A stretch of DNA of 38,497 nucleotides from Actinomycetota bacterium (GTDB lineage: Bacteria; Actinomycetota; Aquicultoria; CAJVYJ01; JAUVQD01): positions 1-38,497 of the forward strand of contig JAUXSL010000104.1 in the NCBI GenBank assembly GCA_030679975.1. Direction: 5' to 3'. Position numbers and translations under genes: made by a program. The number at the start of each line of letters is the position of its first letter. The stretch's first letter is position 1. Below are positions 1-38,497 of the stretch, in pieces. The notes beneath the pieces are model-generated. The model did no database searches. It was not told where the DNA came from and saw only the letters and a list, made by a program, of their open reading frames with translations.

Positions 1-43
1 CATCCAGGCCGATAAGCCAGACCGGTCTGCGCTCCTTAGTCAC
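1..43 (-). CDS. Partial N-terminus, possible type I phosphodiesterase/alkaline phosphatase-superfamily protein
   Basis: A GTG codon at 43-41 opens a frame that runs off the left edge after 14 codons. It is preceded by GGGAG five bases upstream, a good ribosome-binding site, and lies 14 bases past the stop of the methyltransferase gene, so it looks like the next gene of the same operon. The visible residues are MTKERRPVWLIGLD. A hydrophobic strand ending in IGLD(G) at the very N-terminus is typical of the type I phosphodiesterase/nucleotide pyrophosphatase family, where the Asp binds metal. That assignment rests on only a few residues; the gene call is firmer than the function. Confidence 0.45.
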   Translation of the reverse strand, partial: MTKERRPVWLIGLD

Positions 44-57
44 TTGTACTCCCGACC

Positions 58-807
58 CTATTTTCCATTTTCTGCTTCTCTATTTTCTGCACTCGCTTCG
101 CGCCGCCTCGCCACACATATCAAGCTCGGCTGCAACCCGACCGGCAGCAGGACGACCGGCGCCCATCTTAAAACGGTTTTCGCCAAGGCCCCCAACGGAC
201 CTACTTTAGCGGCGGCTTTGTTTATCTGATAATCCGGCAGGCTTTCCGTCTTGACAAAGCGGGAATCGAACCCGGCTGTCGCCAGCTTGCCGGCCAACTC
301 CTTGACTGACATGACCGATGGATGCCAGACCGACACGTTAGCCGTCTTACGGTAGTATAGGTCATGTAGCAGGCGATTTGGAGTCTTAATAAAGAAAAGC
401 CCGCGCGGCCCCAGCAACCTGTCGGCTTCCCCTATCAGCCGTTCCGGCGCCTCCAGGTGCTCGATAAACTCGACAGCGACGATGGCGTCAAATGAACCGT
501 CCTGATATTTTAAATCGATCGCGTCGGCGACCGCGAAATCTATATGCGGGTAATTTTTTTTAGCGACCTCGATTGCGACCGGGCTGATGTCGGTAGCCGT
601 CACGACAAAGCCCAACCGGGCCAAAACCGCCGCCGCATGCCCGCCGCCGCAGCCGACTTCCAATATTTTCGCTCCCGGATCAAGACAACTTTTTATCTCT
701 ATCAGCAACTCCGCAGCCAGGCTGTGGTCGGAATAAAGATAAGAAGACCGGTCCGCCAAGTTGCGGGTATGCCCTTCGATATATCGCTCGCGCGCCGAAT
801 CGCTCAA
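58..807 (-). CDS. Class I SAM-dependent methyltransferase
   Basis: This 249-residue protein carries the Rossmann-fold SAM-binding motif I at residues 49-57 (LEVGCGGGH), an acidic strand-2 end (TATDIS) and a motif IV-like segment (FDAIVAVEFIEHLE), as in UbiG/Methyltransf_11 family enzymes. The C-terminus has a short hydrophobic stretch near residues 210-232 that could touch the membrane. It starts at TTG in a 4-base TTGA overlap with the stop of the upstream GT4 gene, with GGAGG seven bases before the start, so translation is probably coupled. Within a glycan locus it likely methylates a sugar or a lipid-linked intermediate; the acceptor cannot be read from sequence. Confidence 0.85.
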   Translation of the reverse strand: MSDSARERYIEGHTRNLADRSSYLYSDHSLAAELLIEIKSCLDPGAKILEVGCGGGHAAAVLARLGFVVTATDISPVAIEVAKKNYPHIDFAVADAIDLKYQDGSFDAIVAVEFIEHLEAPERLIGEADRLLGPRGLFFIKTPNRLLHDLYYRKTANVSVWHPSVMSVKELAGKLATAGFDSRFVKTESLPDYQINKAAAKVGPLGALAKTVLRWAPVVLLPVGLQPSLICVARRREASAENREAENGK

Positions 808-1988
808 GACTCGACCTCCACGGGAATCGATTTACCTATCACTTGTTCATATGTCTTTAGATATTGCCGGGCGACATTTCCCCAGCTAAATCTGCTTGCT
901 ATCTCACGACTCCCGGCCCCGTATGCCCGGCGCTTATCGTCGTCGCCCAGAATATCGATGATGGCCCGCCCGAGCGCCCCGGAATCGCCGGCGCTTACGA
1001 TCAGACCGTTGCCGTCGATCAACTCGTCGGTACCGCCGGTGGCCGTCACCACCACGGGTAGGCCGCTGGCCATCGCTTCAAGCAAAGCGTTCGACATGCC
1101 TTCAAAATGAGAGGGCAAGACAAACAGGTCCGACCGCCGGTAGATGTCCGGTAAACCATCGTGATCGACCGCGCCCAACCATGTTACATCCCGGCCCACG
1201 CCCTCAGATTCCGCCAGAGCCGACAGGCTGTCTTTTAAATTGCCTTCACCCACGACCGTCAGCTCAACCGGCCCCAGGCTCTCTTTGATGGCCGGCAGGG
1301 CCCGGATAAGATCGTCAATACCTTTACGGCCGATCAACCGACTAACGCTAATCAATCTAGCAGCCGCGTTCTCCAGCTTTGACCGGCCCACGGGATTTCG
1401 ATGCTCAGCCGGCGAGAACTGCCGGCAATCGACACCGTTGTGGATGATGTCGATCGGCGTATCCGAGCTGGTCAGATGAGCCAGCTTCATCAAGCCCTCA
1501 CTGTTGGCCTGGACAGCCGACGCGCTCTTGAGCACCCGCCTGAATGCCGGCTTCAGTGCGGCGTTCATCCAATTAAAACGGTTGTTAAAACCGGGGACAT
1601 CCGAGCCGCGCAACGAAACGATATAGGGCAGCCGCCCGCGCAGCCCGTAAGCGATCACCCCGCAAGGGATAGCAAAGAAGGCATGGCATAAGTCGTAATC
1701 GGTCCTGTCCACTAGGCGCCGGGCGTAGAGCGCCGCCCTGACGCTATAGTCGAGTATCTCAGGCTGGGTCCAATAATGCCGGTTGGCCTTTCGTATCGCC
1801 AGCTTGTGGATGGAAACATTTCCCGCCAACTCGGTAATGGCAAATCTACCATCGGACGAACTCGTCACCAGGTCGACTCTTATCTCGCTCGAAGCCGCGA
1901 ACTCGCGCAATAGATAATAAAGAGCGTTAGCCGCCCCGCCTCCGAGCGGCGGATATTCATAATTCAGGATTAAGACACGCGGTGACAT
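804..1988 (-). CDS. GT4 family glycosyltransferase
   Basis: This 394-residue GT-B fold enzyme begins with a Gly-rich N-terminal loop (YEYPPLGGGAAN) and has the GT4 C-terminal nucleotide-sugar site, with ISVSRLIGRKG near residues 213-223 and the E-x7-E element HFEGMSNALLEAMASG near residues 294-309. It is a retaining transferase using an NDP-sugar and should act at the cytoplasmic face of the membrane on a growing glycan. Donor and acceptor are not predictable. It lies 51 bases after the GT2 gene and overlaps the methyltransferase start by four bases. No strong ribosome-binding site is visible before its ATG. Confidence 0.9.
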   Translation of the reverse strand: MSPRVLILNYEYPPLGGGAANALYYLLREFAASSEIRVDLVTSSSDGRFAITELAGNVSIHKLAIRKANRHYWTQPEILDYSVRAALYARRLVDRTDYDLCHAFFAIPCGVIAYGLRGRLPYIVSLRGSDVPGFNNRFNWMNAALKPAFRRVLKSASAVQANSEGLMKLAHLTSSDTPIDIIHNGVDCRQFSPAEHRNPVGRSKLENAAARLISVSRLIGRKGIDDLIRALPAIKESLGPVELTVVGEGNLKDSLSALAESEGVGRDVTWLGAVDHDGLPDIYRRSDLFVLPSHFEGMSNALLEAMASGLPVVVTATGGTDELIDGNGLIVSAGDSGALGRAIIDILGDDDKRRAYGAGSREIASRFSWGNVARQYLKTYEQVIGKSIPVEVES

Positions 1989-2039
1989 ATATTCTAACTA
2001 TTCTACCTTGTACAGCAGGTGAGGGGAAGGAGAGGGAAA

Positions 2040-3071
2040 CTAAACCTCTACATCCCCGAGCAGACCGGCTGCCGTCTTGTCGTCGAGAGCGCCGCGATTG
2101 GGTTGGACGACCGTCTTGACCGTGTAGATAGGTTTCCCTTGGTTTTCATAGTAGGCCCGGGTGACCAACTCGCCGATCAAGCCGGTCGAGATGAGTTGGA
2201 TGCCGGCGACAAAGAGGATAAGGCTTGTTAAAAGCATCGGGTTGCCCGTCAAGTCCATATTGGCAAACAACTTCATGGCCACGGCGCCCGTAAACATGAG
2301 GCCGCCGCCAAAGAGGCTTAAAAGGCCCAGCTTGCCGAAGAATTGTATCGGGCGGGTCCGATATTCGAGCAAGAACTTGACGTTGGCCAAGTCCAGGAGT
2401 ACGCGCGAGGTGCGCGACAGCGTATATTTCGACCGGCCGAACTGACGCCGGCGATGGTTTACTTTTACCTCGGTGACGCGCGCGCCCCGCTCGTTGGCGA
2501 GCGCCGGGATAAAACGGTGGAGCTCGCCGTAGAGATTGAGGTTTTTCACGACCTCGCGCCGGTAAGCTTTTAAGGTACAGCCGTAATCGTGAAGAGCCAC
2601 CTTGGTTAGACGGGAGATCAGCCAATTGGCTATCTTTGACGGGAGTTTGCGGTTAAGCCACGAGTCTTGGCGGGCATGGCGCCAGCCGCTGACGATATCG
2701 TACCCTTCATCAAGCTTGGCGAGGAGAACAGCGATATCCGCGGGATCGTTCTGCAAATCGGCATCCATGGTGATGATGATATTCCCATGCGCGAAATCAA
2801 AACCGGCGCTTAGCGCCGCGGTCTGGCCGAAGTTGCGCCGGAACTGGACGACCCCGACCTGGGGACAATCAGCCTGGATTTGCAGGAGCTTTTCAAAAGA
2901 GCCGTCAAAGGAGCCGTCGTCGATAAAGACTATCTCCCAGGTATACGCCAGCGCGCCCAGCGTCGACTTTAATTCGGCAAAGAGGGCGTCGAGGCTTTCA
3001 GTTTCGTTATATACAGGTATGACTAGGCTAAGATCTATGCCGTGTTCTCTTGGATAGTCGGCTATCCGCAT
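2040..3071 (-). CDS. GT2 polyprenyl-phosphate glycosyltransferase (GtrB/ArnC/DPM1-like)
   Basis: This 343-residue GT-A enzyme starts its catalytic domain with LSLVIPVYNE (residues 14-23), has IDDGS near 50-54 and the metal-binding DAD at 103-105 (TMDADLQNDP). Two hydrophobic segments near residues 245-270 and 280-305 are the pair of transmembrane helices typical of polyprenyl-phosphate sugar synthases. It probably moves a hexose or related sugar onto undecaprenyl phosphate, making a lipid-linked donor. GGAGG lies just before the ATG, and a TTGACA-17-TATCGT promoter lies upstream, making this the first gene of the terminal GT2-GT4-methyltransferase-phosphodiesterase unit. Confidence 0.9.
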   Translation of the reverse strand: MRIADYPREHGIDLSLVIPVYNETESLDALFAELKSTLGALAYTWEIVFIDDGSFDGSFEKLLQIQADCPQVGVVQFRRNFGQTAALSAGFDFAHGNIIITMDADLQNDPADIAVLLAKLDEGYDIVSGWRHARQDSWLNRKLPSKIANWLISRLTKVALHDYGCTLKAYRREVVKNLNLYGELHRFIPALANERGARVTEVKVNHRRRQFGRSKYTLSRTSRVLLDLANVKFLLEYRTRPIQFFGKLGLLSLFGGGLMFTGAVAMKLFANMDLTGNPMLLTSLILFVAGIQLISTGLIGELVTRAYYENQGKPIYTVKTVVQPNRGALDDKTAAGLLGDVEV

Positions 3072-3091
3072 AAAGCCTCCAATTTCTTCAT

Positions 3092-3120
3092 ACGATAAAA
3101 GACCTGGCGCTAAATGTCAA
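3092..3120 (-). promoter_or_regulatory. Sigma-A type promoter for the GT2 gene
   Basis: On the minus strand a perfect -35 box TTGACA (3120-3115) is followed after 17 bases by TATCGT (3097-3092), four of six matches to the -10 consensus. It sits in the divergent gap between the minus-strand GT2 and the plus-strand GT4 and would give a leader of about 15 bases carrying GGAGG. Confidence 0.5.
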
Positions 3121-3132
3121 AACGATAGCGTA

Positions 3133-3161
3133 TTGACTTAGATAATCGGCTGGCCCACAAT
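3133..3161 (+). promoter_or_regulatory. Candidate promoter for the plus-strand GT4
   Basis: TTGACT at 3133-3138 is followed after 17 bases by CACAAT at 3156-3161 (four of six to TATAAT). It lies back to back with the minus-strand promoter, about 40 bases before the GT4 start codon. Confidence 0.4.
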
Positions 3162-3199
3162 ATTTTCGACCTAAACTTCCATCCACACGACGGGAAAGC

Positions 3200-4312
3200 A
3201 TGAGAATTGGCATAGCCGCCAGAGACCTGGCCCGCTCGGGGTGCGGTGTCGGTACCTACATATCCAACATTGTCGACCACGTCACCAGGCAGGATCAGAA
3301 AAACGAGTACGTGATTTTCTGTCAGAACAGAGATTCTATGGACTTGGCGCCCGGCGCCCTGACGCAACGGTTAAACTCAAATAACAAGGTCATTTGGGAC
3401 TATGCGCTGCTGCCGCGAGCGGTCAAGAAACATAAGCTGGATCTGCTTTTCTGTACAAAGAATGTCCTGCCCTTCGGGATCAAAGGAAAATCTATCATCA
3501 CCATACACGACCTGGCTTATTACGACCAATCATTGAATGCTTACAAGCGGCTCGACACGCTCTATATGCGGCGAATGATCCGCTCGTCGGTGGGACGCGC
3601 CAACGGCATCATCGCGGTCTCGGAAAACACAAAGCTGGATATCCTGCGCACTCTCGACCCGCCAAAAGCAACCGGAATAAAAGTAATACACGAAGCCGCC
3701 TCGGAAGCTTTTAGAGTCCTTGAAGACGAAAATATTCTGGCGCGGTGCCGGAAAAAGTACGCGCTCGACGGCCCGTTCTTCTTTTACGCCGGCAGTATCT
3801 CTCCCCGCAAAAACCTGGCTCGGACGGTCAGAGCCTTTGCGCGAATCGCCGGCGATATCCCGCACACGTTTGTCATAACCGGAGGTCGACGGTGGCATGA
3901 CGGCGATTTCTTTGACGCGGTCGGCCGATCCGGGGTAGCTGACAGGATCAAGATATTGGGCCATGTCAACCAAGAGGAGATAGTCGGCCTATACAATCTA
4001 GCCGATTTTTCCATCTACCCGTCGCTCTATGAGGGGTTCGGCCTACCCATCATTGAGGCGATGAGTTGCGGGACGCCGGTGGCCTGCGCCAACGGCACGA
4101 GCCTGCCCGAAGTCGCCGGCGACGCCGCGCTCTTCTTTGACGCCCTTAATGAGGATTCGATCGCCGACGCGATCTTGCGCCTCGCCCAAGATGAAAAACT
4201 CCGGGGCGAATACGCGGCAAAGTCGCTGGACCGGGCGAAAAAGTTTTCATGGCAACGAACGGCGGAGGAGACCATTGCTTTCTTTAACGAGATAGGCGCC
4301 CAGACGCCTTAA
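3200..4312 (+). CDS. GT4 family glycosyltransferase (mannosyl/rhamnosyltransferase-like)
   Basis: This 370-residue GT-B enzyme has the donor-binding half clearly visible: YAGSISPRKNL near 196-206 and YEGFGLPIIEAMSCG at 277-291, with the E-x7-E pair E278/E286, then the SLPEVAGDAA loop typical of WbaZ/WbdB-like transferases. The start ATG follows a GGGAAAGC stretch. It is the only full-length plus-strand gene in the window, it has its own candidate promoter, and its last 29 bases overlap the 3' end of the convergent UDP-xylose synthase gene. It probably adds one sugar to the same polysaccharide. The inverted position suggests separate acquisition or separate control. Confidence 0.9.
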   Translation: MRIGIAARDLARSGCGVGTYISNIVDHVTRQDQKNEYVIFCQNRDSMDLAPGALTQRLNSNNKVIWDYALLPRAVKKHKLDLLFCTKNVLPFGIKGKSIITIHDLAYYDQSLNAYKRLDTLYMRRMIRSSVGRANGIIAVSENTKLDILRTLDPPKATGIKVIHEAASEAFRVLEDENILARCRKKYALDGPFFFYAGSISPRKNLARTVRAFARIAGDIPHTFVITGGRRWHDGDFFDAVGRSGVADRIKILGHVNQEEIVGLYNLADFSIYPSLYEGFGLPIIEAMSCGTPVACANGTSLPEVAGDAALFFDALNEDSIADAILRLAQDEKLRGEYAAKSLDRAKKFSWQRTAEETIAFFNEIGAQTP

Positions 4313-5264
4313 ACCAGTCGATCACTTTGGCCAAGCCTTCTTCCAGCCCCACCTTGGGCTCATAGCCCAGCCAGTCCTTGGCCTTATCGAGTTGAGGACG
4401 CCGCTGGAGGGGATCATCTTGGGGCAGCGGCTGAAAAATTATCTCTGAATCGGATTTGCACATCGCCTTGATCTTCTCAGCCAACTCCAGAACCGGCATC
4501 TCCGCGGGGTTACCGAGGTTGACTATCCTGAGCAAAGGCAAATCGCGCCAACTCGAATCGGCGGCGCCGTCCTCCGCGACTTTATGCAAAACCAGTTTAA
4601 AAGCGTTTATCATATCATCGACATAACAAAAACTGCGCGTCTGCGAACCGTCACCGTAAACAGTCAGCGGTTGTCCGGCCAGGGCCTGGTTGATGAAGTT
4701 AGGTACGGCCCGGCCGTCATCGGCCCTCATCCGCGGCCCGAAAGTATTGAAAATGCGGCCCAGCACGACTCTCATCCCGTATCGCCGCTGGTAAGCCACG
4801 GTAAGCGCCTCCCCGAACCGCTTCCCCTCGTCATAGCAGCTGCGGATGCCGACGGGGTTGACATTCCCCCAATATTCTTCCGTCTGGGGTGTGACCAGCG
4901 GGTCGCCATAGACTTCAGAGGTGGAAGCGATGAACAAGCCGGCCTTGGCGGCAACGGCCAGGTCCAGGACATTGCGCACGCCGATCGAATTTATCAGTAA
5001 GGTCTCGATAGGCATGGCGCTGTAATCAGCCGGACTGGCCGGACTGGCTAAGTGATAGATAAAATCGTAATGACCCGCCGGTAGCGGGTCGCGAATATCG
5101 TGCTCCGTCAATTCGAAGTGACTATTGTTTTGAAGCGGCGCTATGTTGGCCTTGCTGCCGGTCAAAAAATTATCGAGACAGATGACCTGATGCCCCGATT
5201 CCAACAAGGATGCGCAAAGATGCGAGCCGACAAAACCGGCCCCGCCGGTTACCAATATCTTCAT
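4284..5264 (-). CDS. uxs: UDP-glucuronate decarboxylase (UDP-xylose synthase)
   Basis: This is an extended short-chain dehydrogenase of 326 residues. The NAD-binding motif GGAGFVG is at residues 7-13, and the catalytic pair is Y144 and K148 in SCYDEGKR. The segments LASPASP, STSEVYGD and IFNTFGPRM(R) are diagnostic of UXS enzymes, which convert UDP-glucuronate to UDP-xylose with NAD recycled. The frame is open for 20 more codons upstream, but the ATG at 5264 is chosen because family members begin at MKILVTGG and a GGGGGTC stretch stands six bases before it. Together with the UDP-glucose dehydrogenase at 7853-9145 it forms the UDP-glucose to UDP-xylose path. Confidence 0.9.
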   Translation of the reverse strand: MKILVTGGAGFVGSHLCASLLESGHQVICLDNFLTGSKANIAPLQNNSHFELTEHDIRDPLPAGHYDFIYHLASPASPADYSAMPIETLLINSIGVRNVLDLAVAAKAGLFIASTSEVYGDPLVTPQTEEYWGNVNPVGIRSCYDEGKRFGEALTVAYQRRYGMRVVLGRIFNTFGPRMRADDGRAVPNFINQALAGQPLTVYGDGSQTRSFCYVDDMINAFKLVLHKVAEDGAADSSWRDLPLLRIVNLGNPAEMPVLELAEKIKAMCKSDSEIIFQPLPQDDPLQRRPQLDKAKDWLGYEPKVGLEEGLAKVIDWFKASGRLSR

Positions 5265-5329
5265 ACAAGACCCCCGATTGAGTCGGAAAGGACGGTTTCC
5301 GCTCGCCGGCCACGGGCAAGCCATTCCTT

Positions 5330-5338
5330 ATAATATCA
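5330..5338 (-). promoter_or_regulatory. Possible extended -10 promoter before uxs
   Basis: On the minus strand TGATATTAT (5338-5330) forms an extended -10 element (TGn-TATTAT). The corresponding -35 region is poor (three of six). It would give uxs a leader of about 58 bases. The 79-base gap (5265-5343) holds nothing else recognisable. Confidence 0.25.
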
Positions 5339-5343
5339 GAAAT

Positions 5344-7848
5344 CTAGTAGACCTTCACTTTAAACGACGGCCGCTTAAGCCCTAAGTCTTTAAACCAAAC
5401 GACCCCCAGCGCGACAATATCGAGCCGGAGCGTATACCGGCCCGGGCGGGGCGGAGTGTCGATGAAGTACGTCTCTGTGTAGCGCTGACCCGGTCCGATA
5501 TCGTAGGCAAGCCCTAGAACCTGCGGGTCTCCCAGTTGCCGCCGGTCCTTGTCGTACCAAAACGCCGCTAAATGGACTTCACCCCGGTCAAAGGGGACCT
5601 CCAAGCTGGCGTCGGGATCGAACTTCACCGTCCAGACCGCCTTGCCTCTATTGACCACACCAATTTTGACCGGCAATTTAGACCCGGCCATGGCCCGGCC
5701 CTCCACCGAGACGCCGGTAAAGCGACCGCCCAGACCATTATTATCGACACTGACCGGCATACCGGCCACGCCGTTGACTTCCATTGAATAGCTTGATTCT
5801 TTGATAAGCGGGGACGACAGATTAATCCGCAGGCGCCGGCGGCCCCGTCCGGCCGGCCCATCGATCTGCGCGCGCATCCAGGTCTCGGCGCCGGGCTCGA
5901 GCACCAGAGGCAGGCGGGGCCAGGCGCTACCGGAACTCCCATCCTGCCAGGTAAATCCGGCGCCGGGCTCCTCGCCCGGTCGCACGACGAGGCGCTCTTT
6001 CGTGGTGTTCAATACACGCCAGGCGATGTTGACCGGTCTGCCGACCGGTGTCGCCGCCGGCGCTCGAAGGCGCGCCGCCACCGACCGGCTTGGCGAATGC
6101 GACGCTTCCGGTCGGACGGCAAAGACAATATCATCCCCGAACCGCCTGACGACCTTAACTCCGGTCACCTTCCCCGCGCGCTTCATCAATGACGCGGCCA
6201 GACGGCGGTTGCCGCCGGTGTGGTAAATCAAGTAATCCACATTCAGCCGCCTTAAAACGGCGGCGCCGGTACCGTCCGGAAAACCCGCCAACACCTCGAT
6301 GATCTGAGCATATTCAGGCGGCGTGTACCCGCTGTAGCCGTTTACCAGCCGATTCCAATGATATGTAGAATAATACAAGTATCGAACATCGGTATTCCAA
6401 CCGCCGACAATGGCGCCTTCTTTAACGTCCACGGACGGGAGCTCGATAATTCTTTTGTCGCTTTGGCCTGCCAGCCACCGGTAGACCGGCGGCACCCGGC
6501 CGAACGAGGGTATCTCCGGCGACAGTTTAAACGGCCAAGTTGCCTGGACGATGACAACACCAAGGCAGGCAGCGACGACCAGGCGACGCTTGAGCGCGGG
6601 CGAAAAGCCGAACCTGTTTCCATAAAGCGCGACTAGCTCCTGCCAGCCGTAAGCGGCCAGAACGACCAGCGATAGAGTGACCAGTATGCCTAATCTGGCC
6701 GGTACCCGTAGCGCCTTGAACCCGGGAAGCCAGCGCCATAAAAACCAATAAGGCATCGTTATACGGGTCGCGCCCCAGGTGACAAACGGACCGAAACTTA
6801 AGACCAGCGCGACCAGACCCAAAAGCAAATAAAAGCGTTTTATTTTGGCCCGCTGGACTACTTCGCCGGACGCCTTGAAAGATCTCCGCCAGGTGATGAC
6901 AGCCGCGACCACGGTCCCCAGGACCGCGAAGACTCCGGGCCACAAAAGATGTTCCCAGTTGACTCCGGCCTTTGGCGCCCAGGCGCCGCCGAAGACTCTC
7001 AGTAAGACGGGGTTGGTTGTCGACAGATAATCGACCGGCTTGGCCGAAAAATAAGCGGTCTCGCCCAGGTTGCGGCTAAAACCCGGCAGCGTACGCGCGA
7101 GCTTCAAGTAGCGTAGAGCGAAGGGAGCGACGCCGGCGCCGACGATCACCGACATTAGCAGGAGCGGGGCGGCCAACTTGCGGTCAAGCCGGATAACCCC
7201 GGCGAAGACAAAAAAGAGTATAAACAAAGCCAGGACAAGCGCCCCGTAGAAACCATAGTACCAGCCCGACAAGGCTTGAAGGGTTAAGAAAACCGCGCAA
7301 AGGGCGGCATCGCGCCGGCGTCGGGCCACCAGCCAGCGGTGGGCGAAATAGACCGTCATCACTAAAAACCCATCCGTCAATAATTGAATATGGCCCATCT
7401 GCGCCATCCGATAGGTGGAAAAAGAATACGCGGCCCCGGCGACGAACGCCACGCCTTCGCTGCCGGTTAAGAATCGGGCGAGCAGAAACATGGCCGTGGC
7501 CGAGAAGACAAAAGAAGCCAGGATGAGCAGGTTGTAGGCGATCATAGGGTTGCCTGACAACAAATTTACCGGCGTGACCAGCAGGGCCGGCGGCAGCAAT
7601 AGGTCGGAGTAGGCGAGCGTGTCCCTGTACGGGTAGAAGATGTTGGCGGCGAAGAGACCGGCCGGATTCGTCAGAAGCGCGTGACTGTCCCAGGCCAAGA
7701 CCCAGGTATTAAAGAGGGGGTCGCCGGCGTCGACCGGCACCCGCGACCCGATCGCCATGAGTAGCGGCCAGGCGACGACCAGGGTGATCAAAAGATAGGC
7801 AACAATTGCCTTGGGCAGGACGGACCGGCGTTTGTCATGAGGAGCCAT
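5344..7848 (-). CDS. Large polytopic membrane protein, GT-C/GT39-like, with C-terminal beta domains
   Basis: The N-terminal half has around ten hydrophobic segments. The first periplasmic loop carries an acidic pair and the DPLFNTWVLAW motif, resembling the catalytic Asp loop of GT-C transferases that use polyprenyl-phosphate sugars outside the membrane. From about residue 480 it becomes soluble and beta-rich, ending in two Ig/CARDB-like modules with GRYTLRLDIVALG near the C-terminus. The family is usually left unnamed. Two starts are possible: ATG at 7848, five bases past the end of ugd, or TTG at 7878 inside ugd, adding ten residues. ATG is preferred. Its likely role is adding a sugar from a lipid donor outside the membrane, inferred only from topology and context. 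Confidence 0.8.
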   Translation of the reverse strand: MAPHDKRRSVLPKAIVAYLLITLVVAWPLLMAIGSRVPVDAGDPLFNTWVLAWDSHALLTNPAGLFAANIFYPYRDTLAYSDLLLPPALLVTPVNLLSGNPMIAYNLLILASFVFSATAMFLLARFLTGSEGVAFVAGAAYSFSTYRMAQMGHIQLLTDGFLVMTVYFAHRWLVARRRRDAALCAVFLTLQALSGWYYGFYGALVLALFILFFVFAGVIRLDRKLAAPLLLMSVIVGAGVAPFALRYLKLARTLPGFSRNLGETAYFSAKPVDYLSTTNPVLLRVFGGAWAPKAGVNWEHLLWPGVFAVLGTVVAAVITWRRSFKASGEVVQRAKIKRFYLLLGLVALVLSFGPFVTWGATRITMPYWFLWRWLPGFKALRVPARLGILVTLSLVVLAAYGWQELVALYGNRFGFSPALKRRLVVAACLGVVIVQATWPFKLSPEIPSFGRVPPVYRWLAGQSDKRIIELPSVDVKEGAIVGGWNTDVRYLYYSTYHWNRLVNGYSGYTPPEYAQIIEVLAGFPDGTGAAVLRRLNVDYLIYHTGGNRRLAASLMKRAGKVTGVKVVRRFGDDIVFAVRPEASHSPSRSVAARLRAPAATPVGRPVNIAWRVLNTTKERLVVRPGEEPGAGFTWQDGSSGSAWPRLPLVLEPGAETWMRAQIDGPAGRGRRRLRINLSSPLIKESSYSMEVNGVAGMPVSVDNNGLGGRFTGVSVEGRAMAGSKLPVKIGVVNRGKAVWTVKFDPDASLEVPFDRGEVHLAAFWYDKDRRQLGDPQVLGLAYDIGPGQRYTETYFIDTPPRPGRYTLRLDIVALGVVWFKDLGLKRPSFKVKVY

Positions 7849-7852
7849 CCCT

Positions 7853-9145
7853 CTACCGGCCGACCCCTTGATAAACAAAACCTAGACGACGCAAATTCTG
7901 CGGGTCCAGGCAATTACGGGTATCGTAGACAACCGCGTTCTTCATCAGGTCTTTTATCCGGCGCCAATCCAGCCACCGAAACTCGTCCCATTCGGTCAGG
8001 ACCAATAATAGGTCGGCGTCGCGAACCGCCTCAAACGGGTCGTCGACGTATTGGACTTGCTCAGGCAGCAGTTCTTTGGCGTTGGCGGCCGCAACCGGAT
8101 CATAGGCTAGAATAGTCCGGCCGCGCTTGGCGACACCGGGGATAACGTCGAGCGCGGGCGCGTCGCGCATATCGTCGGTGTTAGGTTTGAAGGCCAGTCC
8201 GAAGACGCCGATGCGGGCGTTGTAGATCCCGTCCAGAAGCGAATTTGCTTTCTTGGCGATCAACCTCTTTTGATTGGCGTTGATATCCATGACCCCGCGA
8301 AGGAGTTCGAAGTCGTATCCGTGTTCTTTGGCGATATAGATCATCGCCCGGGAATCCTTTGGGAAACAAGAGCCGCCAAAACCGGGCCCGGCCCTTAAGA
8401 ATTCAAACCCTATCCGCTTGTCGTAGCCCATCCCCAGCGCCACTTCCTTAACATCGGCGCCGACCGCGTCGCAGATATTGGCGATAGCGTTTATAAAAGA
8501 TACCTTGGTCGCCAGAAAGCAGTTAGAGGCATACTTTATCATCTCGGCGCTGGCCGCGTCCGTTATGACTAGGGGCGCGTTAAGCGGCCGGTATAGTTCG
8601 GCCATCAAGCCGGCGGCCCTCTGGCTGTCGGTGCCGACCACTATGCGATCGGGGTGCATGAAGTCCTCGACCGCGGAACCTTCCCGCAGGAACTCAGGGT
8701 TGGAGATGACGTCGAATTCTCGCGGGTCGCTCAAATTTTCCTGAATGACTTTAGCGACCAAAATCGTCGAGCCGACCGGCACAGTGCTTTTATTGACGAT
8801 TATCTTATAGCGATCTAGGCTGCCGGCAATCGTCTTAGCCACCACTTTGACGTAACGCATGTCGGCGCCGCCGTTTTCATCCGACGGCGTGCCGACCGTG
8901 ATGAAGATGATATCGGCGCTGCGGACACCCTCGGCCACGTCGGCGGAGAAAGTTAGCCGCCCGTCAGCCATGTTGACCGCTATAAGGTCCTCCAGGCCGG
9001 GCTCAAAGATGGGTATCTTGCCCGTCTGCAACCGCGCTATCTTAGCTTCGTCGATATCGACACCCGTGACCTCATGCCCGATGTGGGCCAAGCAAGCGCC
9101 CGTAACTAAACCGACGTAGCCTGAACCGATAGTCGTTACCTTCAA
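7853..9145 (-). CDS. ugd: UDP-glucose 6-dehydrogenase
   Basis: This 430-residue protein has the complete family pattern: the NAD-binding GSGYVG at residues 7-12, NKSTVPVGST near 118-127, NPEFLREGSA at 149-158, and the active-site cysteine C260 in GFGGSCFPKD. It oxidises UDP-glucose twice with NAD to UDP-glucuronate in the cytoplasm and feeds the UDP-xylose synthase two genes downstream. The start is TTG in a four-base TTGA overlap with the stop of the upstream GT2, with AAAGGAG seven bases before it, consistent with coupled translation. Confidence 0.95.
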   Translation of the reverse strand: MKVTTIGSGYVGLVTGACLAHIGHEVTGVDIDEAKIARLQTGKIPIFEPGLEDLIAVNMADGRLTFSADVAEGVRSADIIFITVGTPSDENGGADMRYVKVVAKTIAGSLDRYKIIVNKSTVPVGSTILVAKVIQENLSDPREFDVISNPEFLREGSAVEDFMHPDRIVVGTDSQRAAGLMAELYRPLNAPLVITDAASAEMIKYASNCFLATKVSFINAIANICDAVGADVKEVALGMGYDKRIGFEFLRAGPGFGGSCFPKDSRAMIYIAKEHGYDFELLRGVMDINANQKRLIAKKANSLLDGIYNARIGVFGLAFKPNTDDMRDAPALDVIPGVAKRGRTILAYDPVAAANAKELLPEQVQYVDDPFEAVRDADLLLVLTEWDEFRWLDWRRIKDLMKNAVVYDTRNCLDPQNLRRLGFVYQGVGR

Positions 9146-10518
9146 GTGGTTGCTCCTTTATTAGATTCCTGCTGGCGCAGGAATGACACTTCCTGCATCG
9201 CATCCGGTAAAAAGTGTACATATATTCGCCTGATTGTCGCTATATCGAAGATGGGGTTACCGGTCTGATCCACGAGGGGCGGCAGCTCGGGCCAGAGCTC
9301 AAATAAGACCCCGTCTTTCAATACCCGGGTTTTTTGTATTCGGCGCCGCTCGATCATGACGCCGGGCAACCCGGTTAAAAACCGCAGCCAAGCCCGGGTA
9401 TAAGTCCAAGCCATGCCGACATCCCGGTGCTTGACGCTCCTTAAGAACCCCCTGATATCTTCTTTAGCGTAGTTTCTCATGAAATTCAGCCACGTTCCCT
9501 TGGATAGGTTCTTGGTGATAAACCGGAGCCGGTTGCCGATAACCAGTTGCCATTTAAAGTTAGGTTCCAGCGATTTCATGCTGGCGTTGAATTTATGATA
9601 AACGCGGGCGCCGGGAGCGAAGTATATTTTCAATCCCGCCAGTCTGGCCCGGTAAGACCAGTCGGCGTCCTCATAATAAAACTTATACTTGGGATCGAGC
9701 AACCCGACCCTGTCAAGCGCCTCCCGGCCTATCATCACCGCGCCGAAGCAAGCGCTGAAGACTTGCTCGGTCGTATCGAACTGCCCGATATCAAGATATC
9801 CGATATAATTGTCGGTCCCCCACCCCTTCGGCCAGACTGAATTACCGATGGCGTTGAGGAACTTCGGCAGCCGCCAGAGGTACATCTTAGGCACGACCGC
9901 CGCCAGGTCCGGTTTGCCGGCGGCTTCGGCCACCAGCCGGCTGACGCAATCGTCAGCCAACTCCGTATCGTTGTTTAGCAGAAACATATATTCGCCGGCC
10001 GCTTCGGCGATGCCGATATTGTTGCCGCCGGAAAATCCGGCGTCTTTTTTCAAGACTATGACTTTGGCATCTGGGAAGAACTCTTTTAGCAAGGCCGTCG
10101 AGTTGTCTTTAGAGCAGTTGTCGACCATCACTATCTCGATGTTGGGATAGTCTTGTCGCGCCAAAGACGGCAACAGAGTGCTTAAATGCTCCTCGCCGTC
10201 GCGGTTGACGATGACCACCGAGACCACGGGACCGACCATGGCCGGAGCGGATGATGCGACCCGCGGGACCGCTTCATCCGTCTGCAGAACATCGGCCGCC
10301 TCCATCAGACTCAAGGCCGCTCCAAGCAGCCAGTCTGAAATCGTCAGTCGCCGGGACAGCTCCTGCTTGATCTGGGGAAACGTCCGTCCGTCGGCTTTTT
10401 CCCAAATAGCGTTGACCAGCCTGTCGGTCCTTATCCGGGCGCCGTTCTGGTGTCTTAAGTAATAGGCCTTGCCGTCCCGCTTGACCCGGAACGATTTGTT
10501 AGTCAGATACGTTTTCAG
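9142..10518 (-). CDS. GT2 glycosyltransferase (WbbL/rhamnosyltransferase-like) with N-terminal winged-helix/PqqD-like domain, apparent CTG start
   Basis: The catalytic part has VSVVIVNRDGEE, the DNCSKDN loop, LNNDTEL (metal-binding region) and YYEDADWSYRARLAG, the pattern of WbbL-type rhamnosyltransferases. Conventional starts begin at TTG 10314 or ATG 10305. The same frame is open for 68 more codons, back to CTG at 10518, and encodes a compact domain with RTDRLVNAIWEKADGRTF and ALSLMEAADVLQ, resembling a winged-helix or PqqD-like fold. The CTG overlaps the stop of the upstream GT4 as CTGA and follows AGGCGG at seven bases. An in-frame stop lies at 10557, so no upstream ATG is possible. TTG 10314 has GGAG at five bases and stays an alternative. 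The C-terminal 12 residues are encoded by an inverted-repeat element. Confidence 0.75.
   Translation of the reverse strand: MKTYLTNKSFRVKRDGKAYYLRHQNGARIRTDRLVNAIWEKADGRTFPQIKQELSRRLTISDWLLGAALSLMEAADVLQTDEAVPRVASSAPAMVGPVVSVVIVNRDGEEHLSTLLPSLARQDYPNIEIVMVDNCSKDNSTALLKEFFPDAKVIVLKKDAGFSGGNNIGIAEAAGEYMFLLNNDTELADDCVSRLVAEAAGKPDLAAVVPKMYLWRLPKFLNAIGNSVWPKGWGTDNYIGYLDIGQFDTTEQVFSACFGAVMIGREALDRVGLLDPKYKFYYEDADWSYRARLAGLKIYFAPGARVYHKFNASMKSLEPNFKWQLVIGNRLRFITKNLSKGTWLNFMRNYAKEDIRGFLRSVKHRDVGMAWTYTRAWLRFLTGLPGVMIERRRIQKTRVLKDGVLFELWPELPPLVDQTGNPIFDIATIRRIYVHFLPDAMQEVSFLRQQESNKGATT
9165..9189. repeat. Short inverted-repeat element inside the 3' end of the GT2 gene
   Basis: ATTCCTGC (9165-9172) and GCAGGAAT (9177-9184) form a perfect 8-base inverted repeat around a TGGC loop, followed by GACAC and by TTCCTGCATCGCATCC. 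A longer relative, with the same outer arms and the same GACAC, stands at 19,248-19,294. It encodes the VSFLRQQESN tail of the GT2 protein. Confidence 0.6.
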
Positions 10519-11747
10519 TCCAGCACCGCCTTGTAGTAAATCGACCTGAACTTTTTAGCTACAATCTCCCAGGTATAGTTCTTCAAGACATGCTTCCTGC
10601 CTTCCTCGGCCATCCGGCGCCGCAGGTCGACGTCGAAGATAAGCTCAAGAAGCGCCCCGGCCAACTCCCGGTGGTCTTTGTAGTCGACCAGAATGCCGTT
10701 GAGACCGTCGGAGATAACCGATGGTACAGCGCCGGAGCGACAGCCTATGACCGGTTTGCCCGCCGCCCACGCCTCCAGATACGTGATGCCGAACGACTCA
10801 AACCCCGACGGCGAAGCAAAAATATCGCCGGCGGCGATGATCTCCGGTTTTTCGTCCTCTTTAAAATCATTAATAACGATGATCTTGGCCCGCTGCTCCG
10901 GTTCGAATCCGCCGATGATGGCGTCAAGAACCTCAGCGTATTTTGTCCGCGAGCCGGCGATCATCAGCCGCGCTTCAGGCGCTTGCCGCCAGACCAAAGG
11001 CATCGCTTTTAGCAACGTCTCAATGCCCTTATGTCCCCCTTGCTGGCCGACGAACGTGACGACCGGATGATCGCTAAGACCATATTGGTCCCGGATACCG
11101 ATCCCCGTGGCCCCGGCGTATTTATCCGGGTCGGTCCCGACTCCGACGACGTGGATCTTTCGACCGTCTATGTCTTTGCCAAGTAAAAAATCGCGCTCGT
11201 AGTTGGTGTTGGCTATGTAGGCGTCGGCTTTCTCGATAGAACGATAGATTATCTTGCGGTCGAATCCCCAACCATCCTGGGGGTGAAGCCCGCCGTGAAG
11301 CACCAAGGGTACGCCGAGACGCCGGGCGGCCGTCGCCGCATAATGCATATGCATCAACGGAAACGACGAAGCGCAAACGACGTCCGCCTCGATCTTGCCC
11401 ATCTCCCTAAGCAACCCCGGCAAGATCGGCCCGCTGTAGACGGTCCTTATGAGGTCGTTACGCGGCCAACGCCACTTATAACTGACTTTCTGCGCCAGGT
11501 TCAAGGCCGGGGCCAGCTGATTGAAGACCTTAAATCGGACGACCTTAACTCCGTCTATCACTTCGCGGCCGGGCTCCATAGTCTTGACGCCGCGATGGTT
11601 GAAAACCTCGCAATTGTAAGCGTTCGTCGTGTAGACGGTCACATCGTCACCGTAATGATTGACTAATTGCTCGGAAATCCTTTGCATCAGATATTCCGTG
11701 CCGCCGATAGCGGGTTTATAGCCTTGAACAAAATGAGCTATTTTCAT
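10515..11747 (-). CDS. GT4 family glycosyltransferase
   Basis: This 410-residue GT-B enzyme starts with MKIAHFVQGYKPAIGG, a typical acceptor-side Gly loop (GGTEYLMQRI). Its donor half carries VTFVGQQGGHKG near 228-239 and SPSGFESFGITYLEAWAAGKPV near 312-333, the GT4 E-x7-E region. It probably adds one residue to the glycan using an NDP-sugar in the cytoplasm. Its ATG overlaps the stop of the preceding glycosyltransferase gene as ATGA, and its TGA is shared with the CTG that seems to start the next GT2, so three glycosyltransferases are chained by overlapping codons. Confidence 0.9.
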   Translation of the reverse strand: MKIAHFVQGYKPAIGGTEYLMQRISEQLVNHYGDDVTVYTTNAYNCEVFNHRGVKTMEPGREVIDGVKVVRFKVFNQLAPALNLAQKVSYKWRWPRNDLIRTVYSGPILPGLLREMGKIEADVVCASSFPLMHMHYAATAARRLGVPLVLHGGLHPQDGWGFDRKIIYRSIEKADAYIANTNYERDFLLGKDIDGRKIHVVGVGTDPDKYAGATGIGIRDQYGLSDHPVVTFVGQQGGHKGIETLLKAMPLVWRQAPEARLMIAGSRTKYAEVLDAIIGGFEPEQRAKIIVINDFKEDEKPEIIAAGDIFASPSGFESFGITYLEAWAAGKPVIGCRSGAVPSVISDGLNGILVDYKDHRELAGALLELIFDVDLRRRMAEEGRKHVLKNYTWEIVAKKFRSIYYKAVLD

Positions 11748-13150
11748 AAGTTTGGTTTTTCCGGCTTGGCCCGCCGGCCGATTTTCCTCAAAGACTTGCC
11801 GACCACCGCCGATATGCCCTCGTTCTTATAGACCTCGCGAGCTTTTGCCCAGGCTTTTTGCGTTTGGACCGGCTGTTTTTCAAGTAGCCGAGCATGTTCT
11901 TCAAACGTATCGACGGCCGGAAGTATTTCGGCCGCCAGCGCCGGGTCGCGCCGGTCGGCGGCGACTCTTGGCGCGGCGCAAAAATCAGCCAGCGGCTTTA
12001 TGACCACGGACCATGTCAACTCGGTCGAGGCGAGCGCTTTGGCGGCCGCCGACATCCCGGCCCGCTTGTCGTCATCGCCTAAGATATCGACGATGGTCGA
12101 AGCCAGCGCCGCCGGATCCCCGACCGGCACCGTTTCGCCGCAGCCACGGCGCGCCAGCATCTCCCCGACGGCATCACCCGCGGAGGTTATCGCCGGCAGG
12201 CCGCCCCAAAGAAAATCGACGACCCTGGTCCGATGAGACAGCTCCGTCTCCAAACTTGGTTTGTGGGTTGTAACCGCCAGATCCGATTCCAAGTACCAGT
12301 CGGCCCGGTCGCTGTAGGGCTGCCAATCGACAAATAAAATATGCTTATCGGCTAATCCCAGCTCTTGCGCCCGAGACTTGGTCCGCCGGAACTCGCCATC
12401 AGGCGCGTGGCCGCGAGGATGCACGCCGCCTAAGATCACCAGCATCGCCTTCGGTTCGGCCTCGATGACCCGGGGCATCGCTTCAACCAGAGTGTAGGCG
12501 TCAAACCAAGGATATATCCCGCTAAACCAGAGGATGACTTTGGCATCCTTCGCAACCAATGAGCCGCGCATCACCGTTCTGGTCTTGGCCGCCGGTTGGT
12601 GATCGACGCCAAACGGCACTATCTCCAGGATGCGCTCCCGGTAGGTGAGGGGATTTATCCGGCCCAGGGTATTTAAGACGCCCAGATAATAATATTTTTG
12701 CCGCTCATTGGCGCAGAAAAAATAGTCGCCGCGCTTTAATATGGGAACCACCCCGGCCAGGTAACCGGCGAATGAACGAGCGCCGGCGGCATCGGCGGGT
12801 TGCAAGCCGATGTTTTCAATCAAGACCGGATCATAAAGATCGACAGCCGTCGGGATGGCCGGGTCGGCCGCGGCCCTGTACGTCGTAGACAGGCCGCTGT
12901 GCACGTGGGGCATGACCACACAATCATAGCCGCCGGCGAGCCCGGCGATATTATCCAATTCCCAAGCGACCGTCCGGCACGGAGCTTCATTGTCCTCGAC
13001 AAAATCAGCGGCGGGAACGGCCAAAGTAACATCATGACCGTAATCGTTCGCCAGACTCCTGGCCATTTGCCAGTAGCGAATGCCGGGCCCGGCCGCCAGG
13101 ACCCCTGAGCCCGGAACGGCGTCGGGAGAGATCACCAGTACTTTTGACAA
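11744..13150 (-). CDS. GT-B glycosyltransferase (GT4-like)
   Basis: The 468-residue protein has a GT-B layout: an N-terminal half with GPGIRYWQMARSLA near residues 22-35 and a donor half with ILWFSGIYPWFDAYTLVEAM near 208-227, LVILGG and SDLAVTTHKPSLETELSHRTRVVDFLWGG-type text near 290-315, where the usual E-x7-E element is replaced by a variant seen in a subgroup of GT4 proteins. The last 60 residues are basic and probably peripheral. The start is TTG; the best ribosome-binding match, AGGTGA, is 12 bases upstream, rather far. It is followed by a GT4 gene in a four-base overlap. Confidence 0.8.
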   Translation of the reverse strand: MSKVLVISPDAVPGSGVLAAGPGIRYWQMARSLANDYGHDVTLAVPAADFVEDNEAPCRTVAWELDNIAGLAGGYDCVVMPHVHSGLSTTYRAAADPAIPTAVDLYDPVLIENIGLQPADAAGARSFAGYLAGVVPILKRGDYFFCANERQKYYYLGVLNTLGRINPLTYRERILEIVPFGVDHQPAAKTRTVMRGSLVAKDAKVILWFSGIYPWFDAYTLVEAMPRVIEAEPKAMLVILGGVHPRGHAPDGEFRRTKSRAQELGLADKHILFVDWQPYSDRADWYLESDLAVTTHKPSLETELSHRTRVVDFLWGGLPAITSAGDAVGEMLARRGCGETVPVGDPAALASTIVDILGDDDKRAGMSAAAKALASTELTWSVVIKPLADFCAAPRVAADRRDPALAAEILPAVDTFEEHARLLEKQPVQTQKAWAKAREVYKNEGISAVVGKSLRKIGRRAKPEKPNL

Positions 13151-13186
13151 AATGTTAAGTTTTCACCTACTTATAGCAGACCCGGC

Positions 13187-14248
13187 CTATTTCGGCCGCT
13201 GCGCCTTGCTGAGCTTGGTGTATATCTTGTAAGGCAGAAAATTACGGACTCTGGCGACCAGAGCGTGGAGCTCATCCAGGCTTTCGTTTTGGGCTTTGAT
13301 CACGTTTCTTAAGTCCTCCATCTGCCGGTCCCGGTCGGCCAGAGCCCCCTGAGCGGCCTGGAGCTCCTCCGTCATGGACCCCTTAAGCTGGTGAACGAGC
13401 TCGCTGACATCGCGCTTTAGGTCAACATCCAAAAGATCGGTCATCATCCGGAACATCTCCAGCTTGGCGCCATCGTCGGTGGCCGTCGCGGCGTCAGCCG
13501 CGACCTTAAACGATTGACAGAAAGCCGCCGGCCGTTTGTCGCCTGTCTTCGAGCCGATGACGACCCGCCGGTAACTAGGGGGCCGATGATCGTCGGCGGA
13601 AAAATTCAAGTTGTAAAAGAGGTCTACCCGGCGATGAAGGTCGGCTGTATCGGGGTGGGCCAGCAAATGGTGCTTGGCCACCATCATCGGCAACCAATTG
13701 TAAAGATAGCCGCTGTGAAAACCGGATGCGGGGACACCAACGTCTTTGAGCCAGGCTATTGTCTGGTCATAATCGGGCAGTCCGTTATCGAGGTGTTCCT
13801 TTAAAGTGGTAAACTCGGCCCGCAAGACCTTCCAGACATAGCTAAAAAGTATCTCCTCGGCCAGATGGGTGCGCTCGTCGGCGAACGGCGCGGTCAACAA
13901 GATGAAGTCTTTGGAAACCCGGGCCAACTCGGCGATAAAACTCGGTCGCTCCGCTTCCGCCACGTGTTCCAGGGTGTCGCAACTGCAGACCAGATCAAAC
14001 GCCCCGTCATCGAACGGCAGCTTGGCGCCGCTAGCCTGGACATAATTTGGAATATCGCCGGGGAGCACATCCACGACGGTGACGTCGTCATCAGGGAGAA
14101 AATCAAGGATCAAGCCGGGATAACCGCCGACATCCAGGACCTTCATTGTTCCGCCCGGAACCGGGCGGACAAAGTCGACAAAGTCGTGGACGGTTTTGTA
14201 CCGCTGGAACTGGTCGAACGGCAGCTCAAACAGGTCCGGCCGAATCAT
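13187..14248 (-). CDS. SAM-dependent methyltransferase with C-terminal coiled coil (possible chain-cap enzyme)
   Basis: The N-terminal 200 residues are a class I methyltransferase: motif I VLDVGGYPG at residues 37-45, the acidic end VVDV at 58-61, LPFDDGAFDLVCSCDTLEHV near 77-96. After a linker, residues about 285-335 form a heptad-rich, charged coiled coil (AQGALADRDRQMEDLRNV and onward). The C-terminus is basic. The gene starts in an ATGA overlap with the stop of wzt. In ABC-exported O antigens such as E. coli O9a, a methyltransferase-containing protein (WbdD) with a coiled-coil ruler caps the chain and Wzt recognises the cap. The layout fits such a role, which is inference; there is no kinase domain here. 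Confidence 0.8.
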   Translation of the reverse strand: MIRPDLFELPFDQFQRYKTVHDFVDFVRPVPGGTMKVLDVGGYPGLILDFLPDDDVTVVDVLPGDIPNYVQASGAKLPFDDGAFDLVCSCDTLEHVAEAERPSFIAELARVSKDFILLTAPFADERTHLAEEILFSYVWKVLRAEFTTLKEHLDNGLPDYDQTIAWLKDVGVPASGFHSGYLYNWLPMMVAKHHLLAHPDTADLHRRVDLFYNLNFSADDHRPPSYRRVVIGSKTGDKRPAAFCQSFKVAADAATATDDGAKLEMFRMMTDLLDVDLKRDVSELVHQLKGSMTEELQAAQGALADRDRQMEDLRNVIKAQNESLDELHALVARVRNFLPYKIYTKLSKAQRPK

Positions 14249-15513
14249 TTCTTCTCCCGGCCGCTTTTAAGCTCCCAGGCGCAGGGCAAATAGAATATGC
14301 CGTAATCATTCAAATCTCCGGACGAGACGTTAAACAGGTAGCGGCGATCATGATGGTCGTAGGCATGCAAGCAAGCGAAGTCGTAGACCACGGTCGACAG
14401 CACATAATTTCCCTTCAACAACGGCAAGGCCTCGATTATATATTTAACCGTCCCATTACCTTTAATTTTATCAAAAACCGTTTTAGAGAACTTTGTGTTC
14501 GTGCCGTTTATATGAACCCCGTCCCGAGCGTGAATAGCAATGCCGAAAACCGGCCGTCTGATCTCTTCTTTTGCTTCATAATCCATTTCAACGATTAAAG
14601 TTTCCCCGGTCTTAAAAAGCCGACGCTTCTTGCCGCCCCCATCGAGAACCCGAACGCCGGTTATCTTAACCTCGCCGGAGCCCCAACGAGTGCCGAATTC
14701 TTCTTCATCCCGACTTTTTTGACCGGATTTAGCTTCCTCCCGACGATTGACCTCCTCCAGGTAGGTTTCGACAACACCGCGGGCTGAACCTTCGGCCCTC
14801 ATTTCGCCGTGTTCCAGCCACACGGCCTCATCACAGATGCTGCGAACCGATTCGAGCGCGTGCGAAACGACAACGATCGTTTTGCCTTGTTCTTTAAGAT
14901 CATAAAGCTTATTTAAGCATTTGCGCTGGAAGGACTCGTCACCGACAGCCAGTATCTCATCGATCAATAACACATCCGGCTCGACATTGATGGCAACGGC
15001 AAAACCAAGGCGGACGTACATGCCTGACGAATAATTCTTTACAGGAGTGTCGATAAACTTATCAAGCTCTGAAAAGCTGATTATCTGATCAAGCTTGGCC
15101 GCTATCTCGCTCTTGGTCAAACCCAGAATAGAGCCGTTTAGAAAAACAATTTCCCGCCCTGTTAGGTCCGGGTGAAACCCGGCGCCCAATTCAAGCAAGG
15201 CCGACACTTTGCCGTCTATCCGCACCGAGCCCCGCTTCGGCCGCAAAATCTTGGCCAGTATTTTTAGCATTGTGCTCTTGCCGGAGCCATTTTCGCCGAT
15301 CAGCCCGAGAGTCGACCCCTCCTTGACGGCAAACGAAACGCCCTTGAGCGCCCAAAAGGTATCATAAGCGGAGCGGCCGCGCAGCAACGTCTCTTTTAAG
15401 CTTGGGTTGCGCTCTTTGTAGACCTTAAAAGTCTTCCAAACATCATCGGCTTCGATAACCGTCGGCCGGTCAAGCCCTGTTTCCGTTGTTTTATCCCAAA
15501 TGCTTGCCATCAT
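14245..15513 (-). CDS. wzt: Polysaccharide ABC exporter ATP-binding subunit with C-terminal carbohydrate-recognition domain (Wzt/TagH-like)
   Basis: The 422-residue protein has a full nucleotide-binding domain: Walker A GENGSGKST at 73-81, signature YSSGM at 161-165, Walker B VLLIDE at 181-186, and switch His218 in VVSHAL. Residues from about 270 form a beta-rich Wzt_C-like module (FGIAIHARDGVHINGTNT) that in O-antigen exporters binds the modified non-reducing end of the glycan. It pairs with the permease 17 bases upstream. Two adjacent ATG codons exist; AGGTG is two bases before the first and five before the second, so 15,510 may be the true start. Confidence 0.93.
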   Translation of the reverse strand: MMASIWDKTTETGLDRPTVIEADDVWKTFKVYKERNPSLKETLLRGRSAYDTFWALKGVSFAVKEGSTLGLIGENGSGKSTMLKILAKILRPKRGSVRIDGKVSALLELGAGFHPDLTGREIVFLNGSILGLTKSEIAAKLDQIISFSELDKFIDTPVKNYSSGMYVRLGFAVAINVEPDVLLIDEILAVGDESFQRKCLNKLYDLKEQGKTIVVVSHALESVRSICDEAVWLEHGEMRAEGSARGVVETYLEEVNRREEAKSGQKSRDEEEFGTRWGSGEVKITGVRVLDGGGKKRRLFKTGETLIVEMDYEAKEEIRRPVFGIAIHARDGVHINGTNTKFSKTVFDKIKGNGTVKYIIEALPLLKGNYVLSTVVYDFACLHAYDHHDRRYLFNVSSGDLNDYGIFYLPCAWELKSGREKK

Positions 15514-15530
15514 CGCACCTACTAATTGGG

Positions 15531-16355
15531 CTACACTTCCTCCGCGAAATCCGGCTCGAGCCTGATAAAGACAATGTAGCCGAGCAAGAACATAATGCTC
15601 GCCGCGGCAGCCGAATAAGCCATATAATGCCAGTTTGGAACCGCCAACACATTATCCGCATTGCCATACAGTATACTTTTAAATGATAGCACTATGTCTG
15701 CCATAGGGTTCAGCATATAGATGATCCCGAACTTACCGAACATGCCCGGATTAAATTTATAGATGATCGGCGTGCTGTAGAACAAAACCATTAATATAAT
15801 TCCTATTATGTGCTGAATGTCCCTAAAATAGACGTTAAGCGACGCCGCCATCAACGACACACCCAGTGTGAATACAAAAAGAATCGGCAGCAAAACCAAT
15901 AATATAGGCAGAAATTTGTAAAAACCAAGAAAGCGCGTTAAAAACAAGCCGCTTCCCAAAACAAAAACAATGAGAACTAATAACTCAAGCGCAAAATTGA
16001 CCAAATTGGCCACAGCGATGGAAATCGGCAAAAGCTCTCTCGGAAAGTAGACCTTCTTTATCAGCGCCCCGTTACCCACAATAGAGGTGGTCGAGCCGAC
16101 AACCGTAGCATTAAAAAAATTCCAGGGCAGTAAGCCGGCCAAAAAAAATATCGGAAAGTTGTCAATTCCTTTCGCGGCTACTCTCAGGGGGGATACGGTA
16201 AAGAGAACAGTAAAAACGATCATCATCAGAATCGGATTAAGCAGCGACCAGAAGAACCCCAAGACGGAATTCTTGTATTTTACTTTCAATTCCTTCTTGG
16301 CGAAATTCAGAAGCAGTTCTTTATATTTGAACAAGCTTTTTAGTTGATCTACCAT
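15531..16355 (-). CDS. wzm: Polysaccharide ABC exporter permease (Wzm/TagG-like)
   Basis: This 274-residue ABC-2 type membrane protein has a basic, amphipathic N-terminus (FAKKELKVKYKNSVLGFFWSL, an interface-helix pattern), then about six hydrophobic helices and the family segment SLNVYFRDIQHIIGIILM near 191-208. With Wzt it moves undecaprenyl-linked glycan across the membrane. ATG directly follows the rmlD stop, with AAGG five bases before. Hand counts of two 60-base rows inside the gene give about 37-38% G+C, against about 62% in a row of the neighbouring rmlD, hinting at separate ancestry. Confidence 0.92.
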   Translation of the reverse strand: MVDQLKSLFKYKELLLNFAKKELKVKYKNSVLGFFWSLLNPILMMIVFTVLFTVSPLRVAAKGIDNFPIFFLAGLLPWNFFNATVVGSTTSIVGNGALIKKVYFPRELLPISIAVANLVNFALELLVLIVFVLGSGLFLTRFLGFYKFLPILLVLLPILFVFTLGVSLMAASLNVYFRDIQHIIGIILMVLFYSTPIIYKFNPGMFGKFGIIYMLNPMADIVLSFKSILYGNADNVLAVPNWHYMAYSAAAASIMFLLGYIVFIRLEPDFAEEV

Positions 16356-17186
16356 TTAGGCCTTAAAGTAAGCCGCCAGCGCTTCTTCCCAAGGACGCAT
16401 CGGCGCCAGGCCTTGAAGCTCCAGGCTCAAAGGACGCAGAACCGAATACGCGGGCCGCGGCGCGGGCCGTTCCATTTGAGTGCTGTCGATCGGCTGCAGG
16501 TCGACATCCATCCCGGCCAGCTCGAATATCTTCCCGGCGAAACCGTACCACGATACCTCGCCGACATTAGTCGTGTGATAGACTCCGAACCGGCCGCTTA
16601 AGGCGATTTCAGCCAGCTTGGCCGCTAAATCGACGGCGTTTGTCGGGCTGCCGATCTGATCGTCCACGACGCGGACGGTCTTGCCCTCTTCGCCCAACTT
16701 GAGCATGGTCTTGACAAAATTGTGCCCGTAACGGCCATAGAGCCAGGCCGTCCGGCAGATATAATAATTGTTGGTCAGCGATTGGACATACCGCTCGCCG
16801 GCCAGCTTTGAGCGCCCGTAAACACTTAATGGATTTACGTCGTCAAATTCGTTATACGGAGCGCCCTTCGTCCCGTCAAAAACAAAATCGGTGCTGACAT
16901 ACAAAATAACCGCGCCGACGGCGCGAGCGGCGACACTAAGGTTTTGCGTCCCCACAGCGTTGACCTTAAAAGCGATGTCGGGGTTGAGTTCGGCTCCGTC
17001 GACATCCGTATAAGCGGCGCCGTGCACTATCAAATCAGGGCCGAAACAGGCGACCTTTTCCATCACCGCGGTGAAATCGGTGATATCGATCTCTTCAATA
17101 TCCACCGGGTAGAGTTCATGACCGCGCAGCGCCCCTTGGAGTTCCGTGCCCAGTTGACCGTCGGCCCCGGTAATGATGATTTTCAT
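16356..17186 (-). CDS. rmlD: dTDP-4-dehydrorhamnose reductase
   Basis: This extended SDR protein of about 276 residues has the NADPH-binding GADGQLG near the N-terminus, HGAAYTDVDGAE and the YVSTDFVFDG segment, and the catalytic YGRSKLAGE (Tyr-x3-Lys). It performs the last step of dTDP-L-rhamnose synthesis. A GTG at 17,195 adds three residues; the ATG at 17,186 is chosen because the family begins at MKIIITG. It is separated from rmlA, rmlC and rmlB by the DUF3048 gene and followed directly by the ABC exporter. Confidence 0.93.
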   Translation of the reverse strand: MKIIITGADGQLGTELQGALRGHELYPVDIEEIDITDFTAVMEKVACFGPDLIVHGAAYTDVDGAELNPDIAFKVNAVGTQNLSVAARAVGAVILYVSTDFVFDGTKGAPYNEFDDVNPLSVYGRSKLAGERYVQSLTNNYYICRTAWLYGRYGHNFVKTMLKLGEEGKTVRVVDDQIGSPTNAVDLAAKLAEIALSGRFGVYHTTNVGEVSWYGFAGKIFELAGMDVDLQPIDSTQMERPAPRPAYSVLRPLSLELQGLAPMRPWEEALAAYFKA

Positions 17187-17196
17187 CCGCTTCACG

Positions 17197-18246
17197 CTAC
17201 TGGATGGTGATGGCGGTCGTCGGCCTGACTATTTCAATCCAGGTCTGGCCCGGCGATAAGCGGATACCGTCACCGTTGCTGTTTATTAATTTCAGCGGCG
17301 AGTTATGCGTCGGCTTTTCCCAAGTGCCTTCAACAACCCGACCGTCGCGGAAGACCATAAGGCTGCCGGTCCCTTCCATGTTTATATCCAAGACGCCGCT
17401 GCCGCCGGGAATGTCGTTAGTGGGAGCGCGCAGAACCGCGATATTCGTCGGCGCCAACTGGAGCTTGCTGTTGGCGTCCGTATGCGGCTTGCCCCCGTTG
17501 AACCTTTTATAAGTATTGGTCTGACGATCGTATTGGTATTCCACGCGATATTCAGAGGTGGAAAAGTCGATTGCCACGCTCTTCGGGCCTTGCGGCCGCG
17601 CCTCTATCGGCGGCGCCGGCTTAAATTTAAAGCCGCGGTCGAAAATATCCCCGCCGTCTTTATACCTGGAAGCCGCTTCGCGCAATCGCGCCGTCGAAGT
17701 GAAGACGTTGTGCGGCGCCTTTGTCCAGCCAACGCGGGTATATGCGTCCGCAAGGCCCATCTGGTCCCAATCTTTGATACCCCAGTCACGGATCGCTTTC
17801 ATGGCGTAGATCGAGCCGCCGACGTGCGCGTATATCGCGTCCCAACCGCTGGCCAGGGCCGCGAAGTGCACCCGGGCGCTCCGGACCGGCCCGATATTAT
17901 CGGCGCCGTGAAAGCCGAAGACCAACATGAACCTGGTGATGCCGCCTTCCGCCAAGCCTTCCACTACCACGCAGGCGCTGCCCAGGCCGGCCTGAGGCCG
18001 GATAGTCGAAAGATTCTCGACCATGACGGCCAGAGGTCTGGTTACCCCCTGGACGTCGCCGGCCTCACCGTCGAGTGGGCAAATAGTCTTGTCTTTTTTA
18101 TGTTTGGGCTTCTTCTTTTCAGTCGCGATCTTTGTCTTTTTCGGCTTGGGCGCCGGGAAGAAACTGGGGTAGGCGATGCCGACGACTACCCCCAAAACTA
18201 TGACTACACCGGCAATACCGCCGATGATCCGCCACTTAGAATTCAA
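17197..18246 (-). CDS. DUF3048 (YerB-like) membrane-anchored protein
   Basis: The 349-residue protein has one N-terminal hydrophobic segment (residues 9-31) and a Lys-rich linker. It then carries the DUF3048 body: RPLAVMVENLSTIRPQAGL near 70-88, GGITRFMLVF, GPVRSARVHF and DAIYAHVGGS. The family occurs mainly in Gram-positive bacteria as surface lipoproteins; no enzymatic activity is established. There is no lipobox Cys here, so it is probably a signal-anchored extracellular protein. The start is TTG immediately after the rmlB stop, with GGAGGGAG about eight bases upstream. Its place between rmlB and rmlD suggests a link with wall-glycan assembly, which is inference. Confidence 0.88.
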   Translation of the reverse strand: MNSKWRIIGGIAGVVIVLGVVVGIAYPSFFPAPKPKKTKIATEKKKPKHKKDKTICPLDGEAGDVQGVTRPLAVMVENLSTIRPQAGLGSACVVVEGLAEGGITRFMLVFGFHGADNIGPVRSARVHFAALASGWDAIYAHVGGSIYAMKAIRDWGIKDWDQMGLADAYTRVGWTKAPHNVFTSTARLREAASRYKDGGDIFDRGFKFKPAPPIEARPQGPKSVAIDFSTSEYRVEYQYDRQTNTYKRFNGGKPHTDANSKLQLAPTNIAVLRAPTNDIPGGSGVLDINMEGTGSLMVFRDGRVVEGTWEKPTHNSPLKLINSNGDGIRLSPGQTWIEIVRPTTAITIQ

Positions 18247-19218
18247 TTAAGAGACTCCCTCCTGCTTTAACCTTCGCCACCAGGACTCGTTTGCTTTGTA
18301 CCAGTCCACAGTGGTCAGAAGCGCCTCGTCAAAACCTTTGGCCGGCGCCCAGCCCAGTTTAGCGGTCCGGCTGGAATCGATTGAATACCGCCGATCGTGC
18401 CCGAGCCTATCCGGCACATACGTTATCAGCGACTCCGGCTTGCCCATGATCTTAAGTATTTTGAGAGCAATGGCGATATTTTCAACTTCCATGCCCCCGC
18501 CGATATTATATATCTTACCGACATCACCCCGGTGGAGAACCGCGTCGATACCGGCGCAGTTGTCCTCGACGAAGATCCAGTCCCTGACATTCTTGCCGTC
18601 GCCGTAGATCGGCAAGGGGTTGCCGGCCATGGCGTTAGTGATCAACAACGGTATCAGTTTCTCCGGGTATTGGTACGGCCCGAAATTATTTGAGCTGCGG
18701 GTGATGATCACCGGCATCCCATAGGTAGTCATGTAAGATAGACAGACGAGGTCGGACGAGGCCTTGCTGGCCGAATACGGACTGCTCGGCAGCAGACAGT
18801 CTTTTTCCGTGAACGAGCCCTTGTTACGGCTCCCGTAGACCTCATCGGTCGAAACATGGATAAACCTTGAAGGTACAACCGCCCTGGCCGCTTCCAGTAA
18901 TGTCTGCGTGCCCACAACGTTTGTGGTCATAAATTCCCGTGCCGACTTTATCGAACGATCGACGTGGCTTTCAGCGGCGAAGTTTATAACCGCGTCGCAA
19001 CCCCGCATAACGTAGACGGCTTTGTCTATATCGTCTATGTCGGCATGGACAAAGTCGTAGTTCGGCGAACCCTCGAGGTCTTTTAAGTTGTCCGGATTGC
19101 CGGCGTAAGTCAATTTATCGTAATTGACCACTCCGTAGTTCGGATATTTGTTCAATATATAGCGGATAAAATTGCTGCCGATAAAACCGGACCCGCCGGT
19201 TACCATTATTTGTCGCAT
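18247..19218 (-). CDS. rmlB: dTDP-glucose 4,6-dehydratase
   Basis: This 323-residue extended SDR has GGSGFIGSNF at residues 8-17, YDKLTYAGNPDNL near 34-46, HVDRSI and the catalytic YSASKASSD with the STDEVYG element. These are diagnostic of RmlB, which turns dTDP-glucose into dTDP-4-keto-6-deoxyglucose using bound NAD. It stands 135 bases after rmlC; that gap holds a repeat element rather than a gene. Confidence 0.96.
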   Translation of the reverse strand: MRQIMVTGGSGFIGSNFIRYILNKYPNYGVVNYDKLTYAGNPDNLKDLEGSPNYDFVHADIDDIDKAVYVMRGCDAVINFAAESHVDRSIKSAREFMTTNVVGTQTLLEAARAVVPSRFIHVSTDEVYGSRNKGSFTEKDCLLPSSPYSASKASSDLVCLSYMTTYGMPVIITRSSNNFGPYQYPEKLIPLLITNAMAGNPLPIYGDGKNVRDWIFVEDNCAGIDAVLHRGDVGKIYNIGGGMEVENIAIALKILKIMGKPESLITYVPDRLGHDRRYSIDSSRTAKLGWAPAKGFDEALLTTVDWYKANESWWRRLKQEGVS

Positions 19219-19247
19219 TTATCTCCTTATCGATTCCTGTCCCATGG

Positions 19248-19294
19248 ATTCCTGCTGCAGTTTACCCCTGCGAAAGCAGGGGCAGGAATGACAC
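19248..19294. repeat. Inverted-repeat element (long hairpin) between rmlC and rmlB
   Basis: Outer arms ATTCCTGC (19,248-19,255) and GCAGGAAT (19,282-19,289) enclose an inner hairpin CCCCTGC-GAAA-GCAGGGG (19,265-19,282), followed by GACAC. The outer arms and the GACAC tail match the element at 9165-9189. No T-run follows, so it is not a typical terminator, although it would fold in the rml transcript. Confidence 0.65.
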
Positions 19295-19303
19295 GTTTTG
19301 ATC

Positions 19304-19342
19304 CGTGCATCCTGCATCCTGCATCGTGCATCGTGCATCGTG
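19304..19342. repeat. Heptanucleotide tandem repeat
   Basis: Five copies of the 7-base unit C(G/C)TGCAT run from 19,304 to 19,338, followed by a partial unit CGTG. The array directly follows the inverted-repeat element and lies upstream of rmlB in non-coding DNA. Confidence 0.7.
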
Positions 19343-19353
19343 ACCCCGGCTAC

Positions 19354-19809
19354 TCAGCCCATTTTTATGTCCCAGTCATATGGGATATCGTCGGCGTCCC
19401 ATGGCAGCCGGTATTCATCGGGCTCCGCGTAGTCGAATAACTCTGTCGGGCAGTTTATGATAAAAGCCGGCTCGCCGCCTATCGCTTTAAACCCATGCAT
19501 AACCAGGGGAGGTATCTTAAGGACAAACTGCTTTCTTTCTCCCAGGAAGAATTCGTTTATCTCACCGTGGGTCGGCGACCCCTCGCGACCGTCGTATAGA
19601 ACAACCTTAGCCGTCCCGCGGACACAGATAAAAAAATCGGTCTGCTTGCGATGATAATGCCAGCCTTTGACCACATCGCTGTAGCAACAAGTCATATAGA
19701 TCTGACCGAACCGTTCAAATATCTCATCATCGCTGCGCAGCATCTCCATCAAGAAACCCCGTTCGTCCGGAATAACTTTCAGGTCTTTCGTCTTTACCCC
19801 GTCAATCAA
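19354..19809 (-). CDS. rmlC: dTDP-4-dehydrorhamnose 3,5-epimerase family protein (short form)
   Basis: The 151-residue cupin has the RmlC marks DERGFLMEMLR near 15-25, GWHYHRKQTD at 49-58 with the candidate base His51, MHGF with His105, and a C-terminal FDYAEPDEYRLPW. It is about 30 residues shorter than classical RmlC, a variant common in Actinomycetota rml operons. It would epimerise dTDP-4-keto-6-deoxyglucose at C3 and C5 before RmlD. It starts at ATG 16 bases after the rmlA stop. Given the short form, epimerase function comes mostly from operon context. Confidence 0.85.
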   Translation of the reverse strand: MIDGVKTKDLKVIPDERGFLMEMLRSDDEIFERFGQIYMTCCYSDVVKGWHYHRKQTDFFICVRGTAKVVLYDGREGSPTHGEINEFFLGERKQFVLKIPPLVMHGFKAIGGEPAFIINCPTELFDYAEPDEYRLPWDADDIPYDWDIKMG

Positions 19810-19825
19810 TTGGTCTCCTTCTTTC

Positions 19826-20890
19826 TTAAAACACTCCCACTTGACTGTTGTCGCCCAACATCAACCTGTAAGCCTTAGGTTTCTTATCCGATTTTTCCAC
19901 CATCACATTTTTGCCGATCAAGCTGTCCTCAAGGCGACAGATGCCGATCACACTGCTCTTTTCCAAAACAATGCTATGCTCTATCTCGCTTTGTTTGACT
20001 ATGACATCATAATAAATCGATGTGAAGGGTCCGATGAACGAGTCCATTATTTGACTGTTTTCGCCGATGATGGCCGGCCCACGGATATGGCTGTTAGTGA
20101 TACGCGCCCCTTTTTCAACTACGACTCTGCCGTCTATACGCGTCGATTCATCCACGTGCCCGTCAATCCGGGAGTCCATCGTTTCCAGGATTATGCGATT
20201 GGCTTCGAGCATGTCCTCCAGCTTGCCGGTATCTTTCCACCAGCCGTCGATGATGTGCGGCTCGACCGTCAAACCTTTCTCGATCAGATATTGAATGGCA
20301 TCGGTGATCTCTAATTCGTTGCGCCATGACGGCTTAATGCTGTCGACCGCCTCCCAGATACTTTGATCGAACATGTAGACGCCGACCAGGGCCAAATCAC
20401 TCAACGGCTTTTTCGGTTTTTCCGTCAGCCTGATGACCCGGCCGCCACTTAGCTCGGCCACCCCGAATCTTTCCGGGTCTTTGACTTTTGCCAGTAATAT
20501 CTGCGCGTTCGGTCGGCGGCGGGCGAACTCTTCTACCAACGACACGATGCCGTTCTTAATCAAATTGTCGCCCAAAAACATGACAAAGTTATCGCTGCCC
20601 AAGAAAGGCTTGGCTATCTTGACGGCATGGGCCAGACCGAGCGGCGCTTCCTGGGAAATATAAGTTATCTCTATTTCCCAAGCGCTCCCGTCGCCGACGG
20701 CCGCCACTATCTCGTCTTTTGTCTCGCCGACAACTATCCCGATATCGGTTATGCCGGCCTGCTTCATAGCTTCGATGGCATAAAAAAGAACGGGTTTATT
20801 TGCCACCGGCACCAATTGTTTAGCGCTGGTATGCGTTATCGGACGTAAACGGCTGCCTGTTCCGCCACTGAGTATTAACCCTTTTATCAG
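19826..20890 (-). CDS. rmlA: Glucose-1-phosphate thymidylyltransferase, long type, apparent CTG (or ATA) start
   Basis: The frame encodes 354 residues with the nucleotidyltransferase signature LSGGTGSRLRPIT at residues 7-19, PVANKPVLFYAIE, the GDN metal site (FLGDNLI) and a C-terminal left-handed beta-helix, as in RmlA-long/StrD enzymes. It makes dTDP-glucose from dTTP and glucose-1-phosphate. The first ATG/GTG/TTG codon in frame is TTG at 20,815, past the signature motif. An in-frame stop lies at 20,905. Between them only CTG (20,890) and ATA (20,887) are plausible starts; family members begin MKGLILSGG, aligning with ATA, and GGGGA lies four bases before CTG or seven before ATA. A start at TTG would give a dead enzyme. 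Confidence 0.88.
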   Translation of the reverse strand: MIKGLILSGGTGSRLRPITHTSAKQLVPVANKPVLFYAIEAMKQAGITDIGIVVGETKDEIVAAVGDGSAWEIEITYISQEAPLGLAHAVKIAKPFLGSDNFVMFLGDNLIKNGIVSLVEEFARRRPNAQILLAKVKDPERFGVAELSGGRVIRLTEKPKKPLSDLALVGVYMFDQSIWEAVDSIKPSWRNELEITDAIQYLIEKGLTVEPHIIDGWWKDTGKLEDMLEANRIILETMDSRIDGHVDESTRIDGRVVVEKGARITNSHIRGPAIIGENSQIMDSFIGPFTSIYYDVIVKQSEIEHSIVLEKSSVIGICRLEDSLIGKNVMVEKSDKKPKAYRLMLGDNSQVGVF

Positions 20891-20935
20891 TTCTTCCCCA
20901 AGTTATAGTAGTCTTGCCCCAAGATAACTTCTATG

Positions 20936-21961
20936 TTACCGCCGCTCCGCGCGGCTGCCGGCGCCGTTCAAAACGACAACGCTTGAGCTGTTGCCTGTCA
21001 TCGATATCTTACCAGATTCTATTTGCGACTTCATTCCCTTGATCGAGCGGCCGGCTTCGATCGCCCCTAAGATCGCGCTCAAGGCGCCACGGTCCGGCTC
21101 TACATAGCTTATACCGCCGATTATCGTCGGCCGGCCGGGCAGGGTGATAGTCTCTATGCGGTCTTTCGGCAGTTGCCTCAGGAAGCCGCCGAGCGAGAGC
21201 ATCTGCCTTTTGCTCATATCCGTGCCGATATTTTCATCAAAGATTCGAATAATCGTCGGCAGCTTAAAAATAGCTTTGACATTTAATGTGTTAGCCGCCA
21301 GCGCCCGGAGAAAAGTCTGCTGCCTGTCGGCCCGGTCAAAATCTGAATCGCCATGGCGATACCTGACATAGTTTAGGGCGGTCGTGCCGTTCATATGCTG
21401 CGGGCCCTTGGGGATAAACATCCGATACGCGAATGTCCGGTCGTTGATCCCTTTGGGCACCGTGATATCAATACCGCCTAAGGTATCGACTAATTTCTTG
21501 AAGCCCTGGAAATCAACCTCCACGTAATGGTTAATATCGACACCAAGAAAGCTTTCCACTGTGCGGATCGCCAGCGATGCCTGCCCGTAGGCGTAAGCCG
21601 CGTTTATTTTATCCTTGCCGCGACCGGGAATATCGACCCTGGTGTCCCGGGGGATCGACATCAAGTAGACCCGGTTCCGGTTAAAATCGACCCGCATGAA
21701 GATGAGGGTATCGCTTCTGGCGGCTTCACCGCGGCGGGAATCGCTGCCTATCAAGACGATGTTGACAGGGTCGCCGGAAACTTTTGGTTCACTTAAAATA
21801 CCGGGAGCGATACGGGAAACTAGGCCGGCGCCGCCGGATGAAGACGAACTTATCCACAAGCCGAAAACCACGCCCGCGATAAGCGTCAAAGCCGCCGCCG
21901 TAAGAAAAACTCTTCTTGTTTTGACTTTTCGGCGCAGCAGCTTAGCTTCTCTTGTTTCCAC
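20936..21961 (-). CDS. LytR-CpsA-Psr (LCP) family glycan ligase
   Basis: The 341-residue protein has a short basic cytoplasmic tail, one transmembrane helix near residues 17-37 and the extracellular LCP domain: NIVLIGSDSR near 68-77, RSDTLIFMRVD, MSIPRDTRVDI near 97-107, KINAAYAYG and the LGGIDITVPKGIND segment. Conserved Arg and Asp residues that bind the polyprenyl pyrophosphate are present. LCP proteins transfer lipid-linked glycans onto peptidoglycan. Next to rml genes and an ABC exporter it is the likely attachment enzyme. The start is GTG with GAGG eight bases upstream. Confidence 0.93.
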   Translation of the reverse strand: METREAKLLRRKVKTRRVFLTAAALTLIAGVVFGLWISSSSSGGAGLVSRIAPGILSEPKVSGDPVNIVLIGSDSRRGEAARSDTLIFMRVDFNRNRVYLMSIPRDTRVDIPGRGKDKINAAYAYGQASLAIRTVESFLGVDINHYVEVDFQGFKKLVDTLGGIDITVPKGINDRTFAYRMFIPKGPQHMNGTTALNYVRYRHGDSDFDRADRQQTFLRALAANTLNVKAIFKLPTIIRIFDENIGTDMSKRQMLSLGGFLRQLPKDRIETITLPGRPTIIGGISYVEPDRGALSAILGAIEAGRSIKGMKSQIESGKISMTGNSSSVVVLNGAGSRAERR

Positions 21962-22015
21962 CCAGGATCCTCATATCCGTATTTATTTCCCTGTCGGTGA
22001 ATAAACTATCGTTGA

Positions 22016-24445
22016 TTATTGCGTATTTCCTTCAGCGAAGAACCAATGTTTTGACGGGGCGGTCGCGCCGATCGTAACATGGCCGCCGGTCCAGGTGCTT
22101 TGACCATGATTACCGGAATAAGAGAAATACATGACTCTCTCCGCGACTATCGGTTGATCCGAGGATATTTCCGCCCCGACGACATGTCCCGCTCCAAGCT
22201 CATCAACTTGACCTACGGTTATCGTCTTTCTACTATGGGCCGCAACCGCATGGAGTCTGGTCGTTGTCACCCCGCCGCCTTCGGCAAAATAGCGGACCGT
22301 CAGATCCGCCGTACTGTCGCCGGTATTGAGCACGGTCAGAAACTCATCGACGCCGGACCCGGTAGACCCCTCGGCAAAATACCAAGTCCCGGCCGGCTTC
22401 GGGGAACCGATGGTGGCGTGTACACCGCTTCTTCCTCCGGAATTAAAATAGGTCGTCCGTTCGGCGACAACCCCGGTCGCCGCGGTCAAGGTAATGCCGA
22501 ACTCATCTCCGGCCAGCAGTCTATTTAAGTTGATCTCTTTTCTCGAGCGGGCCTTGATCGTGAATGATCGCGTCACCGCGGCGCCGTTGGTTTTGTTCAA
22601 CGCGACCATGACGGTTGTCGCGGCGGCGGCGGGATTGAATATAAGCAGCCGCGTGTTAAATCCGGACCCGGTAAAACCCTCGGCAAAATACCAAGTTTTC
22701 GCCAGGGTCCTCGAGCCGATGGTTGCGGCTCCGCCTATGACCCCGTTGTGGTTCACATAAGTCGAGCGCTCGACGACGACCGGTTTCGGTGAAGTAACAA
22801 CCGCCGGCACGGCAGCTGAAGACAGCCCGGGCAGATCATCGACTTTTATCTCCCGGCGCGCCAGCCCCGGGACCCTTATCTTTTTCTTCACCCGCCTGCC
22901 GGAGCCGGGCATGAAAGTGGCGGTAACCACTGTCGGCGCCGACCTTGGATTCATTATCAATAGATATGTATCGTAATCCCGACCGGTCTTACCTTCGGCA
23001 AAATACCATCTGCGCGACGGCGATCTCGCGCCGATCGAATTGTCGCCGCCCCCGTCGCTTCCATGAGCGAAATAGACGGTGCGCTCGGCGACGATGGGGG
23101 GAGTTGATTCGACCTTAACCGATACCGGCCCACCCCTCACCAGATTATCGACTCTCAGCGTTCTCCGGCTCACCGGGCCGATACGCCGCCTGATAACCTT
23201 GGCGCGCCTGTCGGGAAAGATAAAGGTCAACTTGACATTGACTGTTTGGTCGTTGGGGTTAACCAGCAATATGGATTCATCCCAATCATCGGTACCTGTG
23301 ACCGACATCTTGTCGACCAAGGCGCTCGGCAATCCCAACCAGCCCCCCAGCACTCCATAGGCGAGCAGGGTCCTGGTGCCGTAGCTGCCGGTTATCTTTA
23401 TCTTATGAACTCTGCCGCCGGCCGTTTTATCGCTCAGATCGATCGAGTACAGTGTCCCCGTTGATTGCCCTAAACTCTGAAACCCGCGATTTATCTTAGC
23501 TTCCATATCCGCTTTGGTCAGTATTTTTTCCCATCTGTACACGTATCCCCAAGGCGACGGCACGCCTCGCAGGTATGGTATGGCGGTACCCCCCCAGACA
23601 TTCTCAATGTCCTCGGTGTGACCGCCGCTGTTCCCGTGGTAGGCGGCGACAATGACCTTATTGTCATATATGACGACCTTGCCTCTCGTGTCGGCCACGG
23701 CCTGGACCAGATTAGGCCTTTCGGCATCGTAGCCAAGATAGTACTGGCTGCCTAAGGTGGCGTCGATATCGAAATTCTCGCTATCCCAACGGGTACTGTA
23801 AAGCTTCTTGTTCAGACCGTAGGTGCGCGCCGCCACCGCCAGTGTCCTCTGCGCTTCCAGGGGCCAGGTATTTGGCTCTTCAGCTATACCTTTAACATAA
23901 TCTTCGAGATTGGTTACTTCAATCGCCCAGAGCAACCCTGTAGACGACCGCCTGGCCTCAAAGCGGCCGCGATACCGGCGAGCGTTGTTCAACACCTTTA
24001 GCCGGCCGGCGCCGTCCGCGTTCAAGCGCGTGAATCCGGAGGCTCGCCAGGTGCCGACGCCATCGATGCGGGTGACGTACTGCCCGTTTTCGTAAGTGAC
24101 GTGCGTTATCGCATCGCGGGCGACATGAGCGCCCGGACCTTGATTGTCGGGATATACGGAATAGCCGCTGTCCGCTGTAAATTGGAGCTCGCCGGCGTTG
24201 AGAATGCCGACGCGTATCTCCTCGCCCTCGCGCCCGCCGGCTATGCTCGCACCGGTATAATATGTTTTAAGGATGTCTTCGTAGCCTCTGTTCGCGTCAG
24301 CGAGACCCTTGACGCCCGCCATATCCAGTCCGACCCCGTGAGCCGTGCCCCGGCCTTTAAACGTATACGTCTGATCGGCAGCCAAGGCCGCCTGCGGGGC
24401 CAGCAAGAGAAGAAAACCCACAACGACCCAGAATATTTTTTTCAT
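22016..24445 (-). CDS. SpoIID/LytB-domain wall protein with four C-terminal WYFAEG repeats
   Basis: A signal peptide (residues 1-22) precedes AHGVGLDMAGVKGLADAN (35-52), a GHG-type motif, then the SpoIID body: LEDYVKGIAEEPNTWPLEAQRTLAVAARTYG (split near 180-210, with the EE at 189-190 at the catalytic position) and YHGNSGGHTEDIENVWGG at 269-286. SpoIID is a lytic transglycosylase acting on denuded peptidoglycan. Residues 386-809 hold four beta repeats of about 100 residues, each with an ILxxNP strand, a VVAERxxYF strand and a W(Y/F)FAEG strand (479-484, 585-590, 688-693, 801-806). The start is an ATGA overlap with the amidase stop. The repeats resemble DUF5719-like modules. Confidence 0.88.
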   Translation of the reverse strand: MKKIFWVVVGFLLLLAPQAALAADQTYTFKGRGTAHGVGLDMAGVKGLADANRGYEDILKTYYTGASIAGGREGEEIRVGILNAGELQFTADSGYSVYPDNQGPGAHVARDAITHVTYENGQYVTRIDGVGTWRASGFTRLNADGAGRLKVLNNARRYRGRFEARRSSTGLLWAIEVTNLEDYVKGIAEEPNTWPLEAQRTLAVAARTYGLNKKLYSTRWDSENFDIDATLGSQYYLGYDAERPNLVQAVADTRGKVVIYDNKVIVAAYHGNSGGHTEDIENVWGGTAIPYLRGVPSPWGYVYRWEKILTKADMEAKINRGFQSLGQSTGTLYSIDLSDKTAGGRVHKIKITGSYGTRTLLAYGVLGGWLGLPSALVDKMSVTGTDDWDESILLVNPNDQTVNVKLTFIFPDRRAKVIRRRIGPVSRRTLRVDNLVRGGPVSVKVESTPPIVAERTVYFAHGSDGGGDNSIGARSPSRRWYFAEGKTGRDYDTYLLIMNPRSAPTVVTATFMPGSGRRVKKKIRVPGLARREIKVDDLPGLSSAAVPAVVTSPKPVVVERSTYVNHNGVIGGAATIGSRTLAKTWYFAEGFTGSGFNTRLLIFNPAAAATTVMVALNKTNGAAVTRSFTIKARSRKEINLNRLLAGDEFGITLTAATGVVAERTTYFNSGGRSGVHATIGSPKPAGTWYFAEGSTGSGVDEFLTVLNTGDSTADLTVRYFAEGGGVTTTRLHAVAAHSRKTITVGQVDELGAGHVVGAEISSDQPIVAERVMYFSYSGNHGQSTWTGGHVTIGATAPSKHWFFAEGNTQ

Positions 24446-26364
24446 TCTTTAAAAAACCTGACCTTTACCTCGGCAACCCTATTATTCGTATTTGTCAGCA
24501 GCAATGACGTAGCGAACCCCTCGCCCGTAAAACCTTCGGCAAACAACCAGCGCTTCGCGGGAGACGTCGAGCCGAGCGAATCGCCGCCGCCCTGATAGAC
24601 GTTCGTATCAAAGTATACAGACCTTTCCGCCACGACGGGCAAATCCGCGGTCAGCCGCAGACCAATATTCTTGCCGAGACCGGCCTCGTCCGCGCCGCCG
24701 ACATTTATTGTCTGCCGCGTCCGGCCCGGTACTATTCTTTTCGTCTTGCGCAGTCCGCCGCCGGAGGTAAGATAACGGATGGTTATCGTCGTCGCCGCGG
24801 CATTAGGGTTCTGTACAGTCAAGAACTCCTCATATCCGGGTTTCGTCGACCCGTCGGCGAAATACCAGGTTTTTGCCGGATTGACCGCGCCTACAGAACT
24901 GCTCCCGCCCGTCGTGCCGTTGCGGGTAAAGTAGACCGATCTCTCGGCCACAATTTTAACGTCCGAAAGAACTATCGCCGATACATCCGTTTCGGGTAAT
25001 TGATCGTTGACGCGGATAGACCGGCGGCTGTAAGGGGGTACCTCCATCGGCGCCCCCGCGACGTCTCCCGCCGGAGTCATGTAGTTGATGCGCACGTGGG
25101 CCGGCCAGGGGCTGGGATTAAAGAGCAACAGCCAGATGTCGGATTGCGGGCCGGTCCGGCCCTCGGCAAAATACCAGGAAGACGCCGGTTTCTGCACGCC
25201 GATCGAAGAATGACCGCCATTGACTCCGCCGGAATTAAAATACATAGTCCGCTCAACCACTACCGGGCCGGCGGCCGTCACTTTTGTGGCGAACGAGCGA
25301 TTGGGCAAGATAGAGTTGACATGAACGCTTCGGCGGCTAAGCGGTGGAAGCTTTACCGTACCGCCGTCTATCACGCTCCCGTCCGCGAAATACGTTACCT
25401 TGGCTACGGTGGCTTTGGTGGTCGGGTTGGCCAGCAAGACCAAAGTGTCGAAGCCCGGCCCCGTAAAACCCTCGGCCAGATACCAGACCCGACCGGCTTG
25501 CCGCGCCCCCCGGCTGCTTGAGCCGCCGCTGACACCGTTAGAGTTAAAGTACATCGCCCTCTCGGCCGTTATCGGGAGATTGGAAGTCACGCGCTGGCCG
25601 ACGGCTATCCCGTAAAAATACGCGTTCAGGTCGACCCTGCGCCTCGTGTGCGGTTTAAGCTTAAAGCTCACGCCGGCAGGGCCGGGGCCGGCAGGGCCGA
25701 CAAAGCGCCGGATACCTTTGGCAACGCCTTGCGCGACCTTCTGTCTAAAACCCGGGCTTTTAAGCAGGGCTTCCTCGATGGGATTGCTGATGAAGGCGCC
25801 CTCCAGGAGCGCCGCCGGCATCTCCGTGCGCCTTAAGACATAAAAATTGGCGCTCTTTACCCCCCGGTCATACAGACCGACCTGGGCTTTAACTGCTTCC
25901 TGAATAAATCGCGCCAATCTGGCGCTGTCCGAATCGGAGCTTAGGGCGTTCCAAAAGTATGTCTCGGTCCCCCGGGCGGACGCTCCGAAGGCATTGTTGT
26001 GAATACAGACAAAGACTTTCGCTTTGGCCTTATTGGCGATATCGACGCGCGCTTGCAGATCGTCGGAGACATTTATAAAGCCGTCGCCCGTTAAATCTTT
26101 AGCCGGGGTATTTGGCGAAATGTCAGTCGTGCGAGTCATGATAACGGTGTAGCCGTTGTTAGCGAGCAGATCGCGAACGCGCAAACCAATATCGAGGTTG
26201 GCTGTCTTTTCCGCGAACCCGGTCGGCCCGACCGCGCCGGTGTCCGCGCCGCCATGCCCCGGATCTATGACTACCGGACCGGGATTAGCCGAAGCCGTTA
26301 GAGGCAACAAGAGAAAAAGGGCTACTCCTAAGGCTGATTTGAAGAAGAATCGCTTTTTTAGCAC
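24442..26364 (-). CDS. N-acetylmuramoyl-L-alanine amidase (Amidase_3) with four C-terminal WYFAEG repeats
   Basis: The signal peptide ends near residue 26. The Amidase_3 domain spans 30-222 with the zinc ligands His36 (DPGHGG), Glu52 and His122 (IHNN) and catalytic Glu188 (LLEGAFISN). It cleaves the bond between muramic acid and the peptide stem. An EF-hand-like loop (D90 to D101, DLTGDGFINVSD) interrupts the domain. Residues 233-640 are four beta repeats, each with ERxxYF (269-273, 371-375, 474-479, 580-585) and WxxAEG or WYFADG (294-299, 397-402, 500-505, 606-611). The start is GTG with AGAGG six bases before it. It is translationally linked to the SpoIID-like gene, so the pair probably cooperates in wall turnover. 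Confidence 0.93.
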   Translation of the reverse strand: MLKKRFFFKSALGVALFLLLPLTASANPGPVVIDPGHGGADTGAVGPTGFAEKTANLDIGLRVRDLLANNGYTVIMTRTTDISPNTPAKDLTGDGFINVSDDLQARVDIANKAKAKVFVCIHNNAFGASARGTETYFWNALSSDSDSARLARFIQEAVKAQVGLYDRGVKSANFYVLRRTEMPAALLEGAFISNPIEEALLKSPGFRQKVAQGVAKGIRRFVGPAGPGPAGVSFKLKPHTRRRVDLNAYFYGIAVGQRVTSNLPITAERAMYFNSNGVSGGSSSRGARQAGRVWYLAEGFTGPGFDTLVLLANPTTKATVAKVTYFADGSVIDGGTVKLPPLSRRSVHVNSILPNRSFATKVTAAGPVVVERTMYFNSGGVNGGHSSIGVQKPASSWYFAEGRTGPQSDIWLLLFNPSPWPAHVRINYMTPAGDVAGAPMEVPPYSRRSIRVNDQLPETDVSAIVLSDVKIVAERSVYFTRNGTTGGSSSVGAVNPAKTWYFADGSTKPGYEEFLTVQNPNAAATTITIRYLTSGGGLRKTKRIVPGRTRQTINVGGADEAGLGKNIGLRLTADLPVVAERSVYFDTNVYQGGGDSLGSTSPAKRWLFAEGFTGEGFATSLLLTNTNNRVAEVKVRFFKE

Positions 26365-26419
26365 TTGAGACCTCTTAACAACGTACCCGGCTGCGAATAT
26401 TGCTGCGACTAATAGCTCT

Positions 26420-26442
26420 AAAAAAAAGAGGCTGGGAAAGCC
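26420..26442 (-). terminator. Possible weak intrinsic terminator after subtilase 1
   Basis: On the minus strand GGCT-TTCCC-AGCC is followed by TCTTTTTTTT. The stem has only four pairs, so efficiency is doubtful. It lies about 60 bases after the subtilase stop and about 56 bases before the amidase start. Confidence 0.3.
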
Positions 26443-26450
26443 AAATAATC

Positions 26451-26479
26451 AATATAAACTAAATAAGCAAGTAAAACAA
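26451..26479 (-). promoter_or_regulatory. Candidate promoter for the amidase-SpoIID-LCP unit
   Basis: On the minus strand TTGTTT (26,479-26,474) is followed after 17 bases by TATATT (26,456-26,451), five of six to the -10 consensus. The segment is markedly A+T rich. Transcription would start just before the weak hairpin, giving a leader of about 80 bases. Confidence 0.35.
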
Positions 26480-26484
26480 TGGGC

Positions 26485-26508
26485 TCCCCTTAATTTGTCC
26501 CCTTAATT
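26485..26508. repeat. Two 11-base direct repeats at the 3' end of subtilase 1
   Basis: TCCCCTTAATT occurs at 26,485-26,495 and again at 26,498-26,508, separated by TG. The second copy contains the subtilase stop codon. No transposase-like gene accompanies it. Confidence 0.5.
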
Positions 26509-28521
26509 CACCGTGAAAACGCCCGGGCTGTATGCCCAATCACCGTATGCCCCGTTGTAACCTCTAATTCTTATCCGGTAACCGCTCCCCGGAACATTCG
26601 GCACGGTCCAAGCATATGATGAAGCGCCGACCCGCGTGGTCCGGGCGATTTTGGTCCATTGAGCCTCGCTGATATTGGAAAGCGAGATATTGTCGATAAA
26701 AGCGGCGTCCAGGCCGTCACTGACGGCATAGTCTTTAGAATACGCCCACCTGAACGTATGCTCGCCGGCCGTCACAGAGTATGTCACAGTCGTCCAACCA
26801 ACCGCCCCGGATGCGTGGAGCTGCCTGGCATCGTCAATATAAAAATCGAGATAGTCGTAGCCCTGCTCGGAGCTGACCCGATACTGAAAGCTCATCGTGC
26901 CCGGGGATGAAAATACTTTAGTCAGGCCCAGCTCCGATGTTTGCGAGTCGGCAATCTCTCCCGATCCGGCCGAATAGACGCCGCCGGCAGCGGTGGCCGA
27001 TGTCGCGAACCAGTTGGCGTTACCGCCCTGGCTGTAAGCTGAAGAGACGGCGCCTGATTCAAAATTGTCTGAATAAGTGCCGGAGGCGCTGTAGTCGGGT
27101 GTGTAGGCGAGATTGTAGCGCAGTTTTTTCGTGTGCCGCCGGTTCCATCTTATGATGAATCGACTGCCCCGGGCCAGCGTCGCTCCGGCCCGCGGATAAG
27201 TGATGATCGGCGTGACCATCCGGCGATAACGGATTGCTCGATAAGCATTGACCAACCCATAGCCATAATGCGTGTCGTAACCGGGCGCACCCAGATCGAC
27301 AGCGCTCAGTTTTAGCGCATTGGTGATTTCGGCCGCCTTCGTGATCCCACGAGACCGGATCAAAGCCGCCACACCGGCTACATGGGGGGCCGCCATTGAC
27401 GTTCCTTGAAAATAGAAATAGCCGGCCCGCCCGGGGTTGTTCTCATAGATAGTCTGCTGCAAAATGCCGTCCGGGTAGCCGTCGTTGTTCGCGTCCGCGC
27501 CCGTGTCGCCGCCGGGCGCTGAAATATCGAGACCCGGGCCGTACTGCGAATACCAGGTTAAAGTCTTATTATAGTCCGTCGCCGCCACTGAAATGACGGA
27601 CGAATAAGCTGCCGGGTACCCAAGCTGACCGTTGCCGCCGTTGCCGGCAGCCGCCACGACGACCACGTTCTTGGTGTTCCGGGCGTAATCGACGGCTTCA
27701 TGCATGGCACTCGACGGACTGGAAGAACCAAGGCTTAAATTAATGACATTGGCGCCGTGGTCCGCGGCCCAACGGACACCGTCCGCGACATCATCGAAGG
27801 TGCCAAAACCGCCGGAATCTAAAACTTTTACCGGCATGATAGAAGCCTGATACGCGATGCCGGCAGTCCCGAGTCCATTATTTGTCGATTGGGCGATCGT
27901 CCCGGTCACGTGCGTCCCATGCTGGTTATCGTCGTTCGGATGCGTGTCTCCGTTGACAAAGTCGTAGCCGGCGACAAAAAGGGTATCGGCTAAGTCGGAG
28001 ATTCGTTTGTATTGGGTTGTACCGTCATTGTAATTCTCATAGGCGACGCCGGTATCGACAATCGCGACTACGGCGCCGCGGCCGCGTGTCACAGCCCAAG
28101 CTTTACCGGTATTGATCCGGCGAAAATTCCATTGCCGGCCATACAGCGGGTCGTTCGGGGTTGTTGTCGGCCCGATAGCTGTTGCCCGGACATAGCCGTT
28201 CGGCTCGGCATAGACAACATCCGGGTCAGCCTTAAGCCTGGTCAGAAGTTTTGTCATTTTTTCTTTTTTATCGAACTTAAACAACCAGGTGCGTGGATTT
28301 AGAAGCTTGCGGATGACCCGGCCGCCGACACCGCCGGCGAATTCGCTAGCTTGCTCGCTGCCGCCGATCGATCGGAATTTGACGATAAACTCGCCCGGCA
28401 CCAAGCCGGTCTTTTTAGGTTGGCTTGCCGTGCCGCTCCGGGCCTCGACCGTTGCGACTTTAGAGGCGGCTGTCACAACGATGATCATTAACAAGACGAG
28501 CTTAATATATTTTGCCCTCAA
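26503..28521 (-). CDS. Secreted S8 subtilisin-like protease with nested C-terminal beta domains (subtilase 1)
   Basis: The 672-residue precursor has a signal peptide (about 1-27), an I9-like propeptide region (GEFIVKF to YAEPN, 43-108) and an S8 catalytic domain with Asp156 (DTG), His201 (HGTHV), oxyanion Asn294 and Ser375 (GTSMAAPH). A DANNDGYPDG loop near 343-352 looks calcium-binding, as in fervidolysin-type enzymes. From residue 437 an fn3-like domain begins; a jelly-roll of about 130 residues (NFESG to FIDNISL, 486-614) is inserted into it, after which the fn3 strands resume (WTKIARTTRVGASSYAWTVP). The start is TTG with AGAGGG four bases upstream. It probably processes extracellular or surface proteins. 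Confidence 0.92.
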   Translation of the reverse strand: MRAKYIKLVLLMIIVVTAASKVATVEARSGTASQPKKTGLVPGEFIVKFRSIGGSEQASEFAGGVGGRVIRKLLNPRTWLFKFDKKEKMTKLLTRLKADPDVVYAEPNGYVRATAIGPTTTPNDPLYGRQWNFRRINTGKAWAVTRGRGAVVAIVDTGVAYENYNDGTTQYKRISDLADTLFVAGYDFVNGDTHPNDDNQHGTHVTGTIAQSTNNGLGTAGIAYQASIMPVKVLDSGGFGTFDDVADGVRWAADHGANVINLSLGSSSPSSAMHEAVDYARNTKNVVVVAAAGNGGNGQLGYPAAYSSVISVAATDYNKTLTWYSQYGPGLDISAPGGDTGADANNDGYPDGILQQTIYENNPGRAGYFYFQGTSMAAPHVAGVAALIRSRGITKAAEITNALKLSAVDLGAPGYDTHYGYGLVNAYRAIRYRRMVTPIITYPRAGATLARGSRFIIRWNRRHTKKLRYNLAYTPDYSASGTYSDNFESGAVSSAYSQGGNANWFATSATAAGGVYSAGSGEIADSQTSELGLTKVFSSPGTMSFQYRVSSEQGYDYLDFYIDDARQLHASGAVGWTTVTYSVTAGEHTFRWAYSKDYAVSDGLDAAFIDNISLSNISEAQWTKIARTTRVGASSYAWTVPNVPGSGYRIRIRGYNGAYGDWAYSPGVFTVN

Positions 28522-28566
28522 CTGCCCTCTACTTTATCCACCTGAAGCTTGCCGTAGATGAACAGT

Positions 28567-28595
28567 TTTATACCCTTGTCGATTAAGGGTTAGAC
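28567..28595 (-). promoter_or_regulatory. Weak promoter candidate with palindrome in the spacer
   Basis: On the minus strand TATAAA (28,572-28,567) could be a -10 element before subtilase 1. The -35 position is poor. A 5-base inverted repeat CCCTT-AAGGG (28,573-28,589) fills the spacer, a possible operator. Confidence 0.25.
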
Positions 28596-28615
28596 ATTGG
28601 TCGCTGAAGAAGAAG

Positions 28616-29947
28616 TTAGGGACGCCAGCGCAGAGCGGCCGCCACATTCAGCAAGCCGTAACCATATCTACTGTCGCGACCCTTGTGGCCCAGGTCTGTG
28701 GCGCTTCTAGTCAAAGCTCGGTAAACATCGGCCGGCCCGGTGATGCCGCCGGCAATAACCATGGCCGCCGCCGCGGCCACATGCGGAGCGGCAACCGAGG
28801 TTCCCTCGGCCCAATAGAAGTAGTACCTGGACGGATCGATTAAAATGCCGAAACCCCAATCGGGTTGCTTGATCGTCTCCTGGACGATACCATCGGGATA
28901 GCCGTCCCCGTTCCTGTCGAGCCCCGGACGCATCTCGCCGCCCGGCGCCACCAGATCCAAGGCCCGGCCATATTGCGAATAGCCGGTCCTCTTCCTGCCG
29001 TAGCGAGTCGCGCCGACGCCGATGACCGAGGAATAGCGGGCCGGGTACATCAGCCCGCCCTTATAATCCGGGTATTCACTTGGATCAGCGCTGTTGCCGG
29101 CCGCCGCGACCACGGTGACACCTTTGACATGCCTGGCGTAGTAGATAGCGTCTTTGATCGCCCGCGAGGGATGTTCGAAACCCAAGCTGAGATTGATGAC
29201 TTTGGCGCCCCTATCGGCGGCCCAGCGAATACCCCAGGCGATATCGAACTCGCTGCCCACACCGGATTCATCCAAGACTTTGACGGGCATTATCCGGGCG
29301 CCGTAAGCCAGGCCGGCGGCGCCATATCCATTGTTGGTGGCCTGCGCGATGACACCGGCGACGTGCGTTCCGTGGCCGTGGTCGTCATTCGGATGGCTGT
29401 CGTTATTGACAAAATCCCATCCCGGCACGAAAGTGGCCGGCGACAGGTCCGGCATCCGTCGATAAGTGTGCTTGCTGTCGGTATAATCCTCATAAGCGAC
29501 ACCTGTGTCGAGCACCGCCACTATCACCCCGTCGCCGGCACCCGGATCGATATCCCAGGCGGCGGGCGCCTTTACTTGCTTCAGGTTCCACTGGGCGCCG
29601 TTAATAAAATAGGGATCGTCCGGCGTAAACAAAGCTCTGGCCGTTTGATTTTTCTCCACATATTCAACATCGGGGTCGGCGGCCAACTTCTTTTTTAAGT
29701 CCGCGACTTGCCCCGGGGACGCGGCGCGCACGAGCTTGTACCGGCTGTCCGACCGCATCGACTTGGCCGCGTAGATTCCGGCAACCGCCGGCGATTGTAG
29801 CGAAGGTTGACTCGCGTGGTCGCGAAACTTGACGATTAATTCAGTGTCGGGCCCCGGAGCGACGGCTGGGGCGGCTCCTTGGCAGAACCATAGACCGAAA
29901 GCCAAAAAAGCCAGAAGTAAGCCGGCGGCCTTACTTGAGGCGCGCAA
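28616..29947 (-). CDS. Secreted S8 subtilisin-like protease (subtilase 2)
   Basis: The 443-residue protein has a signal peptide (about 1-29), an inhibitor-I9-like propeptide region (ELIVKF to YVEKN, 36-100) and an S8 domain with Asp147 (DTG), His192 (HGTHV), Asn285 and Ser384 (EGTSVAAPH). A DRNGDGYPDG loop near 344-353 matches the corresponding loop of subtilase 1. Sequence order and motifs are so alike that the two are probably paralogues from a duplication, but this one ends right after the catalytic domain and lacks the beta tail. The start is TTG, overlapping the end of the preceding gene by 17 bases; the ribosome-binding site is weak (GGGA at ten bases). Confidence 0.92.
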   Translation of the reverse strand: MRASSKAAGLLLAFLAFGLWFCQGAAPAVAPGPDTELIVKFRDHASQPSLQSPAVAGIYAAKSMRSDSRYKLVRAASPGQVADLKKKLAADPDVEYVEKNQTARALFTPDDPYFINGAQWNLKQVKAPAAWDIDPGAGDGVIVAVLDTGVAYEDYTDSKHTYRRMPDLSPATFVPGWDFVNNDSHPNDDHGHGTHVAGVIAQATNNGYGAAGLAYGARIMPVKVLDESGVGSEFDIAWGIRWAADRGAKVINLSLGFEHPSRAIKDAIYYARHVKGVTVVAAAGNSADPSEYPDYKGGLMYPARYSSVIGVGATRYGRKRTGYSQYGRALDLVAPGGEMRPGLDRNGDGYPDGIVQETIKQPDWGFGILIDPSRYYFYWAEGTSVAAPHVAAAAAMVIAGGITGPADVYRALTRSATDLGHKGRDSRYGYGLLNVAAALRWRP

Positions 29948-30707
29948 GAGCGTCTATCCCGACAAGCGGTCGCCCGGATGTTCCGGCGACGACAACTTTC
30001 AGCTGGTGCCGCTTGATAGAGCTTATTGGTTTGACCATTGGAGACGACCACAAAACCGCCCTGGGCTTGGCTCTGGGCGCATACAAATCGACGGTCCCGT
30101 AAGCGACGCCGTCAAGAAATATCCGGACTCGGCCCCTATCCGGTCCTCTGGTCCCGATCAACCAGACCTTTCGGCCATCGAAATCATAAGTAAAAGAGGC
30201 GCGGGCTTGATTGCTTTGGTGCTCGCCGCGGCGATAAAAAAGGTCGCCGCTTTGGGCGATCCAGCTACCCGTATATCGCGCGTACCGCGAAGCTCCGTCG
30301 TCCACAGGAACTATCGTTCGCGCCCGGGCCGCCGCCCCTATGTGTCCGTTGGCATCTTCCCCGCTGACCTTAAAGATGTATGTCTGGCCGGGTTCGCCGG
30401 CGAATCTCGCGGATGTAGCCAAGGTCGCCTCCGAGCCAAGCCCGGGTAAGGGTTTGAACGAGCGATCGTTTTGTTCCCTATACAGAACATGGAACCGGAT
30501 GGCAGGCGACCCGAACATAACTCGCGGCCCGTCCCATCTCACGTTAAAGGTATCGCCGGGCGCCGCCCGGCTGGCGAATCGCGGCGCCCAGACACGGACT
30601 TGAGGATTGATATTCTTCTCCGTCGTGACCGCTCCGGCCGTGCCAATAAATAAAGCCATCATCATGACGGCCCCTATCGCTATTAATATTAATATTTTTG
30701 TCTTCAA
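29931..30707 (-). CDS. Secreted protein with fn3-like and jelly-roll C-terminal domains
   Basis: The 258-residue protein has a signal peptide (about 1-26), an fn3-like domain (about 37-132, with NVRWDG and YIFKVSGEDANG) and a C-terminal beta module (about 138-258) with YTGSWIAQSG, WLIGTRGPDRGRVRIFLDG and LVGIDALARL. This last module resembles carbohydrate-binding-like jelly-rolls and is clearly related to the C-terminus of the protein at 31,816-33,588. It lacks any catalytic motif, so binding to a glycan or wall surface is the likely role. It is the first gene after a good promoter, and starts at TTG with AAGGGG 11 bases upstream. Confidence 0.8.
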   Translation of the reverse strand: MKTKILILIAIGAVMMMALFIGTAGAVTTEKNINPQVRVWAPRFASRAAPGDTFNVRWDGPRVMFGSPAIRFHVLYREQNDRSFKPLPGLGSEATLATSARFAGEPGQTYIFKVSGEDANGHIGAAARARTIVPVDDGASRYARYTGSWIAQSGDLFYRRGEHQSNQARASFTYDFDGRKVWLIGTRGPDRGRVRIFLDGVAYGTVDLYAPRAKPRAVLWSSPMVKPISSIKRHQLKVVVAGTSGRPLVGIDALARLK

Positions 30708-30741
30708 AACTTTGATCGCCCCTTGCCTCTAAAGTCCTAAT

Positions 30742-30771
30742 ATTATAGCACGGAGCTGCGTCTTTGGTCAA
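30742..30771 (-). promoter_or_regulatory. Strong sigma-A promoter for the secreted protein/subtilase block
   Basis: On the minus strand TTGACC (30,771-30,766) is followed after 18 bases by a perfect TATAAT (30,747-30,742) with an extended TGC before it. The expected start near 30,735 leaves a 28-base leader. The promoter starts just beyond the mobB stop codon. Confidence 0.7.
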
Positions 30772-30777
30772 ACGCGT

Positions 30778-31479
30778 CTAGCCCCGGTCGCGGCGGCCCC
30801 AGAGCTTGACTTCCACCTTGTCCGGGTTATTCACACCTTTTAGGCTAGAAACCAACCCGCCGATCGTGTTGGAGACCATTGCTTTCATGATGCCGTTTAA
30901 AGCGATTGGTTTGCCGTCGACGACCAGTAAGACGCCGCCGGGAGCGTCGGCTCGGATCTTTGGAAACTGTGATTCTATCGCGTCTGCCACAGCGCTAATG
31001 TCGTCACGCCCGACTTTAGGCCGACCGACGTCCACGGCGGTTGAACCGGCCGCAAGAAAAACCTCGTTGACCGGGCTGATAAGTTCGCTGTCGCCGTTGG
31101 CCAGGACCTCTATCTTGGGCTTGGATTCCCTCTTGAACCCCTCGGTTAAGACGATGTCGACATCGGTCATATAAGCGACCGCTATCTCATCGAGCGTCAA
31201 CTCCCGGTCGACGTTTTTGACTATCGCGGCTTTTTCAGGCGAAGAGATAACGGTGACGGCGGCGCCGGCTTGCTTGTGGCGCCAACTGTCCTTGCCCGGA
31301 TGGTCGATGTCGAATTTATGAGCGTCGTGTTTAATCGTCCCGACCACGTAGCCGCGGCGCGTCAATTCGGGAACAAGTTTTTCTATCAGCGTTGTCTTAC
31401 CGCTGTCTGATTTACCGACGATTGAGATTATGGGCGTCACGCCGGCCGCCGTACCTGCCGGAACGCGAGTCCCCTTCAA
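30778..31479 (-). CDS. mobB: Molybdopterin-guanine dinucleotide biosynthesis protein MobB
   Basis: The 233-residue protein has a P-loop GKSDSGKTT at residues 22-30, then TIKHDAHKFDIDHPGKDSWRH near 48-68 and VLTEGFKRE, all diagnostic of MobB, a GTP-binding accessory protein for converting Mo-molybdopterin to the guanine dinucleotide form. The C-terminal 65 residues are an extension beyond the usual domain. TTG at 31,479 overlaps the tatA stop as TTGA; a GTG at 31,440 giving MTPIISIVG would match the family start equally well. No mobA is visible. Confidence 0.92.
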   Translation of the reverse strand: MKGTRVPAGTAAGVTPIISIVGKSDSGKTTLIEKLVPELTRRGYVVGTIKHDAHKFDIDHPGKDSWRHKQAGAAVTVISSPEKAAIVKNVDRELTLDEIAVAYMTDVDIVLTEGFKRESKPKIEVLANGDSELISPVNEVFLAAGSTAVDVGRPKVGRDDISAVADAIESQFPKIRADAPGGVLLVVDGKPIALNGIMKAMVSNTIGGLVSSLKGVNNPDKVEVKLWGRRDRG

Positions 31480-31790
31480 GCTTTTTGCGCCGGCTCCGGC
31501 GCTTTTTCAGCTACCTCAGTCTCTTTTTTCGGTTCCTCGACGGCCGTCAACGGCTCCACAATCGATTTGCCGGCCTGCGTGATATCTTTGCCGATCTCGT
31601 TCATGTCTTTAGTGAGACCGTCCACATCGACAGTTGATTTGACCTCTTTGGCAACCGATTCAGCGCCTTTCTTAAACTCTCTTAGCGCCTGTCCCACCGA
31701 CTTGCCTATCTCGGGCAATCTTTTGGGACCAAAAATGATCAGAGCGATCACCCCTATGACCATTAGTTCCGGAATACCTAATCCAAACAT
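31476..31790 (-). CDS. tatA: Sec-independent protein translocase TatA/E
   Basis: The 104-residue protein starts with MFGLGIPELMVIGVIALIIFGPKRLPEIG (split: transmembrane helix 8-21, FGPKRLPEIG hinge at 20-29), then the amphipathic helix VGQALREFKKGAES and an acidic, Ala/Glu-rich tail. It forms the Tat pore for folded cofactor-containing proteins. Next to mobB and a ferredoxin gene it suggests export of a molybdoenzyme. None of the secreted proteins in this window has a twin-arginine signal, so its substrates lie elsewhere. Confidence 0.95.
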   Translation of the reverse strand: MFGLGIPELMVIGVIALIIFGPKRLPEIGKSVGQALREFKKGAESVAKEVKSTVDVDGLTKDMNEIGKDITQAGKSIVEPLTAVEEPKKETEVAEKAPEPAQKA

Positions 31791-31815
31791 ATAAATCAGC
31801 CTTTCGTTTTATCAA

Positions 31816-33588
31816 TTACTTGCGCGCATACGCAATTCCGTCCACAATCAGGTTCGGCCGGCGACGCGTGGCCTTGTTAACTATCTCCACGGTATGTTTT
31901 TTCTCCGTTTTCCAGCTGCCAAGCTGTATCCGCTGGCGATGCCGGACCTTTCCGCGCGTGTTGATAGTCGTCGTTTTGCGACCGTCGACATAGATGGCGG
32001 CTTTGCTGTTTTTCGGGCCTCTCGAGTAAATAAGCCATACACGTGTGCCGATAAAGGTGAAGGTGATCTTAGCCCCGCGCCGCTTGGTCCGCTTGACCGT
32101 TTTCAAGTATCGGCCGGTCAATTTGGTGCGGGTCTTCCATATACCCTGCGACCTAATGCGGGAGTGGGTGTCGTTGAAGGGCACCGCTGTCGGCGTCGGC
32201 GACTCCGCCCATGCCCCCGTATTGCCGGCTCCGTCGGTACTCCTCACCCTGATAAAATAAGATGTCCCTTGGTTGCCTTTGAAAATGCCGCTCGCGGCCG
32301 CGGTCTTCAGCCAGGGCCGCCAGGTCTTGCTCCCACCAAACCGGTATTGGACCTCGTAGGCGGCGGTCGGCGATAAGGAGTTGTTGCCGCTCCATTTTAC
32401 CGGGAATGTGAGATCGTTGGTCAAGTCGGTTGAGACCGGGGGCAAAGCATCGATCGATACGGTCGGCGGCGCCGGAGGCGCGATGTAGGGAGAGATACTG
32501 TTATAGGAAAAGATACCGTTATCCGTGCCCGCCAACATATGCTGGCTGTAGTTGTCCAAAGACCAATCGATGACCGATTTTATTGTCTGCCCCTCCACGC
32601 CGCTTGAGAGCAGTTTAGCTCGACGACCGGTCGTGCCGGCTTTGGTCAGACGATAAACCCCGGACGAGGCCCCGACCAGCATATCGATACCCGTTGAGGC
32701 TTTCGGCGTTTTGTAAGCAAAAAGCGCCGAGATGTCGGATTCGTCAAAAGTAGGCGCGCCGTATGCGTTGAGCGGGAAATAATAGTTGCCGTTGGCATCC
32801 GGTTGCGACAGATTGTTAAAGGCAGGGGTACTCTGGGCGTTCTTAACCATGACCAGGCCATTATCTGTTGCCGCCACCAGGTAATGGCTGATTCCGAAGA
32901 AAAAGACCGGGGAGAGCATATCTACAGTGCCGATATCGTCCGGCAAAATCAAAGTCCACTCCGGCGTCGCGTAATTACGCACCCGATAAAGGCCAAGATT
33001 TGTGCCAAGATATATGGTCTTATCGATCGCATAGTCCGGCGATACCGCAATCGCGTTGACCACCACCCCGGGCACCGTTGGGTGGCCGAGCCTGGTCCAG
33101 CTGTTCCCGTTATCGGCCGATGAATAAAGGCCGTCGTTGGTGCCGATAAAGATTGTGTTATCGGCAGGAGAGTAAGCCACCGCCCGGTTGCTCAAAGACG
33201 CGCTGGTTTCAGCCGGGGTTTGAATCTTGTCAAAGGTCAACGCGGAATCAACTGACCGCCACAATTCATCACCCGTGGTCGCCAAGACCTTCCCGTCGGA
33301 GTTGAAATTGGGCGAAAAAGCGATGCCGGTAAAGCCGGCTGGATCTATGGAGTTGATCGGATTAGTCCAGCTCGACCCCTGATCGGTCGACCGGAACAGC
33401 GAGCCTTGCTCCATACCGGCCAAGACCAAGTTGGAACCGCGACTCGGCCCAACAAGTTGCGCCACACTCAAGGCCGGATTTGGATTCGATAACTGCGTCC
33501 AAGTAGATACGGCCGCTCCCAGCGACGACGGCGCCATCGCGGAGATGAACGCAAGAATCAGAATTAGCACCAAAAGTTTTTTTGTCAT
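31816..33588 (-). CDS. Secreted BNR/YCF48-like propeller protein with fn3 and jelly-roll domains
   Basis: After a signal peptide (about 1-25) come BNR-type repeats with FRSTDQGSSW near 65-74, LYSSADNGNSW near 154-164 and repeated LAGTDNGIF-like strands, up to about 365. These form a beta-propeller. An fn3-like domain spans about 372-470 (YEVQYRFGG, FIRVRSTDGAGN) and a C-terminal jelly-roll (about 474-590) with GTRVWLIYSRGPKNSKAAIYVDG matches the tail of the 258-residue protein. It is an extracellular binding protein of unknown ligand. The start overlaps the ferredoxin gene stop as ATGA. Its presence between a redox gene and tatA is unexpected. Confidence 0.85.
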   Translation of the reverse strand: MTKKLLVLILILAFISAMAPSSLGAAVSTWTQLSNPNPALSVAQLVGPSRGSNLVLAGMEQGSLFRSTDQGSSWTNPINSIDPAGFTGIAFSPNFNSDGKVLATTGDELWRSVDSALTFDKIQTPAETSASLSNRAVAYSPADNTIFIGTNDGLYSSADNGNSWTRLGHPTVPGVVVNAIAVSPDYAIDKTIYLGTNLGLYRVRNYATPEWTLILPDDIGTVDMLSPVFFFGISHYLVAATDNGLVMVKNAQSTPAFNNLSQPDANGNYYFPLNAYGAPTFDESDISALFAYKTPKASTGIDMLVGASSGVYRLTKAGTTGRRAKLLSSGVEGQTIKSVIDWSLDNYSQHMLAGTDNGIFSYNSISPYIAPPAPPTVSIDALPPVSTDLTNDLTFPVKWSGNNSLSPTAAYEVQYRFGGSKTWRPWLKTAAASGIFKGNQGTSYFIRVRSTDGAGNTGAWAESPTPTAVPFNDTHSRIRSQGIWKTRTKLTGRYLKTVKRTKRRGAKITFTFIGTRVWLIYSRGPKNSKAAIYVDGRKTTTINTRGKVRHRQRIQLGSWKTEKKHTVEIVNKATRRRPNLIVDGIAYARK

Positions 33589-34850
33589 TTCGCCACTCCA
33601 TCGATTGTAGTAGGTTCTAACATCTCAATATCCTCGTCGCTATGCCCCTGCAATTTTTGCAGCTCATAACAGGTCGGACAGACAGCCACAGGCTTTGAGC
33701 CGGCAAATTGCGCGCCGCACAAAACGCATTCAAACTTAAGAGCGGCCGATTTCAGGGCACGCCCTTGGCCGCGGCAAAACTCCGCCAGCTTGACGGTTTC
33801 CGTCAGCTTTAAAGCCGCGGGGCGACAAGCGAACTCGCAGAGGCCGCAATCGACGCAGTAGCCGGCATAAAAAACAAGATGGTCGCCATCCCGGTGTTGC
33901 TCGAGGGCCACGGCGGTCGTTGGGCAGAAGAGGGCGCAGTCGCCGCAAAAGTTGCATTTGTCGTAGTCAAAGACAGCATCGCGTATAGGCAAGTTGGGAA
34001 GAGTTGCTTTGCCCCTGACCTTGATCTCCTTGACCAGACCCAAAAGCATTTGGCGCTTGGCCGGAACCAGGTAGATAAAGCCTTTATCTTCACGCGTTTG
34101 GCGCCCGATCCGTGTCAGCGGCGCCACCTTTTCATCAACCCAAGCGACAGTGGTTTTTTTAAAAAAGCCGACGACTCCTTCAAAGAGTTCCCTTCTGGTC
34201 GGCTGCTCTTTCTCAATCAACGCCGGTCCGCCCGCCAGACCGGCTACCTCTGCCTCGTCGACCAGCTTGAACGCTGTTTTAAAACCCAACACTGTTGCCA
34301 GACGCGCGGCGGCGGCCGTGCGCTCGATGATGAAGGCGTGTTCTTTAAAATCGCAATCGGCGCAAGCCCTTGAAACAAGCCGGACCTGTTCGGCTTCAAA
34401 CTTGGCGACGCCGACCAGAATGGTTTCATGGAGACGGGCCAGACAAACCGTTTCAATCGCTTTGGCCCTGACCTCAGCGTCGACCCGATGACAAGCAAAA
34501 ACCACCTGGGACTCCGGCGAGGCCTTGATAGATAAAGCGGCTTTTTTCAGCAGATCGAAGTCGGTCAGACCGGCGGTGTAATCAAAGACGCCGGTCGGAC
34601 AAGCGGTAACGCAAGCACCGCAACCGTTACACGAAGTAAAATCGACTTCCAAGGGATCAGTCGATCTTTGGCTAAATGATATGGCCCCGGAAGTACAAAC
34701 GGTCGTGCATTTATCGCATTCTAATTGGCGATAGCGAGCGCGAACACAGAGCCGCGATTCGAGTCCAAGCGGCTTTTTGGCCATAAAGTCGGCCATTGTA
34801 TCCAATTTATTAAGACCGGGAATTTTCGGACGTTGTTCCACTATCATCAT
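33585..34850 (-). CDS. Four-cluster ferredoxin-type protein with C-terminal zinc ribbon
   Basis: The 421-residue protein has two N-terminal [4Fe-4S] motifs (C35-x9-C45-x2-C48-x3-C52 and C74-x2-C77-x2-C80-x3-C84), a middle domain with FACHRVDAE, ETVCLARLHETILVG and RACADC (115-167), two more clusters (C299/C302/C305/C309 and C332/C335/C338/C342) and a zinc ribbon (C375/C378, C391/C394). No signal peptide or transmembrane helix is seen, so it is cytoplasmic. It could carry electrons or act as an accessory to a molybdoenzyme, given tatA and mobB downstream; I do not recognise a named family. Two adjacent ATG codons exist, with GAGGT three or six bases before. Confidence 0.85.
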   Translation of the reverse strand: MMIVEQRPKIPGLNKLDTMADFMAKKPLGLESRLCVRARYRQLECDKCTTVCTSGAISFSQRSTDPLEVDFTSCNGCGACVTACPTGVFDYTAGLTDFDLLKKAALSIKASPESQVVFACHRVDAEVRAKAIETVCLARLHETILVGVAKFEAEQVRLVSRACADCDFKEHAFIIERTAAAARLATVLGFKTAFKLVDEAEVAGLAGGPALIEKEQPTRRELFEGVVGFFKKTTVAWVDEKVAPLTRIGRQTREDKGFIYLVPAKRQMLLGLVKEIKVRGKATLPNLPIRDAVFDYDKCNFCGDCALFCPTTAVALEQHRDGDHLVFYAGYCVDCGLCEFACRPAALKLTETVKLAEFCRGQGRALKSAALKFECVLCGAQFAGSKPVAVCPTCYELQKLQGHSDEDIEMLEPTTIDGVAK

Positions 34851-34878
34851 TCAACCTCAGGCAGCCTCTTATGGCCAT

Positions 34879-34907
34879 ATTATAACATTTACCAGGGGGA
34901 AATCCAA
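34879..34907 (-). promoter_or_regulatory. Promoter for the ferredoxin-tatA-mobB operon
   Basis: A perfect -10 TATAAT (34,884-34,879, minus strand), preceded by TGT (extended -10), has a weak -35 TTGGAT (34,907-34,902) at 17 bases. It lies in the 67-base gap after the DUF5677 gene, giving a leader of about 22 bases. Confidence 0.55.
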
Positions 34908-34917
34908 GCTACAGTTA

Positions 34918-35691
34918 TTATTTGGGTAAAGGAAGAGTCGGATTGTCGTGAAATACTTTCTCGGCTTGAGCACCGAGCGCCTCGAGATCCGATCCGCCGT
35001 GTCCGGACGCGGCGACAAAAAGTTTCAAGCCTCTATGAAAAAGTCCAAAACCCGCCGCTAAGGCTTCCGAAAGCTCGGCGCCTGAAGGCGCCGCCAGGGA
35101 CTTAATTGCTACCCCATCGGTTTGGCCGACGTACGACGCTAAGGCCAAGGGACTGCCCCCGTGGGCAAATCCGGAGATATACGGATAGATCATGCAGTAG
35201 GTCCTGGCCAGCTCGGAATCGACCGCCGCCATCTCCTTTAAGTTCTTCCCCGACCAGTAAGTCCTTTTGGGATAATTCGGCAGTACTCGCTCATATTCCG
35301 ACTTGAATTCCGCTTCCCAGATTGCTTTTTGCTCGACCACTTCATCATCACCGAGACCGGCTTCTTCCCAATATTCAATGTATTTTTTCTTTTCCAGTAT
35401 CTGAAAATCGAGAAAAAGCTTTGTCAACCTTTCGGCATCAGTGCCGATATAAGTCAAATTTACCAGATCCTCAAAGATCGTGCGGACAATAATGAGGGCC
35501 GACTCGCCCAAGCCGTGCTCGACTAAACGCAGGACCGCGCTATAGCTTTTTGCGCTTTTTGAGGCAAAGGCAAAGCTAAGACGCTGAAAATCGGTGGTCA
35601 GGTCGAATTCACCGGAGAGCATGGCGGCGGCCAAATCTTCCAGTTTCAGACAAAGTTCATGTTCTCGGTGAAATTGTTCGGCTTCAGACAT
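34918..35691 (-). CDS. DUF5677-like protein
   Basis: The 257-residue all-alpha protein has a central segment GESALIIVRTIFEDLVNLTYI near 82-102 and a later GFAHGGSP, the Arg- and His-containing helices typical of DUF5677 and related HEPN-like families. Its function is unknown; similar proteins occur singly in many bacteria and are sometimes near defence genes. No signal peptide is present. It starts at ATG without a convincing ribosome-binding site; a TTGACA stands 22 bases upstream but has no -10 at normal spacing. It follows the DUF4352-like gene by 31 bases. Confidence 0.75.
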   Translation of the reverse strand: MSEAEQFHREHELCLKLEDLAAAMLSGEFDLTTDFQRLSFAFASKSAKSYSAVLRLVEHGLGESALIIVRTIFEDLVNLTYIGTDAERLTKLFLDFQILEKKKYIEYWEEAGLGDDEVVEQKAIWEAEFKSEYERVLPNYPKRTYWSGKNLKEMAAVDSELARTYCMIYPYISGFAHGGSPLALASYVGQTDGVAIKSLAAPSGAELSEALAAGFGLFHRGLKLFVAASGHGGSDLEALGAQAEKVFHDNPTLPLPK

Positions 35692-35722
35692 GCGTAATAG
35701 TTTAGGCCTTATTTGTCAACGG

Positions 35723-36316
35723 TCACCCTTTAGGGCGGTCCGGGGGCACGGTAAGGGGAATGTCGATATACTTGTTCGAGCGCCAGTCGGCTTCGTGGAC
35801 CCGAAAGGCCTGGACTTGGGCCTCGTTGGGGATGAGAAAAACCGCCTCCAGATCGACCGTCTTACCGGAATCCAGGCCTTGACCCCAGGAGGACTCCCCC
35901 TCCGATCCCAACAGCTCACTGGCCCGGTGGGCGGTGATCTCTTTGGTCAGGCGGCCCTGCTTGACTATGAGTTGAAACTTGTCGTAGCTGAGATTTGCGA
36001 TGCGCGCGTCCCGGTTCTCGAGCTTAAAAGCGACTAGTATATAGCGACCCCGGGAACTACGTCGCAACTTAAGCTTGCTCAGCTTGGCGCCGACCAAGAG
36101 CTTTGTCTTGGGTTTGGATACCGAGTATTTGGGCGGCACCCATTGTGGAACCTCTTTCTTGGGAGATTTTGTGACCGGCCATAGCAAAGCTAAAAGAAAG
36201 ATGAGTAAAAAAAGGCCTACCAGCCAGTTAAAATAAGTGCGGCAGCCCCTTCTTCTTTCGGCCGCCCCGGCTTCAATCTCTTCTTCAGCCAGGTCTTCTT
36301 GAAAATCCTCGGGCAT
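35723..36316 (-). CDS. Membrane-anchored DUF4352-like protein
   Basis: The 197-residue protein has an acidic cytoplasmic tail, a transmembrane helix near residues 28-46 and an extracellular beta-sandwich with VGAKLSKLKLRRSS, YILVAFKLENRDARIANLSYDKFQLIV near 91-117 and VFLIPNEAQVQAFRV. This is the pattern of DUF4352/telomeric-repeat-binding-like immunoglobulin folds in Gram-positive surface proteins. The start overlaps the NHL gene stop by one base (TAATG). Its function is unknown; together with the TPR and NHL proteins it may form a membrane complex. Confidence 0.7.
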   Translation of the reverse strand: MPEDFQEDLAEEEIEAGAAERRRGCRTYFNWLVGLFLLIFLLALLWPVTKSPKKEVPQWVPPKYSVSKPKTKLLVGAKLSKLKLRRSSRGRYILVAFKLENRDARIANLSYDKFQLIVKQGRLTKEITAHRASELLGSEGESSWGQGLDSGKTVDLEAVFLIPNEAQVQAFRVHEADWRSNKYIDIPLTVPPDRPKG

Positions 36317-37470
36317 TAGATCTTTTGTCCCGCCGCCGGTTTCTCGTTGACATATCTTATGCGCTTGACGCTGCCCAGATACTTGCCATTCTCCAGCTTA
36401 AAGAGGCTGTCTTGAAAGCTTCTCTCCACGCCTTTCCGTTTCGGCGGCTTCGGGAAGAGCCCGCCGACGGTAAAGACCTGGACCCGACCATTGCCTTTGT
36501 CCGCAACGATTAAGCGGCCATTTTTGTACGCCATGCCCTCCGGAAAGTTGAACTTGGCATCCTCCACGCCCCGTACGCCGAATATCGACACCAAGGCGCC
36601 GTCCCGGCTTAAGACCACCAGCCTGTGCTCAAAAGTGTCGGTCACGATGATCCGCCCCCCGTCATCCACAACGATCCCTTTAGGCAGACTAAAAAAACTC
36701 GACAACTTGCTCGCCTTGTCCGGTTTGCCGACCGCCCATTTGACCTCGCCCTTTTGGTTCATGGCGACAACGCGCCGATTTAAAGTATCTGCCACATAGA
36801 TATCACCGGTTTTTTTATTGATGGCGATGCCGTTGGGGAAATCGAACTGCCCAAACGCTTTGCCCCGCTTCTTGCCCCAGATCTCTTGAAGTTTGCCCTT
36901 ATCGTTGAAGATGGCGATGCCGTTTCTGGTTGTCACGAAAACCCGGTTTTTGTACAGCTCGATATCGAGCGGAATAAATCCATTTTCACCATAGTCCCTG
37001 GCAAGCGCGTTATTTGGGAAGCGAAAAAGGAACTTGCCCTTCTTGTCGAAGACATGAACGGCCCGCATAACGAAATCCGCTATATAGATTCGATTCTTAC
37101 TGTCGTCGACGGCTGAGCCATAAGCGCCACTGACCCGGCCCTCACCCTTGACAGGCGTCAGCCTCTTAACCAGGTCGCCGTTGGCGTCAAAAATTAGCAC
37201 CCGGTGGTTGACCGGCTCGCTTACGTATAATCGACCGTCTTCGTCAACGGTTGCGCCCGACGGCTCGCGCAGGCTGTAGATGGAGAAATCAAACTTAAGC
37301 CCCCTGACCGGCAAGAGCGCCGGGAGGTTGACGATGAGCAAGTAAAGCAAGAAAAAAAGCAGGATGGCGGTCAGGGCCAAGACTTTGACCATCTGCTGCT
37401 TGATCTGCTTTTTTCTTTCGTTCTTAACCGCCCGGGATTCAGCCAGGTCGCTGTAGTAATTTGCTTCCAT
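36316..37470 (-). CDS. Membrane-anchored NHL-repeat beta-propeller protein
   Basis: One transmembrane helix near residues 27-52 is followed by six NHL blades, each with a (G)xxVDxxGxxYVxDxxxxRVxxF pattern, for example EPSGATVDEDGRLYVSE, PNGIAINKKTGDIYVAD and PKGIVVDDGGRIIVTD. NHL propellers bind proteins, peptides or ligands; no enzymatic residues (as in peptidyl-alpha-hydroxyglycine lyase) can be seen. The ATG follows the TPR gene stop directly, so the two are co-transcribed, and both are single-pass membrane proteins facing outside. The last 50 residues are a basic extension outside the propeller. Confidence 0.88.
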   Translation of the reverse strand: MEANYYSDLAESRAVKNERKKQIKQQMVKVLALTAILLFFLLYLLIVNLPALLPVRGLKFDFSIYSLREPSGATVDEDGRLYVSEPVNHRVLIFDANGDLVKRLTPVKGEGRVSGAYGSAVDDSKNRIYIADFVMRAVHVFDKKGKFLFRFPNNALARDYGENGFIPLDIELYKNRVFVTTRNGIAIFNDKGKLQEIWGKKRGKAFGQFDFPNGIAINKKTGDIYVADTLNRRVVAMNQKGEVKWAVGKPDKASKLSSFFSLPKGIVVDDGGRIIVTDTFEHRLVVLSRDGALVSIFGVRGVEDAKFNFPEGMAYKNGRLIVADKGNGRVQVFTVGGLFPKPPKRKGVERSFQDSLFKLENGKYLGSVKRIRYVNEKPAAGQKI

Positions 37471-38166
37471 TTATATCCCCAACTCGGCCTTAACAGCGGC
37501 AATCTTTGACTTTAGCTTCTTGGTGGGATTGAACCTGGCCGCCTCCTCATATTGGGTTAAAGCTTTGTTCAGCTCGCCTTTCTTATTATACAACTCTCCC
37601 AGCTCAAAGTGGGGATTCCAAAGAACCGGCTCGCCTCTGACGGCCATCTCGAAGTATTTGATCGCGCGGTCGGTGCGGCCTTGCTTTTTATAGATGGATC
37701 CCAGCCTGAAGGCCGGCAGCACCTTGACCTGATCGTTGGGGGTTAAGTCGATGGCCTTAATCAGCTTTGCTTCCGCTTCCTTGAGAAGACCTTGCTTCTC
37801 GTAAGCAACCGCCAGATAGTAAAGGCCCGGCACGTACTTGGGATTGTCTTTCAAGACCGCATCGAACTGCGAGATGGCCCGGCTTGTTTGGCCCATCTTC
37901 AAGTAGATCTGGCCGATTCTGGTGCGGGCCATGGGGTCGTCCGGCTTCTTGGCCAAGATCTGGTTCCAGCTCTGCAACTGGTACTCGTAGTAGGTCCTGG
38001 GTTTGGTGAACTGGCCGGTGACAAACCTAAAGACCATCACCATCGCCAAGAGCAGCAACAGCAAGATCAGCAACCGGGCAAGCCGGTTCAATCGTCTGAT
38101 CGTCTTGACGTCCCGTTGAGTGCCTCCGGTCTTTCTAGGCGTCGGCCCGGCCTGAAGAGTATCCAT
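37471..38166 (-). CDS. Membrane-anchored TPR protein
   Basis: The 231-residue protein has a basic N-terminal tail, a transmembrane helix near residues 32-50, and four to five tetratricopeptide repeats, seen in MARTRIGQIYLKMGQTSRAIS, VPGLYYLAVAYEKQGLLKEAE, PAFRLGSIYKKQGRTDRAIK and NPHFELGELYNKKGELNKAL. TPRs mediate protein-protein contacts, here outside or inside the membrane depending on topology. It is the first gene of the TPR-NHL-DUF4352 unit. There is no ribosome-binding site before its ATG; a promoter ends eight bases upstream, suggesting a leaderless transcript. Confidence 0.88.
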   Translation of the reverse strand: MDTLQAGPTPRKTGGTQRDVKTIRRLNRLARLLILLLLLLAMVMVFRFVTGQFTKPRTYYEYQLQSWNQILAKKPDDPMARTRIGQIYLKMGQTSRAISQFDAVLKDNPKYVPGLYYLAVAYEKQGLLKEAEAKLIKAIDLTPNDQVKVLPAFRLGSIYKKQGRTDRAIKYFEMAVRGEPVLWNPHFELGELYNKKGELNKALTQYEEAARFNPTKKLKSKIAAVKAELGI

Positions 38167-38174
38167 AAGCTACA

Positions 38175-38203
38175 TTTTTACGCCGGATTAGCCATTAAGT
38201 CAA
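38175..38203 (-). promoter_or_regulatory. Promoter giving a probably leaderless TPR transcript
   Basis: On the minus strand TTGACT (38,203-38,198) is followed after 17 bases by TAAAAA (38,180-38,175). The -10 box ends eight bases before the TPR start codon, so transcription should start at or within a few bases of the ATG. Confidence 0.5.
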
Positions 38204-38244
38204 GAAAAGCACCAGCTAACCAGCCAAGCGCCGCTTGATAACCT

Positions 38245-38274
38245 CTGACAAATCGCCGTCATTTATGGTAAAAT
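38245..38274 (+). promoter_or_regulatory. Promoter for the plus-strand gene at the right edge
   Basis: CTGACA (38,245-38,250) is followed after 18 bases by TAAAAT (38,269-38,274) with TGG just before it. Expected leader about 35 bases. Confidence 0.5.
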
Positions 38275-38315
38275 ATTTCAAGATCAAAGCGGCGCCGGCG
38301 GCCGGCGAGGAAGAA

Positions 38316-38497
38316 ATGATGAAGAAGGTCTTATACGCGCTTATAATCATAACGCTGATAGCCGGCGGCGCCTGGCTGGTTAGACCGGACGGGGATAAAC
38401 CCGCCGGCAAAAAAACCGGCTCGGCAAATGCCGAACGCTTGGTCGAGCGGGTAAATGAAGCTGTCGACGCCGGCGACTTGCCGGCGGCCAAAAGTGC
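38316..38497 (+). CDS. Partial exported protein (N-terminus only)
   Basis: ATGATG at 38,316 follows GAGGAAGAA, a good ribosome-binding site at five bases. The frame is open to the window edge for 60 codons. The visible part has a basic start (MMKKVLYALIIITLIAGG), a hydrophobic signal or anchor segment (residues 5-19) and then a hydrophilic stretch ending VERVNEAVDAGDLPAAK. There is no lipobox Cys. The function cannot be told; the final helix could begin a helical repeat. It is divergent from the TPR gene. Confidence 0.65.
   Translation, partial: MMKKVLYALIIITLIAGGAWLVRPDGDKPAGKKTGSANAERLVERVNEAVDAGDLPAAKS

Follow-up and report, generated by a model that had tools for sequence, protein, structure and literature searches.

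Domains of the RRE/PqqD type (PF05402; for example, TbiB1, 5v1v, and TruD, 4bs9) are used to flag new RiPP clusters whatever their class. According to two RRE-Finder surveys, a strict RRE is defined by the secondary-structure order βββ–ααα (PMC12710340), winged helices often cause false RRE calls (PMC12710340, PMC7470986), and RRE–glycosyltransferase fusions, including those with PF00535, are named in passing as possible RiPP enzymes (PMC7470986, PMC12710340). A GT2 with an N-terminal extension about as long as the one described here is also found in MftF, the mycofactocin glycosyltransferase (TIGR03965), and the combination of Wzm, Wzt, rml genes, GT4s, GT2s, and a methyltransferase is that of Wzm/Wzt assembly of the S-layer/O-antigen type, as in the Geobacillus wsa cluster (PMC2943079). 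The stretch of DNA analyzed here (38,497 nucleotides; hereafter, the window) contains a locus of the latter type, and it differs from that type in having an RRE-like domain on its GT2. To our knowledge, such a domain on a GT2 is not known from Wzm/Wzt glycan loci. The gene and its operon neighbors comprise the following features.

7853–9145, minus strand: UDP-glucose/GDP-mannose dehydrogenase (PF03721/00984/03720), downstream gene with TTGA overlap
9142–10518, minus strand: whole RRE-like–GT2 gene, 458 aa (open frame and in-frame relatives)
9145–10230, minus strand: GT2 (GT-A) catalytic domain followed by the C-terminal part, residues 97–458 (PF00535, E = 2e-23, residues 100–271)
10279–10518, minus strand: predicted RRE/PqqD-like winged-helix domain, residues 1–80 (AlphaFold2 pLDDT 92–96; RREs as PDB fold matches; kept in 27 proteins)
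10516–10518, minus strand: putative start codon CTG, overlapping the GT4b stop as CTGA (no conventional start before TTG 10314; ATG/GTG of relatives at the homologous overlap)
10526–10532, minus strand: AAGGCGG, Shine–Dalgarno-like by its sequence, 7 nt before the CTG
10515–11747, minus strand: GT4b, operon neighbor (Pfam GT4/GT1; 45–48% identity to Chloroflexota neighbors)
11744–13150, minus strand: GT4a, homologue fused to RRE–GT2 in eight Chloroflexota proteins (BLAST E = 1e-54 to 1e-74)
13187–14248, minus strand: methyltransferase (PF08241) that, by its sequence, ends in a heptad-rich, coiled-coil-like C-terminal tail
14245–15513, minus strand: Wzt, ABC ATPase with Wzt_C (PF00005, PF14524)
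15531–16355, minus strand: Wzm, ABC-2 polysaccharide exporter permease (PF01061)

On the minus strand, the GT2 gene lies in a frame that is open between the stops TAA (10557–10555) and TGA (9144–9142) and that contains no ATG, GTG, or TTG upstream of TTG 10314 as far as this TAA, in agreement with the original prediction, which had extended the gene from TTG 10314 back to CTG 10518. The CTG (10518–10516) shares bases with the TGA (10517–10515) of the preceding GT4b gene, and the Shine–Dalgarno-like motif that had been given as AGGCGG, seven bases ahead of this CTGA overlap, reads AAGGCGG at 10532–10526; the ATGA and TTGA overlaps cited as parallels in the operon are likewise present, at 11747/11744 and 9145/9142, respectively. 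Taken alone, the open 68-codon frame is weak evidence of coding; the chance of 68 open codons at 56% GC is ~0.076, and chance CTGA overlaps occur too (five in 493 kb of contigs from the window's genome, most near a conventional start). The extension nevertheless stands above chance, because relatives carry a homologous extension in frame and nonsynonymous change in it is less than synonymous change. Among 36 genomes of the class, it was found (E = 4e-35 or better) in the seven that belong to the order of the window and in no others, and it aligns in frame in 7/7 genomes sampled from the family and order. Homologues starting at the TTG position would have spoken against the prediction, but they begin upstream of it; in four same-family genomes, the start is ATG (G001 and G003) or GTG (G002 and G004) and forms an ATGA or GTGA overlap with the stop codon of the homologous preceding GT4 gene, where the window has CTGA. 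Synonymous exceeds nonsynonymous change across the extension in every comparison, and the synonymous-site bias anticipated for a coding extension is seen in close pairs as a dominance of third-position differences (for codon positions 1, 2, and 3, respectively, the close pair L003/L004 has 1, 0, and 11 differences, and L002/L005 has 7, 2, and 9). Sequence comparison thus confirms the N-terminal extension as real coding sequence under purifying selection.

By position and homology, CTG 10518 is the sole plausible codon from which translation would give the conserved N-terminus, no conventional start doing so. Initiation at TTG 10314 would destroy the domain, because this codon corresponds to residue 69, inside helix 3. 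Ribosomes finishing the upstream GT4b may reach CTG 10518 through the CTGA overlap (reinitiation), with AAGGCGG ahead. In our judgment, the chance of a true CTG start in the window's genome is about three in four; the case for it is made by the position of the codon and by homology, in a contig that is a MAG assembly, where a strain variant at this one base may also occur. Start codons very seldom change to CUG (2 of 61,358 from AUG and 1 of 5,080 from GUG; PMC5622118), and CUG initiates poorly in vitro (PMC11497404), so that a base error in the MAG or a recently lost start has to be weighed. Position 10518 would then really be A or G, or the protein would start at TTG 10314 without the N-terminal domain, an explanation that gains from the ATG or GTG found in all readable close relatives and from the MAG origin of the contig, whereas the cut through helix 3, the Shine–Dalgarno-like AAGGCGG, and the absence of visible decay in the domain (48–51% identity to same-family relatives) make it somewhat unlikely. 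No second CTG case equally clear was found in the 493 kb of the window's genome. At L277:7729 (+) of the same genome, another CTGA overlap directly follows AAGGCGG and may be a second CTG start; a conventional start is found upstream of it, and the next one downstream is 21 codons away.

The original prediction had recognized a winged-helix/PqqD-like domain by eye from the sequence and had proposed structure prediction as a check. In the AlphaFold2 model, built from 27 sequences of the N-terminal domain, residues 1–80 fold confidently (pLDDT, 92–96; pTM, 0.75), with strands at residues 10–15, 18–23, and 28–31, helices at 33–42, 47–55, and 62–74, and short strands at 3–6 and 78–80. The resulting order, ββββαααβ, contains the βββ–ααα order of a strict RRE. 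In a Foldseek search against the PDB, the top match was the RRE of TruD (E = 5e-4; probability, 1.0), followed among the best matches by TbiB1 (TM, 0.62/0.66), TigE, TfuB1, PbtF, CteB, and the MccB peptide clamp, including the lasso-peptide RREs of TbiB1 and TfuB1; TruD, TbiB1, and TigE all matched with a probability of 1.0 and TMq of 0.59–0.66, at E-values that are modest even at best (5e-4). The fold read by eye is thus borne out by AlphaFold and Foldseek. A profile–profile alignment with PqqD was collinear over the domain (80%; E = 1e-5). Pfam and NCBIfam gave nothing significant on the N-terminal domain, the GT2 part alone being matched, and PF05402 itself gave no match to the window protein; one of nine relatives reached E = 0.019. 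The RRE/PqqD fold is well supported by the model, and the N-terminal domain is best described, at the level of predicted structure, as an RRE/PqqD-like domain on a GT2, too divergent for the Pfam PqqD family. It resembles known RRE/PqqD domains in the winged-helix order, size, fold match, and collinear alignment, and is unlike them in lying below Pfam detection, in having no RiPP precursor or enzymes nearby, and in being carried by the GT2 of a polysaccharide locus.

A PDB sequence search with the N-domain profile returned only weak matches to the MelC caddie and to regulators; ORFs of ~150–170 aa matched by the same profile were Rrf2-type regulators by eye, not stand-alone PqqD; and PF05402 matches on Chloroflexota ORFs of ~400–600 aa were of the radical-SAM type by eye and unrelated to the GT2 family. 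MftF was rejected as the parent architecture, as no N-terminal similarity was detectable in a comparison with four MftF sequences; the window protein scores 54.1 bits with TIGR03965, over the GT2 part only, against a cut-off of 280. A full-length AlphaFold2 model (seven rows; mean pLDDT, 59) was too low in confidence for the domain arrangement to be read. Foldseek also matched the N-terminal domain to 8hkr, 7vzu, and 9s2t, namely the mycobacterial methyltransferase Rv2067c and the carbamoyltransferases GdmN and NovN, in which RRE-like folds reside on enzymes outside classical RiPP loci.

The catalytic part of the protein exceeds the gathering threshold of PF00535 (83.5 versus 23.3 bits) and contains the GT2 motifs NND at residues 182–184 and YEDADW at 282. 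In Chloroflexota (Anaerolineales and relatives), a search with the N-domain profile recovered this domain N-terminal to GT2s, and the domains of the two phyla are homologous as judged by hhalign (98%; E = 2e-13, over the whole domain). The gap in the HMM search was clean, with members at 6e-18 or better and all else at 0.2 or worse. When 81 GT2 domains were placed on a tree, the 21 with an RRE-like domain clustered, with a single Moraniibacteriota GT2 as the only intruder, and the RRE label changes twice as compared with 18.8 times in shuffles (quick search). From these comparisons, the RRE-like domain marks one GT2 subfamily in the window's Actinomycetota order and in Anaerolineales (Chloroflexota). 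The Moraniibacteriota GT2 adjoining the RRE-bearing clade (L046:5716-7605) has a short N-terminal stretch, KGLYILNRLGILN, seemingly an eroded domain. At L234:2509-5308 (G060), two neighboring genes each place an RRE-like domain ahead of a GT2; the GT2 of the second gene is very divergent.

The operon of the window contains Wzm, Wzt, rml genes (named from homology of their reading frames), a methyltransferase, two GT4s, and a nucleotide-sugar dehydrogenase. Eight Chloroflexota proteins are fusions of the RRE–GT2 with a GT4, for which GT4a was the best match among the window proteins in 8/8 cases (E = 1e-54 to 1e-74); a homologue of GT4b (45–48% identity) lies within two genes after the fusion in six of the eight loci, and Wzt or rml genes occur near several of them. 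This pattern of fusion and neighborhood (Rosetta stone) therefore places the RRE–GT2 in polysaccharide assembly, and RRE–GT2, GT4a, and GT4b are, by gene content, a conserved set in loci for surface polysaccharides exported by the ABC system Wzm/Wzt, both in the window's order and in Anaerolineales. A 1407-aa protein at L220:6931-11151 (G746) consists of an N-terminal glycosyltransferase-like part, a coiled-coil-like stretch, an RRE-like domain, a GT2, and a GT4.

The protein thus begins, as predicted, with an RRE/PqqD-like winged helix of ~80 residues, which a short linker joins to the catalytic GT2 domain. In the explanation that we favor as a whole (probability, about 0.6), this 458-aa protein belongs to a polysaccharide locus, likely starts at CTG, and uses its N-terminal domain to dock a partner. 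The docking itself is our best guess at the function of the domain; its RRE-type strand-and-helix groove would hold a linear segment of a glycan-assembly partner, and thereby position the GT2 within the complex. Were the domain a true RRE, the GT2 would instead glycosylate a ribosomal peptide or protein, the leader or tag of which the domain binds. The fold is of the same kind as that of peptide-binding RREs, and RRE–PF00535 glycosyltransferase fusions have been proposed as possible new RiPP enzymes (PMC7470986, PMC12710340); this family shares with those fusions an RRE-type domain joined to a GT2, but is tied to Wzm/Wzt loci and GT4 partners. A RiPP role becomes less likely because the intergenic gaps of ≤36 nt from 5325 to 19218 leave no place for a precursor gene in the operon, and because no PqqD match was found in the 96% complete genome of the window (G000). 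Together with the neighbors in both phyla (Wzm/Wzt, rml genes, and GT4s) and a fusion partner that is another glycosyltransferase, these observations make a true RRE quite improbable; the locus, judged by its gene content, is not a RiPP locus.

Another explanation is that the domain is a structural or dimerization winged helix without ligand, derived from a transcription-factor-like HTH. The conserved positions (Tyr4, Gly26, Asp32, Trp39, Ala75, and Leu78), by reading mostly core or turn residues, fit this explanation, as do weak profile matches to Rrf2 winged helices, which are biased since those Rrf2 proteins were picked by the same profile. We consider it unlikely, as the top matches among solved structures are RREs and not regulators, and the domain is a stable part of one subfamily across two phyla.

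RRE–GT2 fusion as such has already been noted in the RRE surveys, and no text linking RRE–glycosyltransferase fusions to polysaccharide export loci was found in the open-licence literature. Beyond the favored docking explanation, we tentatively suggest, at somewhat less than even odds, that the RRE fold has moved out of peptide biosynthesis and serves, in two phyla, as a permanent docking module within a polysaccharide-assembly complex formed by RRE–GT2 with GT4a and GT4b beside Wzm/Wzt. RRE-based mining would be systematically misled by a conserved RRE–GT2 family that resides in ABC-exported polysaccharide loci, and such a family would be a case of a peptide-gripping fold turned to organizing glycosyltransferases; in the window, the full domain would be hidden from annotation by its probable start codon, which is outside the gene finder's list. 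GT4a is an improbable docking target because the RRE-like domain is kept in the GT4a fusions, and the target is probably GT4b, the methyltransferase tail, Wzt, or an acceptor carrier. The heptad-rich tail of the methyltransferase (13187–14248) is a candidate partner for the RRE-like domain, and such a tail on a methyltransferase encoded beside Wzt recalls chain-terminating methyltransferases with coiled-coil rulers. Elsewhere in the window, two large genes at 22016–26364 share a W(F/L)FAEG motif, appear surface-protein-like, and adjoin an LCP-family gene (20936–21961).
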